In this document: positions 1-64,000 of the stretch, one piece after another
Layout: each line of letters starts with the position of its first letter
Position numbering within the stretch: the stretch's first letter is position 1
Source of the DNA: Pikeienuella piscinae
Lineage (GTDB): Bacteria; Pseudomonadota; Alphaproteobacteria; Rhodobacterales; Rhodobacteraceae
Direction of reading: 5' to 3'
DNA: 64,000 nucleotides
NCBI RefSeq assembly: GCF_011044155.1
Contig: NZ_CP049056.1
Location: 744,001-808,000, forward strand
Position numbers and translations under genes: made by a program
The notes under the pieces: model-generated
The model's input: the letters and a program-made list of their open reading frames with translations, nothing else
What the model was told of the DNA's origin: nothing
Database searches by the model: none

Positions 1-627
1 CCGCCAGGCGTCCTCGGGCTCGACCACATAGGTTTCACGCGCGCGTAGCGTCTCCAGTTCGCTGGCGACCCAGGCGGCGCGGCCGGTCTCCTCCAACTGG
101 GCGGCGAGCTTCTCGTAGATCACCCGCAGATGGGTCACGTCGCCAGCGGCGTAGGCGAGCTGTTTCTCGCTCAACGGCCGGCGCGCCCAGTCGGTGAACC
201 GCGATGACTTGTCGAGCCGGGCGCCGGCCAGCTTGCGCACCAGCGTCTCGTAACCGGCCTGATCGCCGAACCCGCACACCATCGCGGCGATCTGCGTGTC
301 GAAGATCGGCGATGGCACCTCGCCCATCAGGTTGACGAAAATCTCGACGTCCTGGCGCGCGGCGTGAAAGACCTTCGTCACCGCGGGATCGCGCATCAGA
401 TCGAACAGCGGCGCCAGATCCAGCCCGGCCAGCGGGTCGATGAGAACCGCGTTCTCCGCCCCGTCCGCATCCAGCGGCCGCGCGATCTGCACCAGGCATA
501 GCTGCGGCCAGTATGTCCGCTCGCGCATGAACTCGGTGTCGATCGTGACATAAGTCGCCTGCGCCATCTCGCGACAAACAGCCTCAAGTCTATCCTGCCC
601 GGTGATCAGTTCGTAATCTTTCTTCAT
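1..627 (-). CDS. rnd: ribonuclease D, N-terminal part (cut by window edge)
   Basis: 3'-5' exoribonuclease of the DEDD superfamily, acting in tRNA and other stable-RNA 3'-end trimming. The 209 visible codons cover the exonuclease domain: Exo I 'TIDTEFMRE' near residue 27, Exo II around '[11 protein letters not shown]', and Exo III 'YAAGDVTHL', together supplying the acidic metal ligands. The family is usually about 380 aa, so the HRDC region lies beyond the left edge. I chose the ATG at 625-627 (MKKDYELIT); an internal ATG 20 codons later would remove only the leading segment. The frame is open to base 1. Family assignment is secure. Confidence 0.9.
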
Positions 628-843
628 CGCCCGGTTTTCGCCTGAATCATATCATCTTGACATTGATCTCTAATCCGGATCGCTGGTCATGTATACATCG
701 TGCCGGCGCGCGCGCCTATTTCACGCCGTCGCACCCAATTTATTCTCCACCGGATGATGCGCCCGGCGCGATTCCGGCATAGAGTCGCGCCGTTTGTAAA
801 CCATGCGACCGCGCCAGCAGGGCCGCGGATCAAGGAGGACGGC

Positions 844-1488
844 ATGCTGAAGAAGACCGCTTGCGCACTGGCGCTGACAGGAATGATCGGACTGGGCGCC
901 GGCTGCGCAAATGACGAGACCGGCGCACGCAGCGCCGGCGCCGGCGCGCTCGGCGGCGGCGCGCTCGGCGCCGGAATCGGCGCGCTCGTCGGCGGGCGTC
1001 AGGCAGCGCTGATCGGCGCCGGCATCGGCGCCATCGCCGGAGCCGGAATCGGCACCTATCTCAACCAGCAGCAGCGCGACCTGGAGCAGAACCTCGAAGG
1101 CACCGGCGCGACGGTGACCAATACCGGCGAGGCGCTTCTGGTGAACATGCCGGCGGAAGTGACCTTCGCGGTCGACCGCGCGGACATCCAGCCGCAGTTC
1201 TATAACCCGCTGGCGCGCGTTGCGAACACGCTCAACCAGTATGAGAGCAGCCTTATCGACGTCATCGGCCATACCGACAGCACCGGTGAGGCGGGCTACA
1301 ATCAGGCGCTGAGCGAGCGGCGCGCGGACAGTGTCGCCGGCTTCCTGATCAATCGTGGCGTGCTGTCCGATCGCATAATCGCCTATGGGCGCGGCGAGAC
1401 CGAGCCGATCGCCACCAACGAAACCGCGTCGGGCCGGGCGATGAACCGTCGGGTCGAGTTGATCATCACGCCGATCACCGAAGGGTGA
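844..1488 (+). CDS. OmpA-family lipoprotein with glycine-zipper segment
   Basis: Outer-membrane lipoprotein of 214 aa predicted to anchor the envelope to peptidoglycan. The N-terminus MLKKTACALALTG leads to a lipobox 'LGAGC' with the lipidated Cys near residue 21. Residues about 30-70 are a Gly/Ala-rich stretch (GALGGGALGAGIG, IGAGIGAIAGAGIG), a glycine zipper able to insert in membrane. Residues about 105-210 form an OmpA-like peptidoglycan-binding domain with 'VIGHTDSTG', 'LSERRADSVAGFL' and the closing 'NRRVELII'. The start has AAGGAGG at about 832-838, so upstream in-frame codons from 700 are not used. The next gene overlaps it by 4 bp. Confidence 0.9.
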   Translation: MLKKTACALALTGMIGLGAGCANDETGARSAGAGALGGGALGAGIGALVGGRQAALIGAGIGAIAGAGIGTYLNQQQRDLEQNLEGTGATVTNTGEALLVNMPAEVTFAVDRADIQPQFYNPLARVANTLNQYESSLIDVIGHTDSTGEAGYNQALSERRADSVAGFLINRGVLSDRIIAYGRGETEPIATNETASGRAMNRRVELIITPITEG

Positions 1489-2195
1489 ACCGCGCGCGGG
1501 CGGCCTCCATCCGGGCCGCCCGCGACGCTGTTTTCGGCGTTGTGACCGATACCGCGCGCGCCCCGCGCTTGCGTTCCCGTCTCTGGGCGGAGTTCATGCT
1601 GTTTTTTGTCGGCGCGCCGCTGGCGATGACGGCGACGTTCGGGCGCTACCCCCTCTTTCCAGTGCTGATCGGCCTGACACTCTGCGCCGCGCTCCTGCTG
1701 CAGATCACGCCCGGTTGGCGCTGGCGGATGCTTCTGAGGGGCCCCGTCCTTGGAGAATGGCGGATCATCCTTCTCCTCGTCGCCGCGACCGTCAGCGTCT
1801 CCGTTGCGGTCATTTTCGCCTTCGCGCCCCACCGGTTCCTCGATCTGCCGCAACATCGAACCGGGCTCTGGCTGGCGATCATGGCTTTCTATCCGCTACT
1901 TTCCGCCCTGCCGCAGGAGATCATCTACCGCTCACTGTTCTTCGAGCGCTATGGGGCGCTCTTCCCTTCAAAATGGGCTGCCGTGACCGCCAACGGCGCT
2001 GCCTTCGCGCTCGGCCATCTCTTTTTCGCGAACGGCGTGACGCTGAGCATGACGGCGGTCGGCGGCGCGTTCATGGGCTGGGCGTATCTGCGCCATCGCT
2101 CCTTCGGGCTGGCGTGGGTTCTGCACTCGCTGGCCGGGCAGATCATCTTCACCGTCGGACTCGGCATATTCTTCTATCATGGCGCGGTGCGCTAA
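1485..2195 (+). CDS. CPBP-family intramembrane metalloprotease
   Basis: Polytopic inner-membrane protein (236 aa) of the CPBP/Abi family, which includes Rce1-like proteases. Family motifs are present: 'PQEIIYRSLFF' (the E-xxx-R motif, with Gln in place of the usual first Glu), 'ALGHLFFAN' carrying the motif-2 His, and 'LHSLAGQIIF' carrying the third His. There are about six hydrophobic segments. The GTG start at 1485 overlaps the stop of the OmpA-like gene (GTGA), suggesting translational coupling. No substrate can be inferred. The Q-for-E change in motif 1 is common in the family and does not by itself imply inactivity. Confidence 0.75.
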   Translation: MNRARAASIRAARDAVFGVVTDTARAPRLRSRLWAEFMLFFVGAPLAMTATFGRYPLFPVLIGLTLCAALLLQITPGWRWRMLLRGPVLGEWRIILLLVAATVSVSVAVIFAFAPHRFLDLPQHRTGLWLAIMAFYPLLSALPQEIIYRSLFFERYGALFPSKWAAVTANGAAFALGHLFFANGVTLSMTAVGGAFMGWAYLRHRSFGLAWVLHSLAGQIIFTVGLGIFFYHGAVR

Positions 2196-2257
2196 GGCCG
2201 GCTTGACTTGGCCGGCCGCGTATCGTGTATCCGGCGCGATCCATCCGGAGAGACATC

Positions 2258-4036
2258 ATGCACGCATATCGCAGCCATACCTGCGCCGATCTTCGCGCCG
2301 TCAATGTCGGCGACGCCGTCCGGCTATCCGGCTGGGTCCACCGGGTGCGCGATCATGGCGGCGTGCTGTTCATCGATCTGCGGGACCATTACGGCGTCAC
2401 GCAGCTTCTGGCTGACAGCGACAGCCCCGCCTTCAAGGATGTGGAGAAGGTCCGCGCCGAATGGGTCATTCGCATCGATGGCGTGGTGAAGGCGCGCGAC
2501 GCCGACCTCGTCAACCCGAAGCTGCCGACCGGCGAGATCGAGGTCTTCATCCGCGAGCTTGAAGTCCTTGGCGCGGCCGACGAGCTGCCCCTGCCGGTTT
2601 TCGGCGAACTGGACTACCCGGAGGAGACCCGGCTCAAATACCGTTTTCTCGACCTCCGGCGCGAGAAGCTGCATCAAAATATCGTGCTGCGCTCGAAGGT
2701 GATCTCCTCGATCCGCCGTCGAATGACCGATCTCGGCTTCATGGAGTTCCAGACGCCGATCCTGACAGCGTCGTCGCCCGAAGGGGCGCGTGATTTCCTC
2801 GTACCTTCGCGCCTTCATCCGGGCAAGTTCTACGCCCTGCCGCAGGCCCCGCAGCAGTTCAAGCAGCTGATCATGGTCGCCGGCTTCGACCGCTATTTCC
2901 AGATCGCGCCCTGCTTTCGCGACGAGGACCCCCGCGCCGACCGCTCACCGGGCGAGTTCTACCAGCTTGACATGGAGATGAGCTTCGTCGAGCAGGAGGA
3001 CGTCTTCCAGGCGATCGAGCCGCTGATGCGCGGCGTCTTCGAGGAGTTCGGCGGCGGGCGCGCCGTGACGCCGACCTTCCCGCGCATCCCCTACCGCGAG
3101 GCGATGCTGAAATACGGCTCCGACAAGCCGGATCTCCGCAACCCGATCGAGATGCAGGTGGTGAGCGAGCATTTCGCAGGCTCCGGCTTCAAGATCTTCG
3201 CCAACATGCTGGAGACGCCCGGAACCGAAATCCGCGCGATCCCGGCGCCTTCCGGCGGCAGCCGAAAGTTCTGCGACAGGATGAACTCCTGGGCGCAGAA
3301 AGAGGGCCTGCCGGGGATGGGGTATATCTTCTGGCGGGACGCCGAGGGCGGCGTCGAGGCGGCCGGCCCGCTCGCGAAGAACATCGGCCCGGAGCGCTCT
3401 GAGGCGATCCGCACCCAGCTTGATCTGAAATCCGGCGACGCGGCCTTCTTCCTCGCCGGCCAGCCCGAGAAATTCGTCGACGTGGCCGGCAAGGCGCGGA
3501 ACGTGATCGGCGAGGAGCTTGGCCTCACCGCGAAGGATCGGTTCGATTTCTGCTGGGTCGTCGATTTCCCGATGTATGAGAAGGACCCGGAGACCGGCGC
3601 GCTCGACTTCTCGCACAACCCGTTCTCGATGCCGCAGGGCGGGCTGGAGGCGCTGGAGAGCGGCGACCCGCTCAACGTGCTCGGCTACCAGTACGACATC
3701 GTCTGCAACGGCGTGGAGCTTTCTTCCGGCGCGATCCGGAACCACAAGCCGGAGATCATGTACAAGGCCTTCGAAATCGTCGGCCACGACAAGGCGTTCG
3801 TGGACGCGAATTTCGGCGGCATGCTGGACGCGTTCCGCTACGGCGCCCCGCCCCACGGCGGCATCGCGCCGGGGATCGACCGGATGGTGATGCTGCTGGC
3901 GGACGCGGAGAATATCCGCGAAGTCATCATGTTCCCGATGAACCAGCGCGCCGAGGACCTGATGATGGGCGCGCCTGCGGAGGCGACGAACGAGCAGCTT
4001 CGCGATCTTGGGTTGAGGCTTGCGCCGAAAAGCTGA
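2258..4036 (+). CDS. aspS: aspartate--tRNA ligase
   Basis: Class IIb aminoacyl-tRNA synthetase of 592 aa, the normal bacterial length. It has an N-terminal OB-fold anticodon-binding domain ('[26 protein letters not shown]'-type region at about residues 20-45), the class II catalytic core with motif 2 '[19 protein letters not shown]' and motif 3 '[11 protein letters not shown]', and an inserted GAD domain between them. I chose the ATG at 2258, preceded by GGAGAGA, over a GTG at 2225. Whether it also charges tRNA-Asn (common in alphaproteobacteria with GatCAB) cannot be decided here. Confidence 0.97.
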
Positions 4037-4056
4037 GATGTCGGAAGGTCGGCGGC

Positions 4057-4221
4057 TCAATCCGTCGCGGCGTCCGCCACCGTCTCCACCGCGCCGACGG
4101 TGACGTCCACCGCGCCGCCGACCACCGTCGTGGTGGCGTCGACCGCAGTCCCGACCGCCGTCGTCACGACGCACCCGCCGAGACAGAGCGTCGCGCAGGC
4201 GGCGTATGCAATTCGCTTCAT
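4057..4221 (-). CDS. 54-aa small lipoprotein
   Basis: Short predicted lipoprotein: MKRIAYAACATLCLGGC gives a signal peptide with lipobox 'CLGGC' (Cys near residue 17), followed by a low-complexity Val/Thr/Ala/Gly tail (VVTTAVGTAVDATTTVVGG...) ending in DAATD. The tail looks like a membrane-associating or glycine-zipper-like segment. It lies between aspS (convergent, 20 bp away) and bolA on the same strand. The in-frame ATG 33 bp upstream would disrupt the signal peptide, so MKR was chosen. Function unknown. Confidence 0.6.
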   Translation of the reverse strand: MKRIAYAACATLCLGGCVVTTAVGTAVDATTTVVGGAVDVTVGAVETVADAATD

Positions 4222-4287
4222 CGCCCTCGCCTTTCCGATATCCGGCCCCATCATGCCATGAAACGCGGCGCCTGTCGCCCAGACGGC

Positions 4288-4548
4288 TCAGGGCGCGGAC
4301 AACTCCAACGCCAGGGCGTGCACCGGCCCGGCCAGTTCTTCGCTGAGCGCGGCGTGCACCGCCCGGCTCCGCTGGACCCGGCTCATCCCGCTGAACGACG
4401 CCGCGCGCATACGGACACGGAAATGCGTCTCGCCGCCCTCACGCCAGCCGCCATGCCCGCGATGCTGTTCGCTCTCGTCGATGACCTCAAGCGCCTCCGG
4501 AGCGAAGCCCGCCTGCAGTTTTTTCTCGATCCGCGCCGCCACGTTCAT
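4288..4548 (-). CDS. bolA: BolA-family protein
   Basis: 86-aa BolA/IbaG-type protein, a partner of monothiol glutaredoxins in iron-sulfur and iron regulation. The core 'HRGHGGWREGGETHFRVRM' holds the conserved His ligands, followed by 'RVQRSRAVHAAL' and 'VHALALEL'. Several ATGs are clustered at the start (4563, 4551, 4548); MNVAARIEKKL is taken because it matches the usual BolA N-terminus and has AGGA about 8 bp upstream. It is divergent from the J-domain gene across 91 bp. The order bolA / J-domain / cobS / cobT is familiar from Rhodobacterales genomes. Confidence 0.88.
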   Translation of the reverse strand: MNVAARIEKKLQAGFAPEALEVIDESEQHRGHGGWREGGETHFRVRMRAASFSGMSRVQRSRAVHAALSEELAGPVHALALELSAP

Positions 4549-4639
4549 CATGTTCCTCATCATTATTTCGCGCTTCGCGGTTGGCCCCGCCGCACCATGG
4601 GCTAAACTCACCGGCCGACTCGCCCGATCTGAGAGAACC

Positions 4640-5305
4640 ATGTCCGCCCGTTCGCCGCTCGATTACGACATCTCCGTCACCGCCGACAAGCGCCGGCGGG
4701 CGCGGACGCGCGGGCTGAGCGGGGAAATCGCGTCGGAGGCGCGGAAATGCGACTGGTCCGGCTGCTCCAACCCCGGACTTTTCCGCGCCCCTAAATCGCG
4801 CGAGGAGTTGAACGAATACCGCTGGTTCTGCCAGGCGCACATCCGCGACTTCAACAAGTCCTGGAATTACTACGAAGGCTGGTCGGAGGCGGCGCTGGAT
4901 TCCCAGCGGCGCGCCGAATTCGCGTGGGAGCGGCCGACATGGCGCCTAGGCCAGAGGCCGATCCGCCCGGACGGCGCCCCCGGTCACGCCGATGGCCGCG
5001 CCTGGGCGCGCTGGGGTTTTCAGGACCCGCTCGAGGTTCTCGGAGAAAACGCGACGATCAACCCCGGCGGCGCGGCCGAAGCGGCGCGCCGGCGTACGCG
5101 ACTTCTGCCGAAAAACGAACAGAGCGCGCTGGAGATTCTCGGCTGCACGCCGGATACCCCCAAAACCGATATCCGCAGGCGTTATCGCGCCCTGGTGAAG
5201 GACCTGCACCCCGACATGAAAGGCGGCGCGCGCGAAGACGAAGACCGCCTGCGCGACGTGGTCTGGGCCTGGGATCAGATCAAGGGGTCGCGCAGCTTCC
5301 GCTAA
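4640..5305 (+). CDS. J-domain (DnaJ-like) protein
   Basis: 221-aa cytoplasmic co-chaperone-like protein with a C-terminal J domain: 'SALEILGC', then helix II 'DIRRRYRALVKDLHPD' with the HPD tripeptide that contacts DnaK, ending about 30 residues later. The N-terminal 130 residues carry a conserved Cys/Trp-rich block ('CDWSGCSNPGLFRAPKS', 'YRWFCQAHIRDFNKSWNYY') that may bind a metal through its cysteines; this is inference. ATG at 4640 chosen (MSARSPLDYD), preceded by GAGAGAACC. It sits directly before cobS. Confidence 0.85.
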   Translation: MSARSPLDYDISVTADKRRRARTRGLSGEIASEARKCDWSGCSNPGLFRAPKSREELNEYRWFCQAHIRDFNKSWNYYEGWSEAALDSQRRAEFAWERPTWRLGQRPIRPDGAPGHADGRAWARWGFQDPLEVLGENATINPGGAAEAARRRTRLLPKNEQSALEILGCTPDTPKTDIRRRYRALVKDLHPDMKGGAREDEDRLRDVVWAWDQIKGSRSFR

Positions 5306-5423
5306 CGGCGGCGCCGCTTCGGACTTTCGTCGCCGTCTTGCGCCGCCATCGCCCCGCCCTTAAACACGGGTCCGAACCACGGGGCCGCATCTCGGCCCGC
5401 TGAACGATACGAAGGAATTCCAC

Positions 5424-6398
5424 ATGGCGGATGGCGGAGCCAAGCTGACGGATGCGCCGAACACCGAGATCGACGTCAAAAAGGTCTTCGGTTTCGACGC
5501 GAAGATGCCCGTCAAGGGATTTTCCCAGCGTACGGAGCGGGTTCCGGAACTCGACCCGAACTACGTGTTCGATCACGACACCACGCTCGCCATTCTCGCC
5601 GGGTTCGTCTTCAATCGCCGGGTGATGATCCAAGGCTATCACGGCACGGGGAAATCGACGCATATCGAACAGGTTGCGGCGCGGCTCAACTGGCCCTGCG
5701 TGCGCGTCAATCTTGACAGTCATATCAGCCGTATCGACCTGATCGGCAAGGATGCGATCCGCCTTGTGGACGGCAAGCAGGTGACCGAGTTCAAGGAGGG
5801 CATCCTCCCCTGGGCGTTGCGCAACCCGACCGCCATCGTCTTCGACGAATACGACGCCGGGCGCCCGGACGTGATGTTTGTGATACAGCGGGTGCTGGAG
5901 GTCGACGGCAAGCTGACGCTGCTCGACCAGAACGAGGTGATCCACCCGCATCCCTCCTTCCGGCTCTTCGCGACGGCGAACACGGTCGGGCTGGGCGACA
6001 CCACCGGCCTCTATCATGGCACGCAGCAGATCAACCAGGGCCAGATGGACCGCTGGTCGCTGGTCACCACGCTGAACTATCTGCCGCACGATCAGGAGGC
6101 GGCGATCGTTCACTCCAAATGCCCGATGACCGACAAGAAGATCATCTCGCAGATGGTGACGGTCGCGGACCTGACGCGGAACGCGTTCATGAACGGCGAC
6201 CTCTCTACGGTGATGAGCCCGCGGACAGTGATCGCCTGGGCCGACAACGCCGCGATCTTCCACGATGTCGGCTTCGCTTTCCGCGTGACGTTCCTCAACA
6301 AATGCGACGAGTTGGAGCGCCAGACGGTGGCCGAGTTCTACCAGCGCTGCTTTGGCGAGGAGTTGCCGGAAAGCGCCGCATCCGTCAGCCTCGGCTGA
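5424..6398 (+). CDS. cobS: cobaltochelatase subunit CobS
   Basis: AAA+ ATPase subunit (324 aa) of the aerobic, CobNST-type cobaltochelatase that inserts cobalt into hydrogenobyrinate a,c-diamide. Walker A is '[10 protein letters not shown]' (about residue 76), Walker B '[10 protein letters not shown]', and an arginine-finger region follows the '[11 protein letters not shown]' sensor 1. The ATG at 5424 is preceded by GAAGGAA. CobT, its partner, is two genes downstream; CobN is not in this window. Length matches the family. The N-terminal '[15 protein letters not shown]' is a typical CobS signature. Confidence 0.95.
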
Positions 6399-6406
6399 CT
6401 GTCGCA

Positions 6407-7105
6407 ATGCATATCGGCTTGATCGGCGGAATCGGGGTCGCGGCGACGCTGGTCTATTATCAGCGGCTGACTGCGGCGATGGAGGCGCGCGGCGCGCGGC
6501 TGGAGCTGACGATCGCGCACGCCCATGTGCACGATCTCGTCCGCAACAACCTCGCCGACAACCGCGCCGCGCAGGCCGAAATCTACGTCCGTCTGATCGA
6601 CCAGCTGCGCGCCGCCGGCGCGGATTGCGCGGCGATCACCTCTCTCGGCGGGCATTTCTGCTTCGAGGAGACGAAGGCGCTCTCGTCACTCCCGCTCGTC
6701 TCCGCCGTCGCGCCGCTCGACGACCACTTCGCGTCCGAAGGGCTTCGCCGGGTGGGTCTTCTCGGGACCAGGGTGGTCATGCGCACCAGACTCTATGGCC
6801 AGCTCAGGAAGACCGAGGCGGTCGCGCTCGATGACGAGATCGACGAGATCGGCCAGAGCTATCAGGACGTCGCGGTCGCCGGAATTTGCGACGAGGCGAT
6901 GCGCGCGCGGTTCCTCGACGCCGGGCGACGCCTTGTCGAAGACGCGGGCGCGGAGGCCGTGGTGTTGGCCGGCACCGACCTCAACCTCGCCTTCGACGGA
7001 CAGACGACCGGCTATCGGGTGATCGACGCGCTGGACGTACATGTCGATCTGCTCGCGCGCCTCGCCGCGGGCGAGACCACCCTCGAAGCGGCGGAGGCGG
7101 CCTGA
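6407..7105 (+). CDS. Asp/Glu-racemase-fold protein lacking both catalytic cysteines
   Basis: 232-aa protein with the aspartate/glutamate racemase fold: N-terminal '[21 protein letters not shown]', central '[14 protein letters not shown]', and the expected two-domain spacing. In canonical members two cysteines act as acid/base, one in a 'CNT.H' motif and one in 'GCTE'. Here the equivalents read '[10 protein letters not shown]' and 'VVLAGTDLN', so both cysteines are replaced (Thr/Ser and Gly). Racemase activity by the usual mechanism is therefore unlikely. It lies 8 bp after cobS and overlaps cobT (TGATG), so it is probably co-translated with the chelatase subunits. Confidence 0.8.
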
Positions 7106-8994
7106 TGAGCGGCAACAAACCAGACAGCCCGGCCGAACCGTTCAAGAAGGCGCTAGGAGAGGCGACGCGAGCGCTGGCGAACGAGCCGGAATTGAACGTC
7201 TCCTATTCAGTCGACCCGCCGGGCATGGCGAACGACACGCTGCGCCTGCCGCAGGTATCGCGGCGGATGACGCGCGCGGAAGTGATGCTGGCGCGCGGCG
7301 CGGGCGACGCCGCGGCGCTCAAGATGCGGTTTCACAACCCCGGCACGCATGGACGCTACACGCCACAGGGCGAGACGGCGCGCGGACTCTACGAGGCGAT
7401 GGAGACCGCGCGTTGCGAGGCGCTCGGCGCCCGCGCGATGCCCGGCGTCGGCGACAATCTCGACGCGCGGCTCGCTGACGACGCGACGAAACGCGGGTTG
7501 GGCGAGATCACGAAAATGGCCGACGCGCCGCTCGCCGACGCGGCGGCGATGATGCTGCGCTGCGCCGCGACGGGGCGCGAGGCGCCGGCGGGCGTCGCCA
7601 ACGTGCTCGACCTCTGGCGGGATCATCTCGAAGGCAACGCCGGCCCGGCGATGGCCGCTCTCGCCGGCAATCTGGAGGACCAGACCGCCTTCGCCCGCAG
7701 CGCCTGGAAGCTGATCGAGGACCTCGGCTATGGCGACCAGCTCGGCGACGACCCGGACGCGCCCGAGGACGAAAACGACGAGAACGAGGACGCCCCCGAG
7801 GAGGAGGAATCCGACGGCGGCGAGGAAGAAGGCGGCGAAGACGACAACCAGGACGAATTCGCGCCCGAAGACAGCGAGAGCGCCGAGACGCAGCGCGCCG
7901 AGGTCGAAGCCGAACTGGAAGAGACCGACGGCGAGGACAGCGACGCCCCGAGCGAGGACGAAGGCGCTCCGCCCGACGCGCCGCCGCAGCTTCCCGACAG
8001 CGAGGCGAGCCCGGATTACAAGATCTACACGCGCGCCCATGACGAGGAGATCACCGCCGAGGATCTCTGCGACGAGCAGGAGCTGGATCGCCTGCGCTCC
8101 TATCTCGACAAGCAACTGGAGCCGTTGAAGGGCGCGGTCGGCCGGCTCGCCAACAAACTCCAGCGGCGACTTCAGGCGCAGCAGAACCGCTCCTGGGTCT
8201 TCGATCTGGAGGAGGGCGTTCTGGACGCCGGGCGGCTCGCGCGCGTGGTGACCAATCCGATGACGCCGCTCAGCTTCAAGATGGAGACGGAGACCGAGTT
8301 CAAGGACACCGTCGTCTCGCTGCTGATCGACAATTCAGGCTCGATGCGCGGCCGACCGATCTCCATCGCCGCGATCTCCGCCGATGTTCTGGCGCGGACG
8401 CTGGAACGCTGCCAGGTGAAGGTCGAAATCCTCGGCTTCACGACGCGCGCCTGGAAAGGCGGACAGGCGCGAGAGGACTGGCTGAAGGCCGGGCGCCCCG
8501 CGGCGCCGGGCCGGCTGAACGATCTGCGCCATATCATATTCAAGTCGGCCGACGCGCCCTGGCGGCGAGCCCGGCGCAATCTCGGGCTGATGATGCGCGA
8601 AGGATTGCTGAAGGAGAATATCGACGGCGAGGCGCTGGAATGGGCGCATCGCCGCCTCGCGCACCGTCCGGAGCAGCGGCGCATTCTGATGGTGATCTCG
8701 GACGGCGCGCCGGTCGATGATTCGACGCTCAGCGTGAATCCTTCGAATTACCTGGAACGCCACCTGCGCGACGTCATCGCGATGATCGAGCGGCGCCGCG
8801 CGGTGGAGCTTCTGGCGATCGGGATCGGCCATGACGTTACGCGCTACTATCAGCGCGCGGTCACCATCACCGATGTCGAACAACTCGCCGGGGCGATGAC
8901 CGAGCAACTCGCCGCATTGTTCGAGTCGGACCCCCGCGCCCGCGCCCGTCTCGCGCGAGACGAGACCCGGCAGCCCGCCCGCCGCCGCGCCTGA
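7105..8994 (+). CDS. cobT: cobaltochelatase subunit CobT
   Basis: 629-aa partner of CobS in the aerobic cobaltochelatase. The central part (about residues 210-310) is a strongly acidic Glu/Asp linker, and the C-terminal 200 residues form a von Willebrand A domain with the MIDAS motif '[11 protein letters not shown]' and later '[10 protein letters not shown]'. Start is the ATG at 7105 (MSGNKPDSP), overlapping the stop of the racemase-like gene. The order N-terminal domain, acidic region, VWA is the CobT signature and distinguishes it from the unrelated phosphoribosyltransferase that shares the name. Confidence 0.95.
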
Positions 8995-8997
8995 CCC

Positions 8998-9327
8998 CTA
9001 GCGGCGCTTTCGTGGAAACATCAGGCCGCTACGTTTCGATTTGCGCCGCCTCGGGCGGATCGTGAAAAAAAAGAGCGCCAGTACGCCCGCCCCGACAAAG
9101 GCCGGCGCCGCCAGCACGGGCAGGAAAAGGATATCCCAGAGATCGGGCGATATCCGCTTCTCGATAAAGGCGTTCAGGCCGATCAGGCTCGACCGGTTCA
9201 GCCCGGCCCAGTATTCCGCAGTCGACGTGAAATCGACCGGTTGGCCCTCAATCGGCCCCCGCCAGAGATCCCAGCCTAACGCCGCGAGTGCGAGCAGGCT
9301 GAAAAACAAGAAGAAAAACCGGCGCAC
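8998..9327 (-). CDS. small two-helix membrane protein, unknown function
   Basis: About 109 aa with two predicted membrane helices, 'FFFLFFSLLALAALGWDLW' at the N-terminus and 'ILFLPVLAAPAFVGAGVLALFFF' near the C-terminus, and a very basic tail (RPRRRKSKRSG...RKRR). The loop between has 'AEYWAGLNRSSLIGLNAFIEKRI'. The GTG at 9325-9327 follows GGAGGG and is preferred; an in-frame ATG at 9387 would add 20 unstructured residues. It is convergent with cobT, 3 bp from its stop. I do not recognise the family. Confidence 0.6.
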   Translation of the reverse strand: MRRFFFLFFSLLALAALGWDLWRGPIEGQPVDFTSTAEYWAGLNRSSLIGLNAFIEKRISPDLWDILFLPVLAAPAFVGAGVLALFFFTIRPRRRKSKRSGLMFPRKRR

Positions 9328-9502
9328 ACGCCCTCCCGGCGCCGCATTGCGGTCTCTGCCTGAAACGATACCGGACGCTAGCGGCATCCCACCCGCCGTT
9401 CAACCGTCCGCTGCGGCGCGCGGAAACGAAGCGGGCGCCCCTGCCCCCTTGAGACGGTTCGCCAATGGCATTAATCGTCCGCTGAATGCGAAGGGCACAG
9501 CC

Positions 9503-10105
9503 ATGTTCACCGGAATCATCACGTCGATGGGCGAAATCACCGCAACCGAACGGCGCGGCGACGATTTGCGTCTGACCGTCGCCTGCGATTATCGCCCGGA
9601 AACGATCGCGATCGGCGCCTCGATCGCCTGCTCCGGCGTATGTCTGACGGCGACGGCGCGCGGGCCGCACGCGCGCGGCGGCTGGTTCACCGCCGATGTA
9701 TCGGCGGAGACGCTCTCGAAGACAACGCTAGGGGGGCTTGGAACCGGCGACCATCTCAACCTTGAGCGCGCGCTGAAGGTCGGCGACGAGTTGGGCGGCC
9801 ATATCGTCAGCGGTCATGTCGACGGCGTCGGCGAGATCGTCGCGCTCACGCCTGATGGAGAGAGCCTTCGCGCGACGGTATCCGCACCCGCCCCGATCGT
9901 CCGCTTTATCGCCGCGAAAGGCTCTGTCGCGATGGACGGCGCATCGCTGACCGTGAACGAGGTCGACGGCGCGAATTTCGGCGTGAACCTCATACCCCAC
10001 ACCCGCGCGGTCACGACATTCGGCGCGCTTGAAATCGGCGCGAAAGTCAATCTGGAGATCGATGTGCTCGCGCGCTATGTCGCGCGGCTGGCGGAAGCCG
10101 CATAA
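9503..10105 (+). CDS. ribE: riboflavin synthase, alpha chain
   Basis: 200-aa riboflavin synthase that dismutates two 6,7-dimethyl-8-ribityllumazine molecules. The two homologous lumazine-binding barrels are visible: 'MFTGIIT' start, 'ACSGVCLTA', 'LSKTTLGGL', then 'GGHIVSGHVDG', 'VAMDGASLTVNEV' and 'NLIPHTRAVTTFG'. The ATG at 9503 starts the canonical MFTGI sequence. It is isolated here: ribD lies about 31 kb away at 40429, and the 110 bp upstream show no recognisable FMN riboswitch. The gene after it is an unrelated sulfotransferase. Confidence 0.95.
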   Translation: MFTGIITSMGEITATERRGDDLRLTVACDYRPETIAIGASIACSGVCLTATARGPHARGGWFTADVSAETLSKTTLGGLGTGDHLNLERALKVGDELGGHIVSGHVDGVGEIVALTPDGESLRATVSAPAPIVRFIAAKGSVAMDGASLTVNEVDGANFGVNLIPHTRAVTTFGALEIGAKVNLEIDVLARYVARLAEAA

Positions 10106-10207
10106 GCCGTCATGGCGTCGATCCTGAAACGCGCGCGGCGGCCCGCATTTCCGTTGGCTGGTCTCTACTTCGAACCGGAGACGCGCAAGCGCCTCGAAGG
10201 GCGAACC

Positions 10208-11017
10208 ATGATCCTCGGCTTGGGCGCGCAGAAAGCGGGGTCGAGTTGGCTGTTCTCGCGTCTCGCCGCCGCGCCGGAAATCGCCGCGCCGGCGCTGAAG
10301 GAGTGGCATTTCTTCGATTGCTGGCTACGCCCGGACCTCACTGCGGATGTCAGCCGGATCATGGCGCAAAACGAGGCGCGCATCCGCGCCCGCAACCCGG
10401 ACGGCCCGCGCGCCCGCGCCCATGCAGCCCGGCGCGCAGCCCTTCAGCGCCCCGCCGCCTATCTGGAGCATTTCGCCGCGGCGAGCGCGAAGCCTTTCAT
10501 GATCGACGTCTCGCCCGAATACGCGCTGCTGGACGCGGACGATCTCGAGAATGTCGCGGCGTATTTCAGGGCCGCCGGCGTTCGGCTCCGCCCTGTCTTC
10601 GTCATGCGCGACCCGGTGGAGCGGCTCTTTTCCTACGCCCGCGCGCTCGGCGCGGCGCGGGGCAAGGACCCGGCGCGCATTTTCCGCGCCGCGCTCAAGG
10701 ACCCCGTGGTGATGGCGCGCAGCCGCTACGAGACGACGCTCAGCGCGCTCTGGTCAGCGTTTCCGCGCGAGGAAGTCGCGATCGGCTTTTACGAACACCT
10801 GACGACGGACGAGTCGGCGCTCGCGGCACTCGCCACGCAGATCGGCCTCGCCCCGCCGCCAGCCGCGCCTGAGCGCCGCGTGAACGCTTCTCCGGAGGCG
10901 GCGCTGCCGCAGCGCGACGCCGCGGAAGCGCGCGCCCGGCTCGCGCCGACCTACGCTTTCATCAAGGAGCGGCTGGGCGCCGAGACGCCGGCGAGTTGGG
11001 GTCTTTCCAGAAGTTGA
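10208..11017 (+). CDS. sulfotransferase-family protein
   Basis: PAPS-dependent sulfotransferase-like protein, about 269 aa from this start. The N-terminus 'MILGLGAQKAGSSWLFSRL' is the 5'-phosphosulfate-binding loop, and 'RDPVERLFSYAR' (about residue 130) is the 3'-phosphate-binding motif. A conserved 'KEWHFFDCW' segment follows strand 2. The ATG at 10208 is preceded by GAAGGGCG at good spacing; an in-frame ATG at 10112 would add 32 residues and cannot be excluded. The acceptor substrate cannot be predicted; bacterial relatives modify exopolysaccharides or small molecules. Confidence 0.78.
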   Translation: MILGLGAQKAGSSWLFSRLAAAPEIAAPALKEWHFFDCWLRPDLTADVSRIMAQNEARIRARNPDGPRARAHAARRAALQRPAAYLEHFAAASAKPFMIDVSPEYALLDADDLENVAAYFRAAGVRLRPVFVMRDPVERLFSYARALGAARGKDPARIFRAALKDPVVMARSRYETTLSALWSAFPREEVAIGFYEHLTTDESALAALATQIGLAPPPAAPERRVNASPEAALPQRDAAEARARLAPTYAFIKERLGAETPASWGLSRS

Positions 11018-11229
11018 ACGCCGCGGAACGACCGCTCACCCGATCCGCCCCCGCTGACTGATACGCCTCGCGAAGGGTCAGGAACCGGCGCGCGTGGCTG
11101 GTCAGCCGGCCCGCGGAGGGGCAGGAAGACGCCGGAGAAGCGCGGCGCGCGTGTTGCGCCCTACGGGGAGGGTCGGTCTATAGTCGGCCCGCCGGCGACG
11201 ACGACCGGCGCAAACCAATGGTCCGCGGA

Positions 11230-11907
11230 ATGAAGATACTGGTGGCTGAGGATGACCAGCAGGCCGCCGAGTTTATCCGTAAGGGGCTAAGCGAGGAGGG
11301 CCATAACGTCGTGGTCGTTTCCGACGGTCGCGATGCGCTCTCCTATTGCCTCTACAACCCTTGCGACATCATCGTCCTCGACCGGATGATGCCGGGGATG
11401 GACGGGCTTTCCGTCCTGAAGGCGCTGCGCGCCGCCGGGCGTCGAATGCCGGTGATCTTTCTCACCGCCATGGGCGATGTCGACGACCGCGTGGAGGGCT
11501 TGCGCGCGGGCGGCGACGACTATCTTGTCAAGCCCTTTCATTTCTCCGAGCTGACCGCCCGGATCGCGGCGTTGGCCCGCCGCCCCGCCGCCAGCGAGGC
11601 GACGACCAGGCTCCGGGTGCATGATCTGGAACTGGATCTTCTGACCCGCACCGCGAGCCGCGGCGGAGTGACCATCGACCTGCTGGCGAAAGAATTCGCG
11701 CTTCTGGAGATATTGATGCGCAACGCCGGGCGCATCGTCACCCGAACCATGCTGCTCGAACAGGTCTGGGATTTCAGTTTCGATCCCAAGACCTCCGTCG
11801 TCGAGACGCATATGAGCCGGCTCCGCGCGAAGATCGACAAGCCCTTCGAGACGCCGCTGATCCACACCACGCGCAATTCCGGCTATTCGCTTCATGCGCC
11901 CCGGTAA
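11230..11907 (+). CDS. OmpR/PhoB-family response regulator
   Basis: 225-aa response regulator. The receiver has the acidic pair 'AEDD', the phospho-acceptor Asp in 'VLDRMMPGMDGL' and the conserved Lys in 'YLVKPFHF'. The C-terminal winged helix shows 'LLAKEFALLEILMRNAGRIVTR', 'LEQVWD' and 'VETHMSRLRAKID', typical of CzcR/CopR-like regulators. MKILVAEDD at 11230 is preferred over the ATG 12 bp earlier. It overlaps the histidine kinase gene by 14 bp. A TATAGT at 11179-11184 could be its -10 element. Likely targets include the adjacent degP-like gene. Confidence 0.92.
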   Translation: MKILVAEDDQQAAEFIRKGLSEEGHNVVVVSDGRDALSYCLYNPCDIIVLDRMMPGMDGLSVLKALRAAGRRMPVIFLTAMGDVDDRVEGLRAGGDDYLVKPFHFSELTARIAALARRPAASEATTRLRVHDLELDLLTRTASRGGVTIDLLAKEFALLEILMRNAGRIVTRTMLLEQVWDFSFDPKTSVVETHMSRLRAKIDKPFETPLIHTTRNSGYSLHAPR

Positions 11908-13258
11908 TATCCTCTCCGGCGCCGCGTTTCGCGTCGTCGCGCTGTCGCTCTCGGTATTCTGCGTCGTGATGCTGATCGCCGGTTTCGCCATCCTCGAAAT
12001 CGTGCGCGCATCGATGATCAACGACATCCGGTCGAAGATCGTGGAGGAGGTCATTCTCTTCGACGAGATCTACCGGAACGAAGGTCCTTCCGCCCTCTCC
12101 GACGCGATTGACCGGCTCGCCCGATCCCGGATGCCGGCGCAGCCCATCGTCGGGCTCTTCGCCGAGAACGGCGCGCGCCTCGCCGGCGATGTCGAACTGG
12201 CGCCGGACTTCTATGGCTGGGGCACGATCGCCCAGAAGGTGGCCGGGGCGAAAGCCGCGCAGGGCTATCATGTGGAGGTCGTGTCGCTGGCGGGGCGCAA
12301 GGTTGTGGTGGGGCGACGCCTCGACCTCGTCGAAGCGATGGAAAGGACGCTCACAAGGGCGCTGCTGATTGCCGGCGCGGTGGTCATTCTCGTCTCGCTG
12401 ACGATCGGCTATTTCGTCAGCCGCGGCGCCCTCGACAAGCTGGAAAAGATGGCGGCGGTGCTGGAGGACGTCTCGCGCGGCGAAAGCGGCGCGCGGCTGA
12501 AAGTCGGCGCGGGGCGTGATCAGATCGACCGGATCTCGGTGATGATCAACGCGCATCTCGACCGGCTTTCGACGTTGATGGAGACCACGAGGAATTCGAT
12601 CATCGCGGTCGCCCATGACCTCAGGACGCCGCTCAACCGCGCGTTCCTCTCCGTCCAGAAAGCCTCCGACAAGCGGACCGGCGCCGATGAGCGCGAAGCG
12701 GCGCTGAACGCGGCGAGCGCTGAGATTGAAGGGATCGGCGAGACCTTCGAGACGATCCTGCGCATCGCGCGCATCGCATCCTCGGACGATACCGCCGGGT
12801 TCGAACGGGTCTCGGCGACGGCGTTGGTCGAAGAGATCGCGGAGACCTATCAGCCCGTGCTGGAGGAGGCCGGGCGCGAGTTGATCTTCGAAACGCCGCC
12901 GGACGATCCCGCTTGGATCAGCGGCGACCGGCGAATGCTCTTTCAGATGCTGGTGAACCTCGTGGAGAACGCCGCTCGCTACGCGCCCGAGGGAACGCAG
13001 GTGACGCTTGGCGCGCGCCGCGACGATCGGGACGTGCTGATCGAGATAGCCGATCATGGGCCCGGTATTCCAGCAGAGCGGCGCGAAGATGCGGTCAAAC
13101 CCCTCCATCAGCTTTCCGGACTCGGCGAGGCGGGCGGCGCCGGGCTTGGCCTTGCGCTGGTCCGCGCCGTCGCCGACCGTCACCGCGCGAAGCTCCGGCT
13201 CTCGGACAACGCGCCCGGACTCCGCGTCTCGATCCGGTTTCGGGCTGTCGCCGACTGA
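11894..13258 (+). CDS. membrane sensor histidine kinase
   Basis: 454-aa inner-membrane kinase, cognate of the preceding regulator. TM1 is at about residues 13-33 and TM2 at about 155-178 ('LLIAGAVVILVSLTIGYFVS'), bracketing a roughly 120-residue periplasmic sensor domain. HAMP follows, then the H-box 'VAHDLRTPLNRAF' (about residue 238), N-box 'NLVENAARYAPEG', and G-boxes 'DHGPGIPA' and 'GAGLGLALV'. The signal sensed is not evident. The gene order regulator, kinase, DegP-type protease suggests envelope stress, as with CpxRA-degP in enterics. Confidence 0.92.
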   Translation: MRPGNILSGAAFRVVALSLSVFCVVMLIAGFAILEIVRASMINDIRSKIVEEVILFDEIYRNEGPSALSDAIDRLARSRMPAQPIVGLFAENGARLAGDVELAPDFYGWGTIAQKVAGAKAAQGYHVEVVSLAGRKVVVGRRLDLVEAMERTLTRALLIAGAVVILVSLTIGYFVSRGALDKLEKMAAVLEDVSRGESGARLKVGAGRDQIDRISVMINAHLDRLSTLMETTRNSIIAVAHDLRTPLNRAFLSVQKASDKRTGADEREAALNAASAEIEGIGETFETILRIARIASSDDTAGFERVSATALVEEIAETYQPVLEEAGRELIFETPPDDPAWISGDRRMLFQMLVNLVENAARYAPEGTQVTLGARRDDRDVLIEIADHGPGIPAERREDAVKPLHQLSGLGEAGGAGLGLALVRAVADRHRAKLRLSDNAPGLRVSIRFRAVAD

Positions 13259-13269
13259 CCCGCCGGAAA

Positions 13270-13287
13270 TCTTACGAATTCGTAAGA
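13270..13287. promoter_or_regulatory. 18-bp perfect palindrome upstream of degP-like gene
   Basis: TCTTACGAATTCGTAAGA is a perfect palindrome, arms of 9 bp, located 84 bp before the protease start and 12 bp after the kinase stop. Its position suggests an operator, possibly for the neighbouring response regulator, although OmpR-family regulators more often bind direct repeats. Confidence 0.45.
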
Positions 13288-13370
13288 ATCGCGAAACACG
13301 CATGCATGGATCGGCGCCGATATGGCGTTCATGGCCCGTCCCGAGCGGGCCGCCGATCAAGGAAACTGAA

Positions 13371-14837
13371 ATGACATATCACGCAAAGACGCACCGGCCC
13401 CGACCGGCCCGCGCCGGCGCTATCGGGATTGGCGCCTGCGCCGGCCTCGCTGCGGCGCTGCTCTGGTCGCCAGTCGCCAGCGCCGACACCGAACCGCATC
13501 AGGTCGCCAATCTCGTGGAGCGGGTCAGCCCCGCGGTGGTCACGGTTCTTACAACGCAGGAGCGGCAGGTCGCCGCCGGGCGCGGCATGGGCGAGAGCCC
13601 GTTTCCCCCCGGCTCTCCCTTCGACGAATTCTTCAAGCGCTTCCAGCCGCCGCCAGGCATGCGGCGCGGTGACGGCGGCGCGCCGTCGCACGCGCTCGGT
13701 TCCGGTTTCATGATCGGGAGCGACGGCTACATCGTCACCAACAACCATGTCGTCGACAACGCCACGAAAGTGCGGGTGAAGCTCTCCGACGAACGTGAGT
13801 TCGACGCGCAGGTCGTTGGCGTCGACGAGCAGACCGACCTCGCGCTTCTCAAGGTCGACGCGGAAGACCTGCCCTTTCTGAAACTCGGTGACAGCGCCAC
13901 GATGCGGGTCGGCGACGACGTGGTCGCGGTCGGCAATCCGTTCGGCCTCGGCGGAACGGTCACGCGCGGCATAATCTCGGCCAAGGGTCGCGATATCCAC
14001 GCCGGACCCTATGTCGACTTCATCCAGACCGACGCCGCGATCAACCACGGCAATTCGGGCGGACCGTTGTTCAACCTCGAAGGCGAGGTGATCGGCGTCA
14101 ACGCCGCGATCTATTCGCCGTCGGGCGGCTCGGTCGGGGTCGGTTTCGCCATCCCCTCGAACACGGTGAAATTCGTCGTCGCCCAACTGAAGGACGAAGG
14201 CGAAGTGCAGCGCGGCTGGCTTGGCGTCTCCATCCAGGACGTGACGCCCGAAATCGGCCTCGCCGTCGGCATGGAGACGCCGCACGGCGCACTCGTCGCG
14301 CAAGTGCTGGAGGACGCGCCGGCGACCGGAAAGCTGAAGGCGGGCGACGTGATCGTCGGCTTCAACGGTCAGGAAGTCGGCGCCAGCCACGACCTTCCGC
14401 GCCTTGTCGCAGCCGTTCCCGCCAACGAGACCGTCCCGGTCGACATCATCCGTGACGGCGCCGAGAAGACGGTCAAGGTGAAGATCGGCGCGTTGAAGGC
14501 GGAGCGACATGCCGACGCGGGCGAAATCGCGCCCGCTGGCGGCGCCGTCTCAGACCGGCTCGGCGCGACCTTCGCCGCACTGACGCCCGAGACGCGCCAG
14601 CGCCTCAACCTGGAGCCCGACGCCTCAGGCGCCGTCGTCGCGGATCTCGATGCGGACGGGCCTGCGGCGGAGGCCGGGCTTCGGGTCGGCGACCTGATCG
14701 TGCGCGTAGGCGACCAGCCCGTTACATCGCCGAAGCAACTCGAAACCGCTGTCGGCGAGATCAAGAAGGATGCGGCGCTGCTGCAGGTGGAACGCCCTGG
14801 CGGCAGGATCTTTGTCGGCGTGCATCTGAAGGCGTGA
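13371..14837 (+). CDS. DegP/HtrA-type periplasmic serine protease
   Basis: 488-aa Do-family protease/chaperone for envelope protein quality control. It has a signal peptide ending 'SPVASADTE' at about residue 35. The trypsin-like domain has His in 'TNNHVVDNA', Asp in 'DEQTDLALLKV' and Ser in 'HGNSGGPLF'. PDZ1 begins near 'GWLGVSIQDVTPEI' and PDZ2 near 'LGATFAALTPETRQRL', ending 'GGRIFVGVHLKA'. The ATG at 13371 follows AAGGAAACTGAA. It is probably controlled by the two-component system just upstream. Confidence 0.93.
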   Translation: MTYHAKTHRPRPARAGAIGIGACAGLAAALLWSPVASADTEPHQVANLVERVSPAVVTVLTTQERQVAAGRGMGESPFPPGSPFDEFFKRFQPPPGMRRGDGGAPSHALGSGFMIGSDGYIVTNNHVVDNATKVRVKLSDEREFDAQVVGVDEQTDLALLKVDAEDLPFLKLGDSATMRVGDDVVAVGNPFGLGGTVTRGIISAKGRDIHAGPYVDFIQTDAAINHGNSGGPLFNLEGEVIGVNAAIYSPSGGSVGVGFAIPSNTVKFVVAQLKDEGEVQRGWLGVSIQDVTPEIGLAVGMETPHGALVAQVLEDAPATGKLKAGDVIVGFNGQEVGASHDLPRLVAAVPANETVPVDIIRDGAEKTVKVKIGALKAERHADAGEIAPAGGAVSDRLGATFAALTPETRQRLNLEPDASGAVVADLDADGPAAEAGLRVGDLIVRVGDQPVTSPKQLETAVGEIKKDAALLQVERPGGRIFVGVHLKA

Positions 14838-14865
14838 CGCCAAACCGCCATAACAAAAACAGCCA

Positions 14866-14890
14866 CCGGCCGCCGCTATCGCGCGGCCGG
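14866..14890 (+). terminator. GC-rich hairpin after degP-like gene
   Basis: Inverted repeat CCGGCCGC / GCGGCCGG with a 9-nt loop, 28 bp after the stop codon. No T-run follows, so it is only a weak candidate intrinsic terminator or 3' stabiliser. Confidence 0.35.
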
Positions 14891-15069
14891 CGGCCCCGGA
14901 CTCTGGCCCCCGCTCCGCCGTGAACAACGCTGGCCCGACGCTGTCCGCTCGCTGCGCTGTATGGGCCATGCCGGACGGGTCGTCGGGGCCTTGGCGCCGA
15001 TTAACAGCAATGCCGCTCTGGATGCGCCTGTGGTGGCCTACATGTCCGGTGCTTTCCGGTCTGATTCAA

Positions 15070-15560
15070 AGGATATGGCCTCCCCCGCTCTGGGGGCGCG
15101 GCCTCGCAACGTGGCGCCTGTCCCTGCCATTCGTCGGCCCCACGGGCGGAATCCAAGACGGTCACGCGTCCTCTCAGGATCAGGACGAGCACGACCGCGA
15201 TGCCCACGCTGATCGCGCCAGTCACCTAGCCCCCGACGATCATGGTCAGACCGCCTGCGGCGAGGCCGGCCCAGGCAATCCAGTTGGCCCAACCAAAGAA
15301 CCATCCCTGCGCCAAGAAGGCCGCGAGACCGATCCTGGGGCGCTCGACAGAGGTCCGGATCGGGTCTACCCGCATAGGCGGGCACGGTCACCGGCGGAGC
15401 GGTGGTGAACACCACCGTAGAGCAGAAGGTGAGCAGATGCGCGGTCAGCCGCGCGACTCCCTGATTGGCGACGCCCGGCGTGAAGAGCATGCAGATCAGC
15501 ATTAGGTTGGGTGGAAACAGGTCGACCTACCTGACCAGCTTGAGCCGCTCCGGCGTCGGG
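15070..15560 (-). pseudogene. remnant of a TRAP-type (TAXI-like) permease
   Basis: The minus strand keeps pieces resembling the C-terminal part of TRAP large permeases, broken by stops and a frameshift. In one frame (15502 down to about 15377) it reads 'GVARLTAHLLTFCSTVVFTTAPPV'-like sequence ending VPAYA, comparable to the 'LAAHLF.FYF..L..ITPPVALAAYAA' stretch of the family. A +1 shift near 15376 continues 'MRVDPIRTSVERPRIGLAAFL' then 'GWANWIAWAGLAAGG' to a TAG at about 15227, then 'GAISVGIAVVLVLILRG'. An upstream in-frame TAG near 15527 also interrupts it. Rest of the gene is missing. This segment explains the otherwise gene-free interval 14838-15728; nothing else was recognised there. Confidence 0.5.
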
Positions 15561-15728
15561 TGGCGGAATTTCGCAACGCGGCGCCGCCGATGCGGCTAGA
15601 ATCGCATTCCGTCCATCCGGCCGCACACGCGCGTCCGCGTCGCCGTTCCGTCGTTGATTTTCAACGTCTGTCCTGCCCTACTGCGCTGAACGGGGCGCGG
15701 CCCCGAGACAATGGGGGGAAACTGGCTA

Positions 15729-16091
15729 ATGGCCCGCGTGATGATCGTGGAGGACGAACCGCATATCGTCGAGAGCCTGACCTTCCTGTTCAGTCGCGAG
15801 GGATTCGAGGTGACCGCGCATGACGATGGCGAGGCGGCGTTCGCGGCGCTCGACGCCGCGCCGCCCGATGTTCTCGTCCTCGACGTCATGCTGCCCGGGC
15901 TGAACGGCTTTGAACTTCTGCGCCGCGTGCGCGCCAAGCCAAATTTGGCGGCGCTGCCGGTTCTGGTGCTGACTGCGAAAGGCCAGCGACGCGACCGCGA
16001 GACCGCCGAAGCCTCGGGCGCCGACCGGTTCATGACCAAGCCGTTCTCGAACGCGGAGCTGATCGCGACGGTCAAGGCGCTCGCGGGATGA
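15729..16091 (+). CDS. receiver-only (CheY-like) response regulator
   Basis: 120-aa single receiver domain with no output domain. 'IVEDEP' gives the acidic pair, 'VLVLDVMLPGLNGFELL' the phospho-acceptor Asp (about residue 54), and 'FMTKPFSNAEL' the conserved Lys. MARVMIVEDEP at 15729 follows a GGGGGGAAACT ribosome site; an ATG at 15711 is in frame but lies inside that site. Its stop overlaps the next start (ATGA), forming a tight three-gene unit with a small membrane protein and a symporter-kinase. It probably acts by protein-protein interaction or in a phosphorelay. Confidence 0.88.
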   Translation: MARVMIVEDEPHIVESLTFLFSREGFEVTAHDDGEAAFAALDAAPPDVLVLDVMLPGLNGFELLRRVRAKPNLAALPVLVLTAKGQRRDRETAEASGADRFMTKPFSNAELIATVKALAG

Positions 16092-16420
16092 CGGCGCCGC
16101 CCCCAGCCGAACCGCCGGGGTCGCCTCCGCCAGAGGATAATCAGACGCTCGCGATGACTGAGGCCGACATGGCCGACAAGGCCGCATTCAAGGCCGAGCG
16201 GACATACGAAGCCGCCATGGCGCTGCCGATCGCCGGTCTCGCGCTGTTCACGCCGCCGCTGATTGGGCTTTTCGCCTCCGACGCCGGCGTCTTCGGCGTT
16301 CCGATGATCGTCGCCTACATGTTCGCGGCCTGGGTGGCGCTGGTCCTCTGCGCCTATCTGCTCGCGCGCCGGATCAAGCGCGCAAACCCGGACCGCATGG
16401 GAAGCGAGGGCGACGCATGA
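16088..16420 (+). CDS. small two-helix membrane protein, putative partner of the symporter-kinase
   Basis: 110 aa: a Pro-rich N-terminus, a charged helix (ADMADKAAFKAERTYEAAMAL), then two membrane helices ('LPIAGLALFTPPLIGLFAS' and 'VPMIVAYMFAAWVALVLCAYLLA') and a basic tail. The layout resembles small subunits encoded beside sodium:solute symporters (DUF485/DUF4212-like, for example the ActP partner), but I cannot confirm homology by eye. It overlaps both neighbours by 4 bp, so it is probably made in step with the kinase. Confidence 0.65.
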   Translation: MTAPPPAEPPGSPPPEDNQTLAMTEADMADKAAFKAERTYEAAMALPIAGLALFTPPLIGLFASDAGVFGVPMIVAYMFAAWVALVLCAYLLARRIKRANPDRMGSEGDA

Positions 16421-19089
16421 CTTTCGGCGTCGACATGATCCTTCCCGTGTCGTTCGGCTATGTCGCGCTGCTTTTTCTACTCGCCTGGTGGGTGGACCGG
16501 CGGGCGGCGCGGGGCGGCGTCGCTTGGCTGCGCTCGCCGCTGACCTACACTCTTTCACTCTCGGTCTACTGCACCGCCTGGACGTTCTACGGCGCAGTCG
16601 GCGCGGCGACGCGCAAGGGGCTGGAATTCGCCCCCATCTACCTCGGGCCGACGCTGGTCTTCATCGGCTGGTGGTGGCTGATCCGCAAGCTCGTCCGCAT
16701 CGGGCGGACGCACCGGATCACGTCGATCGCCGACATGATATCCTCTCGCTACGGCAAGTCCCGCGCCCTCGCCGCCTTCGCGACGGTTGTCGCTGTCACC
16801 GCGACGACGCCTTATATCGCGCTTCAACTTCAGTCGCTGACGCTCAGTTACGAAGTCATTACCGGTGGCGATCCGAGCCAGGACAGGAAGATCGCATTCG
16901 TCGCCGCGCTCGGGCTCGGGCTCTTCACGATCCTGTTCGGCACCCGCTCGCTCGATGAGAACGAGCGTCACTACGGCGTCGTCGCCGCGATCGCGATGGA
17001 AGCGGTGGTGAAGCTCGCGGCGGTGATCGCGGTCGGCCTCTATGCGGTCTTTTCGGTCGCCGGCGGCGTCGAGGCGACCTTCGCCGGGACCACGGCGGAG
17101 AGCCTCAATCTCGACCAGACCTTTGGCCCGCGCTGGATGACGCTGCTGTTTCTTTCGGCCGCCGCGATCATCTGCCTGCCTCGCCAGTTTCAGGTCACCG
17201 TGGTCGAGAACACCGATGAACGGCATCTGCTGACCGCGTCGTGGATGTTTCCGACATACATGCTGCTGATGTCGCTCTTCATCCTGCCGATCGCCGCAAT
17301 CGGCGTCGGCGCCGCGCCCGCCGGCGCGAACCCGGATCTCTTCGTCCTGACGCTGCCGCTGAACCGCGGCGACAACGAACTGGCGATCTTCGCCTTCATC
17401 GGCGGGCTCTCCGCCGCGACCTCGATGGTCATCGTCTCCACCATCGCGCTTTCCACCATGGTCTCAAACCATATCGTCGCGCCGCTCTCGGTCCGGCTGA
17501 TGAGCGAGGCGGGGTCGGAACGTTCGGGCGACGTCAAGAGCGCGCTTCTCACCTCCCGCCGTGTGGCGATCCTGGGCATACTCTCGCTCGGGTACGCCTA
17601 TTTCAGCGTCGCCGGACGGTCGGACGCGCTGGCGGCGACCGGGCTCATCGCGTTCTGCGGCGTCGCGCAATTCCTGCCGGCGCTGCTGGCGGGCGTTTTC
17701 TGGCGCGGCGCGACGCGGACCGGCGCGGCGGCCGGGTTGACGCTCGGCTTCGCGCTGTGGCTCTGGACGCTGTTTCTGCCCAGCTTTGGCGGCGATGTCG
17801 CGCTGCCCGCCTCGGTGCTGGCGGACGGACCGTTTGGAATCGGCCTCCTGAGACCCTACGCGCTCTTCGGCTCCCCCGGCGCGGACCCGCTGGTTCACGC
17901 CACGGTCTGGAGCCTCGGAGTCAACGCCACGGCGCTGGTCCTTGTCAGCCTGATGAGCCGGATGAGCCCACTGGAACGCCTTCAGGGCGCGCTATTCGTA
18001 GATGTTTTCCGGGCCGAACCCCTCCGCGCTTTCAGTCTCGTGCGCCGGTCCGCCGCCTCTTCAGATCTCTATATCCTCGCGCAGCGCATCCTCGGCACCA
18101 GCGAAGCGACGGCCGTATTTCGCGGCGCGGCGGCCCGGCAGGGAAAAGCGACCGGCCTGCCCGACCCGACCCCGTTCTTCATCTCCGGGCTGGAGCGGCG
18201 ACTCGCAGGTTCGGTCGGCGCCGCGTCCGCTCACGCGATGGTCAACCGCATCGCCGGGGGCGAGAAGATCTCCATGGCGGAGCTGGTCGACATGGCTGAC
18301 GAGAACGCCAAACTGCGCCGCGCGACCGAGGCGCTGCGCGCCAAATCCGCCGAAGCCGAACAGACCGCGCGCCAGCTCAGGGCCGCCAACGAGCAGCTCA
18401 AGACGCTCGATGCGCGCAAGGACGAGTTTCTCAGCCAGGTGAGCCACGAGTTACGCACGCCGATGACCTCCGTGCGCTCCTTCGCCGAGATTCTGGAACG
18501 CAACCCGGGTCTCGACGCCGCGCAACGGGGCCGCTTCGCCGGGATTATCCAGACTGAAAGCCTGCGCCTCACCCGCCTTCTGGACGAAATCCGCGACCTG
18601 AGCTTCCTCGACGATCCGCTTCCGGCCGAGCGCCGGCCGATCGACGCGGAGGCGGCGCTCGCCTCAGCCATCGAAATCTCCCTCGCGCCGCACGAGAAAA
18701 CCAGCGTCAATCTGAAATGGGAAAATCGTGCCGGCGACGCGGTGATCGAGGCCGACCCGGATCGCCTCACCCAAGTATTCATCAATCTGATCTCGAACGC
18801 CATCATTCACAACGACAAGCCGGTCGCCGAGATCGAAATCCGCACCGCCAAGGACGGGCGCGAGTACCGCGTCGATGTCATCGATAACGGCCCCGGAGTC
18901 GCACCCAGGGATCGTGACCGGATATTCGAGACCTTCTTTCGCCGTTCGACCCGGGGATCGGCCGGTCTCGGCCTGCCGATCTGCCGGAAGTTCATGACGC
19001 TTTTCAAAGGCTCGATCGAACTCGCGCCGGAATCCGGCGGAGGCGCGCACTTCATCCTCAGGGCGCCGCTGGCGGGCACACGCGGCTGA
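16417..19089 (+). CDS. sodium:solute symporter-domain sensor histidine kinase
   Basis: 890-aa fusion. Residues about 1-510 form a sodium:solute-symporter-like domain of 12-13 helices ('CTAWTFYGAVGAAT', 'ITSIADMISSRYGKSRALA', 'RQFQVTVVEN'). Residues about 535-620 resemble the STAC linker found in CbrA-type kinases ('YLLAQRILG'-like start, 'LERRLAGSVGAASAHAMV'). A coiled coil (about 620-665) precedes the HisKA H-box 'QVSHELRTPMTSVRSF' and a HATPase with 'NLISNAIIHNDK', 'DNGPGVAP' and 'GLGLPICRKF'. It should couple solute binding or transport to phosphorylation of the upstream receiver protein. No PAS domain is evident, unlike Pseudomonas CbrA. Confidence 0.88.
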   Translation: MTFGVDMILPVSFGYVALLFLLAWWVDRRAARGGVAWLRSPLTYTLSLSVYCTAWTFYGAVGAATRKGLEFAPIYLGPTLVFIGWWWLIRKLVRIGRTHRITSIADMISSRYGKSRALAAFATVVAVTATTPYIALQLQSLTLSYEVITGGDPSQDRKIAFVAALGLGLFTILFGTRSLDENERHYGVVAAIAMEAVVKLAAVIAVGLYAVFSVAGGVEATFAGTTAESLNLDQTFGPRWMTLLFLSAAAIICLPRQFQVTVVENTDERHLLTASWMFPTYMLLMSLFILPIAAIGVGAAPAGANPDLFVLTLPLNRGDNELAIFAFIGGLSAATSMVIVSTIALSTMVSNHIVAPLSVRLMSEAGSERSGDVKSALLTSRRVAILGILSLGYAYFSVAGRSDALAATGLIAFCGVAQFLPALLAGVFWRGATRTGAAAGLTLGFALWLWTLFLPSFGGDVALPASVLADGPFGIGLLRPYALFGSPGADPLVHATVWSLGVNATALVLVSLMSRMSPLERLQGALFVDVFRAEPLRAFSLVRRSAASSDLYILAQRILGTSEATAVFRGAAARQGKATGLPDPTPFFISGLERRLAGSVGAASAHAMVNRIAGGEKISMAELVDMADENAKLRRATEALRAKSAEAEQTARQLRAANEQLKTLDARKDEFLSQVSHELRTPMTSVRSFAEILERNPGLDAAQRGRFAGIIQTESLRLTRLLDEIRDLSFLDDPLPAERRPIDAEAALASAIEISLAPHEKTSVNLKWENRAGDAVIEADPDRLTQVFINLISNAIIHNDKPVAEIEIRTAKDGREYRVDVIDNGPGVAPRDRDRIFETFFRRSTRGSAGLGLPICRKFMTLFKGSIELAPESGGGAHFILRAPLAGTRG

Positions 19090-19164
19090 CCGGGCGCCCG
19101 CGACTTCTGATTGACGCACCTCAGAGCCGCCGGAATAGTGCGCTGGGAACGGAGGGCGGGAGCG

Positions 19165-20196
19165 GTGCGACCCACTGTCAACGATATCGCGCGGGAGGCC
19201 GGCGTCAGCCTCGCCACCGTGGACCGGGTGATGAACGCCCGCCCCGGCGTGCGCGAGACGACCGTGCTGCGCGTCAACGAGGCGATCCGGCGCCTCGGCT
19301 ATGTGCGCGACGTCGCCGCCGCCAATCTTGCGCGCGGGCGCAATTACCGCATGGCGTTCGTCATCCCCGACGGCGCGGGCCAGTTCCTCGCTTCGCTACG
19401 CGAAACCGTGGCCGCGTCGGCGGCGGCCGGCGCCGCGAGCCGCACCGCGATCGAGACGCTGACCTTTCCCGCCGAGGATCCGCACGCGCTGGTTCGCGCG
19501 CTCGGCGATCTGCCGAAACAGGGGTTCGACGGCGCCGCGATCATGGCGCCGGAGACGCCGCATGTGCGCGATGCGATCCGCGCACTCCATGAAAAGGGGT
19601 TGAAAGTCGTCGCGCTCGTCTCCGATCTGCCGAATACCGAGCGCGACCATTTCGTCGGCATCGACAACTTCGCGGCGGGACGCACGGCGGGTGTGCTTCT
19701 CGGCCGTTTCCTCGGCCCCCGTCCGGCGCCGGTGATGGTGCTCGCAACCTCGATGCAGCTACGCGAGAGCATCGAGCGCCGACTCGGTTTCGACGAGGTG
19801 ATGCGGCGCGATTTCCCGCATCTCACTCCGCTGCAAACCCTCGAGGGGCATGACGACCCTGACACCATCGCTCGCGCGATCGGAGAGATGCTGAAGAACG
19901 AACCGGCCGTCAGAGGCGTCTATTCGCTCGGCGCCGGCAACCGCGCGCTGACCCGCACGCTGGGGCGCATGGGCCGGCTCGACAACATGACCGTCGTCGC
20001 GCATGAACTGACCGCGCATAACCGCGACGCCGTCGCCTCCGGCGCCTTCGACGCCGTCATCACGCAGAATGTCGGCCATGTCGTCAGAAGCGCGCTCCGG
20101 GTTCTGCGCGCGCACACCGATGGGATGCCGATCGACGCGGCGCAGGAGCAGATCCGCATCGAGGTGGTGATACGCGAAAATCTACCCGCCCGATGA
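19165..20196 (+). CDS. LacI-family transcriptional regulator
   Basis: 343-aa regulator: N-terminal helix-turn-helix 'TVNDIAREAGVSLATVDRVMN' with hinge helix 'VAAANLARGR', then a periplasmic-binding-protein-like sensor domain ('AFVIPDGAGQFLASL', 'GIDNFAAGRTAGVLLGRFL', 'GVYSLGAGNRAL'). The GTG at 19165, 8 bp after GGAGGG, puts the HTH at the very N-terminus as usual; an upstream TTG at 19111 is less likely. It heads a co-directional island of isomerase, oxidoreductase, ABC transporter and DhaK-like kinase, and probably represses it in the absence of inducer. The palindrome at 22557-22574 is a candidate operator. Confidence 0.9.
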   Translation: MRPTVNDIAREAGVSLATVDRVMNARPGVRETTVLRVNEAIRRLGYVRDVAAANLARGRNYRMAFVIPDGAGQFLASLRETVAASAAAGAASRTAIETLTFPAEDPHALVRALGDLPKQGFDGAAIMAPETPHVRDAIRALHEKGLKVVALVSDLPNTERDHFVGIDNFAAGRTAGVLLGRFLGPRPAPVMVLATSMQLRESIERRLGFDEVMRRDFPHLTPLQTLEGHDDPDTIARAIGEMLKNEPAVRGVYSLGAGNRALTRTLGRMGRLDNMTVVAHELTAHNRDAVASGAFDAVITQNVGHVVRSALRVLRAHTDGMPIDAAQEQIRIEVVIRENLPAR

Positions 20197-20222
20197 AGCG
20201 ACGGCGCGATGAGGAGGAGACG

Positions 20223-21281
20223 ATGAGGACAATTCAGGGCCCGGCGCTTTTTCTCGCGCAGTTCGTCGGCGATGGCGCGCCCTTCAATTCATGGGACGGA
20301 CTCACAGGCTGGGCGGCGTCCTGCGGCTATTCCGGCGTGCAGGTTCCGAGTTGGGACGCGCGCCTTTTCGACCTTTTCCGCGCCGCCGAGTCGAAAGATT
20401 ACTGCGATGAGTTCGCCGGCGTAGCGGCGGACAGCGGCGTCGTGATCACCGAGCTTTCGGCGCATCTTCAGGGCCAGCTCGTCGCAGTTCACCCGGCCTA
20501 TGACGAGATATTCGACGGATTCGCGGCGCCCGAGGTGCGCGGGAACCCGAAGGCGCGGAGGGAATGGGCGGTCGATCAGGTGCGGCGGGCCATCGACGCC
20601 TCGCGCAATCTCGGCATCGATGCGCTGGCCGTCTTTTCCGGCGCGCTCGCCTGGCCCTATGTCTATCCTTGGCCGCAGCGCCCGGCCGGGCTGATCGAGA
20701 CAGCCTTCGACGAACTGGCCCGCCGCTGGCTCCCGCTCCTCGATCACGCCGAGGAGAAGGGCGTCGATCTCTGTTTCGAAATTCACCCCGGCGAAGACCT
20801 CCATGACGGGGCCTCCTTCGAGATGTTCCTCGAGCGCGTCGGCGGGCACGCCCGCGCCAAGATGCTCTACGACCCGTCGCATTACCTGCTTCAAGGGCTG
20901 GATTATCTCGCGAATATCGACATCTATCACGAGCGGATCGGCATGTTCCATGTCAAGGACGCCGAGTTGAACCCGACCGGAAGACAGGGCGTCTATGGCG
21001 GCTACCAGTCCTGGGCCGACCGCGCCGGGCGGTTCCGCAGCCTGGGCGACGGGCAGATCGATTTCGGCGCCATCTTCTCGAAGCTGGCGCATCGCGATTT
21101 CGGCGGCTGGGCGGTGGTCGAATGGGAGTGCGCGCTGAAACACCCGGAGGACGGCGCGCGCGAGGGCGCAGCCTTCGTCCGCGATCATATCATCCGCGTC
21201 ACCGAACGCGCCTTCGACGATTTCGCCGGCTCCGGCGCCGACGAAGCCGCCAACCGCCGCATTCTCGGGCTGGAGGGTTAG
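20223..21281 (+). CDS. sugar phosphate isomerase/epimerase-type TIM-barrel protein
   Basis: 352-aa member of the xylose-isomerase-like TIM-barrel superfamily. Putative metal ligands lie in 'DLCFEIHPGEDL', 'LYDPSHYLL', 'MFHVKDAE' and 'WAVVEWECALK'. The strong GAGGAGGA site before the ATG at 20223 fixes the start. The stop abuts the start of the Gfo/Idh gene (TAG-ATG). The pair isomerase plus Gfo/Idh oxidoreductase is frequent in polyol and rare-sugar pathways. Substrate unknown; an isomerase or epimerase of a free sugar or keto-sugar is the most likely role. Confidence 0.82.
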   Translation: MRTIQGPALFLAQFVGDGAPFNSWDGLTGWAASCGYSGVQVPSWDARLFDLFRAAESKDYCDEFAGVAADSGVVITELSAHLQGQLVAVHPAYDEIFDGFAAPEVRGNPKARREWAVDQVRRAIDASRNLGIDALAVFSGALAWPYVYPWPQRPAGLIETAFDELARRWLPLLDHAEEKGVDLCFEIHPGEDLHDGASFEMFLERVGGHARAKMLYDPSHYLLQGLDYLANIDIYHERIGMFHVKDAELNPTGRQGVYGGYQSWADRAGRFRSLGDGQIDFGAIFSKLAHRDFGGWAVVEWECALKHPEDGAREGAAFVRDHIIRVTERAFDDFAGSGADEAANRRILGLEG

Positions 21282-22427
21282 ATGGCGCGGATCAGGCTCG
21301 GCATGGTCGGCGGCGGGCGCGGCGCCTTCATCGGCGGCGTCCATCGGATTGCGTCGCGGCTCGACGATCATTTCGAGCTTGTCGCCGGCTGTTTCAGCGC
21401 GGATGCGGATCGTTCGTGCGCCTCGGGCGGGGATCTCGGTCTAACCCCGCACAGGGTCTACAGTGATTTCGACGCGATGGCGAAGCGCGAGGCGCGACTG
21501 AAGGCCGGCGTCGAAGCCGTGGCCATCGTCACCCCGAACCACATGCACGCGGCGCCGGCGAAGGCGTTCCTGAGGCGCGGCGTTCATGTCATCTGCGACA
21601 AGCCGATGACGACGACGCTGCGGGAAGCGAAGTCTCTCGCCAAAGCCGTCGAAAGCTCGGACGCGCTCTTCATCCTCACCCATAACTATACCGGCTATCC
21701 AATGGTCCGGCAGGCGCGGGAGATGATTCGCAAGGGCGCGCTCGGCGCGATCCGACTCGTCCAGGTCGAGTACGCGCAGGACTGGCTGACCGAACCGCTG
21801 GAGGAAACCGGGCAGAAACAGGCCGCGTGGCGCACCGACCCTGCGCGTTCGGGCCCCGGCGGCGCCATCGGCGATATCGGCACGCACGCCTTCAACCTCG
21901 TCGGTTTCATCACCGGGCTGGAGGTCGAGGCGCTCTCAGCCGATCTCCAGAGCTTCGTTCCCGAACGGAGGGTCGACGACAACGCCCATGTCATGCTCCG
22001 ACTGGAAGACGGGGCGCGCGGGATGCTCTGGTGCTCGCAGATCGCACCCGGAAACGAGAACGCGCTGCGGGTGCGCATCTATGGAGCGAAAGGCGGCCTC
22101 GAATGGGCGCAGGAGGCGCCAGATACGCTCTGGCACGCGCCACTGGGCGAACCAAAGCGGCGGATCACCCGCGCCGGCCCCGGCGCGGGAGCGGCGGCGG
22201 CGCGGATGAGCCGCACGCCCGCCGGCCATCCTGAGGGCTATCTGGAGGGGTTCGCGAATATCTACGCCGAGGCGGCGGCGGCGATCCGCGCGCGTCAGGC
22301 CGGGGCGCCGCCGGAACCGGCGGCGACCCTCCCCGGCGTGCGCGAAGGGCTTGCGGGGGTCGCCTTCGTCGACGCCTGCATCCGTTCATCCACCCGCAAC
22401 GGCGCCTGGGTGCGGCCGGCGGTCTGA
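21282..22427 (+). CDS. Gfo/Idh/MocA-family oxidoreductase
   Basis: 381-aa NAD(P)-dependent dehydrogenase. The Rossmann motif is 'LGMVGGGRGAFIGGVH' at the N-terminus, followed by 'AVAIVTPNHMHAAPAKAFL' and the catalytic-Lys motif 'VICDKPMT' ('EKP' in most members, here 'DKP'). 'GAIGDIGTHAFNLVGFI' supplies the C-terminal-domain residues Asp and His near the substrate. It follows the isomerase gene with no gap. Likely oxidises or reduces a cyclitol or sugar carried by the downstream transporter; the exact substrate is not inferable. Confidence 0.87.
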   Translation: MARIRLGMVGGGRGAFIGGVHRIASRLDDHFELVAGCFSADADRSCASGGDLGLTPHRVYSDFDAMAKREARLKAGVEAVAIVTPNHMHAAPAKAFLRRGVHVICDKPMTTTLREAKSLAKAVESSDALFILTHNYTGYPMVRQAREMIRKGALGAIRLVQVEYAQDWLTEPLEETGQKQAAWRTDPARSGPGGAIGDIGTHAFNLVGFITGLEVEALSADLQSFVPERRVDDNAHVMLRLEDGARGMLWCSQIAPGNENALRVRIYGAKGGLEWAQEAPDTLWHAPLGEPKRRITRAGPGAGAAAARMSRTPAGHPEGYLEGFANIYAEAAAAIRARQAGAPPEPAATLPGVREGLAGVAFVDACIRSSTRNGAWVRPAV

Positions 22428-22556
22428 AGCGACGTTACGTCTGGCCCGGCGGGAGCCCGCACCGACGGCTATGTTGGCGCGCGGTGCGAACACACCACCG
22501 GCCGCGAACGCGCGCTCCTGAAGACCGTTGTAAACACGCGCACCCGTCGATCACAA

Positions 22557-22574
22557 ATGAGGGACGTACCTCAT
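22557..22574. promoter_or_regulatory. candidate LacI-type operator
   Basis: ATGAGGGACGTACCTCAT is an 18-bp palindrome with a central CG and one mismatched pair, the form typical of LacI-family operators. It lies in the 250-bp gap before the binding-protein gene, 7 bp upstream of a -35-like TTTACA, close to a co-directional LacI-family gene. Confidence 0.55.
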
Positions 22575-22581
22575 AAATCCG

Positions 22582-22611
22582 TTTACAGTCTTGGCGCCCC
22601 CGCCCTATCCT
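22582..22611 (+). promoter_or_regulatory. candidate promoter of the sugar ABC operon
   Basis: TTTACA (22582-22587), an 18-bp spacer, and TATCCT (22606-22611) give a sigma-70-like promoter 66 bp before the binding-protein start. The palindrome at 22557-22574 sits just upstream. Nothing else was recognised in 22428-22556 beyond a TGTAAAC half-site near 22529. Confidence 0.4.
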
Positions 22612-22677
22612 CATTCACAAGCTCAAAAGCCGGGGGATTCGAACCGGCCACATCGACCTCTGGGAGGGGGATCAGCC

Positions 22678-24006
22678 ATGAAATCCACGCATCTCGCCTT
22701 GACGGCGACCACAGCGATCGCGGTGGCGTTCGCCGCCCCCGGCGCCGCCAGCGCCGAAGATCTCACGCTCTGCTGGGCGTCCTGGGACCCGGCCAACGCG
22801 CTCGTGGAACTTTCGAAGGACTTCGAGAAGCAGTCGGGCCACTCGATGAATTTCGAATTCGTTCCCTGGACGAATTTCACCGATCGGATGCTGAACGAAC
22901 TCAACTCCGGCGGTCAGCTCTGCGACCTGATGATTGGCGACAGCCAGTGGATCGGCGGCGCGGCTGAAAACGGGCATTACATCAAGCTGAACGATTTCTT
23001 CGACGCCAACGGCATCAAGATGGACGACTTCATCGACGCCACGGTGACCGGCTATTCGGAGTGGCCAAAGAACACGCCGAACTACTGGGCCCTGCCCGCG
23101 TTCGGCGACGTCGTCGGCTGGACCTATCGCAAGGATTGGTTCGAGCGGCCGGAGCTTCAGGCCGAGTTCAAGGAGAAATACGACCGCGATCTGGCCCCCC
23201 CGGCGACATTCGCCGAACTGAAGGACATCGCGGCGTTCTTCCAGGACCGCGAGATCGACGGCACCACGGTCTACGGCGCCTCAATCTACACCGAGCGCGG
23301 CTCCGAGGGCATCACCATGGGCGCGATGGACGTGCTCTACAGTTTCGGCTTCCAGTATCAGAACCCGGACAAGCCCTATGACATGGAGGGCTATGTCAAT
23401 TCGCCCGGCGCGATCGCCGGGCTCGAATACTACAAGGAACTCTATGATTGCTGCACGCCGCCGGGCTCGTCCAACGGCTACATGAGCGAGGGCATCGACG
23501 CATTCAAGTCGGGTCAGGTCGCGATGCAGATGAACTTCGCCTTCACCTGGCCGGGATTCGAGAACGACGCCAATGTCGGCGGCGGCAAGACAGGCTATTT
23601 CGTCAACCCGGCCGGACCCGATGGCGACCAGTTCGCGCAGCTCGGCGGACAGGGCATTTCGGTCGTCGCCTATTCCGAGAAGCAGGACGCCGCGCTTGAG
23701 TACATCAAGTGGTTCGCCCAGCCCGAAGTGCAGGCGCAATGGTGGAAGATGGGCGGCTATTCCTGCCTCAAGGCCGTGACGCTGGCGCCGGACTTCCCAT
23801 CCAGCCAGCCCTACGCGCAGACCTTTCTCGATTCGATGGCGGTGGTGAAGGATTTCTGGGCGGAGCCGAGCTACGCCATTCTGCTGCAGGACACGCAGAA
23901 GCGTTTCCACGATTACGTCGTCGCCGGCAACGGCACGGCCGAGGAGGCGCTGAATGGTCTGGTACGGGACTGGACAGAAACCTTCGAGGATGACGGCAAG
24001 CTCTGA
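22678..24006 (+). CDS. sugar/polyol ABC transporter substrate-binding protein
   Basis: 442-aa periplasmic family-1 binding protein. Signal peptide MKSTHLALTATTAIAVAFAAPGAASA with AxA cleavage near residue 25. The mature protein has the typical 'LNELNSGGQLCDLMIGDSQW' and 'DAFKSGQVAMQMNFAFTWP' regions of this fold. The start follows GGGAGGGGG. Its operon organisation (binding protein, two permeases, a 65-aa membrane protein, two distinct ATPases) resembles the rhizobial GlpSTPQUV glycerol transporter, but ligand identity cannot be read from sequence. A 12-bp hairpin follows the stop. Confidence 0.88.
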   Translation: MKSTHLALTATTAIAVAFAAPGAASAEDLTLCWASWDPANALVELSKDFEKQSGHSMNFEFVPWTNFTDRMLNELNSGGQLCDLMIGDSQWIGGAAENGHYIKLNDFFDANGIKMDDFIDATVTGYSEWPKNTPNYWALPAFGDVVGWTYRKDWFERPELQAEFKEKYDRDLAPPATFAELKDIAAFFQDREIDGTTVYGASIYTERGSEGITMGAMDVLYSFGFQYQNPDKPYDMEGYVNSPGAIAGLEYYKELYDCCTPPGSSNGYMSEGIDAFKSGQVAMQMNFAFTWPGFENDANVGGGKTGYFVNPAGPDGDQFAQLGGQGISVVAYSEKQDAALEYIKWFAQPEVQAQWWKMGGYSCLKAVTLAPDFPSSQPYAQTFLDSMAVVKDFWAEPSYAILLQDTQKRFHDYVVAGNGTAEEALNGLVRDWTETFEDDGKL

Positions 24007-24020
24007 GCCGCCGCGTCTTT

Positions 24021-24050
24021 CGGGCGGGGCGTGTGGAGACGCCCCGCCCG
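24021..24050 (+). terminator. 12-bp GC hairpin between binding-protein and permease genes
   Basis: Perfect inverted repeat CGGGCGGGGCGT / ACGCCCCGCCCG with a 6-nt loop, 14 bp after the stop codon and 25 bp before the next start. There is no T-run, so it is more likely an attenuating or mRNA-stabilising stem-loop giving excess binding protein than a full terminator. Confidence 0.55.
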
Positions 24051-24075
24051 ATCATGCCGAAACAGGATTCGGGTA

Positions 24076-25023
24076 ATGAGCGACGAGACCACGACCGGCG
24101 CCGCGCCGCGGCTTTCCGTGCGCCTTGCGCGGCGCCTCGGCGGGCTGTCCGACCGGGCGATCGCGTGGCTCTTTGTCGGGCCGACGGTGTTTCTTCTGCT
24201 CGCGATCAACATCTTTCCGCTGATCTGGACAATCCGGCTCAGCCTGACCAATTACCGCGCCAACCGCGCCAACGCGGATGTCAAATGGGTGGGGCTGCGC
24301 AATTATGAACGCATCCTCACCGACCCGGACATCTGGAACTCGATGCAGGCGACGGCGCATTTCCTGATCTGGACGCTGGCGCTGCAGGTGCTGATCGGCT
24401 TCGGACTAGCTTATCTGATCAACAAGAAATTCAAGGGCGACAATTTTTGGACCACGGTCATCGTGCTGCCGATGATGCTGTCGCCCGCCGTAGTCGGCAA
24501 TTTCTGGACATTCCTCTACCAGCCGCAGATCGGTCTCTTCAATTATGGCGTCGCCTTTCTCACCGGCGCGGACCCTTCGTCCTTCACCATGATCGGCGAT
24601 GTCGATCTCGCGCCCTGGGCGATCGTCATCGTCGATACGTGGATGTGGACGCCATTCGTGATGCTGATCTGCCTCGCCGGGCTGCGCTCCATCCCCGACA
24701 GCATCTACGAGGCGGCGGAGTGCGACCGGGCCAGCAAATGGCGGCAGTTCTGGACCATCACCGTGCCCATGGCTCTCCCGTTCCTGATGCTCGCGGTGCT
24801 TTTCCGCGGCATTGAGAATTTCAAGATGTTCGACCTGGTGGTGCAACTGACCGGCGGCGGGCCGGGCAGCGTGACCGAACTCACCTCGATCACGCTCAAG
24901 CGCGAGGCGTTCGAGAAATGGCGCACCGGCTACGCCAGCGCATACGCGGTCATTCTTTTCGTCGTGGTTTTCGGACTCGCCTCAATCTACGTGAAGGCTC
25001 TGAACAAGGTGAAGGAGCGATGA
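24076..25023 (+). CDS. sugar ABC transporter permease (MalF/UgpA type)
   Basis: 315-aa inner-membrane permease with about six helices. The cytoplasmic EAA loop reads 'IYEAAECDRASKWRQFWTITVPMALP', the contact with the ATPase. The ATG at 24076 (MSDETTTG) is preferred; upstream in-frame codons precede the ribosome site. It overlaps the second permease gene by 4 bp (ATGA). It pairs with the MalG-type subunit that follows. Confidence 0.9.
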   Translation: MSDETTTGAAPRLSVRLARRLGGLSDRAIAWLFVGPTVFLLLAINIFPLIWTIRLSLTNYRANRANADVKWVGLRNYERILTDPDIWNSMQATAHFLIWTLALQVLIGFGLAYLINKKFKGDNFWTTVIVLPMMLSPAVVGNFWTFLYQPQIGLFNYGVAFLTGADPSSFTMIGDVDLAPWAIVIVDTWMWTPFVMLICLAGLRSIPDSIYEAAECDRASKWRQFWTITVPMALPFLMLAVLFRGIENFKMFDLVVQLTGGGPGSVTELTSITLKREAFEKWRTGYASAYAVILFVVVFGLASIYVKALNKVKER

Positions 25024-25955
25024 GTTTTTCCATCACCGAAGCCACGCGCGGGCAGAAATGGATCGCAGGAATCCTTGTCGTCGGCTACGCGCTGATCACG
25101 ATCCTGCCGCTTCTGTGGATCGTCGCCACCGGCTTCAAGTCGCCCTCCGACGCCATCGCCTATCCGCCGAAGGTGGTTTTCGAGCCGACGCTCGAAGGTT
25201 ACGTGAACCTCTTCACCACCCGCACGAGGATGACGCCCGAAACGCTCGAGGAGCTGGGTCCGCCGGCGACCTGGTATGACCGCATCGTCCGGCAATACGA
25301 CATGGTCATCTCCGGGCCGAGCCGTTATGGCGAACGCTTCCTGAACTCGGTCGTCATCGGCTTCGGCTCGACCTTCCTCTCGGTCTTTCTCGGCACGCTG
25401 GCGGCCTATGCGTTCAGCCGGTTCAGGGTGCCGCTGAAGGACGATCTGATGTTCTTCATCCTCTCGACGCGGATGATGCCGCCGATCGCCATCGCCATCC
25501 CGATCTTCCTGATGTTCCGCCAACTCGGGCTTTCGGACACGCATCTCGGCATGATCCTGCTCTACACGGCGGTGAATCTTTCGCTGTCGGTGTGGCTGCT
25601 GAAAGGCTTCATCGACGAGATCCCCGTCGAATATGAAGAAGCGGCGCTGATCGACGGCTACACCCGCTTTCAGGCATTCTACAAGGTCGTGTTGCCGCAG
25701 GCGGCGACCGGCATCGCGTCGACGGCGATCTTCTGCCTGATCTTCTCATGGAACGAATACGCCTTCGCCGTTCTCCTGACCTCCGGCACGGCGCAGACCG
25801 CGCCGCCCTTCATTCCGACGATCATCGGGGTCGGGAAGGACTGGCCCGCCGTCGCTGCGGGCGCGACGCTGTTTCTCGTCCCGGTGATGGTGTTCACCAT
25901 CCTGCTGCGCAAACACCTGCTGCGCGGCATCACCTTCGGAGCGGTGCGAAAATGA
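25020..25955 (+). CDS. sugar ABC transporter permease (MalG/UgpE type)
   Basis: 311-aa second permease. The EAA loop is 'VEYEEAALIDGYTRFQAFYKVVLPQA'. There is an unusually long periplasmic stretch after TM1 (about residues 50-110, including 'TRTRMTPETLEELGPPATWYDRIV'), seen in polyol-type relatives. Starts in an ATGA overlap after GAAGGAGCG, and itself overlaps the next small gene by 4 bp. Confidence 0.9.
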   Translation: MSFSITEATRGQKWIAGILVVGYALITILPLLWIVATGFKSPSDAIAYPPKVVFEPTLEGYVNLFTTRTRMTPETLEELGPPATWYDRIVRQYDMVISGPSRYGERFLNSVVIGFGSTFLSVFLGTLAAYAFSRFRVPLKDDLMFFILSTRMMPPIAIAIPIFLMFRQLGLSDTHLGMILLYTAVNLSLSVWLLKGFIDEIPVEYEEAALIDGYTRFQAFYKVVLPQAATGIASTAIFCLIFSWNEYAFAVLLTSGTAQTAPPFIPTIIGVGKDWPAVAAGATLFLVPVMVFTILLRKHLLRGITFGAVRK

Positions 25956-26149
25956 ATCGCGTGAAGAGCCAGGACAGCAAGCCGCGTCTTTTCCGTCGCG
26001 GGCCGTGGGAGATGGCCGCGACGATCATCATCGCGGCCGGCGTCGTGATGATGATGCAGCCCTTCGCGCTCGCGCTCTACACTTGGTCCTTCATCGTCAC
26101 ATTGGTCGGCACGGTGATGTTCATCGTCGTCAGCCATTTTCCCGAATAG
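25952..26149 (+). CDS. 65-aa membrane protein of the polyol-type ABC operon
   Basis: Small protein with a basic N-terminus (MNRVKSQDSKPRLFRRGPWE) and two closely spaced hydrophobic helices ('MAATIIIAAGVVMMMQPFAL' and 'SFIVTLVGTVMFIVVS'). It overlaps the MalG-type gene (ATGA) and is 3 bp before the first ATPase gene, so it is firmly inside the operon. A small membrane ORF in this place is also described in glycerol-type ABC operons. Probable accessory subunit; biochemical role unknown. Confidence 0.75.
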   Translation: MNRVKSQDSKPRLFRRGPWEMAATIIIAAGVVMMMQPFALALYTWSFIVTLVGTVMFIVVSHFPE

Positions 26150-26152
26150 CGC

Positions 26153-27244
26153 ATGGCTCAGATCCTCATCCGCAATCTCCGCAAGGAATTCGGCGATTTC
26201 ACCGCCGTCCGGTCATCGACCTTCACCGTCGAGGACGGGGAGTTCTTCATGCTGCTCGGCCCCTCAGGCTGCGGCAAGACCACGACGCTGCGGATGATCG
26301 CCGGGCTGGAACTGCCGACATCGGGCGAGATCCTGATCGGCGGAGAAGATGTCAGCCGCAAACCCGCCAGCCAGCGCGACATCGCCTTCGTCTTCCAGAT
26401 GTTCGCGCTCTATCCGCACATGAACGTGCGCCAGAATATCGCCTATCCGCTCATCAGTCAGGGCATGCGGCGACGCGAGGCGAAGGCGAAGGTGCTGGAG
26501 GTCGCGCGCCTGCTCGGGATCGAGGACATCCTGAACCGGCCGGTCGGCGGACTCTCCGGCGGCGATCGTCAGCGCATCGCCCTCGGCCGCGCCATCGTGC
26601 GCGACCCCAAATGCTTTCTCATGGATGAGCCGCTCGGCGCGCTCGACGCTGAGTTCCGCGAGCATATGGCGGAGGAGTTGCGCGCGCTCCATGACCGCAT
26701 GGGCGCGACCACGGTCTATGTCACGCATGACCAGCTGGAGGCGATGCAGATGGGCGACAAGATCGTCGTGATGAACCACGGCGTCGTCGAACAGTTCGGC
26801 GCGCCGCAGGACATCTACGATCACCCGGCGACGATGTTCGTCGCCGATTTCATCGGCTCGCCGTCAATGAATTTCCTTGCATTCGACGCCGCGCTCGCCG
26901 CCGGAGACGCCGTAGTCCGGCTTGGCGAAACGGATATCGCCATTCCCACGCTCCGGGAGGCCGCCTCTGGCGCGCTCGCGCTTGGTGTCCGGCCCGAACA
27001 CCTGCATCTCAGCGACGCCGCCCCGCTCCGCGCCCGGATCGAAGCGGTGGAATATCTCGGCGCGAGCCAGATCGTCACGCTCTCCACGCCGCACGGTCAG
27101 GTCCGCGTCCGAACGCCAGTCGGTGAAGGCGGCGGCGTCGGCGACATCACCGGACTGGCGCTGGACACCTCCACGCTGTCGCTTTTCGACGCCAATTCGG
27201 GCCGCGCGCTGCGCACTGCCGCGAACGAGGCCGCGCATGGCTGA
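26153..27244 (+). CDS. ABC transporter ATP-binding protein 1 (UgpC/MalK type)
   Basis: 363-aa ATPase: Walker A 'GPSGCGKTT', Q-loop 'FVFQMFALYPHM', signature 'LSGGDRQRIALGRA' (Asp for the usual Gln), Walker B 'CFLMDEPLGALD', switch 'VTHDQLEAM'. The C-terminal 120 residues form a TOBE-type regulatory domain ('GVRPEHLHL'). The second, different ATPase gene overlaps its end by 8 bp, so the transporter probably uses an ATPase heterodimer. Confidence 0.9.
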   Translation: MAQILIRNLRKEFGDFTAVRSSTFTVEDGEFFMLLGPSGCGKTTTLRMIAGLELPTSGEILIGGEDVSRKPASQRDIAFVFQMFALYPHMNVRQNIAYPLISQGMRRREAKAKVLEVARLLGIEDILNRPVGGLSGGDRQRIALGRAIVRDPKCFLMDEPLGALDAEFREHMAEELRALHDRMGATTVYVTHDQLEAMQMGDKIVVMNHGVVEQFGAPQDIYDHPATMFVADFIGSPSMNFLAFDAALAAGDAVVRLGETDIAIPTLREAASGALALGVRPEHLHLSDAAPLRARIEAVEYLGASQIVTLSTPHGQVRVRTPVGEGGGVGDITGLALDTSTLSLFDANSGRALRTAANEAAHG

Positions 27245-28232
27245 GGTCGTTCTCGACAGGCTATCAAAATCCTTCGGCGCCGCCCGCGCGCTTCAGGATG
27301 TGACTCTGACCGTGCCGGATGGCGGATTCGTCGTCCTCCTCGGCCCGACAGGGGCCGGCAAGACCACGACGCTCAGACTGATCGCCGGGCTGGAGACGCC
27401 GGACGCCGGCGATGTCCGCATCGACGGGCGCTCCGTGTTGGCGGACACCCCGGCCCGGCGCGACGTCGCGATGGTCTTTCAGCAATATTCACTCTATCCG
27501 CATCTCACGGTGCGGGAAAACCTCGCCTTTCCGCTCCGCTCGCCGGTCCTGAACCTCCCGGCCGACCAGATCGCGCAACGCGTCGGCGAGGTGGCGGAAG
27601 TGTTGCATATCTCGGCCAAGCTCGACAACAAGGCGACGGCGCTTTCCGGCGGAGAGATGCAACGCGTCTCGATCGGCCGGGCGCTGGTCCGCCGGCCGCG
27701 CATATATCTGATGGATGAGCCGCTCTCTTCGCTCGACGCCAAACTCAGGGCGGAACTTCGGATCGAGCTGAAACGCATTCAGCGCGAAGCCGGCGCGACG
27801 CTGCTCTACGTCACCCACGATCAGATCGAGGCGATGACCATGGCCACCCATGTCGGAGTGCTTGACGAGGGACGTCTCGCGCAATTCGGTCCGCCCCGCG
27901 AAATCTACGAGAATCCCGTCAGTATCCATGTCGCCGCGCGGTTGGGCCAACCTCGGATCAATACGCTTCCCGCCGGCCTCTTCGGCCCCGCCCCTGATGG
28001 AGCCGCGACCATCGGGCTCCGCCCCGAACATATCCGTGAGGGCGAGGGGCGCGAGGCCAGCGTCGTGCGCGTCGAGCGCCTCGGCGATCAGACCCGCCTG
28101 CACCTCACGCTCGACGGCCATGAGGTCATCGCGCTTACCGACCCGCACAGCCCCCTCAGGCCCGGCGAGACCATCTCCATCCAGCCGCGCGAACCACTTT
28201 ATTTCAACGCCGCCGGCGCGCGTATCCGTTAG
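27237..28232 (+). CDS. ABC transporter ATP-binding protein 2 (UgpC/MalK type)
   Basis: 331-aa ATPase, divergent from its upstream neighbour: Walker A 'GPTGAGKTT', 'MVFQQYSLYPHL', signature 'LSGGEMQRVSIGRA', Walker B 'IYLMDEPLSSLD', 'VTHDQIEAMTM', and a shorter TOBE domain ('GLRPEHIREGEG'). Two non-identical ATPases in one operon is unusual for CUT1 transporters, which normally use one, but is known for glycerol-type systems. Start at 27237 lies within the end of the preceding gene. Confidence 0.9.
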   Translation: MAEVVLDRLSKSFGAARALQDVTLTVPDGGFVVLLGPTGAGKTTTLRLIAGLETPDAGDVRIDGRSVLADTPARRDVAMVFQQYSLYPHLTVRENLAFPLRSPVLNLPADQIAQRVGEVAEVLHISAKLDNKATALSGGEMQRVSIGRALVRRPRIYLMDEPLSSLDAKLRAELRIELKRIQREAGATLLYVTHDQIEAMTMATHVGVLDEGRLAQFGPPREIYENPVSIHVAARLGQPRINTLPAGLFGPAPDGAATIGLRPEHIREGEGREASVVRVERLGDQTRLHLTLDGHEVIALTDPHSPLRPGETISIQPREPLYFNAAGARIR

Positions 28233-28242
28233 GGAGCCTCCG

Positions 28243-29868
28243 ATGAAACAGTTCATGAACTCGAAAGAAAACATCGTCACCGAGGCGATCGACGGGCTCC
28301 TCAGGCTTTCGTCGGGGCGACTCGCCCGGCTTGACGGCTACCCGCATATCAAGGTCGTGATGCGGACCGACTGGGACCGGAGCCGCGTCGCGCTGGTTTC
28401 CGGCGGCGGTTCCGGCCACGAGCCGAGCCATGCCGGCTTCGTCGGCGCCGGGATGCTGACCGCGGCGATCTGCGGCGACGTCTTCGCCTCGCCCTCGGTC
28501 GACGCGGTCCTGGCCGGCATCCTCGCGGTCACCGGCAAGGCCGGCTGTCTCCTGATCGTGAAGAACTATACCGGCGACCGGCTGAATTTCGGCCTCGCGG
28601 CCGAGCGGGCGCGCGCCTTCGGGCTGAAGGTCGCGATGGTGATCGTCGACGACGACATCGCGCTCCCCGACCTTCCGCAGGCGCGCGGCGTCGCCGGAAC
28701 GCTTTTCGTCCACAAGATCGCCGGCGCGCTGGCGGAGGGCGGCGCCTCGCTGGCCGAGGTCGAAGCGGCGGCGCGGAAGGTGGTCGCCGGCGCGGTCTCG
28801 ATCGGCATGTCGCTCGACACATGCACCGTCCCCGGCTCGCCGAAGGCTGCGCGGATCGGCGACGGCAAGGCCGAACTCGGTCTCGGCATTCATGGCGAGG
28901 CGGGGATCGAGCAGGTCGACTTCACCGGCGCGAGCGCGGCGATGACGATGGTGCTGGACCGGCTGAAGCCGCATCTCGGCGCGGGCACCCACGTCGCGCT
29001 CCTGAACAATCTCGGCGGCGCGACGGAGCTGGAGATGGGCGTGCTGGCGGAGGAGCTGGCCCGCGCCGCCGCCGACATGGGCGTCGAATGGATGATCGGC
29101 CCGGCCCCGCTGATGACCTCGCTCGACATGCAGGGGTTCTCCGTCTCGCTTCTCCCTGCAGGGGGCGCGGAGATCGCCGCGCTCCGCGCGCCGGTCGGTC
29201 CGCGCGCCTGGCCCGGCCTCTCGCCCATCGGCGCGGTGGCGACGCTCCCCCTGCCCGACGGATTGACGCCGATCCGGCCGCTGGCCTCGGCGCATCCCGA
29301 CCGCCGGGCGCTGATCGAACGCTGCGCCGCGCTTCTGATCGCGGCGGAGGCGGATCTCAACGCGCTCGACGCGTTGTCTGGCGATGGCGACACCGGAGCC
29401 ACGCTGGCGACCGCGGCCCATGCGCTGATCGACGCGCTCGATCGCCTGCCGCTGGCGGATACGACGCAGCTCTTTCGCGCCATTGGCATGGAGTTGAGCC
29501 AGACCATGGGCGGCTCCTCCGGCGTCCTTCTCGCCATTTTCTTCACCGCAGCGGGCGACGCCTCGGCCGGGGGCAAGAACTGGCCGGACGCCCTCCGCGC
29601 GGCGCTGGAGCGCGTGATGCAGGTCGGCGGCGCCGGACCAGGCGACCGGACGATGATCGATGCCCTCGGCCCGGCGCTCGACAAGCTTCCCGCCGGTCTG
29701 GAGGAAGCGGCGAAGGCGGCCCGTCGCGGCGCAGACCTGACCGCGACGATCATCCGCGCCAAGGCCGGCCGCGCAAGCTATGTCGGCGCCGACAAGCTCG
29801 CCGGTCACAACGACCCCGGCGCGGAGGCGGTAGCGCGGCTTTTCGAGGGGCTGGCGAAGGGCGAATGA
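28243..29868 (+). CDS. dhaK: dihydroxyacetone kinase-family protein (DhaK-DhaL fusion, ATP-type)
   Basis: 541-aa kinase. Residues about 1-325 are DhaK-like, with 'GGGSGHEPSHAGFVG' and 'GLGIHGEAGI', whose His forms the hemiaminal with the keto-substrate. Residues about 345-541 are DhaL-like, with the Mg-ATP motif 'LSGDGDTGATLA' and 'TMGGSSG'. The DhaK-DhaL arrangement is that of ATP-dependent rather than PTS-dependent enzymes. Family members phosphorylate dihydroxyacetone, erythrulose or related keto-sugars. Last gene of the LacI/ABC island, 10 bp after the second ATPase. Start follows AGGGAGCC. Confidence 0.88.
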   Translation: MKQFMNSKENIVTEAIDGLLRLSSGRLARLDGYPHIKVVMRTDWDRSRVALVSGGGSGHEPSHAGFVGAGMLTAAICGDVFASPSVDAVLAGILAVTGKAGCLLIVKNYTGDRLNFGLAAERARAFGLKVAMVIVDDDIALPDLPQARGVAGTLFVHKIAGALAEGGASLAEVEAAARKVVAGAVSIGMSLDTCTVPGSPKAARIGDGKAELGLGIHGEAGIEQVDFTGASAAMTMVLDRLKPHLGAGTHVALLNNLGGATELEMGVLAEELARAAADMGVEWMIGPAPLMTSLDMQGFSVSLLPAGGAEIAALRAPVGPRAWPGLSPIGAVATLPLPDGLTPIRPLASAHPDRRALIERCAALLIAAEADLNALDALSGDGDTGATLATAAHALIDALDRLPLADTTQLFRAIGMELSQTMGGSSGVLLAIFFTAAGDASAGGKNWPDALRAALERVMQVGGAGPGDRTMIDALGPALDKLPAGLEEAAKAARRGADLTATIIRAKAGRASYVGADKLAGHNDPGAEAVARLFEGLAKGE

Positions 29869-30118
29869 CGGCGCCGCTGCGCATCCACGGGAGGATTTCA
29901 TGAGCGCGCCGCCGCATTGCCGACGCTATCGACTTTTCCATGATCTCGGATTAAATTCCGTGAATGTGGAAACTGTGCGTTCGACACGGACAATCTGAAA
30001 CTCACGCAAAACAGGCATGTTGCGGTCCCCGATTGCGGAGCCGGACTCACGGAAACTGCGGCGACCGGGCGGCGGCCGACAACGCCCCAGCCGCGCGCAG
30101 TCCGGGAAGGAACTTGAA
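29869..30118. other. intergenic region with a 32-codon candidate ORF
   Basis: 250 bp between the kinase and the IclR gene. An ATG at 29900, 5 bp after GGGAGGA, opens a 32-codon frame (MSAPPHCRRYRLF...) to a TGA at 29996-29998; it has no recognisable domain and may be a truncated gene or leader peptide. TTTCCA (about 29935) and TGGAAA (29967) form a spaced inverted repeat, and GGAAACTG occurs twice (29968-29975 and 30051-30058), possible regulator half-sites. Confidence 0.3.
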
Positions 30119-30943
30119 TTGGCCCGAAGGAAATCGCCGTCCGCGGCGGCGCGCGAATTGAACGGCGCGGAGATCGACGCAGGAGACAAGGGCGGATCGC
30201 GCAGCGTCCGGCGCGTTCTGAGCATGTTCGAATTCATGCTCGAACGCGGTGAGCCGGTATCGATGGCGGAGATGATCGACGGGCTCGGCATCCCGAAATC
30301 TTCGGCCTACGAGCTGATCCGGACGCTGGCGCAGGCGGATTATGTCGAAACCTCCGCGAAGAATGGCGGCCTCATCCTCGGCCGGAAGCTATTTCAGCTC
30401 GGCATGGCCTACCGCAATCAGGTCGATCTGATGAAGGATGGAGCCAGGATCGTCGAGGAACTGCGAGACCAGACGGGCGAGACGGTGCAGTTCTCGGTGC
30501 TGCTCGACGACCACATGCATGTGCTGATGAAGGAGGAAGGCCTTCGCCCCATCCGCATCGTCAGCAATGTCGGCTCACGTGTGCCGGTCAACTGGGCCGC
30601 CGCCGGCCGACTGCTGGTGTCGGACCTGGACGACGCCGCGCTGCGTCGGCTTCTCGCGGCCACGATCCGCCAGTCGCCATCCGGCAGAGCCTGCATGGAT
30701 ATCGACGAGATCATGGCGTCGGTCCGGGCGTTTCGGCGCGCGGGCTATGGCAGCGAGGTCAACGAGGTCAACGAGCACGCGGGTTGCGTTGCGGCGCCCG
30801 TGATCGACGCGAACGGCCGCTGTATCGCGGCGATCAGCATCGTCGCGCCCGAGCAACGCCTCACGGGAGCCGACCGGGGCGCGCTCATTTCCGCCGCGAC
30901 CGACGCGGCGGGGCGTCTGTCGCGGCGCCTCGGCGGAGAATGA
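30119..30943 (+). CDS. IclR-family transcriptional regulator
   Basis: 274-aa regulator: N-terminal winged helix ('SVRRVLSMFEFML', 'PKSSAYELIRTLAQADYVE') and a C-terminal effector domain ('VQFSVLLDDHMHVLMKE', 'VPVNWAAAGRLLV', 'GSEVNEVNEHAGCVAAPV', 'AAISIVAPEQRLT'). A TTG at 30119, preceded by GGGAAGGA, gives the natural start; an ATG at 30017 would add a 34-residue low-complexity leader. It is convergent with the signal-less binding protein gene (7 bp apart) and probably controls the divergent transporter genes beyond it. Confidence 0.85.
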   Translation: MARRKSPSAAARELNGAEIDAGDKGGSRSVRRVLSMFEFMLERGEPVSMAEMIDGLGIPKSSAYELIRTLAQADYVETSAKNGGLILGRKLFQLGMAYRNQVDLMKDGARIVEELRDQTGETVQFSVLLDDHMHVLMKEEGLRPIRIVSNVGSRVPVNWAAAGRLLVSDLDDAALRRLLAATIRQSPSGRACMDIDEIMASVRAFRRAGYGSEVNEVNEHAGCVAAPVIDANGRCIAAISIVAPEQRLTGADRGALISAATDAAGRLSRRLGGE

Positions 30944-30950
30944 TCCCGCG

Positions 30951-32093
30951 CTACGCGGCCGCCGTCTGATCGTAGCGTCGGCGGAGCGCATCGAACAACG
31001 CGTTCTCGCTCATTTCGCCGCGCAGATGCACTTCGATCCATTCGCTCGCGGCGGCCTGAAATCCGAGATAGCCGCGATGGCGCGGGCGCACCCAACCCGC
31101 GTCCATGGTCCGCCGCGTATTCCGGAAGGCGCCGGCGAAGAGCGCGTCGACGCTCGGGTCGTCCCAGCATTCGACCCGCGCGGGTTGACCGTGGTGGCGG
31201 GCGAATTCCGACTGGGTTGATCTCATCGCCACGAAGCGCGCGTAAGCCAGCGCCGCTTCCGGCGACTGACAATGGGCGGAGATCCCGAGCCCCGTCCCGC
31301 CGACCGTCGAGCCGGCTATGCCGCGCGGTCCCGGCAGGTCATGAAAGCGCAGCGGCGTCACCCGGTCCGCTTCGGCGTAGGTCGCATAGCAGTAGACCGC
31401 CGGACAGAAGACCAGATCGTCGCGCGCGGACATCGCCTCATGCAAATCGATGCTGTTCCAGTCCAGACAGTCCGGCGTCGCCAACGCGAGTAGTCGGCGC
31501 ATCAGGTCCAGAGCTTCGGAGCTGGTGGCGCGGTTCAGCGCCGAGCCGCACTCCGGGTGCTCCGCCAGCGGGCGCCCTAGGTTGGCGCAGAGCGTCATGA
31601 ACGTCATGAGCGCATGCACGCCACGGAACCCGATCGCCAGATATTTGCCTTTCGCCCGCGCACTTTCGCCAAGCGCGAGGACGGCTTCCCAGTCCGCGGG
31701 GGGCTCCGCCGCCAGATCAGCCATGAGGTCGGGACGCGAAACCGCGACCTGACACGCCGCGTCCACGGGCGCCGCCCAGAGCTTTCCGGAATGGATATAG
31801 CTTTGCAGCGACGGCCCGACGAACGCGTCCGACATTCCGGCCGCGATCTCATCGAGCGGAAGCAGACAGCCCGTCTCCGCGATCGCGCCGGCGAACGGGT
31901 GATCGAAGATGATCAGGTCGTAGTCCCGCGCCAGATCCTCGATCGGCGTGAATTCGAAGCCGTGCAGGGGCCGCGCCCGCCATTTCACGTCGATTCCCGG
32001 ATGTTGTGCGCGAAACGCGTCGCGCGTCCCGACCAGAGGCTCGACGGCCCGTCGATGATCCCAGGTCATTCCGCGCAGGAGGACATCCGGCAT
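30951..32093 (-). CDS. solute-binding-fold protein without signal peptide
   Basis: 380-aa family-1 solute-binding-protein homologue ('GMTWDHRRAVEPLVGTRDAF', 'RDYDLIIFDHPFAGAIAETGCLLPLD', 'KLWAAPVDAACQVAVSRPDLM', 'ALAYARFVAMRSTQSEFARHHGQP'). It begins MPDVLLRGMTWDH, with no hydrophobic leader, Tat motif or lipobox, and no upstream start supplies one, so it is predicted cytoplasmic. It is divergent from a conventional exported Opp-type binding protein across 143 bp. It may sense a ligand inside the cell or have become an enzyme; function unknown. Confidence 0.72.
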   Translation of the reverse strand: MPDVLLRGMTWDHRRAVEPLVGTRDAFRAQHPGIDVKWRARPLHGFEFTPIEDLARDYDLIIFDHPFAGAIAETGCLLPLDEIAAGMSDAFVGPSLQSYIHSGKLWAAPVDAACQVAVSRPDLMADLAAEPPADWEAVLALGESARAKGKYLAIGFRGVHALMTFMTLCANLGRPLAEHPECGSALNRATSSEALDLMRRLLALATPDCLDWNSIDLHEAMSARDDLVFCPAVYCYATYAEADRVTPLRFHDLPGPRGIAGSTVGGTGLGISAHCQSPEAALAYARFVAMRSTQSEFARHHGQPARVECWDDPSVDALFAGAFRNTRRTMDAGWVRPRHRGYLGFQAAASEWIEVHLRGEMSENALFDALRRRYDQTAAA

Positions 32094-32170
32094 GGCGCGC
32101 TCGCAACAAAGGTTAATGTTGACAAAAGCCTAAACCGCCGATTAGCCTCTGTCCACATACTCGTACAAAA

Positions 32171-32201
32171 GTCCGAAATACCGGAATGCAAGATTTCGGA
32201 C
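32171..32201. promoter_or_regulatory. inverted-repeat operator candidate in a divergent promoter region
   Basis: GTCCGAAAT and ATTTCGGAC form a perfect 9-bp inverted repeat with 13-bp spacing. A TATAAC (-10-like) lies at 32207-32212, directly downstream, ahead of the Opp-type binding-protein gene. TTGACA at 32119-32124 is another possible -35. The IclR-family regulator encoded nearby is the obvious candidate ligand. Confidence 0.5.
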
Positions 32202-32236
32202 GGACGTATAACTGATAGAACGGGAGGGTGGAATTC

Positions 32237-33763
32237 ATGAATACCACAAGAATCCTTTCTGGCGCAGTCGTTTCCGGATTGCTGGCGACTTTGGCGCCCG
32301 GCGCGGCATGGAGCGCCGCCGGGGATGAATGCGTCAAGATCCTCGGCTACGAGTGGAGCGGCGAAAAACAGTCGATGGACCCCGCCGACATGCATTCCGG
32401 CGACGACGCCTATCATACCTTCGCGGTCTATAATCGGCTGGTCGATGTCGACGACAACTTCAACGTCATTCCGGAACTCGCCACCGAGTGGGCGGTGTCG
32501 GATGACGGTCTGACCTGGACCTTCACGCTGCGTGACGGCGTGACCTTCCATAGCGGCAAGGCGTTCAGTTCCGCCGACGTTGTTTACACCTTCAAGCGCC
32601 TTCTGGACGAGGCGACCGGATCGGGCGCGGCGGCTGTGCTCGAGTTTCTTGACCCGGACGGCATAACCGCACCCGACCCCCATACGGTAAAGTTCACGAC
32701 CAAGACGCCCGTGGTCGAACTGCCGGTGCTGATCTCCAACAAGTTCACGAACATCGTTCCGGACGGCGCCACCTCGGAAGAGTTGCGGCTGCATGGCGAC
32801 GGCACCGGCCCGTTCATGCAGGAGCAGTTCGAGCCGAACGCGCCGGTGCGTATCCTGCGCAAGAACCCGAATTACTGGGCCGAAGGGCTTCCAAAGGCCG
32901 ATTGCCTGCGGATCACGGTGGCGCAGGAAGCGGTCGCGGCCGTCGCGGCGATCAAGTCGGGTCAGGTTGATCTGATGCTGAATGTCGATCCATCGGTCAT
33001 TCCCACGCTGCAGGGCGACTCTTCGGTCGAACTGCTGGAAACCGGCGCGTCGAACTCGATGACCGTGTCGATGTGGGTCGACACCCCCCCCTTCGACAAT
33101 GCGAAGGTGCGCGAGGCGATGAAGCTGGTTGTTGACCGGCAGGCGATGATCGACACCGTCCTTCTGGGTTTCGGCGAGCCTGGCGCCGACAATCCGGTGC
33201 CGCTCGGCAGCCCCGCCTCGTTCACCACCGAAGCGCCCGCGCAGGATATCGAACGCGCGAAAGCCCTGCTGGCGGAGGCGGGACACCCGGACGGCCTGAA
33301 GTTCGACCTCTACACGGCCGAAGGCGTGCCCGGCATGGTCCGCATGGCGCAGGTCTATGCGGAGATGGCCCGCCCGGCCGGGATCGACGTCAATGTCGTG
33401 GTGACGCCGGCGGAAAGCTTCTGGGACGATGTCTGGCTCAAGAAGCCGATCGTGACCTCGGCATGGTCGATGCGCCCGCCGGGCCAGGGGCTGGCCGTGG
33501 CCTATGTGCAGTCCGCGAAATGGAAGGAGACGCACTGGGAGCGCCCCGACTACGACGCCCTCCTTCAGGCCGCCAACACCACGGTCGACCGTGATGAGCG
33601 CATGCGGACATACCAGAAGGCCGGGGAGATGCTGGCGGCGGAGGGCGGACTGATCCTGCCGATGTTCGTGCATCAGGTGCTCGCCCTGCGGACGGGCTGC
33701 TCCGGCTACGTCCCGCTGGCGCAGAACTTCAACCTGAACTTCGAGACGCTCGCCTGCGAGTAA
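32237..33763 (+). CDS. Opp/Dpp-type ABC transporter substrate-binding protein
   Basis: 508-aa SBP family-5 protein. Signal peptide MNTTRILSGAVVSGLLATLAPGAAWSA. Diagnostic features: 'LATEWAVSDDGLTWTFTLRDGVTFHSGKAF'-type motif, 'SSADVVYTFKRLLD', 'NPNYW', 'NAKVREAMKLVVDRQAMI'. The ATG at 32237 follows GGGAGGGTG. Despite the family name such proteins bind peptides, glycosides or acid sugars; with an enolase-superfamily enzyme in the same unit an acid-sugar-like or modified amino-acid ligand is possible (inference). Confidence 0.9.
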   Translation: MNTTRILSGAVVSGLLATLAPGAAWSAAGDECVKILGYEWSGEKQSMDPADMHSGDDAYHTFAVYNRLVDVDDNFNVIPELATEWAVSDDGLTWTFTLRDGVTFHSGKAFSSADVVYTFKRLLDEATGSGAAAVLEFLDPDGITAPDPHTVKFTTKTPVVELPVLISNKFTNIVPDGATSEELRLHGDGTGPFMQEQFEPNAPVRILRKNPNYWAEGLPKADCLRITVAQEAVAAVAAIKSGQVDLMLNVDPSVIPTLQGDSSVELLETGASNSMTVSMWVDTPPFDNAKVREAMKLVVDRQAMIDTVLLGFGEPGADNPVPLGSPASFTTEAPAQDIERAKALLAEAGHPDGLKFDLYTAEGVPGMVRMAQVYAEMARPAGIDVNVVVTPAESFWDDVWLKKPIVTSAWSMRPPGQGLAVAYVQSAKWKETHWERPDYDALLQAANTTVDRDERMRTYQKAGEMLAAEGGLILPMFVHQVLALRTGCSGYVPLAQNFNLNFETLACE

Positions 33764-33775
33764 GATGCTGATTGT

Positions 33776-33812
33776 CGCGGCGCCCCGGGCCCAGAAGCCC
33801 GTCGGCGCCGCG
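33776..33812 (+). terminator. GC-rich hairpin between binding-protein and permease genes
   Basis: Nested inverted repeat: outer CGCGGCGCC / GGCGCCGCG and inner CGGGC / GCCCG around a 6-nt loop, starting 12 bp after the stop. No T-run. Position and form match the hairpins after the other two binding-protein genes in this window. Confidence 0.5.
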
Positions 33813-33835
33813 CTATCCGAAAAGGGGGCGCCGGG

Positions 33836-34783
33836 TTGGCCATCCTGCGATTGATGTTCTGGCGGATCGTCATGGCGGCGGTCACGCTGCTCCTGGTTTC
33901 GCTCATCATCTTCATGATGCTTGAAGTCCTGCCCGGCGACGTGGCTTCGCGCATTCTCGGCCGTGACGCGACGGAGGCGACCCTGGCCCAGTTGCGCGTC
34001 GATCTCGGCCTCGATCAGCCCGCACCGCTGCGCTATCTGGGCTGGCTTGGCGGCCTTCTGACCGGCGACCTAGGCCAATCGCTCGTGTCGAGCCGGCCGG
34101 TTTCCGAAATTCTCGCGCCGCGCATATTCAACACTGTGCTGCTCTCGGTTTACGCTTTTCTTCTCTACCTGCCGCTGACGCTTGTCCCGGCGCTGATCCA
34201 GGCGATCCGCCGCGACCGGGGCGCCGATCATATCTTCTCGGTGATTACGCTGGTTCTGCTCTCCATGCCGGATTTCCTGCTCGCCACCGTGCTGCTTCTG
34301 ATCTTCGTGATTTACGTGCCCGTCCTGCCTGCGATCTCGCTGGTCGATCAATCGTCGAGCGTTATCGAATATCTGCGCGCCATGACCCTGCCGGCGCTGA
34401 CGCTGGCGATCGTCATGTCCGTCTACGCCGTGCGGATGCTGCGGGACAATCTGATCGAGGTGCTCGATTCCGATTACGTCCGGATGGCCGAATTGAAGGG
34501 GCTGTCCCCGCGCCGGGTGCTCCTGCGCCACGCCCTGCCCAACGCGCTCGTCCCGACGCTGAACATCACGGCGCTGAACCTCGCCTATCTGATTGGCGGC
34601 GTTGTCGTGGTGGAGAAGGTGTTCAGCTATCCCGGCTTCGGCAGTCTGCTGGTGGATTCGCTGCAATTGCGCGATCTGCCGGTCATCGAGGCGACGGTGA
34701 TGATCGCGGCGCTGGTCTATGTTTCCGCGAACCTGCTGGCCGACATCGCGGCGATCCTGCTCAACCCGCGCATTTCGGCCTAG
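33836..34783 (+). CDS. Opp/Dpp-type ABC transporter permease (DppB type)
   Basis: 315-aa permease. Typical N-terminal 'FWRIVMAAVTLLLVSLIIFMMLEVLPGD', 'DLGQSLVSSRPV', and the EAA-like loop 'DYVRMAELKGLSPRRVLLRHALPNALVP'. About six helices. Starts at a TTG (33836) after AAGGGGG; no ATG closer in frame gives the complete first helix. Four bases separate it from the DppC-type gene. Confidence 0.88.
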   Translation: MAILRLMFWRIVMAAVTLLLVSLIIFMMLEVLPGDVASRILGRDATEATLAQLRVDLGLDQPAPLRYLGWLGGLLTGDLGQSLVSSRPVSEILAPRIFNTVLLSVYAFLLYLPLTLVPALIQAIRRDRGADHIFSVITLVLLSMPDFLLATVLLLIFVIYVPVLPAISLVDQSSSVIEYLRAMTLPALTLAIVMSVYAVRMLRDNLIEVLDSDYVRMAELKGLSPRRVLLRHALPNALVPTLNITALNLAYLIGGVVVVEKVFSYPGFGSLLVDSLQLRDLPVIEATVMIAALVYVSANLLADIAAILLNPRISA

Positions 34784-34786
34784 CAC

Positions 34787-35662
34787 ATGACGGAGAGCAA
34801 CAGCACCTTGCGGCGGTCCCGCTCGATCTGGCGGCAGATGCCGCTGAGCTTTCGTATCGGCGCGGTGATCCTCGCGCTGCACCTGATCATTGCGATCACC
34901 GGGCCGTTCTGGGCGCCTTACGGGTATTCGCAGATGGGCGCCGGGCCGCCGCTTTCGGGGATGAGCTGGCTTCATCCATTCGGCATCGACCAACTTGGAC
35001 GGGATGTTTTCAGCCGGGTTGTGCACGGCGGTCACATCGTCATCGCGCTTTCCCTTGCGGGCACCCTGCTTGGACTGATCGCGGGTGCGATCATCGGTCT
35101 CTTTTCCGGCTATGTCGGCGGGTGGATCGACATGGCGATCCAGAGGGTGTTGGAAGCGCTGATCAGCATCCCCTTTCTGGTGCTGGCGCTGATCGCGATC
35201 TCCGCCGCAGGGCTCGAAGCGTCAGGGGATCCGGTGCTCGTGGTGCTGGTCGTGGCGCTGGTCTACGCGCCGCGGATCGCGCGCATCGCGCGCGCCGCCG
35301 CGATCGACATCGCCACACGCGACTTCGTCACGGTCGCCCGGCTTCGCGGCGAAAGCGCTTGGTCGGTCATGATGCGCGAATTGCTGCCGAACGCCTCCGG
35401 CGTGCTTCTTGTCGAATTCGCGTTGCGCGCAGGCTACGCCCCGGTGCTCATCGGCTCGCTCGGGTTTCTCGGTTTCGGAATGAAGCCCCCAACGCCGGAA
35501 TGGGGCCTGATGATCAGCGAGAACCGCGCCCTGCTAATCGTCTCGCCTGTGACGGTGCTCGGCCCGGGCCTCGCGCTGGCGAGCCTCGTGGTCGGGCTCA
35601 ACCTATTCACGGAAGGCCTCGCGCGGGTTCTCGGCCGCACTGTAAGGCTCGGCGGCCAATGA
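34787..35662 (+). CDS. Opp/Dpp-type ABC transporter permease (DppC type)
   Basis: 291-aa permease with 'HPFGIDQLGRDVFSRVVHGGHIVIAL' and coupling loop 'DFVTVARLRGESAWSVMMRELLPNASG', and the closing 'PPTPEWGLMISENR' seen in DppC proteins. Its stop overlaps the start of the double ATPase gene (ATGA). Confidence 0.9.
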   Translation: MTESNSTLRRSRSIWRQMPLSFRIGAVILALHLIIAITGPFWAPYGYSQMGAGPPLSGMSWLHPFGIDQLGRDVFSRVVHGGHIVIALSLAGTLLGLIAGAIIGLFSGYVGGWIDMAIQRVLEALISIPFLVLALIAISAAGLEASGDPVLVVLVVALVYAPRIARIARAAAIDIATRDFVTVARLRGESAWSVMMRELLPNASGVLLVEFALRAGYAPVLIGSLGFLGFGMKPPTPEWGLMISENRALLIVSPVTVLGPGLALASLVVGLNLFTEGLARVLGRTVRLGGQ

Positions 35663-37647
35663 GCGCGCGGCCACTGCTTGAGGTGGACGACCTGACGGTC
35701 GCTTACCGGCGGGGCGAAGGCTGGTCCCGGGTCGTCGAGGGCGTCTCTTTTTCGATCGCGGAAGGTGAAGTGCTCGGGCTTGTCGGCGAGAGCGGGTGCG
35801 GGAAATCGACCGTGGCCCTGCAGCTTCTCGGCTACCGCCACCCCGCGCTGCGGATAGAGAGGGGATCGGTTTCTCTGCGCGCGCAGGCGCTGACCGGACT
35901 GAAGCGCTCCGAGCTGGACAACGTTCGCGGCGTCAAGGTCAGCTTCGTGCCGCAGAATCCGACCACGGCGCTCAATCCCGGCATCCGGGTCGGCGCGCAG
36001 GTCGCGGAGATGCTGGCGGCGCACGGGCTGTCCGAAGCCGATCTGGGTGAACGCTTCGCGCTTGTCGGACTTCCCGGCGACGCCGCCTTCCGGCGCCGCT
36101 TTCCGCATCAGCTGTCCGGCGGCCAGCAGCAGCGCGTCTGCATCGCGATGGCGCTGGCCTGCCATCCGGATGTTGTCGTACTCGACGAGCCGACGACCGG
36201 CCTCGACGTCACCACCCAGGCGCAGATCGTCGCGCTACTGGCCGATCTCCGCCAGCGGCTGCGCATGTCGATGCTCTATGTCACGCACGACCTCGCCCTC
36301 CTTTCGCAGATCGCGGACAGGGTCGGCGTGATGTATGCGGGCCGACTGGTCGAGATCGCTTCGGCGGAGGCGTTGTTCCGGGCGCCGCGCCATCCTTACA
36401 CGCAGGGTTTGATCGCATCGATTCCTCAGGCGGCCGACGTAGAGCGGGTCGGCGGGCGGCCATTGCGCGGTTTTCTCCGACGTGAGGAGTTGCCGCCGGG
36501 TTGCCCGTTCCAGCCACGCTGCGACCATGCCCGTCCGCCATGCGCGGAACAGGTTCAACCGCTTCTGGACGCGGGTGAAGATCGCGCGGTAGCGTGCTGG
36601 CGCTGGTCCGAAATCTCCGTCGGGGCCGCCCCCGAACCAGCGCCCTCCCCGTCGCTCAGCCTCGCGGCCGCGGCCCCTCTGATCGAAGTGGACGATCTTT
36701 CGATCTCCTATGGGCGCGCGCCACCGGTCGTCCGAAACGTGTCCTTCACGTTAGCTGAGGGTGAGACCCTTGCGCTCGTCGGCGAATCCGGCAGTGGAAA
36801 ATCAACCATTGCGCGCGCTGTCAGCGGCCTCCTTCCGCCGAGCGCGGGCGGAATCAGCCTGCGCGGAACGCCGCTCGCACCGTTGGCGCATGAGCGCAGC
36901 CGCGAGGAGCGGCGGCTGATTCAGCTGATATTCCAGAACCCCGACGCCTCGATCAATCCGCGCGCCCGCATTTTCGGCTCCCTCCGTCGGCCGGTGGCGT
37001 ATTTCTTTCCCGATGCGGTGGCGGACAGCCGCGCGCTGATCGCCGACGCGCTGACATCCGTGCGGCTCGACACCGGTTACCAGAGCCGCTTTCCCGACGA
37101 ACTTTCGGGAGGCGAGCGCCAGCGCGTCGCGATCGCGCGCGCGCTGCTGGCGCGCCCGGCGCTGCTGCTCTGCGACGAGGTGCTCTCCGCCCTCGACGTT
37201 TCGGTGCAGGCGAACGTCCTCACATTGCTGCGACGGCTGAAGGAAGAAAGCCGCATCGCCATGCTCTTCATTTCGCACGACCTCGCCGTGGTGCGACTGG
37301 TCGCGGATCAGATCGCGGTCCTCTTTCAAGGTGAGATCATGGAGATCGGCGCGACGCAGGACGTAATGGCCCCGCCATTCCATCCCTACACCCACGCGCT
37401 GTTGCAGGCCGCCCCCAAGCCGCTGCAGCGCCGCGCCCCGGTTAGCGGCGGCCCGGCCGCCGCGCCCGCCGCGGGGCCCGCCAGAGGATGCGTTTACGCG
37501 GCGCGCTGCGCCTGGAAGATCGGCGCGATCTGCGACGAGACACGCCCGCCATTGCGAATGGGCGACCGCGGCGCCGGCATCCGCTGCCATCATTCACCGG
37601 AGGCGCTGGCGGAGCGCGCGGAGCGCCATGAGGGAGCGGATGGATGA
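35659..37647 (+). CDS. Opp/Dpp-type ABC transporter, fused double ATP-binding protein
   Basis: 662-aa fusion of DppD- and DppF-like ATPases. NBD1: Walker A '[11 protein letters not shown]', signature '[14 protein letters not shown]', Walker B '[12 protein letters not shown]', then the oligopeptide-type C-terminal extension with '[17 protein letters not shown]'. NBD2 (from about residue 340): Walker A '[11 protein letters not shown]', signature '[14 protein letters not shown]', Walker B '[12 protein letters not shown]', and a second Cys-containing tail ('[12 protein letters not shown]'). These four-Cys tails can hold an iron-sulfur cluster in some family members. Both active sites look intact. 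Confidence 0.92.
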
Positions 37648-38001
37648 ACGCCGAAGCCGCCGGTTCATCCTGTATGTCGAGGTCGACTGGCGCCCACAAA
37701 TGCGATCGCGGCGCGCGCCTCGCGCCCGCGCCGTCGTTGCGGCCCTACGCATGACTCGGACATCATCAGGCCAGCGCGATCCGGCGGCCCCAAGAGTAGT
37801 CGCGCGCGATCTCCCCGCTACGCGTTTTCCCCTGGACGGCGATGACCAGAACTCCTTCCCCGCCGCGCACGATATCGGCGTCTCTGCAAGTGCGGCGGGG
37901 ATGCGGCCTTGTCTGGAGGGAATCGAACCCGCGCACCGGGCGAAACGCGTCACCGCGCGCCCGCCATCGATATCAGATGAACGGGACGGGAGCCCGAAAT
38001 C
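37648..38001. other. 354-bp gap with a coding-like fragment on the minus strand
   Basis: No convincing gene. On the minus strand from about 37890 to a TGA at 37766-37768 a stretch reads 'GGEGVLVIAVQGKTRSGEIA' and continues 'RDYSWGRRIALA', with codon usage like real genes here, but no start and no recognised family; it may be a gene remnant. A T-arm-like string (GGGAATCGAACCC, near 37918) has no tRNA around it. No promoter for the next gene was identified with confidence. Confidence 0.3.
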
Positions 38002-39171
38002 ATGAAGATCACCGAGATAGACGTCCGCGTCCTCCTCGCCCCGAACATGGACCCCACTCTGACCTCTTCGGCGCAGGACAGCCTGGTCGTGCTTGTCCAT
38101 ACGGATGAAGGGGTCGTCGGAATCGGAGAATCCGACGTCAATCCATGGATGGCCAAAGCCGCGATCCTGGCGCCCGGCACCCATACGATGGGCCTCTGCA
38201 TGCGCGACATGCTGATCGGGGCGGACCCTCTCGATATCGCCGGATTGTGGGATCGCCTCTACAAAGGTACGGCGATGAACGGGCGGCGCGGCGTGGTCGT
38301 CCATGCGATGGGCGCAATCGACATGGCGCTCTGGGATCTGAAGGGAAAGGCGCTGGGCAAACCCGTTCACGAGCTTCTCGGCGGGGCGGTGAAGCCCACG
38401 GTCACCCCTTACGCCTCGCTATTGCCCAAGGGCGACAGCTTCTCCTCCTATCGCGACGCGCTCGTGGAGTCCGCGCTCCGCGCGAAGGAGATCGGCTTTC
38501 GCGCGGTGAAGGCGGAGGTGCTCCTGAATGGCCCCTACGCCCATGAGGGCATGAGCGAAAGCTATGACCGTCATACGGATGTCGTCGCCGCGGTGCGCAA
38601 GGCGATCGGCCCGGACGTCACACTCATGGTCGATGTCGGATATCTCTGGCCCGACGCGGCCTCCTGCATCGAGATCGTTCGCGACTGGGCCGAGTTCGAC
38701 ATATTCTTCCTCGAAACGCCGGTCTGGTCCGACGATGTCGATGAATTGCGCAGGGTGCGTGAGGCTGCCCCGATGAAAGTGGCGGCCGGCGAATGGCTTG
38801 CGACGCGTTACGAGTTCAGGGAACTGATGGATGTCGGCGGCGTGCAGGTCGCGCAACCCGATGTGGGCCGGGTGGGCGGCCTCTCCGAGGCGCGGATCGT
38901 CTGCGACATGGCGGCGGAACGGGGCGTGACGATCGTTCCGCATTGCTGGAAGACCGGCGTTTCGCTCTCCGCGACTGCCCATCTGGCGTTCGCGACGCCG
39001 CATTGCGCTTTCATCGAATACCTGCCGCCCCAGCTCTGCCATGAAACCTTGCGCCGCGAACTCGTGGTCGAGGAACTGGACCTTGTCGACGGCCACATCC
39101 CGCTTCCGGTCAAGCCCGGACTGGGGTTCGAACTGAACGAGGATGCGCTGCGAGCATACGCCGTCGACTGA
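38002..39171 (+). CDS. enolase-superfamily enzyme (mandelate racemase/muconate lactonizing type)
   Basis: 389-aa member with an N-terminal capping domain (KITEIDVRVLLAP...) and a TIM barrel. 'FRAVKAEVLLNG' carries a Lys at the end of strand 2 in a K-x-E context; metal ligands are Asp in 'LMVDVGYLWPD', Glu in 'FFLETPVW' and Glu in 'VAAGEWLA'. 'AQPDVGRVGGLSEA' and 'IVPHCWKTG' give the Asp-His dyad of the mandelate racemase subgroup. Likely an acid-sugar dehydratase or a racemase. It follows the Opp-type transporter co-directionally, which suggests that it acts on the imported ligand. Confidence 0.85.
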   Translation: MKITEIDVRVLLAPNMDPTLTSSAQDSLVVLVHTDEGVVGIGESDVNPWMAKAAILAPGTHTMGLCMRDMLIGADPLDIAGLWDRLYKGTAMNGRRGVVVHAMGAIDMALWDLKGKALGKPVHELLGGAVKPTVTPYASLLPKGDSFSSYRDALVESALRAKEIGFRAVKAEVLLNGPYAHEGMSESYDRHTDVVAAVRKAIGPDVTLMVDVGYLWPDAASCIEIVRDWAEFDIFFLETPVWSDDVDELRRVREAAPMKVAAGEWLATRYEFRELMDVGGVQVAQPDVGRVGGLSEARIVCDMAAERGVTIVPHCWKTGVSLSATAHLAFATPHCAFIEYLPPQLCHETLRRELVVEELDLVDGHIPLPVKPGLGFELNEDALRAYAVD

Positions 39172-39361
39172 CCGTCGGCCGTGACATGCGGTTTCCGCAT
39201 CAGGGAATGGGCGTCGCCCCTGGCGGTGAATGGCGACGGAGACGAGAAGGCGCCGCTCCATTCTGCTTCCGCGCGAAGCAGGCTCTGGTCCAGAGAAACG
39301 AAACGCTGAAATGGCGGCGGCCCGGCTGAATCCCGGTCTGCTTCCGCCCCCGGACGCCCGT

Positions 39362-39751
39362 TCAGTTCAACGGCGCGACGCCGAGCGGCACGGCATATTG
39401 TCGGCACCAGATATAGACCTCGTCATACGCGGCGGGGTCCAGCCCCGGCGGGAGCTGGTATGTCTGCGCGCCCGCGTTGGCGCGAAGCGGCTCGAAATCC
39501 GTCGCCGCGACGAATTTCCCACCCCGCCCGAAGCCGACCCGCGCGTCCGGCGCACCGTCGAAGCTGAAATTCTCGCCAAGGCGAAGCTCATGCCCCGTCT
39601 CGGTATGCGCGATCTCGACCTCGCCGGCGGCGATGTGACCGGAAACACCTGAAAAGACGCCTGAGCGGCCGGGCTCCGCCATCACGCTTTCGGCGCCGAA
39701 GAAAACGACCGAAACGGCGACGACACCGGAGGACAATGCAAAGCGGCGCAT
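39362..39751 (-). CDS. exported DM13-domain protein
   Basis: 129 aa: signal peptide MRRFALSSGVVAVSVVFFGAESVMA, then a single DM13 domain ('GHIAAGEVEIAHTETGHELRLGE', 'PDARVGFGRGG', 'AGAQTYQLPPGLDPAAYDEVYIWCRQYAVPLGVAPL'). The conserved Cys in 'YIWC' has been proposed to take part in redox chemistry in this family. Start set at MRRF, which gives a proper signal peptide; an ATG 126 bp upstream is unlikely. The 39172-39361 interval on its 3' side holds nothing recognisable. Confidence 0.78.
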   Translation of the reverse strand: MRRFALSSGVVAVSVVFFGAESVMAEPGRSGVFSGVSGHIAAGEVEIAHTETGHELRLGENFSFDGAPDARVGFGRGGKFVAATDFEPLRANAGAQTYQLPPGLDPAAYDEVYIWCRQYAVPLGVAPLN

Positions 39752-39959
39752 CCTGAAATTCCTTTCATCGCGACCCCGGGGGCGACCAGGATACACTTGC
39801 GGCCGGGCACACAGAAGCCTGGGCGCCGGTTTCGTGAACGCGCCGGATCGTTCTGGGATCACCTGATCGATGGCCATATCTTGCGGCGAGCGACGCCCCC
39901 TACCCTTCCTCTCGCGGCGTCCCTATACTGGCGCCGCAAGAGCGAAGCGGGGGATCAAG

Positions 39960-40427
39960 ATGCGCTGTCCATTCTGCGGCGACACGGAAACTCAGGTCAA
40001 GGACAGCCGCCCGGCGGAGGATCATGTCACGATCCGGCGGCGGCGGCTCTGCCCGGCCTGCGGCGGCCGTTTCACCACCTATGAGCGCGTTCAGCTCCGC
40101 GATCTCACGGTCCTGAAGAAGAACGGGCGGCGCGAGGATTTCGACCGGGACAAGCTCACCCGCTCTATCCGCATCGCCCTCCAGAAGCGTCCGATCGAGC
40201 CGGAGCGCATCGACCAGATGATCTCCGGAATCGTGCGGCGGCTGGAAAGCACGGGCGAGAGCGACGTGCGCTCGGAGGCGATCGGCGAGATCGTGATGGA
40301 GAGCCTCGCGCGGATCGACACCGTCGCCTATGTCCGCTTCGCGAGCGTCTACAAGAACTTTCAGGAGGCCGACGATTTCGAGGATTTCGTCGCCGAGTTA
40401 CGCCCGCCAGTGGTGAAAGAAAGCTGA
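39960..40427 (+). CDS. nrdR: transcriptional repressor NrdR
   Basis: 155-aa repressor of ribonucleotide reductase genes. Zinc ribbon: '[18 protein letters not shown]' and '[19 protein letters not shown]' (four Cys), then an ATP-cone domain ('[28 protein letters not shown]'). Start at ATG 39960, where the protein begins MRCPFC as usual. TATACT at 39924-39929 is a likely -10. RibD follows after 1 bp, the common alphaproteobacterial pair. Confidence 0.96.
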
Positions 40428-40428
40428 G

Positions 40429-41544
40429 ATGACGCAGGCGCGCGGCGAGGACCGGCGCTGGATGGCGGCGGCGATCGCGCTCGCACGGCGCGGAGTCGGC
40501 CGGGTCTGGCCCAATCCAGCCGTCGGCTGCGTTATCGTGTCAGGCGGACGCGTGGTCGGTCGCGGCTGGACGCAGCCCGGCGGACGCCCGCATGCGGAGG
40601 CGATGGCGCTGGCGGCGGCGGAGTCGCTCTCGCCCGGCGCGGCGCGGGGCGCGACCGTTTATGTCAGTTTGGAGCCCTGCGCGCATTTCGGCCGCACGCC
40701 ACCCTGCGCCGACGCGCTCATCGCCGCCGGCGTGGCCCGTGTCGTCGCGCCGATGGAGGACCCGGACCCACGCGTCTCGGGCGGCGGCTTCGCCCGGCTC
40801 CGCGCCGCCGGACTCGCTGTGGAGACCGGACTGATGGCGGCCGAAGCCGCTTCGGTGAACGCCGGCTTCCTCATGCGTCAGCGCGCGCGCCGCCCCTTTC
40901 TCACGCTGAAACTGGCGGCGACGCTTGACGGACGAATCGCGACCGCCTCCGGCGAAAGCCGCTGGATCACCGGCCCCGCCGCGCGCGCTCGGGTTCATCT
41001 GCTGCGCGCACGCAATGACGGCGTGCTCGTGGGCGCCGCGACCGCCCGCGCCGACGATCCGGCGCTCGACATCCGCATCCCGGGGCTACAGGACCACGCG
41101 CCGCTCCGGCTGGTGATCGACGCCGCGCTCACGCTCCCGCCAACGCTGAAGCTCGCGGCGCCCTCTCAAGCGGCGATGGCGTGGCGTCTCCACGATCGGA
41201 ACATCGCCGGAGCCGCCGCCGATTGGGGCGAACCGGTCGCGATCGCGCCGGGGACAGACGGTCGGCTCGACCTTCACGACATGATGGCGGTCCTCGGCGC
41301 ACGCGGACTGACGCGCGTCCTGTGCGAGGGCGGTGGACGCCTGGGCGCGGCGCTGCTTCGCGCCGGTCTCGTCGATGAAATGGTCTGGTTCTCGGCCGGC
41401 GCCGCGATCGGCGCCGAGGGCGCGCCAGCCCTCGGGCCACTCGGTCTCGCGCATCTCGCCGGCGCGCCACGCTTCGATCCCGTTCACCATGAACGGCTCG
41501 GCAAGGACCTGATGTCGGTCTGGCGGCCCCGGCGCGAGACGTAG
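40429..41544 (+). CDS. ribD: bifunctional riboflavin deaminase/reductase RibD
   Basis: 371 aa. The N-terminal deaminase domain has the zinc motif 'PHAEAMAL' and 'SLEPCAHFGRTPPCADAL'; the C-terminal reductase domain begins near 'PFLTLKLAATLDGRIATASGESRWITG' and includes 'VLCEGGGRLGAALL'. It catalyses the second and third steps of riboflavin synthesis. Located 1 bp after nrdR. The ribE, ribBA and ribH genes that often follow in alphaproteobacteria are absent; a convergent export-lipoprotein gene comes next. Confidence 0.95.
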   Translation: MTQARGEDRRWMAAAIALARRGVGRVWPNPAVGCVIVSGGRVVGRGWTQPGGRPHAEAMALAAAESLSPGAARGATVYVSLEPCAHFGRTPPCADALIAAGVARVVAPMEDPDPRVSGGGFARLRAAGLAVETGLMAAEAASVNAGFLMRQRARRPFLTLKLAATLDGRIATASGESRWITGPAARARVHLLRARNDGVLVGAATARADDPALDIRIPGLQDHAPLRLVIDAALTLPPTLKLAAPSQAAMAWRLHDRNIAGAAADWGEPVAIAPGTDGRLDLHDMMAVLGARGLTRVLCEGGGRLGAALLRAGLVDEMVWFSAGAAIGAEGAPALGPLGLAHLAGAPRFDPVHHERLGKDLMSVWRPRRET

Positions 41545-41582
41545 CGCGCGGACCCGCCCCGGGCCGGGCCCCGGGTGCGCGC
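41544..41582. terminator. bidirectional hairpin between convergent genes
   Basis: GCGCGC-gg-ACCCG pairs with CGGGT-GCGCGC (11 pairs, 2-nt bulge) around a GC-rich loop, filling the 48 bp between the ribD stop and the stop of the convergent lipoprotein gene. No T-run on either side. Confidence 0.4.
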
Positions 41583-41592
41583 CCTCTCAGCC

Positions 41593-42732
41593 TCAGTTTG
41601 CGATTCTGGCGACGCTGGCCGCGCTGCCGGTGAAGCCGACGACCGAGGCGATGGATCCCGCGACCTTGGAGAAGCGGGTGAAGGGCGCATCGGTCACATA
41701 GAGGATGTCGCCGTCGCGCATCAGCATCTGATCGGCGAGGAACATGCCCGACCCTTCGGTGAGGTCGATCAGATAGGCGATGTTCCGCGTCTGGTCGACC
41801 GGCGCCTTTTCCGAGACCCGCACAGCGATCTCCGGCCGCTCGACCCGGAAGATGAAGACGCCGGAGGGATCGGAGGCGCTGGTCTGCAACCCGCCGACCA
41901 GCGCGATCGCCTCTAGGACGGTGAGATCGCGGGTCGGGAACGCGACGCGCGACTGGCCGATGGCGCCGAGCGAGAGGAAATTCCGCCGATCCTTGTTGAG
42001 GAAGATCACGTCGCCAGCGCGGACCGGCACGTCGAAATCGGGGTTCTGAAACAGATCCTCCATCCAGATCGAACCTTCGACCCCGCCGCGCCGCAGCGTG
42101 ACGCGCACCGCCTCCGGGTCCGGCACCGCGAAACCGGTCTTGGCGAGAAGGCTGAGGAGGCTCTTTGTCGTGCGCTCGATCGGCACGACGGTGTTCGCGC
42201 CCGCCGTTCCGGTGATGGTGATGGATTTCGAATCGCCGGTCTTCCGCCGAACCTCAACCTGCGGGTCGAGCGTCTTGTCGGCGAGCAACTCGCGGATATG
42301 CCCGCGAAGCCCGTCAGCGGTGCGCCCGGCGGCGCGGACATTGCCGACATAGGGCAGGTAGATGTTCCCGCTCTCCTCGATCTCCGCGACGAGTTGGGTC
42401 GCGCCGCCGATCGGAGAGAAGAGCCCGTTTTCGCCCCGCTCCCAAACCGTGATCTGCACGACGTCGCCCACGCCGAGCACCGCGGTGCGCTCGGGCTGCG
42501 CGTCGATCAGGTTCATCGAAAAGCCGAGCGGCTCCGCGATATTGACGGCGGAGACGACCTCGGGCGTGACGCGGATCAGGTCGAACCCAGGATCGACGCC
42601 ATCCTCGCGCTCCTGGCTGTAGCGGAGATCCTCGTAATAGGGACCGGTGCGCGGCAGGCCGCAGGCCGCGACCGTCGCGGCGAGAACCAAAAGGGCGGCG
42701 CCACGCGCCGCACTGCTCAACCGTACTCCCAT
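41593..42732 (-). CDS. Wza-like polysaccharide export lipoprotein
   Basis: 379-aa outer-membrane lipoprotein: signal with lipobox 'TVAACG' (Cys near residue 24). A poly_export domain follows ('[15 protein letters not shown]', '[23 protein letters not shown]') and then SLBB-type repeats ('[15 protein letters not shown]', '[26 protein letters not shown]', '[10 protein letters not shown]', '[13 protein letters not shown]'). No other capsule or exopolysaccharide genes are adjacent, so it may be an orphan exporter component or act with a distant locus. Confidence 0.85.
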
Positions 42733-42930
42733 GCCCTCTACCCCTCGTCACGTTCTGGCCGTCGGCTTACGGCTCCCGACTTGGGCGCGACGCTATCGCA
42801 GAATTTCCGCGCGCGCCAGTTCAGAGCGTTGATTTGTTCGGGGCGCGCCGACGCTGTGACCGATGGGACTCAGACCCGCGCGGCCGAGCTTTCACTTGCA
42901 CGACGCGGGTGGCGCGGACATGGTTTTCGC

Positions 42931-43938
42931 ATGGGTGGGTTCGAACCGTATGATTTGAAGGCTCCGGCGCTCGGTCGGTTCATCGCGCGCGCATTTGTGA
43001 CATTGGGCGTTGTTCGGCCAAACGACGACGAAAAGAAATCGACTGAGTATGTCGTTTGGCTAAAGCGCATCGCGTGGTTGCTTTCGCCGCTCTGGCTCGC
43101 GCTTTTCATCCTGATCCTTTGGGCGCTTTACACACTCGCCACGACCGAGTTTTCGGTGCTCAGCCCTACCGACAAACGCTGGCACATCCTCGCCATCGCC
43201 GCGATGATCGCCTCACTCGGAGGATTGTTCAGCGCACCGCTTGCGGTGTTCAAGGTGCAGGTGAACGAGCGCCAGACGAAAGCCATAGAGGCGCAGCGCT
43301 ATGTGGCCGAGCAGGGCCACATCACCGACCGGATCACCAAGGCCGTCGAGCAACTCGGCGCGGAGAAAACCGTCTATGTCGACGGCCAGCCCGCGACCCG
43401 ACCGAATCTGGAGGTGCGCCTCGGCGCGATCTACGCGCTGGAGCGGATCGCGCAGGACAGCGAGCGCGATCATATCCCGATCATGGAGACGCTTTCCGCC
43501 TATGTGCGGCAGAACATCAGCGACGGCCCGGCGAAGGCGTTTCCGCTCGGGGCGTATCCGGAGCGCGACGAGGACGCCGACGAAGCGGCGGAGACGTTGC
43601 GGCACGAGATGATCACCGCGCGGCGTGAAAACTGGCGCGAATGGTTCGAAAGCCTCGGCCCGGTCCGCCGCCCGCGCGACGACGTGGCGGCGGTGCTGAA
43701 GGTCTTCGCCCGTCGCACCGATGCGCGGCGCGCGCACGAATTGGCGACCAAGCCAGAGTTTCACATCGACCTCAGCCACGCCAATCTGCAACGCGTCAAT
43801 CTTGCTGGCGCTGACCTGAAGCGGACGGACCTCAGCAGGGCGGAGATGGAGGGGGCGGACCTCGGCGGGGCCGTGTTAAAATCCGCGCACCTGACCAGCT
43901 TGTCAGGTGCGCGGATTTTACCGAAACGAAAAACATGA
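42931..43938 (+). CDS. membrane protein with short pentapeptide-repeat C-terminus
   Basis: About 335 aa. Two predicted helices ('[20 protein letters not shown]' and '[22 protein letters not shown]') precede a charged cytoplasmic region that includes '[30 protein letters not shown]' and '[32 protein letters not shown]', a signature of pentapeptide-repeat membrane proteins. The repeat domain ('[23 protein letters not shown]' onward) has only about nine repeats and ends over a 19-bp hairpin, so it may be truncated. The 5' part is less GC-biased than its neighbours. Start uncertain; no good ribosome site. Confidence 0.7.
43877..43920. terminator. perfect 19-bp stem-loop flanked by A/T tracts
   Basis: TAAAATCCGCGCACCTGAC and its exact reverse complement are separated by CAGCTT. 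The GC core with A4 before and T4 after is the form of a bidirectional intrinsic terminator. It lies inside the last 21 codons of the pentapeptide-repeat reading frame. Confidence 0.7.
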
Positions 43939-44111
43939 CACACGTTCACGTCAATACAATCTTTGGCGATCCGGCGACGAAACTGCCCGAAGGCCTGCGT
44001 CCCGCAGACCACTGGGCGAAGGAACCGCTCAAGAGCCCTTTGGACCCGGACCCCGAATACGACGCCTGGATCGCCGCCGGGGCGCCGCCGGGCAAACCCG
44101 TGGCGGGGTAG
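43935..44111 (+). CDS. 58-aa hypothetical protein
   Basis: [16 protein letters not shown]..., ending [10 protein letters not shown]: an acidic, Pro-rich short protein with no signal or membrane segment ('[21 protein letters not shown]'). The ATG overlaps the stop of the pentapeptide-repeat gene (ATGA) but follows a probable terminator and lacks a clear ribosome site. Codon usage is consistent with coding. Unknown function; could be spurious. Confidence 0.4.
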
Positions 44112-44117
44112 CGCGCT

Positions 44118-44189
44118 GTCCCGGACTTGATCCGGGACCCCGAGCGGCGGCGCGCGGCGGAGCGGGGTCCCGGCTCGGGGGCCGGGACC
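44118..44189. repeat. pair of REP-like palindromes
   Basis: Two short palindromes: GTCCCGGA-N5-TCCGGGAC (44118-44138) and GGTCCCGG-N8-CCGGGACC (44166-44189), lying between the 58-aa ORF and serS. Both share a GTCCCGG core, a form common to dispersed palindromic repeats in alphaproteobacterial intergenic DNA. Confidence 0.5.
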
Positions 44190-44257
44190 GCTAGGGGGAT
44201 GGAAACCTGCGCCGCGCTTGTGCATAAACCGGCCCGACAAGAGCAAAGGGCCGCGCC

Positions 44258-45550
44258 ATGCATGACATTCGCCTCATCCGCGACGATCCCGCCGCTTTCG
44301 ACGCCGCGCTGGCGCGGCGGGGGCTGGCGGCGCAGGCGGACGCAATTCTCGCCATCGACGCCGCCCGGCGGGCGAGGATCGCGGCGGCGGAAGGGGCGCT
44401 GGCGGAGCGGAACGCGGCCTCGAAACTCGTGGGCGCGGCGAGGGCGAAGGGCGACGAGGCGGAATTCGAGCGGCTCCGCGCGCTGGTCGCGGCCAAGAAG
44501 GCGGAGATCGCGACCCTGGAGGAGGAGGCGAAGGCGGAGGATGCGCGCCTCACCGACGCGCTGATGGCGTTGCCCAACCTGCCCCTCGAATCCATTCCCG
44601 ACGGCGCGGACGAGAGCGGCAATGTCGAGGTGTCGCGCAAGGGCGCGCCGCGCGACTATCCCTTTAAGCCGAAGGAGCATTTCGAGATTGGCGAGGCCAT
44701 GGGCCTCATGGATTTCGAGACCGCCGCCAAGCTTTCCGGCAGCCGTTTCGTGGTTCTGAGCGGCGCGCTGATCCGGCTGCATCGGGCGCTTTCGCAGTTC
44801 ATGATCGACCGCCATGTCGACGAGAACGGCCTGACGGAGACCTGGACGCCGGTTCTGGTGCGCGACGAGGCGATGCTCGGCACCGGGCAGTTGCCGAAAT
44901 TCGCCGAGGACAGCTATCGCACTGAGAACGGTTGGTGGCTGATCCCGACCGCGGAGGTGACGCTGACCAATACGGTGGCGGGCGAGATCCTCGACGAGAG
45001 CGCCCTCCCCCGCCGCATGGTCGCGCACACGCAGTGCTTTCGCTCCGAGGCGGGCAGCGCCGGGAAGGATACGCGCGGGATGCTGCGCCAGCACCAGTTC
45101 GAAAAGGTGGAGATGGTCTCGATTGTCAGGCCGGAGGACGGCGAGGCGGAGCTGGAGCGGATGCGCGGCTGCGCCGAAGGCGTGCTGGACGCGCTGGAGA
45201 TCCCCTATCGCACCGTCGTCCTCTGCGCCGGCGACATGGGGTTCGGGGCGCGGAAGACCTACGATATCGAGGTCTGGCTGCCGGGGCAGAACGCTTACCG
45301 GGAGATTTCCTCCTGCTCATGGTGCGGGGATTTTCAGGCCCGGCGGATGAACGCGCGCTTCCGGCGCGGCGCGGAAGGCAAGCCCGAATTCGTCCATACG
45401 CTCAACGGCTCCGGCCTCGCGGTCGGGCGGGCGCTGATCGCGGTGATTGAGACCTGGCAGGAGGCGGATGGCGGCGTGACGATCCCCCGGCCGCTCCGCC
45501 GCTACATGCGCGATGCGGAGCGGATCGGGCCGGACGGGACGCTGGCGTAA
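44258..45550 (+). CDS. serS: serine--tRNA ligase
   Basis: 430-aa class II synthetase. The N-terminal long coiled-coil arm (about residues 28-100, '[23 protein letters not shown]') contacts the tRNA-Ser variable arm. The core contains motif 2 ('[26 protein letters not shown]') and motif 3 ('[20 protein letters not shown]'), and '[11 protein letters not shown]' of the active-site entrance. Length and order are normal. AAAGGG precedes the ATG. Confidence 0.97.
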
Positions 45551-45666
45551 CCCGCACCTGATCGCGGTTCCAGCCCTGATGGGGCGACGGAGCGCGGAAC
45601 GCGGTGGACGCGCCTCGCCTCTGGCCTTACATCATGGCCGATAGAGGGGCCGGGAACGGGGCGGGC

Positions 45667-46443
45667 ATGCGCATTCTCATCGTGAACGACGACGGCATCA
45701 ACGGGCCAGGGCTGAAGGTGGCGGAAGAGATCGCCGTCGAGGTGGCGGGTCCGTCAGGCGAGATCTGGGTGGTCGCGCCGGAGACCGAGCGATCGGGCGC
45801 GTCGCACTGCGTCTCCTACACCGCGCCGATGCGGGTCACGCAGCTTGAAGAGCGGCGCTTCTGCATCGAGGGGCACCCGGCCGACTGCGCCATCGCCGGT
45901 ATCGTCAAGCTGCTCCCCGAACGGCCCGACCTGGTGCTTTCGGGCGTGAACCGGGGGCATAACGTCGCCGAGGATGCGGTCTATTCCGGCACGGTCGCCG
46001 GCGCGAAGGAGGGCGCGATCCAGGACGTGCGCTCAATTGCGCTCAGTCAGTTCTTCGCCGCCGGCCTCGACGCGCCGGAGGATCTCTTCGCCGCCGCCCG
46101 CGCCCACGGCGCCGCGACCGTCAGAAGGGTTCTGGCGCTCCCCACCGGACCCGACGTCTTCTACAACGTCAATTTCCCGGCGCGCGCCGCCGACGAAGTG
46201 AAGGGCTTCCGCCTGGCCCCGCAGGGCCGTCGCGGCGGCGCCTTCGAGGTGCAGGAGACCATCGCCCCCAACCAGCGGCGCTATTTCTGGCTGAAACACG
46301 GCGGGCGCAACGTCGAGGCGGCGGCGGACGCCGACTGCACGCTCTGCGCCAACGGCTGGATCACCGCGACGCCGATGCGTCCCGACCTGACCGACCACGC
46401 ATTGCTGGCCGAAGCGATGGCCGCGCATGAGGCGGCTGAATGA
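45667..46443 (+). CDS. surE: 5'/3'-nucleotidase SurE
   Basis: 258-aa metal-dependent nucleotidase. '[16 protein letters not shown]' provides the Asp-Asp metal ligands, '[15 protein letters not shown]' the Ser/His region, and '[27 protein letters not shown]' the conserved Asn and catalytic loop. The start at 45667 puts MRILI first; a GTG 63 bp upstream is not needed. First gene of surE-pcm-nlpD, with a 4-bp overlap into pcm. Confidence 0.95.
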
Positions 46444-47102
46444 CGCTCACCGCCGAAGAGCGGACCGAAGGCATGATGCGGCTGGTCTTTGCGTTGCGTT
46501 CAAAAGGGATCATCGACGCGCGCATTCTGGACGCGATCGAAAAGACCCCGCGCGAGTTCTTTCTCGACCGCGCGTTTCAGGACCGCGCGTTCGAGGATAT
46601 TCCGCTGCCGATCGCCTGCGGGCAGACGATCTCGCAGCCCTCCGTCGTCGGGCTGATGACCGGCGCGCTTCAGGTGACGTCGCGCTGCAAGGTGCTGGAG
46701 GTCGGCGCCGGCTCCGGTTATCAGGCGGCGGTGCTCGCCCGTCTCGCGCGGCGGGTCTACGCGATCGAACGGCACCGGCCGCTCGCGCGGCAGGCGCGGG
46801 CGCGGATCGAGGCGCTGGCGCTCTCAACCGTATCGATCATGACCGGCGACGGCGCGCTCGGTTGGCCGGAACAGGCGCCCTTCGACCGCATCCTCGTCAC
46901 CGCGGCGGCGGAGGACCCTCCGCGCGTTCTGCTTGACCAGTTGCGCGTCGGCGGCATCATGGTGCTGCCGGTCGGGCAGTCGGATGAAATGCAGCAACTG
47001 ATCAGGATATCGAAGACCGAGGCGGGACTGGACTATCAGGAACTGGCGGATGTGCGTTTCGTACCCCTTCTGTCTGATATAGCGAAGGATGAAGGAGATT
47101 AA
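46440..47102 (+). CDS. pcm: protein-L-isoaspartate O-methyltransferase
   Basis: 220-aa SAM-dependent repair methyltransferase that starts conversion of isoaspartyl residues back to Asp. '[22 protein letters not shown]' is the family signature, '[18 protein letters not shown]' the SAM-binding motif I, and '[21 protein letters not shown]' follows. Overlaps surE by ATGA, and nlpD starts 2 bp after its stop. Confidence 0.95.
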
Positions 47103-47104
47103 CC

Positions 47105-48199
47105 ATGCCAATGAAGTATAGTGTTTTTCGTCCTGCCTTGGTTTTCTCTTCGGCGCTTCTCGCCGCCGCCTGCGCCAGCGACCGGCCAGAACCCGCGCCG
47201 GTCACGTATCGCACCCCGGTCTCACCCGCGCCGACATCCCGCCCCGCACCGGAACCGAACGCCGCGCCCGCGACAGCGCCCTCCCCCGCGCCCTCCGGGC
47301 AGGCCGACGCGCGCGGCGTGGTCTATTACGAGGGCTACGAGACGATACGCGCCCGCTCGGACGACACCGTCGACGCCATGGCGGCGCGGGTCGGCCTGAC
47401 CGGATCCGAACTCGCCGCCTACAATGGTCTTTCGACGCAATACACCCCGCGCAAGGGGGACGAACTGGTGCTGCCGGCGCAGCCGGACCGCTATCGAAAC
47501 GGCGGCGCTTCGACAGCGCCCGTCGCCGCACCTCTCGCCGCCCCGGGCTACACGCCCTCCGCACCCGAGCGCCCTGGCGTCGAGGTCGCTGATGCGAGCG
47601 CGACAGGGATGCGCGACACGGGGGCGGCGCCAAAAGGCGAAGGCTGGTCGGCGGACCTGGCCCGCGCCGCGATCGGCGATGCGCCGGCGAGCGGTGTCTC
47701 GTCCGAGCCCCTTGCACCACCGTCGGCTGCAAGCGCACCGGAGCCCGCGACAGCAGAAACCGTAACTGCGAGCGTCGAGCCACCCGCGCCCGCGCCGGAA
47801 GCCGCGCCAGCCGCGTCGACAGGCGGCGCGCCGGGCTTCTCGCGCCCGGTCGACGCCGCAGTGTCACGACCGTTCTCACGCGCGCCGGGGCCGAATCGCA
47901 ACGATGGCGTCGATTTCGCGACTGCAGCCGGCGATCCGGTACGCGCTGCGGGCGCCGGTACAGTCGCCCTGATTTCCCAATCCCTGGGCGGGCTTGGGAC
48001 GATTATCCTGATTCGCCATGACAACGACTACCTGACCGTCTACGGTCGGGTGGACGGCATAGCCGTCGCCAAGGGCGACAGGGTCGCGAAAGGTCAAATC
48101 ATCGCGCGCGTGGCCGATCTCGCGCCGCCGCAGAGCCCATCGCTGCATTTCGAGGTGCGGCGCGGCGCCGAAAGCGTCGATCCGGCTCCTTATCTCTGA
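47105..48199 (+). CDS. nlpD: NlpD-like LysM/LytM lipoprotein
   Basis: 364-aa outer-membrane lipoprotein, lipobox 'LLAAACAS' (Cys about residue 24). A LysM domain lies at about residues 75-125 ('YETIRARSDDTVDAMAARVGLTGSELAAYNGL'), then a long Ala/Pro linker, then a C-terminal LytM (M23) domain ('SRPFSRAPGPNRNDGVDFATAAGDPV', 'LHFEVRRG'). The first catalytic His position is Asn (NDGVD) and the 'Y.HL' His is Arg (YGRVD), so it is probably a non-catalytic amidase activator, as with NlpD/EnvC. The start follows GAAGGAG. Confidence 0.85.
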   Translation: MPMKYSVFRPALVFSSALLAAACASDRPEPAPVTYRTPVSPAPTSRPAPEPNAAPATAPSPAPSGQADARGVVYYEGYETIRARSDDTVDAMAARVGLTGSELAAYNGLSTQYTPRKGDELVLPAQPDRYRNGGASTAPVAAPLAAPGYTPSAPERPGVEVADASATGMRDTGAAPKGEGWSADLARAAIGDAPASGVSSEPLAPPSAASAPEPATAETVTASVEPPAPAPEAAPAASTGGAPGFSRPVDAAVSRPFSRAPGPNRNDGVDFATAAGDPVRAAGAGTVALISQSLGGLGTIILIRHDNDYLTVYGRVDGIAVAKGDRVAKGQIIARVADLAPPQSPSLHFEVRRGAESVDPAPYL

Positions 48200-48322
48200 T
48201 CGGAGTGTCGGACGAGGGCGTCCCGGTCCACGACTAACCGATGCCGACCGCGGCGCGCGACCTGAGTTTGAAACGGCCGCAACCATCTTTTCGTCATATC
48301 GAATGTCTAGCGTGGATTACCG

Positions 48323-49027
48323 ATGGTCATACGGGCAAATAAACAGACCACGCCGACCGAGGGAGAAAATTCGGCCCTTTCACATCAGTCAGAGATTCCG
48401 CTCCCGCGCAAGCCAGAGCGGGCGAATGGCGTCGCCCGGTATAAGCTCCTTGTCGATACGGTGGAGATCCTTGTCGCGAACGGCGGAACTCAGGCGGTCA
48501 CGATCCAGGCAATCGCGAAAAAGGCCGGCGTGCCGACCGCTTCAGTCTATCACTTCTTTCCCAGCCCGATTGCGGCCTGCATCGCCGCGGCTGAACGCCA
48601 TCAGGAGGCGCTGGCCTCGATCATTTTCGAAACGGGAGCGAATTCGAAAGAGACCGATCCGGGCGCCTTCTTCCGGAGCGTTCAGCAGCACGTCGTCGCC
48701 TACTACAATGCGAACCCGATAGCCCGTCGCCTGATCCTCGGATCTGATTGCAGCTGGCATATCCGGAAAATCGAGGTCGAGCGCAACGAGATCCTCGCCG
48801 AAATGGCGACATCAATGCTCGCAGCGCGATTCGGCGTCGCCCCCGGCCCGGAGCTGAAAGACATCATGGCTACATGTCTGACGCTCATCGATGCAGTCTG
48901 GAGCCTCTCCATCGCCAAGCACGACCTGATAACAGCCCATTACGCCGAGGAGGCGCACCGGGCTGCGGCGGCCTACGTGCTTTCGCACCTGCCGGAACTC
49001 GCCGGTCCAACGGGTGATCGAGACTGA
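48323..49027 (+). CDS. TetR/AcrR-family transcriptional regulator
   Basis: 234-aa regulator with a 38-residue polar N-terminal extension, then the TetR DNA-binding domain ('YKLLVDTVEILVANGGTQAVTIQAIAKKAGVPTASVYHFFPSPIA') and an all-helical ligand domain ('AFFRSVQQHVVAYYNANPIARRLIL'). It lies 140 bp upstream of wrbA in the same direction, which makes wrbA or itself a plausible target. Ligand unknown. Confidence 0.85.
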   Translation: MVIRANKQTTPTEGENSALSHQSEIPLPRKPERANGVARYKLLVDTVEILVANGGTQAVTIQAIAKKAGVPTASVYHFFPSPIAACIAAAERHQEALASIIFETGANSKETDPGAFFRSVQQHVVAYYNANPIARRLILGSDCSWHIRKIEVERNEILAEMATSMLAARFGVAPGPELKDIMATCLTLIDAVWSLSIAKHDLITAHYAEEAHRAAAAYVLSHLPELAGPTGDRD

Positions 49028-49166
49028 ACCCGCGTTTGCGAGTCCGGATAGATTGATCACGACTGCTCAACAGTCTGGGTAAATCGGCAGGCTTTAACGA
49101 TCTTTCAGCACACATAGATTTCACGCCAGCGGCGAAACACGCCGCCGGGCGGTGAAAGGAAACACG

Positions 49167-49769
49167 ATGACGAAGATTCTGGTCCTCTACTACTCAAGCT
49201 ACGGCCATATCGAGACGATGGCCAACGCCGTCGCCGAGGGCGCGCGCGAAGTCGAGGGCGCCAAAGTGACGGTGAAGCGCGTCTCCGAACTCGTCCCCGA
49301 AGAGGTGGCGAAAAAGAATGGCTTCAAGCTCGACCAGACGGCGCTGGTCGCAGAGCCGAAGGAATTGGCGGATTACGACGCGGTGATCTTCGGCACGCCG
49401 ACACGTTTCGGCGCCATGGCGGCGCAGATGAAACAGTTTCTCGATCAGACCGGCGGACTCTGGGCCGCCGGCAAGCTGATCGGCAAGGTCGGTTCGGTCT
49501 TCACCTCTTCCGCGACGCAGCACGGCGGGCAGGAATCGACGATTCTCAACTTCCACACCACGCTTCTACATCACGGCATGGTCATCGTCGGCTTGCCCTA
49601 TTCCTTCGAGGGGCAAATGACGCTGGAGGAGATCACCGGCGGCTCACCCTACGGCGCATCGACTATCGCCGGCGGCGACGGCTCACGCCAGCCGAGCGCG
49701 CTGGAGCTGGACGGCGCGCGCTTTCAGGGCCGGCATGTGGCCGGGATCGCACGGAAGCTGGCCGGCTGA
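49167..49769 (+). CDS. wrbA: NAD(P)H:quinone oxidoreductase WrbA
   Basis: 200-aa flavodoxin-fold, FMN-dependent quinone reductase. '[26 protein letters not shown]' is the FMN phosphate-binding loop, '[25 protein letters not shown]' and '[12 protein letters not shown]' contact the isoalloxazine ring, and '[20 protein letters not shown]' closes the site. ATG 49167 follows GAAAGGAAAC. It gives two-electron reduction of quinones and so limits semiquinone stress. Confidence 0.95.
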
Positions 49770-49794
49770 CGGGCGTTCAAGCGCAATAAGGGCG

Positions 49795-49816
49795 CGCGCG
49801 ACTTTCATGTCGCGCG
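49795..49816 (+). terminator. hairpin after wrbA
   Basis: CGCGCGAC / GTCGCGCG with a TTTCAT loop, 25 bp after the wrbA stop and before the convergent lipoprotein gene. A short TTT occurs 17 bp later, not directly after the stem. Confidence 0.4.
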
Positions 49817-49876
49817 TCGCCGCGTTTCCCGCGCACATCGCAGCCCGGGCCATATTCGATCTGATCGGTATCTGAT

Positions 49877-50242
49877 TCAGCGAAAGCGCCGCCCGCCGCC
49901 ACCGCCCACGCGCATCCCTCCGCCGGCTCCGGCGCCTGGATGCGCTCTGACAGGTCGATCCGGACGCCCGGCCATACCAGCGCCTCCGCCACCAGCGACG
50001 CTGGGCGGCCTGTCAGGCCGGTCTGGACGGGCGGGAAGGTGAGCCGGGCGAGGAGGGCGATCCGGGCGGTCGGGCCGATCGATATCCCAGTGGCGATGAT
50101 AGTCGTAGATGCCGTAGCGAAAGCCATAGTCGTAATCGTACCACGGATCAGAATAGACGCTGTAACCATAACTCGCCCCGCCGCCGCTCTCGCAGGCCGC
50201 CAAGGCGGATGTCGCGGCAAGAGCAATAAGCAGCTTCCTCAT
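49877..50242 (-). CDS. small lipoprotein with Arg-Pro-Asp repeats
   Basis: 121 aa: MRKLLIALAATSALAACESGGG gives a lipobox 'ALAAC' with Cys near residue 17. The mature part has an aromatic Tyr/Asp segment ('SVYSDPWYDYDYGFRYGIYDYHRHW'), then RPDRPDRPP-type repeats, then a Gly-rich tail ending GGGGGRRFR. Low-complexity surface lipoprotein of unknown function. Its start overlaps the stop of the upstream secreted-protein gene by 4 bp. Confidence 0.65.
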   Translation of the reverse strand: MRKLLIALAATSALAACESGGGASYGYSVYSDPWYDYDYGFRYGIYDYHRHWDIDRPDRPDRPPRPAHLPARPDRPDRPPSVAGGGGAGMAGRPDRPVRAHPGAGAGGGMRVGGGGGRRFR

Positions 50243-50790
50243 CTGATCGTCTCCGCCGCCCTTATCGACTCGAACAGCGCGACCAGAACATGTTCATGAC
50301 GATCAAACGCCCCCGGTTCGCCGATGAAAGCCGCGACCGCGACACGTCCCTCCGCGATTTGCACCGCGCCAAGCGCGAAATCGAGCATGCGACCGTTTCT
50401 CTCCCCTGAACCTGTCGCGACTTCGGCCGGCAGACCTCCGACATCGCGCGGCTCCCTGATCTTCACCTCGGGCCAGTCCATGAGGCGCGGAAGCAGGCCG
50501 TCGAGCCAGCTGTCGGTCTCCGCCAGATCCGTCAGATAATCGGGCGACCAGAGCGCGCCCCACATGATCCGCTGCTCACCCGGAGGGCGCAGAGTGATGA
50601 GAGGCGGTATCGGATTCTCGCCTTCGGGCATCGCAGCCGGGTCGATTTCCGGCGTCTTCGCAAGCGTCCAGCCCGCCGGTGCGTCGAAGGTGAAAAGTGT
50701 CTCTCCCCCGCGTGCGTAGCTCGTCTCCTCCGCAAGCGCGGGCGCGACGACGAGCGACAGCGCCGCAGCCATGTGCAAGATGACCCTCAC
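50239..50790 (-). CDS. hypothetical exported protein
   Basis: 183 aa with signal peptide MRVILHMAAALSLVVAPALA. The mature protein ('GETLFTFDAPAGWTLAKTPEIDPAAMPEGENPIPPLITLRPPGEQR' region) looks like a small periplasmic beta-rich domain; 'GLPAEVATGSGERNGRMLDFAL' and 'VAVAAFIGEPGAFDRHEHVLVALFESI' follow. It is translationally coupled to the downstream lipoprotein gene. Not assigned to a family. Confidence 0.65.
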   Translation of the reverse strand: MRVILHMAAALSLVVAPALAEETSYARGGETLFTFDAPAGWTLAKTPEIDPAAMPEGENPIPPLITLRPPGEQRIMWGALWSPDYLTDLAETDSWLDGLLPRLMDWPEVKIREPRDVGGLPAEVATGSGERNGRMLDFALGAVQIAEGRVAVAAFIGEPGAFDRHEHVLVALFESIRAAETIR

Positions 50791-50857
50791 GCGCCGCTCC
50801 TCCCTTCGCCCCTAACCGGATCTTCCAAAAGCAAGGTTAGCGAGTGACCCACAAGGG

Positions 50858-52807
50858 TCAATCCCTGTTCTTCCGGTTCTCGATCAGATCCTCGACCACG
50901 GACGGATCGGCGAGGGTCGAAATATCGCCGAGGGATTCGTGCTCGTTCTCCGCAATCTTTCGCAGGATCCGCCGCATAATCTTGCCGGAGCGGGTCTTCG
51001 GCAGACCGGGTGCCCATTGCAGCAGGTCCGGCTTGGCGATCGGGCCGATCTCCTTGCGCACCCAGTCGCTCAGCTCCTTACGAAGCTCATCCGACGGCTC
51101 GTCTCCGGCCATCAACGTGACATAGGCGTAAATGCCCTGCCCCTTCAGATCGTGAGGATAGCCGACAACGGCGGCTTCCGCGACCTTTGGATGGGCGACC
51201 AGCGCGCTCTCGACCTCGGCCGTGCCCATCCGGTGGCCGGAGACGTTGATCACGTCGTCGACGCGCCCGGTGATCCAGTAATAGCCGTCCTGGTCCCGCC
51301 GGCAGCCGTCGCCAGAGAAATAGTATCCCTTGAAGTCGGAAAAATATGTCGAGACATAGCGGTCATGATCGCCATAGACAGTGCGGAACATGCCAGGCCA
51401 TGCGTTCTTCATGCACAGGACGCCTTCCGCTTCGACGGTCTCGATCTCCTTGCCGGTTTGCGGATCGACCACCGCCGGCTCGACGCCGAAGAAAGGCCGC
51501 GTCGCGGAGCCGGGCTTGGTGGCGATGGCGCCGGGCAGCGCGCTGATCAGGATGCCGCCGTTCTCGGTCTGCCACCAGGTGTCCACGATTGGCAACCGCT
51601 CCTTGCCGACGACCCGATTATACCAGAGCCAGGCTTCGGGGTTGATCGGTTCGCCGACAGAGCCGAGAAGCCGGAGCGAGGAAAGGTCCGCCGCCTCGAC
51701 GAACTCCTCTCCCTGCCCCATCAGCGCGCGAATTGCTGTTGGCGCGGTGTAGAACTGGTTCACCTTGTGCTTTTCGCAGACCCGCCAGAAGCGGCTGGCG
51801 TCGGGATAGGTCGGAACCCCCTCGAACATCAGCGTCGTCGCGCCGTTCGCGAGCGGCCCATAGACGATATAGCTGTGGCCCGTGACCCAACCCACATCGG
51901 CGGTGCACCAGTAGACGTCGCCATCGTGATAATCGAAGACGAGTTGGTGAGTCATCGCCGCGTGAAGAAGATAGCCGCCCGTCGTGTGCACCACGCCCTT
52001 CGGCCGCCCGGTGGAACCGGAGGTGTAAAGGATGAAGAGAGGATCTTCGGCGTTCATCTCCTCGACTGGGCAGTCGGCGGAAACCTTCGCCATTTCCGCC
52101 TTCACATCGACATCCCGGCCATCGACCCAAGTGGTCTGCCCGCCGGTGTGCTTGACGACGAGGCATTTGACCTTGTCGGAACAGTGCAACAGCGCCTCGT
52201 CGGCGTTCGCTTTCAGCGCCGTGCGCCTGCCGCCGCGCGGGGCTTCGTCGGCGGTGATCAACAGCTTGGCGGCGCTGTCGTTGATCCGGTTGGCGAGCGC
52301 GTCGGGGCTGAATCCGGCGAAAACCACGGAATGGATCGCGCCGATCCGCGCGCAGGCGAGCATCGCGTAGGCCGCTTCGGGGATCATCGGCAGATAGAGA
52401 ACGACCCGGTCACCCTTGACGACCCCCTGCCCCTTCAGGACGTTCGCCATGCGGCAGACTTTCTCGTGCAACTGGCGATATGTGATCTTCGCATCTACCG
52501 CGGGATCGTCGCTTTCCCACAGGATCGCGGTCTGGTCGGCGCGGGTCGCGAGATGCCGGTCGACGCAATTGGCGCAGACATTGAGCGCGCCGTCCTCGAA
52601 CCAGCGGATGGAGACGTCCGGATGCGCGAAGGTCGCGTTTCGCACCTTGGTGAAGGGCTTGATCCAGTCGAGGCGCGCACGCGCCTCGTCGCCCCAGAAC
52701 CCGTCAGGGTCCTTGATGGAGCGCGCGTACATCTCTTCATACTGCGCGGCGTTCACATGCGCCCGCGCGACTGTCTCGGCCGCGGGTTCGTAAGTCTTGT
52801 CGGTCAT
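50858..52807 (-). CDS. acs: acetyl-CoA synthetase (AMP-forming)
   Basis: 649-aa adenylate-forming enzyme converting acetate (and to some degree propionate) to the acyl-CoA. '[19 protein letters not shown]' is the P-loop, '[15 protein letters not shown]' the acyl pocket with the conserved Trp, '[34 protein letters not shown]' the hinge, and '[15 protein letters not shown]' the acetylatable Lys. ATG at 52807 after GGAAGGAG; longer in-frame sequence upstream is not coding. Last gene of the minus-strand binding-protein/liv cluster, 37 bp after livF. Confidence 0.95.
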
Positions 52808-52844
52808 GGTCGCTCCTTCCTCCCGACGCCTGAACCGCGAGGCT

Positions 52845-53624
52845 TCAGAGCGCCAGATACTCCTGTCTGAGTTCGGCGTTGTCGAGCACCTCCTGCGAAG
52901 AGCCGTCGAACACCACCTGTCCCATGTCGAGGATGATCGCCCGGCTCGCGAGATGCAACGCGGCGATTGCATTCTGTTCGACGATGATCGTCGTCATGCC
53001 CAGCGACTTGATGTGCTCCAGCGTTCGCTCGATCTCCTGCACGATCACCGGCGCGAGCCCTTCATAGGGCTCGTCCAGAAGAAGAAGCTTCACATCGCGC
53101 GCCAGCGTCCGGCCGATGGCGAGCATCTGCTGCTCACCGCCGGAAAGCGTCACGCCTTCCTGCTTCCTTCGCTCGCCAAGACGCGGGAACAGTTCGTAGA
53201 TCTTATCCAGCGGCCAGCCTTTCGGCGGCGCGATCTGCGCCAGTTGCAGATTCTCCTCGACCGTAAGGCCGGAGATGATGCGCCGGTCCTCCGGCACCAG
53301 CCCGACGCCGAGCCCGGAGGCCTGATAGGCTCTCATCTCGTGGAGCGGATGGCCGTCGAGCCAGATCTCGCCCTCCTGGACCTGTGGCGCGTCGACCCGC
53401 GCGATTGCGCGCAGGGTGGAGGTCTTGCCGGCGCCGTTCCGGCCGAGCAGCGCGACGATCTCGCCCTCGTTCACGTCGAAGCTGACGCCCTGCACGATAT
53501 AGCTTTCGCCATAATAGGCGTGGACGTTCTGGGCGGAGAAATAGGCCGGCGCCGCGCCTGCCTGGACCGGATTGCTCACGTCATTCCCCCATGTGGCCTG
53601 TTTTCCATCGTCCAGCGGGCTCAT
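52845..53624 (-). CDS. livF: branched-chain-type ABC transporter ATPase LivF
   Basis: 259 aa. A 30-residue N-terminal extension ([19 protein letters not shown]) precedes the ATPase: Walker A '[11 protein letters not shown]', '[17 protein letters not shown]' (typical LivF), signature '[15 protein letters not shown]', Walker B '[13 protein letters not shown]'. The ATG at 53624 follows GGGAGG. In the livF-type family but here next to acs, so the transported ligand may be a short-chain acid or amide rather than an amino acid (inference). Confidence 0.88.
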
Positions 53625-53649
53625 CGCCGCCTCCCTTGTCAAGCCGACC

Positions 53650-54405
53650 TCAAAGGTGCGCGCCGCCGAGATAGGCTTCCTGCACCTTCGGGTTGCCCTT
53701 GATGTTCTCGGGCAGGTCCTCGACGATCGGCGCGCCCTGCGCCAGCACGGTGATGCGGTCGGCGAGACTGAAGACGACATGCATGTCGTGCTCTATCACC
53801 ACCATGGTCACGCCGGTCTGCGCGATCTCCTTCAGCAGATCGATGGTGGCGTTGGTGTCGGCCCGCGCCATTCCCGCGGTCGGCTCGTCCAGAAGCAGGA
53901 GCTTCGGCTTCTGCACCAGCGCCATAGCCAGCTCCAGCCGCCGCTTGTCGCCACGGCTGAGGCTGTTCGCGATCTCGTGTCGCTTTGCGCCCATGCCGAC
54001 GGAGACAAGCGCCTCCTCGGCGGCTTCGCGCATCTCCCGCTCGCCCTGAAGGGGCGACCAGAGCGAAGGTCGGAACGCGCCGTCGCGCTTGGCGAAGGCG
54101 GGGATCATCACGTTCTCCAGCAGCGTGAGGTCGCCGAATATCTCCGGCGTCTGGAAAACCCGCGTCACACCGGCCTGATTGATCTGGTGCGGCTTCAGCC
54201 CGATCAACGATACGCCGTCGAAAATAACCGAGCCGGTGTCCGGAATCAGCCTGCCGACGAAACAGTTCAGGAGCGTCGATTTGCCCGCCCCGTTCGGCCC
54301 GATGATCGCGTGGACCGTGCTCGCCTCGACATCGAGATTCACGTCGTTCAGCGCCTGCAATCCGCCGAAGCGCTTGTTGACGTTCTGGACCGCCAGAATG
54401 CCCAT
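53650..54405 (-). CDS. livG: branched-chain-type ABC transporter ATPase LivG
   Basis: 251-aa ATPase: Walker A 'GPNGAGKSTLL', 'RVFQTPEIFGDLTLLENVM', an LSRGD version of the signature ('LSRGDKRRLELAMAL'), Walker B 'LLLLDEPTAGMAR', and 'VIEHDMHVVFSLADRI'. Lies 12 bp after livM. Forms the second half of the ATPase pair with LivF. Confidence 0.9.
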   Translation of the reverse strand: MGILAVQNVNKRFGGLQALNDVNLDVEASTVHAIIGPNGAGKSTLLNCFVGRLIPDTGSVIFDGVSLIGLKPHQINQAGVTRVFQTPEIFGDLTLLENVMIPAFAKRDGAFRPSLWSPLQGEREMREAAEEALVSVGMGAKRHEIANSLSRGDKRRLELAMALVQKPKLLLLDEPTAGMARADTNATIDLLKEIAQTGVTMVVIEHDMHVVFSLADRITVLAQGAPIVEDLPENIKGNPKVQEAYLGGAHL

Positions 54406-54417
54406 CGTCTCTCTCCC

Positions 54418-55611
54418 CTACTCGGCCGGCGTCGAGGCGCGCCGGCTCGCGCGATCACCGCCCTTGCGCCGATAATTCGCGATCCGGTTGAAGCCTTCCA
54501 TCAGCCCGCCGGGCAAGAAGATCACCACCAGCATGAAGATCATGCCGAGCGTCAGCTGCCAGCCCTTGCCCACGAAGAAATGAAGAACCCAGGTGATCCC
54601 GTCGGCCAGTTCGGCCGGCATGAAGCTGAACCAGCCCTCAAGTACGTTGTCGTTGATTTTCGAGAAGATGTTCTCGAAATACTTGATCACGCCGGCGCCC
54701 AGCACCGGCCCCAGCAACGTGCCGGCGCCGCCGAGAATGGTCATCAGCACCACCTCGCCCGAGGCTGTCCACTGCATCCGCTCGGGGCCGACAAGCGGGT
54801 CGGTGCAGGCCATCAGCCCACCCGCAAGTCCGGCGTACATGCCGGAGATGACGAAGGCGGCCAGCGTATAGGGCCGGGTGTTGACGCCGGTGTAGTTCAG
54901 CCGGTTCTGATTGGTCTTGACCGCACGCAGCATCATCCCGAACGGCGAGCGGAAGATCCGAAGGGCCAGGTAGAACGCGATCAAAAGGACGATCGCGCAA
55001 AAATAGTAACCCACGTTGAACTGAAAATTCCAACCGCCGATCTGGAGCACCTCGGTCGCGTTCATGTTCAGCCCGAAGAGATTGGTCGTCGGGAGCGAGC
55101 CGGTCGTGTTCGGCCCATCCAGCACGCGCGGGTCGTTCAGCGCGAGTTGAAGCCCGGTCTCGCCATTGGTGATCGGCGTCAACACCGAATAGGCGAGATT
55201 GTAGCTCATCTGCGCGAAGGCGAGCGTCAGGATCGAGAAGTAGATGCCCGACCGGCGGAGCGAGACGAAACCGATGGCGAGCGCGAAGAGCCCGGAGACG
55301 AGCACCGCGAGAACGAGCCCCGGCAGAATATTCATGCTCAACAGCTTGAACATCCAGACCGCGGAATAGGAGCCGAGACCAAGGAAGGCGGCGTGTCCAA
55401 AGGAGAGATACCCGGTCAACCCAAAGAGAATGTTGAAGCCGATCGCGAAGATCCCGTAGATCGCGAAGCGTTGCATCAGGTCGGGGTAACCCGCGTTGAA
55501 CAGCGCCAGCGGGCTCTGATCCGGGAACGGATTCAGGATGAAGGGCGCCAAAAGCGAGATCAGCGCGACCAGCCCGAGAAGCTGAAGGTCTTTTCTGTCG
55601 AGGCCGAACAT
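54418..55611 (-). CDS. livM: branched-chain-type ABC transporter permease LivM
   Basis: 397-aa permease with about ten helices. Signature region '[35 protein letters not shown]'-like at about residues 50-85 and '[41 protein letters not shown]' toward the C-terminus. A periplasmic insertion at about residues 140-180 ('[19 protein letters not shown]') is longer than in amino-acid LivM. 3 bp after livH. Confidence 0.9.
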
Positions 55612-55614
55612 GTC

Positions 55615-56646
55615 CTATTCCTCCATCACGCCCTTGCGGCCCATCAGGCCGCGCGGCCTCGTGAGCAGGATTATGATCGCGACGAGATAGATGATGATCT
55701 GGTCGATGCCGGGTATGATCGACTTCACCTCGTTCATCGAAGCGAAGCTCTCCAGAATCCCGAGCATGAACCCCGCGATCACGGCGCCGGGCAGCGAGCC
55801 CATGCCCCCGACGACGACGACGACGAAGCTCAGCACCAGAAAGTCCATACCCATGTGATAATTGGGCGAGTTGATCGGCGCGTACATCACGCCGGCGAGC
55901 CCGGCGACGGCGGCGGCGACGCCGAACATCAGCGTGAAGCGCTTGTCGATGTCGATGCCGAGCAGACCCACCGTCTCCCGGTCAGCCATCCCGGCGCGTA
56001 CGACCATGCCGAATGTGGTGAAGCGCAGAAAGCTGAACACGGCTGCGATGACGACGGCGGAGAAGAGAAAATAGATCAGCCGCCAATAGGGGTAGATCAC
56101 CGAATCCGGATCAAGCCCGACCAACACCCCAAAATCCAGCGAGCCGACGAACGCGTCGGGCGCCGGCGTCGGGATCGGGTTGGCGCCGTACATCGCCTTG
56201 ACGATCTCCTGCAGCACGATCGCGAGGCCGAAGGTGACCAGGATCTGGTCCGCGTGCGGGCGCTTGTAGAAATGCCGTATCAGGCCACGCTCCATCACGT
56301 AGCCGATAAGCAGCATGATCGGAATCGCGAAGAGAATCGCTAACGGAACCGACCAGTCGATTATCGCGGAGCCGACCGTATCGCCGAACCAGTTCTCGAC
56401 ATAGGGCGTCTCGACCTTCAGCGGATTGCCGAGAAAATCCTTCTTCGTTTCGTCGATGGACACGCTCGAGATGTTAAGCAGGCGTTGGAGCGTGACGGCG
56501 CAGAAGGCGCCGACCATGAAAAGCGCCCCGTGCGCGAAATTCACGACGCCGAGCGTGCCGAAAATCAACGTCAGGCCGAGCGCGATCAACGCATAGGCGC
56601 TGCCCTTATCGAGGCCGTTCAGAATCTGAATCAGGATGGCGTCCAT
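55615..56646 (-). CDS. livH: branched-chain-type ABC transporter permease LivH
   Basis: 343-aa permease: 'GLDKGSAYALIALGLTLIFGTLGVVNFAHGALFMVGAF' is the LivH N-terminal signature, with 'MVVRAGMADRETVGLLGIDIDKRF' and 'VVVGGMGSLPGAVIAGFMLGILES' later. A 40-residue loop after TM2 ('SVSIDETKKDFLGNPLKVETPYVENWFGDTV') is characteristic of the urea/amide-like subset. Separated from the binding-protein gene by a GC hairpin. Confidence 0.9.
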   Translation of the reverse strand: MDAILIQILNGLDKGSAYALIALGLTLIFGTLGVVNFAHGALFMVGAFCAVTLQRLLNISSVSIDETKKDFLGNPLKVETPYVENWFGDTVGSAIIDWSVPLAILFAIPIMLLIGYVMERGLIRHFYKRPHADQILVTFGLAIVLQEIVKAMYGANPIPTPAPDAFVGSLDFGVLVGLDPDSVIYPYWRLIYFLFSAVVIAAVFSFLRFTTFGMVVRAGMADRETVGLLGIDIDKRFTLMFGVAAAVAGLAGVMYAPINSPNYHMGMDFLVLSFVVVVVGGMGSLPGAVIAGFMLGILESFASMNEVKSIIPGIDQIIIYLVAIIILLTRPRGLMGRKGVMEE

Positions 56647-56707
56647 CGGGTTCTACCGTTCTTACTGAAAGCGCCGGCCGTTCCTTGAGGCGTGAACGGG
56701 ACCGAAT

Positions 56708-56738
56708 GGCCGCGCCGGAAAAAAATGCCGGCGCGGCC
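56708..56738 (-). terminator. 11-bp GC hairpin between binding-protein gene and livH
   Basis: Perfect inverted repeat GGCCGCGCCGG / CCGGCGCGGCC with a 9-nt A-rich loop, 22 bp after the binding-protein stop (minus strand). No T-run on the minus-strand side; probably an attenuator or mRNA-stabilising stem. Confidence 0.6.
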
Positions 56739-56759
56739 CGTTCTCCATCGGACCCGCGA

Positions 56760-58106
56760 TCAGGCGCCCGAGTTGCACTTGCCGAGTTCGCCGCCGGCGA
56801 ACATCGGGTGATCCGGCGCATATTCGACCTGCGCACGCGGCGTGACCTCGACGATCTCAAGCGCGTCGTACTCGTTCTCGGGCTCCTGCTTGCCCTGCAC
56901 CACCATCACGTCCTTGAAGCATTGGTGGTCGTCGGCGCGATAGAGCGTCGGCCCGTTCCCGAGGCCGTCGAACTCGAATCCTTCCAGCGCCTCGGCGATG
57001 CCGCAGGGGTTGAACGTGCCGGCCCGGGCCGCCGCATCGGCGTAGAGCAGCGTCTGCGCGTAACAGGTCTGCGCGGCCTGCGACGGCGGGAAGCCGTATT
57101 TGGTGCCGAAGGACTTCACGAAGGCCTTGGTGCCCTCGTCCTGAAGCGTCCAGGACCAGTTGCTGGAGCCGAACACGCCTTTCACCGCCTCGCCCGCGCC
57201 CTTCGCCATCAGCTCCGAGTAAAGCGGCACGACGATCTCGAAGTTCTTGCCGTTGACCTGTTTGTCGCGAAGGCCGAACTGAACCGACTGCGTCAGCGAG
57301 TTCACCATGTTGCCGCCGTAGTGGTTCAGCATCAGCACATCGGCGCCCGAGTTCAGAACCGGCGCGATATAGGAGGAGAAGTCCGTGGTGGCGAGCGGCG
57401 TCAGCACGTTGTTCACCGTCTCCCAGCCGATCGCCTCGGTCGCGGCCTGCATCGATTCCTGCTGCGTCCAGCCCCAGGTGTAATCCGCGGTCAGGTGATA
57501 GACCTTGCGATCGGCGCCGTAATTGTTCTTCAGCACCGGCGCCAGCGCGGCGGCGGACATGTAGGCGTTGAAGAAGTGCCGGAAGCCGTTGGCCTTCTTG
57601 TCCTTGCCGGTGGTGTCGTTGGAGTGCGTGAGCCCGGCCATGAAGATGATCCCAGCCTCCTGGCAGAGGCTCTGGACCGCAACCGCGACACCGGAGGACG
57701 AACCACCGGAGATCATCAGCACGCCGTCCTTCTCGATCATCGATTTGGCGGAAGCGCGCGCGGCGTCGGACTTGGTCTGGGTGTCGCCCGACACGTAGGC
57801 GACCTTCTTGCCGAGGATTCCCTCGCCCTTCAGCTCTTGCGAGGAGAATGTCGAGATCATCCCGCCATCGCCCTCGCCATTGAGATGTTCGACGGCGAGT
57901 TGGAAGGCGCGGAGCTCATCCAGTCCCTCATCGGCGTAGGGGCCGGTCTGCGGCACGTTGAAACCCAGCGTGACGGTGTCGCCGGTCGGCTCGTTAAGAT
58001 ACGCGGCGCGCGCCTTGCTGGTGAAGATCGTCGGCATCGCGAGCCCGGCGCCGAGCGCGGCGCCCCCCTTCAGCAAGCCGCGACGACTGAAATTGAACTG
58101 GGACAT
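56760..58106 (-). CDS. Tat-exported ABC substrate-binding protein (LivK/urea-type family)
   Basis: 448-aa periplasmic binding protein with a twin-arginine signal, MSQFNFSRRGLLKGGAALGAGLAMP, cleaved near 'KARA'. The Peripla_BP_6 fold shows 'LGFNVPQTGPYADEGLDELRAFQLAVEHLNG', 'MISGGSSSGVAVAVQSLCQEAGIIFMAGLTHSNDTT', and 'VYHLTADYTWGWTQQESM'. First gene of the minus-strand cluster running through livHMGF to acs; divergent from the ScfR-type regulator. Ligand unknown; the neighbourhood points to a compound that yields acetate or acetyl-CoA. Confidence 0.88.
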   Translation of the reverse strand: MSQFNFSRRGLLKGGAALGAGLAMPTIFTSKARAAYLNEPTGDTVTLGFNVPQTGPYADEGLDELRAFQLAVEHLNGEGDGGMISTFSSQELKGEGILGKKVAYVSGDTQTKSDAARASAKSMIEKDGVLMISGGSSSGVAVAVQSLCQEAGIIFMAGLTHSNDTTGKDKKANGFRHFFNAYMSAAALAPVLKNNYGADRKVYHLTADYTWGWTQQESMQAATEAIGWETVNNVLTPLATTDFSSYIAPVLNSGADVLMLNHYGGNMVNSLTQSVQFGLRDKQVNGKNFEIVVPLYSELMAKGAGEAVKGVFGSSNWSWTLQDEGTKAFVKSFGTKYGFPPSQAAQTCYAQTLLYADAAARAGTFNPCGIAEALEGFEFDGLGNGPTLYRADDHQCFKDVMVVQGKQEPENEYDALEIVEVTPRAQVEYAPDHPMFAGGELGKCNSGA

Positions 58107-58202
58107 GCGTTTTCTCCCGTAACGCCCGACATTAACGAAACACGAAATTCGCGTTATCGGACCTGTTGCTTCGTGCGGCCAAAATCGCGATGGAGAGATA
58201 AC

Positions 58203-58283
58203 TTTGCAATAAGCAATTGCATAACAAGGATAATCTTGTAAATTTCTGGATCACCCTATATGTTGATTTGTAAATTATTTACA
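58203..58283. promoter_or_regulatory. cluster of TTGYAA-type operator half-sites in divergent intergenic region
   Basis: TTTGCAAT (58203-58210), GCAATTGC (58213-58220), TTGTAAAT (58236-58243), and the palindrome TGTAAATTATTTACA (58269-58283). The published motif for ScfR-family regulators RamB and PccR contains TTTGCAAA, so these are credible binding sites for the adjacent ScfR-type protein. The last site overlaps the leader of its own gene, which suggests autoregulation. Confidence 0.55.
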
Positions 58284-58297
58284 TAGATGGCAAAAAA

Positions 58298-59755
58298 ATG
58301 GCGGCAGGGCATGGACTTCCCGCAGCGCAGCGAAGGATCGCCGGACTGCGGATCAGGGAGCGGCGGCGCGAACTCGGGCTGAAGCAGAACGAACTTGCGG
58401 CCCGTGTCGGCGTCTCGGCGGCCTATCTGAACCTGATCGAGCGCAACAAGCGGGGAATCGGCGGCGCGCTGCTGGCGCGGATCGGGCGAGAGCTGCATCT
58501 GACGCTCGACCAGCTCGATGGCATGGCTGAGCGCCGGCTGCGCGAGGAACTGAACGAGGTGGCGGCCGAGCCGGAGCTCGCGGATGCCGCGTCCGGCGGT
58601 CCCCCGGACGAGTTCATCGCGCGGTTTCCGGGCTGGGCGCGGGCGACCGCGCTTCTCCATCGGCGCTGGCGCGCGGCGGCGGCTGAGGCGGAGGCGATGG
58701 CCGACCGACTGGCGCATGATCCGGCGCTCGGCGCGGCGATCCACGAGATGCTCACAGAGATCACCGCGCTCCGCTCGACCGCGGAGATCCTGACCGAGGG
58801 GCGTGAGGTGTCCGCTCCGCAGCGGCGCCGCTTCGAGCAGATCATCTTCGAGCAGTCATCGCGGCTCGCCGCCACCGGGGCTGGGCTCGCAGCCTATTTC
58901 GACGGCGCGGCCGAAGCCCGCCGCCGCCCCGCCCCCGTCCGCGCGGCCGAAGAGGCGCTGGAGCGCGCCCCCGACCCCGGCGACGCGATCGAACGGCTGG
59001 CGGCCAAAACGCGCGCCAGATTCGCCGACGGCGATATCGAGGAGCGTTTACGAAGGCTGACGCCCCGGCCGCCGGAGATCGCGCCCGAATCCGGGCGGGC
59101 GGAGCGACTGAGCGCGCTCGCCCGCGCCCATGCGGCGCAGGCGCACCAGCACGCGCTTTTCGACCTGGCGCAGTCGCTCGCCACCGCCGGCGAGGCGGAT
59201 ACGGACGAAGTGCTCGCGCTGGTCGAGGCGGAGCTGGCGCAGCGCCTCGCCGACGCGATCCTCTCGCATCCCGACCAGTTCCTCGCGCTCGGCGCCCGGC
59301 TCGGCTGGGAAATCGGCGCGCTCACCCGCGCGCTCGACGGCGATGCGGGGCTGGTGATGCGAAGAATCGCCTGTCTCGGCGGCAAGGGCGCGCCGCGCGC
59401 CGCGCACGTCGCCGTCGACGCCTCCGGCCGGGTGCTGGCGCGGCGCGGCGCACCCGATCTTCTGCCGCGCGGTCGGCGACTCGACTGCCCGGTCTGGCCG
59501 GCGCACCGTGCGGGCGCCGGCGCGCCCCTCGCCCTCCCGCTCCGCCATCCGGACGGCGCCCGAATCCTCGCCGTGGCGGTGACGCGGGTTGGCGGCATGG
59601 CCACTGACATGCTGGTTCTCGACTCCGAGGCGGCGCGACAGACCGCCTATGCCGGTGCGCTCGACGGGGCGGCGGAAGGGGTCGGCCCGGACTGCCGGAT
59701 ATGCGCGCATCGCGATTGTCCCTCGCGGCGGGAGGCGGCGGTGGTTCAGACCTGA
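58298..59755 (+). CDS. ScfR-type (short-chain fatty acyl-CoA) transcriptional regulator
   Basis: 485-aa regulator: XRE helix-turn-helix ('LRIRERRRELGLKQNELAARVGVSAAYLNLIERNKRGIG', about residues 16-55), a long helical middle, and a C-terminal domain ending in a Cys cluster 'CRICAHRDCPSRRE'. This order matches RamB/PccR-type proteins that sense short-chain acyl-CoA. An IrrE-like HExxH motif is not seen. Divergent from the binding-protein/liv/acs cluster, its likely target. ATG 58298 chosen; the ribosome site is poor, and the ATG at 58287 is out of frame. Confidence 0.8.
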   Translation: MAAGHGLPAAQRRIAGLRIRERRRELGLKQNELAARVGVSAAYLNLIERNKRGIGGALLARIGRELHLTLDQLDGMAERRLREELNEVAAEPELADAASGGPPDEFIARFPGWARATALLHRRWRAAAAEAEAMADRLAHDPALGAAIHEMLTEITALRSTAEILTEGREVSAPQRRRFEQIIFEQSSRLAATGAGLAAYFDGAAEARRRPAPVRAAEEALERAPDPGDAIERLAAKTRARFADGDIEERLRRLTPRPPEIAPESGRAERLSALARAHAAQAHQHALFDLAQSLATAGEADTDEVLALVEAELAQRLADAILSHPDQFLALGARLGWEIGALTRALDGDAGLVMRRIACLGGKGAPRAAHVAVDASGRVLARRGAPDLLPRGRRLDCPVWPAHRAGAGAPLALPLRHPDGARILAVAVTRVGGMATDMLVLDSEAARQTAYAGALDGAAEGVGPDCRICAHRDCPSRREAAVVQT

Positions 59756-59873
59756 ATGGCTGACCTGACGCCCATAATCCCGGCCGGGCGCAATGTTCCG
59801 CCCGATTCATATCGATCAACGATGCCCGGAACGTGCACGGTGATCCGGCCGCAGCGACGATTTCGCTCAGCCT

Positions 59874-60704
59874 CTAGAGCTTGGCGAGACCAGCGCGCAG
59901 CGCGCTCTTGTCGAGTGGGCGACCGGTGAATAGCGCCCAGGCGTCGACGCCCTGATGGAAAAAGAGTTCATACCCCGGGATGATCGCCAGCCCCTCGGCC
60001 GCCGCATCCTTCAGAAATACGGTCTCCAACGGCGTGTAGACCGCGTCGAAAGCCCATGTCGCGCCCCGCATGGCGGCCTGCGGAAGCGGGGTTCCGCCAT
60101 ACCCGACCATGCCGACCGGGGTGCAATTGATCAGCCCTGACGCGCCCGCCGCGCCCGCCACCGCATCGCCGGTCACGACGACCGCGAGGCCGGGCTCGGC
60201 GGATCGAAGCGAGTCCGCCAGCGCTTCGGCCTTCGCGAGGTCGCGCTCAACCACGCGGATTTCCCTTAACCCCAACTGAAGAAGGCCGAACCCGACCGCC
60301 TTGCCGACGCCGCCAGCTCCGATCATGCAGACCGGCCCGGGCGCGGCGGCGCCGCGGATATGCAGATAGGCCGCGACGAAGCCGGTATGGTCGGTGTTCG
60401 CGCCGCGCGGCCCCTCCGCATCGAAAATCACCGTGTTGACGGCGCCGAGACGGCGGATCAGCGGATCGTCGACCCGGACTTTCGCCGCCGCGCGCTCCTT
60501 GTAGGGATAGGTGATATTGACGCCGCGATAGCCCCTGGCCGGACAATCGGCCAACACGCGGTCGAAATCGACGCCTATCTCATGTGGGACCAGCCGTTCA
60601 TAGCGCACATCCAACCCGGCCAGCAGTCCGGCGAGTTCGTGAAACGCCGGCGCCCTCGACGCCGCGATGTTATCGCCGATCAGGCCAAGGAGGATATCGG
60701 GCAT
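59874..60704 (-). CDS. aroE: shikimate dehydrogenase-family protein (AroE-like)
   Basis: 276-aa NAD(P)-dependent dehydrogenase. 'GLIGDNIAASRAPAFHE' is the substrate-binding entry motif; canonical AroE has S-x-S-P, here S-R-A-P, so the second Ser is Ala. The catalytic Lys is in 'NITYPYKE' and the Asp in 'GANTDHTGF'; the nucleotide loop is 'MIGAGGVGKAVGFGLL'. The 'GL..RYERLVPHEIG' region fits the quinate/shikimate-like subgroup rather than housekeeping AroE. GAAGGGG precedes the start. Confidence 0.75.
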   Translation of the reverse strand: MPDILLGLIGDNIAASRAPAFHELAGLLAGLDVRYERLVPHEIGVDFDRVLADCPARGYRGVNITYPYKERAAAKVRVDDPLIRRLGAVNTVIFDAEGPRGANTDHTGFVAAYLHIRGAAAPGPVCMIGAGGVGKAVGFGLLQLGLREIRVVERDLAKAEALADSLRSAEPGLAVVVTGDAVAGAAGASGLINCTPVGMVGYGGTPLPQAAMRGATWAFDAVYTPLETVFLKDAAAEGLAIIPGYELFFHQGVDAWALFTGRPLDKSALRAGLAKL

Positions 60705-60774
60705 GGAATGACCCCTTCGAAGCGGCTCGGACGCAATCTAGGCGTGTTCGGCGTCGAGAGCGATGGCGGCCTGA

Positions 60775-61959
60775 TCAGGCCCTCCGTACGCCGAGCGTGG
60801 CGAGCGTGAGGCCGAAGGCGGCGACGCCGCAAAGCGCGATCACCGCGATCATCGGCGTCGCGGTTCCATCGAAGAACGGCCCGGCGGCGACGATCATCGC
60901 CCCGCCCGTCAGCATCTGCATCGTGCCGCCCAGCGAAGAGGCGAGACCCGCGATCTCGCCATGATCGTCAAGCGCCATCACCATCGTGGTCGGGATCACC
61001 AGCCCGAGCCCGGCGTTCCCGAAAAAAAGGCAACCGACCACGAGCGGCAGGGTCGCGCCCACGGTCAGCGCGATTCCCAGCAGCGCCAACGAGAAAATCG
61101 CGAAAAGCCCGGTCCCGAGCCGGATCACCCGCGCCAACCCGATTCGCGACGCCAATGGCCCCGCCGCCTGCGAGGCGCTGAAGAAGCCGACCGCGTTGAT
61201 CGCGAACGCCAGCGAAAACCCGGTCGGGCTGAGCCCGAACTCGCCCGTGTAGACGAACGCCGCGGAGGCGAGAAAGACGAAGAAGCTGCCCATCCCGAAG
61301 GCCCCAATGAAGGTCAGCCCCATGAAGCGCGCATCGGTCAGAAGCCGGCGCGCGCCGGCAATGAGCGAGCGCATGTTGACCGGTCTCCGGCGCGGCGCGG
61401 ACAGGGTTTCCGGCAGCATCGTCGCGGTCATCGCGAGACTGATCAGCGCGCCGGCGAAGAGCGTCGCGAAAATCACCCGCCAGCCGGCCAGCGCGATGAC
61501 CGCGCTGCCGGCCAGCGGCGCCAGCATCGGCGAAATCGAGATCACCAGCATGATCAGCGCCATCAGCTTCGTCGCCTCGGCCCCGGTGTGCATGTCGCGG
61601 ATGATGGCGCGCGGCAACACCATCAGCACCGCCCCGCCGAGGCCCTGAAGAAAGCGCCAGGCGATCAGTTCATCGACGCTTCCCGCGAGCGCCGCGCCCG
61701 CCGAGCCGATGAGGAATATCCCGACGCCGACATAGATTGGCGGCTTTCGTCCGGCCTGATCGGCCCAGGGCCCATAGACCATCTGGGCGATTCCGAAGGC
61801 GATGAAATAGGCGGTGATGGTCGCCTGCACCGCGGTTTCGCGGACGCCGAGATCGAGGGCGATCGCCGGCATCGCGGGAAGATACATGTCGATCGCGAAG
61901 GGCCCGACAAGAGCCAGCGTCCCGAGCACGAGCGCACTACGCCAAAGACTGGACGACAT
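60775..61959 (-). CDS. Bcr/CflA-family MFS drug exporter
   Basis: 394-aa, 12-helix transporter. 'VGPFAIDMYLPAMPAIALDLG' at TM1 and 'YGPWADQAGRKPPIYVGVGIFLIGS' (motif A between TM2 and TM3) are Bcr/CflA signatures, with 'RFLQGLGGAVLMVLPRAIIRDM' in TM4. The MSSSLWRSA start at 61959 replaces a 31-residue non-membrane leader that would come from an upstream ATG. Substrate (a drug or metabolite) not predictable. Divergent from the thiamine operon. Confidence 0.88.
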   Translation of the reverse strand: MSSSLWRSALVLGTLALVGPFAIDMYLPAMPAIALDLGVRETAVQATITAYFIAFGIAQMVYGPWADQAGRKPPIYVGVGIFLIGSAGAALAGSVDELIAWRFLQGLGGAVLMVLPRAIIRDMHTGAEATKLMALIMLVISISPMLAPLAGSAVIALAGWRVIFATLFAGALISLAMTATMLPETLSAPRRRPVNMRSLIAGARRLLTDARFMGLTFIGAFGMGSFFVFLASAAFVYTGEFGLSPTGFSLAFAINAVGFFSASQAAGPLASRIGLARVIRLGTGLFAIFSLALLGIALTVGATLPLVVGCLFFGNAGLGLVIPTTMVMALDDHGEIAGLASSLGGTMQMLTGGAMIVAAGPFFDGTATPMIAVIALCGVAAFGLTLATLGVRRA

Positions 61960-62152
61960 GAATGCTCCTGAACGCGGGCGCCAACGTGGTTCCGACCGCG
62001 CCGCGAATCGGAAGATTTCGTGGGACAGTATCAACCCGACGCCGGACGGCAAGCGGCCCGGCCGCGCGCGCCGCGCCGCACACCGACGGCCCGCGCGTCG
62101 CCGCCAACTTGAGGGGGTTTACGAGGCGCGCGGCGTGGGCCACATTGAACGC

Positions 62153-62229
62153 CGTGACAGGGGCGTCCGCGATAGCGGGCTGAGAAGCACCCTTTGAACC
62201 TGACCTGGACCATACCAGCGGAGGAAGTC
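62153..62229 (+). ncRNA. TPP riboswitch (THI element)
   Basis: The conserved core is readable: AGGGGCG near 62159, CTGAGA at 62180-62185, CCCTTTGAACCTGA at 62190-62203, then CCTGGACCATACCAGCG and GAGGAAG at about 62221. These match the pyrimidine-sensor and pyrophosphate-sensor arms of thiamine pyrophosphate riboswitches. It lies 60 bp before thiM and controls the thiM-thiE-thiD salvage genes. Confidence 0.92.
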
Positions 62230-62264
62230 GCGGAAGAGCATCCTAGCCCGGCTGTTCCCCCCGC

Positions 62265-62286
62265 CGTCTCCGCAACGAAGGAGGCG
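62265..62286 (+). promoter_or_regulatory. Shine-Dalgarno-sequestering hairpin of the TPP riboswitch
   Basis: CGTCTCC (62265-62271) pairs with GGAGGCG (62280-62286), seven pairs with one G-U, and so buries the thiM ribosome site GGAGG 5-10 bp before the ATG. With no T-run after it, the expression platform most likely controls translation rather than transcription. Confidence 0.6.
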
Positions 62287-62290
62287 ACTT

Positions 62291-63076
62291 ATGAAAACGC
62301 CGGGAGCCCTGCTGGAAGCGATGCGCGAGACGGCGCCGCTGGTGCAGAACATCACCAATTTCGTCTCGATGAACGTGATGGCGAACGTGTTGCTCGCCGC
62401 AGGCGCGTCGCCGGCGATGGTCCACGCGCGTGAGGAGGCCGCCGAGTTCGCCGCCCTAGCGAGCGCGCTTACGATCAATATCGGCACGCTTTCTCCCCCC
62501 TGGGTCGACGCGATGAAAGCCGCCGCGAAGACCGCCAGCGACGCCGGCAAGCCCTGGGTGCTCGACCCGGTGGCGGTCGGGGCCACCAGCTACCGGCGCC
62601 AGACCGGCGCGGAGCTTCTCGCGCTCAGACCCGGGATCGTGCGTGGAAACGCTTCGGAAATTCTCGCGCTCGCCGCGGAGGGCGGAGCGGGAAAGGGCGT
62701 TGACAGCGGCGACACGGTGCAGACCGCGGAGGCGGCGGCCCGCGCGATCGCGGGTGAAACCGGCGGCGTCGTCGCCGTCACCGGACCGGAGGACTTTGTC
62801 ACCGACGGCGCGCGCGTGGCGCGGGTCGACAACGGGCATGCGCTGATGCCGAAGGTGACAGCGCTCGGGTGCGCGCTCACCGGGGTGGTCGCCGCGTTCG
62901 CGTCGACGGCGGAGGACCCCTTCGAGGCGACCGTCGCCGCGCTGGCGTTCTATGGCCTCGCCGGCGAAAAAGCCGCGGCGCGGGCCGAAGGACCCGGCAG
63001 TTTCGCCGTCGCCTTCCTTGACGCGCTCGCCACGGTCGACGGGGCGACGCTCGACGCGGGCGCGCGGATCGCATGA
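62291..63076 (+). CDS. thiM: hydroxyethylthiazole kinase ThiM
   Basis: 261-aa ribokinase-fold kinase that phosphorylates 4-methyl-5-(2-hydroxyethyl)thiazole for thiamine salvage. 'PLVQNITNFVSMNVMANVLLAAGASP' is the substrate-binding N-terminus, 'WVLDPVAVGATSYR' and 'VRGNASEI' line the site, and 'PKVTALGCALTGVVAAF' holds the catalytic Cys/anion hole. First gene after the riboswitch; overlaps thiE by ATGA. Confidence 0.95.
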   Translation: MKTPGALLEAMRETAPLVQNITNFVSMNVMANVLLAAGASPAMVHAREEAAEFAALASALTINIGTLSPPWVDAMKAAAKTASDAGKPWVLDPVAVGATSYRRQTGAELLALRPGIVRGNASEILALAAEGGAGKGVDSGDTVQTAEAAARAIAGETGGVVAVTGPEDFVTDGARVARVDNGHALMPKVTALGCALTGVVAAFASTAEDPFEATVAALAFYGLAGEKAAARAEGPGSFAVAFLDALATVDGATLDAGARIA

Positions 63077-63699
63077 GGCGGCGTCTCGATCTTTCGGTCT
63101 ATTTCATCACCGATCCGTCCGCCCGGCGCGGGGTCGAGGAAGCCGCCGTCGGCGCCGTCCGCGGCGGCGTAAGGACGGTCCAACTCCGTGACAAGACGAT
63201 GCCGGACGCCGACTTCACCGCCCTCGGTCGCCGGCTTCACGCCGCGCTGGCGCCGTTCGGCGCGGCGTTGATCGTCAATGACCGCGCGCATCTTGCCGCG
63301 GAGATCGGAGCCGATGGCGTTCATGTCGGCCAGACGGACGCCGCCGTCGCCGACGTCCGCGCGATGATCGGGTCGGACGCGATTCTCGGCCTCTCCATCG
63401 AGAACGCCGGTCAACTGGCCGCCGTCGACCCGGCGATGGTCGACTATCTCGGCGTCGGCCCGATCCGCGCCACCGCGACGAAGCCCGACCATGCGCCGCA
63501 GATCGGGCTGGCGGAATTCGCCGTCATTGCGCGCACCGCGCGGCTTCCCTGCGTCGCCATCGGCGGCGTCACCGCGCGGGACGCCGCACCGATCCGCAGC
63601 GTGGGTGGCGCAGGGCTCGCAGTCGTTTCCGCAATCTGCGACGCCGACAACCCGGAGCAAGCCGCGCGCGCCCTTCTCGACGCCTGGAGGCGACCATGA
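63073..63699 (+). CDS. thiE: thiamine-phosphate synthase ThiE
   Basis: 208-aa TIM-barrel enzyme that joins HMP-pyrophosphate and thiazole phosphate. 'VYFITDPSARRGVEEAAVGAVRGGVRTVQLRDK', 'LIVNDRAHLAAEIGADGVHVGQTD', 'YLGVGPIRATATKPDHAP' and 'CVAIGGVT' give the phosphate and pyrophosphate sites. Overlaps thiM and thiD by 4 bp each. Confidence 0.95.
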   Translation: MRRRLDLSVYFITDPSARRGVEEAAVGAVRGGVRTVQLRDKTMPDADFTALGRRLHAALAPFGAALIVNDRAHLAAEIGADGVHVGQTDAAVADVRAMIGSDAILGLSIENAGQLAAVDPAMVDYLGVGPIRATATKPDHAPQIGLAEFAVIARTARLPCVAIGGVTARDAAPIRSVGGAGLAVVSAICDADNPEQAARALLDAWRRP

Positions 63700-64000
63700 T
63701 TCCCAATGTGCTGAGCATCGCCGGCTCCGACCCCTCGGGCGGAGCCGGCATCCAGGCAGACCTCAAGGCCATTGCGGCGAATGGCGGTTACGCCATGGCC
63801 GCGATCACCGCGCTGACGGCGCAGAACACGCAGGGCGTCACCGGCGTCGAAACGGTCGCGCCCGCCTTCGTCGCCGCCCAGATCGACGCGGTGTTTGACG
63901 ACATACGCGTCGATGCGGTGAAGATCGGCATGATCGCCACAGCCGGGATCGCCGAGGCGGTCGCCACTGCGCTGATCCGCAACGGTGCCCGCAACGTAGT
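63696..64000 (+). CDS. thiD: hydroxymethylpyrimidine (phosphate) kinase ThiD, N-terminal part
   Basis: About 101 visible codons of a ribokinase-fold enzyme that phosphorylates HMP and HMP-phosphate; the family is usually about 265 aa, so the C-terminal ATP site is beyond the right edge. 'VLSIAGSDPSGGAGIQADLKA' is the diagnostic N-terminus, then 'AITALTAQNTQGV' and 'VDAVKIGMIATAGIAEAVA'. Start in an ATGA overlap with thiE. Confidence 0.93.
   Translation, partial: MIPNVLSIAGSDPSGGAGIQADLKAIAANGGYAMAAITALTAQNTQGVTGVETVAPAFVAAQIDAVFDDIRVDAVKIGMIATAGIAEAVATALIRNGARNV

Follow-up and report, generated by a model that had tools for sequence, protein, structure and literature searches.

Which protein is the target of a receiver that lacks an output domain and is encoded together with an SLC5-STAC sensor histidine kinase? 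The question is raised by three genes on the forward strand (15729-19089) of the stretch of 64,000 nucleotides analysed here, hereafter the window, where a receiver-only regulator is followed by a small two-helix protein and the kinase. The initial annotation had left the downstream target of this triad open. A strong candidate lies in the same window, 39 kb from the triad: a ScfR-type regulator with an embedded DHp domain (ScfR-DHp, 58298-59755), encoded beside livKHMGF-acs.

A conserved three-gene operon

The triad comprises the following features:

15729..16091, + strand: REC, receiver-only response regulator, 120 aa, ATG start at 15729, Response_reg as the only Pfam domain
16088..16420, + strand: small membrane protein of two helices (110 aa), resembling CbrX in position and hairpin layout
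16417..19089, + strand: SLC5-STAC sensor histidine kinase, non-hybrid, 890 aa, HisKA and HATPase_c, match to CbrA (10ed)
18367..18618, + strand: DHp region of the kinase, His677 codon at 18445-18447, matched by the ScfR query (35% identity)

Both joints are ATGA overlaps. The ATGA at 16088 combines the REC stop with the start of the small gene, which ends at 16420, and the kinase gene starts at 16417 in the ATGA shared with the small gene and stops at 19089. In 41/41 loci, namely the window and 40 same-order loci that were hand-picked from kinase matches with the aim of a spread over genera, the receiver gene lies 5' of the kinase with a small hydrophobic ORF in between; profile searches found receiver, small protein and SLC5 kinase in all 40 fetched loci, at least four of which (G064, G152, G157, G183) also came up in the small-protein search. 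The 4-base overlap of REC and the small gene is seen in 22 of the 41 loci, with the starts as chosen by the script. Twenty further loci from other taxonomic orders hold the triad as well (20/20), which is no test because they were selected via small-protein matches. The recurrence of receiver and small ORF around the kinase confirms that the arrangement is not due to chance, and the triad is old. It represents a conserved system of Alphaproteobacteria that is also found in a few records labelled Betaproteobacteria. The single overlapping operon described in the initial annotation is thereby confirmed, and it is conserved.

The receiver was predicted to be without an output domain and this holds: Response_reg (98.1 bits) covers residues 4-115 of 120. 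The phospho-acceptor is Asp52; across 31 sequences Asp9, Asp52 and Lys104 do not vary, and Thr82 hardly does. A separate receiver with an intact acceptor site, as required for a His-Asp-His phosphorelay, is present.

The kinase and the small membrane protein

The N-terminal 620 amino acids of the kinase match the CbrA structure 10ed_A in the PDB (E = 2e-74). With the kinase-family profile the match spans residues 7-590 of 10ed_A (E = 3.6e-108), up to the end of the SLC5-STAC construct, and by our reading of the domain boundary includes STAC. Foldseek matched the SGLT, SMCT and NIS folds, and PF00474 (SSF) was not reported by Pfam for the kinase. The 57 sequences compared do not vary at His677 or at the N, G1 and G2 residues; Lys199, which aligns with Lys196 of the Na2 site of CbrA, is invariant as well. 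The protein has an SLC5 N-terminal domain, STAC, and DHp and CA domains with the His and the N and G boxes, and is in these respects an SLC5-STAC histidine kinase of the same family as CbrA of the Pseudomonas CbrX-CbrA-CbrB system and of the SLC5-STAC type to which the kinases of CrbS/CrbR and RpuS/RpuR also belong. Unlike in CbrA, no PAS domain was detected: the region between STAC and DHp gave no PAS match at E ≤ 1, and residues 617-651 are of low confidence in the model. Pfam reports no Response_reg in the kinase, so it is not a hybrid like CrbS (CrbS/CrbR, MxtR/ErdR). CrbS carries a receiver of its own and works with a regulator of LuxR type, whereas here the receiver is a separate gene and the window shows no linked LuxR-type partner. 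While CbrB is a sigma-54 activator, the partner here is receiver-only and the proposed output is a ScfR protein with a DHp domain.

The small protein, whose two helices were judged from its sequence alone, contains P57, F79 and W82 that are invariant in 21 sequences. Like CbrX, it is a membrane protein of two helices whose gene runs into the start of an SLC5 kinase gene, and it is, by analogy, the positional counterpart of CbrX. Excerpts of two reports describe CbrX as translationally coupled to CbrA (PMC6591292) and as co-purifying with the SLC5 domain of CbrA in Pseudomonas (PMC13022988), which makes a complex of small protein and kinase plausible here. The transport-coupled complex suggested initially thus has a precedent, but sequence kinship to CbrX was not found in a PDB profile search in which profile A1 gave seven matches at E ≤ 10, the best being the unrelated OTOP2 (E = 0.044), and no 10ed chain. 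For the resemblance to symporter accessory subunits noted initially, no kinship to a named symporter subunit emerged. The DUF4212 symporter subunit, considered as a candidate, had no match in the own genome. For the window protein nothing exceeded the cut-offs in Pfam or NCBIfam (best DUF3311, E = 0.0088), and the matches of the 21 family members were all weak; DUF6611 came up for 14 of them (best E = 0.00045), and the best single match was TMEM_230_134 (E = 0.00014).

A ScfR regulator with a DHp domain

58298..59755, + strand: ScfR-DHp, XRE/ScfR transcription factor with embedded DHp, 485 aa, candidate terminal acceptor and output

Pfam reports HTH_3 (39.7 bits, cut-off 23) and ScfRs (29.7 bits, cut-off 24) in this protein and no ATPase domain. 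The DHp (HisKA) domain sits between the two; in the window protein it is not reported by Pfam at 1e-5, and in the model it consists of helices 142-166 and 173-209 with His149 (codon 58742-58744). Cys397, Cys466, Cys469 and Cys474 are invariant in 55 sequences and form a putative 4Fe-4S site as expected of ScfR regulators. The protein shares with the ScfR family (RamB, PccR, MccR/PrpR) the HTH, the C-terminal ScfRs domain, the four cysteines and the fold, which matches PrpR of M. tuberculosis. It differs from this family in the DHp inserted between HTH and ScfRs, and ordinary ScfR matches in the same genomes align on both sides of the DHp segment and skip it. For the IrrE-like M78 middle domain of the family, Pfam gave no match to the window protein at 1e-5 and one in L148 (56.1 against 22 bits). 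Our literature search found no ScfR protein named as having a DHp domain, and an earlier mention in Carter and Alber 2015 is possible. In the available part of PMC10370305, Pden_1785 is noted only as located with a two-component system; judging by its published gene context, this gene of Paracoccus denitrificans Pd1222 probably encodes the ortholog of ScfR-DHp.

Where does the DHp come from? The ScfR DHp aligns with the kinase DHp at E = 7.8e-19 (hhalign), while 11 other segment pairs reached a probability of at most 2%. A kinase-DHp profile matches 55/55 regulators at E ≤ 1e-3, the best of 110 decoys reaching E = 0.8. Among the 19 HisKA proteins of the own genome, the SLC5 kinase has the DHp closest to that of the regulator (85 vs 62), and so it does in genome G376, where 30 of 47 HisKA were tested (166 vs 86). 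In a tree of 87 DHps, those of ScfR proteins form one clade (100/99) that joins only the DHps of SLC5 kinases (99/95), apart from 39 other HisKA of both genomes. Judged by this tree, the regulator DHp derives once from this SLC5-STAC kinase family. It is a clean example of a transcription factor that took up a kinase domain, and it offers a natural experiment on the recognition of DHp domains by receivers.

The phospho-acceptor His is kept in 128/131 regulator loci (123/126 distinct; distinct counts are given beside raw ones as five loci duplicate genomes already fetched). It is replaced by Tyr in L065 and by Phe in L269 and L270, and therefore phosphotransfer to the regulator cannot be universal. 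At the specificity positions, taken by HK853 numbering (4jau entry title) as H+8, +11, +15, +34 and +37, kinase and regulator of a locus are identical at 2.4 of 5 on average. The SLC5 kinase of the own genome shares three of the five with the regulator and the other 13 readable HisKA at most one; in G376 the SLC5 kinase shares all five and the next best of 27 readable proteins three. These matches are supportive, the positions being too few to lean on. Covariation of the receiver with the kinase and regulator DHps (131 loci, effective 82) gave top pairs that follow lineage and no canonical interface.

Linkage of regulator and triad

ScfR-DHp lies ahead of the whole triad in 70 of the 76 named loci that extend 5.5 kb or more downstream. 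The receiver gene lies less than 400 bases from the last ScfR match in 60 of these 70, within 1.1 kb in nine more and at 2 kb in L360. Where regulator and triad are separated, the genomes still hold both, as in the window, G019, G148, G042 and 5/6 named cases. In 289 genomes, ScfR-DHp was found in 34/39 with a non-hybrid kinase vs 1/250 without, with at most five or four candidates scored per genome depending on the scan; all candidates were rescored in G249 and G244, and not in G280, G324 and G425. ScfR-DHp is found with the system in other orders too, and also in MAGs labelled Betaproteobacteria. In L275, L284 and L285, the receiver remains beside ScfR without the kinase.

ScfR-DHp is absent from five of the 39 non-hybrid-kinase genomes. 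Four of them (L262-L265) encode a long, probably exonuclease-like protein between receiver and kinase, which may be an alternative output there, and in the fifth, G249, a FixJ/LuxR-type response regulator adjoins the kinase, which fits an ordinary two-component reading. G006 has kinase and receiver and neither ScfR-DHp nor the small protein.

Proposed phosphorelay and alternatives

We propose a phosphorelay that is split, with the triad operon supplying its sensing half. The SLC5-STAC kinase would sense, and perhaps carry, a small solute, with the small protein presumably resting on its transporter domain like CbrX on CbrA. The kinase would autophosphorylate at His677 and pass the phosphoryl group to Asp52 of the receiver, which has no DNA-binding domain and would dock on the DHp of the ScfR-type regulator and most likely phosphorylate His149, as the origin of this DHp and the conservation of its His suggest. 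The terminal acceptor would be a histidine in a one-component transcription factor that replaces the usual response regulator; no terminal receiver protein recurs beside the triad or the regulator gene set, and an unlinked one may exist. Owing to the captured DHp, one receiver-only protein could serve both kinase and regulator and gate an acyl-CoA/iron-sulphur sensor.

ScfR-DHp is the likely target of the receiver, and we consider phosphotransfer the somewhat more probable mode of action. A relay from the kinase His via the REC Asp to the ScfR-DHp His that tunes acetate genes is, with similarly modest confidence, the reading we prefer, and the phosphorelay raised in the initial annotation remains the best reading. 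Our confidence is evenly balanced on the wider claim that an ancestral ScfR captured the DHp of an SLC5-STAC kinase once and that the final His-phosphorylated member of the relay is a one-component DNA-binding metabolic sensor. If right, a bacterial signalling chain would end here in an unusual and directly testable way, with membrane solute sensing and internal acyl-CoA status meeting in one protein. The orphan receiver-only protein gains a named candidate target.

In the Spo0F-Spo0B and ChpT phosphorelays and in DivK-DivL, a single receiver works with a DHp protein that resembles a kinase without being an active one; this protein either passes phosphate to a response regulator or else modulates a kinase. 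Unlike in these systems, the DHp here is fused to a DNA-binding domain. DivK, which acts on the DHp of DivL, is a precedent for docking without transfer: the phosphorylated receiver could bind the DHp bundle of ScfR-DHp and alter DNA binding or the oligomeric state, with the His serving for packing or as an occasional acceptor. Adjacency, DHp origin and co-occurrence fit this reading equally well, as do the three regulators with Phe or Tyr in place of His and the loss of the Pro at H+5, present in 131/131 kinases and 0/131 regulators. Yet the His is otherwise retained in regulators whose identity to the window protein is only 24-39%, which exceeds the need of a packing role, and we regard docking alone, the main rival reading, as rather unlikely. 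Much less probable is that the ScfR DHp drains phosphate from the receiver as a phosphatase or sink, or merely dimerises the regulator, while the receiver has its output elsewhere in the fashion of CheY, e.g. on a FliM/FliN-C-like protein. A gene family 3' of the kinase in 31/41 loci (28/61 in a rerun), one tested member of which (L094) has a FliMN_C domain, speaks for such an output, and H+4, where HisKA proteins have their phosphatase residue, is Ser, Thr or Asn in 128/131 regulators. However, H+4 is mostly Ser (78/131), and the FliMN_C-type family occurs in 0/20 other-order loci and not beside the window kinase, the only place searched in the own genome, in contrast to ScfR-DHp with its spread across orders.

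We give least credence, very little indeed, to the kinase chiefly phosphorylating an ordinary DNA-binding response regulator elsewhere, with the receiver-only protein as competitor or buffer. CbrA, CrbS and RpuS do pair with DNA-binding regulators, according to the parts available of PMC9100948 and PMC7918813, and L149, the locus of G249, has its FixJ/LuxR-type regulator 2.9 kb after the kinase start. But a receiver-only gene lies near the kinase in 61/61 loci, whereas a separate receiver-plus-output ORF (180-560 aa, within 6 kb) is found in two, L149 and the window, and that of the window (229 aa) lies 5.2 kb away beside another kinase. Moreover, ScfR-DHp occurs in 0/26 genomes of the class that have only hybrid-length SLC5 kinases and is present in G354, G451 and G458, which have both kinds.

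Acetate genes and putative operator boxes

Divergent from the regulator gene lies a liv operon:

56760..58106, - strand: livK, periplasmic binding protein, divergent from scfR, Peripla_BP_6 (245 bits)
55615..56646, - strand: livH-type permease, BPD_transp_2
54418..55611, - strand: livM-type permease, BPD_transp_2
53650..54405, - strand: livG-type ATPase, ABC_tran and BCA_ABC_TP_C
52845..53567, - strand: livF-type ATPase (start approximate), ABC_tran
50858..52807, - strand: acs, acetate--CoA ligase, TIGR02188 equivalog (1034 bits, cut-off 725)
58236..58274, + strand: candidate operator of the ScfR type, two YTGTAAA boxes in direct orientation with a 32-bp period and a weaker third box 32 bp further (58204)
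22550..22620, - strand: candidate second operator ahead of the gene for a sugar-type ABC binding protein (start 22678), three imperfect boxes with a period of 32 bp

The acs gene begins 37 bases after livF and seems to close the liv operon; it lies within the locus in only 14/42 eligible loci. The pair at 58236..58274 is the sole perfect YTGTAAA pair of the 4.37-Mb genome, and a pair with at most one mismatch per box is found in 92/113 distinct livK-scfR intergenic regions (96/117 raw). Its 32-bp geometry is that of the tested RamB operator of Paracoccus denitrificans, as given in an excerpt of PMC10370305, so that the putative operator resembles that of RamB. The regulator would bind the paired boxes, integrate the phospho-signal with the acyl-CoA/iron-sulphur input that ScfR proteins are expected to receive and, as boxes and gene order suggest, control livKHMGF-acs and its own gene. 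It probably controls acetate use. The available parts of PMC9100948 and PMC7918813 describe acs as the classical CrbR target and SLC5-STAC kinases as serving acetate or pyruvate use. This suggests that SLC5-STAC kinases and ScfR proteins, separately known as acetate regulators, form one pathway here. A search of the window found no operator pair ahead of the kinase operon. In the second candidate operator the best pair has one mismatch, and its occurrence may be due to chance.

Receiver, small protein and SLC5-STAC kinase

The three genes lie where the initial annotation had placed them, and the ATGA overlaps it described are present at both joints, between receiver and small protein and between small protein and kinase. 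The claim that the partner of the kinase has no output domain also holds, as Pfam finds Response_reg alone in the receiver.

Features of the window
15729-16091: receiver ORF, Response_reg only
16088-16420: small protein, ATGA overlap on each side
16417-19089: SLC5-STAC histidine kinase, match to CbrA
58298-59755 (C1:802304-803734): ScfR-DHp ortholog of the own genome, an XRE/ScfR-type protein with a DHp (HisKA) domain between HTH and ScfRs, matched by the query regulator

Residues 1-620 of the kinase align with the PDB entry for CbrA (10ed_A, E=2e-74), and a profile of 57 kinases extends over residues 7-590 of 10ed_A, i.e. over SLC5 and STAC. Lys196 of CbrA, a residue in the Na2 site according to PMC13022988, aligns with Lys199 of the window kinase, which is invariant in the 57 kinases of the profile. 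The AlphaFold model of the kinase (pLDDT 83.7) matches HK853-type kinase cores as well as SGLT, SMCT and NIS transporters. In contrast to CbrA, which has a PAS domain, none was found in the window kinase. As a sensor it is an ordinary SLC5-STAC kinase. Upstream of the triad, at 11894-13258 and 13056-14837, we noted a second histidine kinase with an adjoining response regulator of 229 aa and, by eye, an ORF resembling a DegP/HtrA protease, all of ordinary appearance.

The SLC5 half of the kinase is present in 191 of 195 same-order genomes. The conserved co-occurrence that the initial annotation proposed to search for was found: receiver, small protein and kinase stand together, receiver first, in 40/40 same-order loci, which were chosen by hand for genus spread and at least four of which were also matched in the small-protein search. 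The small protein itself was matched in 126 of 195 same-order genomes by single-sequence search and in 37 of 289 class genomes by profile search. It has two helices, the first preceded by a basic stretch in most relatives; P57, F79 and W82 are invariant (n=21 sequences), and the domain libraries searched gave no family name. By analogy with CbrX, its most likely place is on the SLC5 domain. Since growth on histidine is possible without CbrX (PMC13022988) and the clearest role of CbrX in PMC6591292 is translational coupling, the role of the small protein may be modest here too.

Two genomes, G195 and G482 (loci L275, L146, L284 and L365), each hold two such receiver genes, that of L365 being a candidate; one gene is by the ScfR-DHp gene and the other by the kinase. 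Another gene family lies immediately 3' of the kinase, about 2.7 kb past the kinase start, in 31 of 41 same-order loci (L061-L100); its L094 member, the sole one tested, has a FliMN_C domain. This family was found beside the kinase neither in the window nor in the 20 other-order loci. For a CheY-like receiver, a partner resembling the C-ring would be curious.

A candidate target of the receiver

The downstream target had initially been called unknown; a candidate regulator is encoded in the same window, 39 kb from the kinase. A further gene family occurs near the kinase in 54 of 61 loci; the members tested are XRE regulators whose C-terminal domain is ScfRs. For 52 of these 54 loci the regulator start is 2-3.1 kb upstream of the kinase, in the same orientation and immediately ahead of the receiver. 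The distance is 6.3 kb in L143, and in L148 the regulator follows the kinase on the opposite strand. The query that detects the window regulator also matches the window kinase in its DHp (E=5e-4). Pfam HisKA scores 33.1 bits in the middle segment of the L148 regulator (cut-off 26.9) and 13.2 bits, below cut-off, in that of L136; an ATPase domain was not reported in the window regulator. The regulator has a fold matching that of M. tuberculosis PrpR, and four Cys are conserved without exception among the regulators; sensing of acyl-CoA and Fe-S, as reported for RamB and PrpR (PMC10370305), is therefore likely.

Named GTDB genomes were also searched from the regulator. Among the best 80 of 587 candidates, which include Devosia, Nisaea, Tistlia, many Rhodobacteraceae and MAGs labelled Rubrivivax, Lautropia and Burkholderiales, the whole triad is found in 70 of the 76 regulator loci with at least 5.5 kb downstream. 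The distance from the last ScfR match to the receiver start is at most 400 bases in 60 of these 70, at most 1.1 kb in a further 9 and 2 kb in L360. Four exceptions (L281, L282, L294, L324) are without triad and two (L284, L285) have the receiver only; the kinase is encoded elsewhere in five of these six genomes, and no kinase match was obtained in the sixth, G484 (2.7-Mb record). The genomes of L281 and L282 are the nearest relatives found, with kinases 81-82% identical. By tblastn, the regulator is nearby in 36 of the 40 same-order loci and by profile also in L091 (G104), while the last three genomes have it elsewhere.

Four kinase-less genomes examined have no full-length DHp-bearing regulator. 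Among the 289 class genomes, such a regulator is present in 34 of the 39 that have a non-hybrid kinase (open frame <1,060 aa, longer kinases being presumed hybrid) versus 1 of 250 without (Fisher p ~1e-37, uncorrected for kinship); the single case, G257, is an incomplete record with the kinase cut by the contig end. The regulator occurs in 0 of 26 genomes holding solely longer, presumably hybrid, kinases, and both kinase kinds occur together with the regulator in G354, G451 and G458. In five genomes with a non-hybrid kinase no regulator was found (G244, G249, G280, G324, G425). In four of them (L262-L265), and in G006 (L261), the SLC5 kinase and the receiver are in an operon with a protein of 690-900 aa, and Pfam detects the exonuclease-like RNase_T in both long proteins tested (L261 and L263). 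In G249 (L149) the neighbour of the triad is a FixJ/LuxR-type response regulator, which speaks for an ordinary two-component reading there.

The system is also seen in MAGs labelled Betaproteobacteria (four, LivK 35-36% identical to that of the window) and Gammaproteobacteria (one, 67%; together L288, L289, L300, L308, L356), which suggests transfer or mislabelled bins.

Origin of the DHp domain

In profile-profile comparison the middle segment of the regulator matches the kinase DHp with E=7.8e-19; none of 11 other segment pairs exceeds 2% probability. The kinase-DHp profile matches 55/55 regulators at E<=1e-3; among 110 decoys, reversed or shuffled, the best value was 0.8. Among the HisKA domains tested (19 found in the own genome; 30 of 47 found in G376), the best match to the regulator DHp is the SLC5 kinase in both genomes (85 vs 62 and 166 vs 86, respectively). 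A tree was built from the DHp domains of 24 regulators and 24 SLC5 kinases together with 39 further HisKA domains of these two genomes. In it the regulator DHps group as a single clade (100/99), nested in a larger clade whose other members are all SLC5 kinases (99/95); the alignment has 64 columns, and the branching order inside this larger clade is unsure. A single capture event is the simplest account.

All three proteins passed the score cut-offs in 131 of 161 loci (126 distinct). The phospho-acceptor His is kept in 128/131 regulators (123/126 distinct) and replaced by Tyr in L065 and by Phe in L269 and L270; Pro at H+5 is present in 131/131 kinases vs 0/131 regulators. Judged from sequence, these features are those expected of a phosphotransfer or docking module that lacks kinase activity.

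The liv-acs operon and its candidate operator boxes

Divergent from the regulator gene runs livK-H-M-G-F, and 37 bases past livF lies acs, which encodes an acetate--CoA ligase (TIGR02188, 1034 bits). Among the 42 named livK loci of sufficient length, 14 have acs, placed just beyond livF. A pair of direct YTGTAAA boxes with a spacing of exactly 32 bp, each box having at most one mismatch, occurs in 96 of 117 livK-scfR gaps, with 0.32 expected from letter shuffles. Counting distinct gaps, 92/113 have the pair and 54/113 a mismatch-free one. In the 4.37-Mb genome the sole perfect pair is that of the livK-scfR gap, one single-mismatch pair lies at 22582-22620, and the reversed control pattern gave no pairs. 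The tested RamB operator is described in PMC10370305 as two boxes with an 18-bp spacer; counted in the printed oligonucleotide, its repeats are 32 bp apart, the same period as here. Three imperfect boxes with 32-bp period at 22550-22620 (minus strand), 3.5 kb past the kinase and upstream of a sugar-type ABC binding-protein gene (start 22678), may be a second target or chance.

Proposed relay

Gene order, residue conservation, domain origin, co-occurrence and box pattern are observed. We infer that the SLC5-STAC kinase would sense a solute and autophosphorylate, that the phosphoryl group would pass to the receiver, and that the receiver would act on the ScfR-DHp regulator, probably by transfer to His149, and that the regulator would control liv-acs. 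The strongest argument that a single receiver could dock on both DHp domains is their shared ancestry. The main rival is docking without transfer, like that of DivK and DivL, with which the three regulators carrying Phe or Tyr are consistent; retention of His in all the others speaks against it and is the reason why we favour transfer to His149. The whole system would be a split relay ending in a DHp-bearing ScfR regulator. The only mention of it in the literature searched is a remark on Pden_1785 in PMC10370305; from this remark we infer that Pden_1785 is probably the ortholog of the regulator. In L269 and L270 (G234 and G360), acs-liv genes, regulator and triad lie in one stretch, and with Phe for His in ScfR-DHp these loci are a natural test of docking versus transfer.
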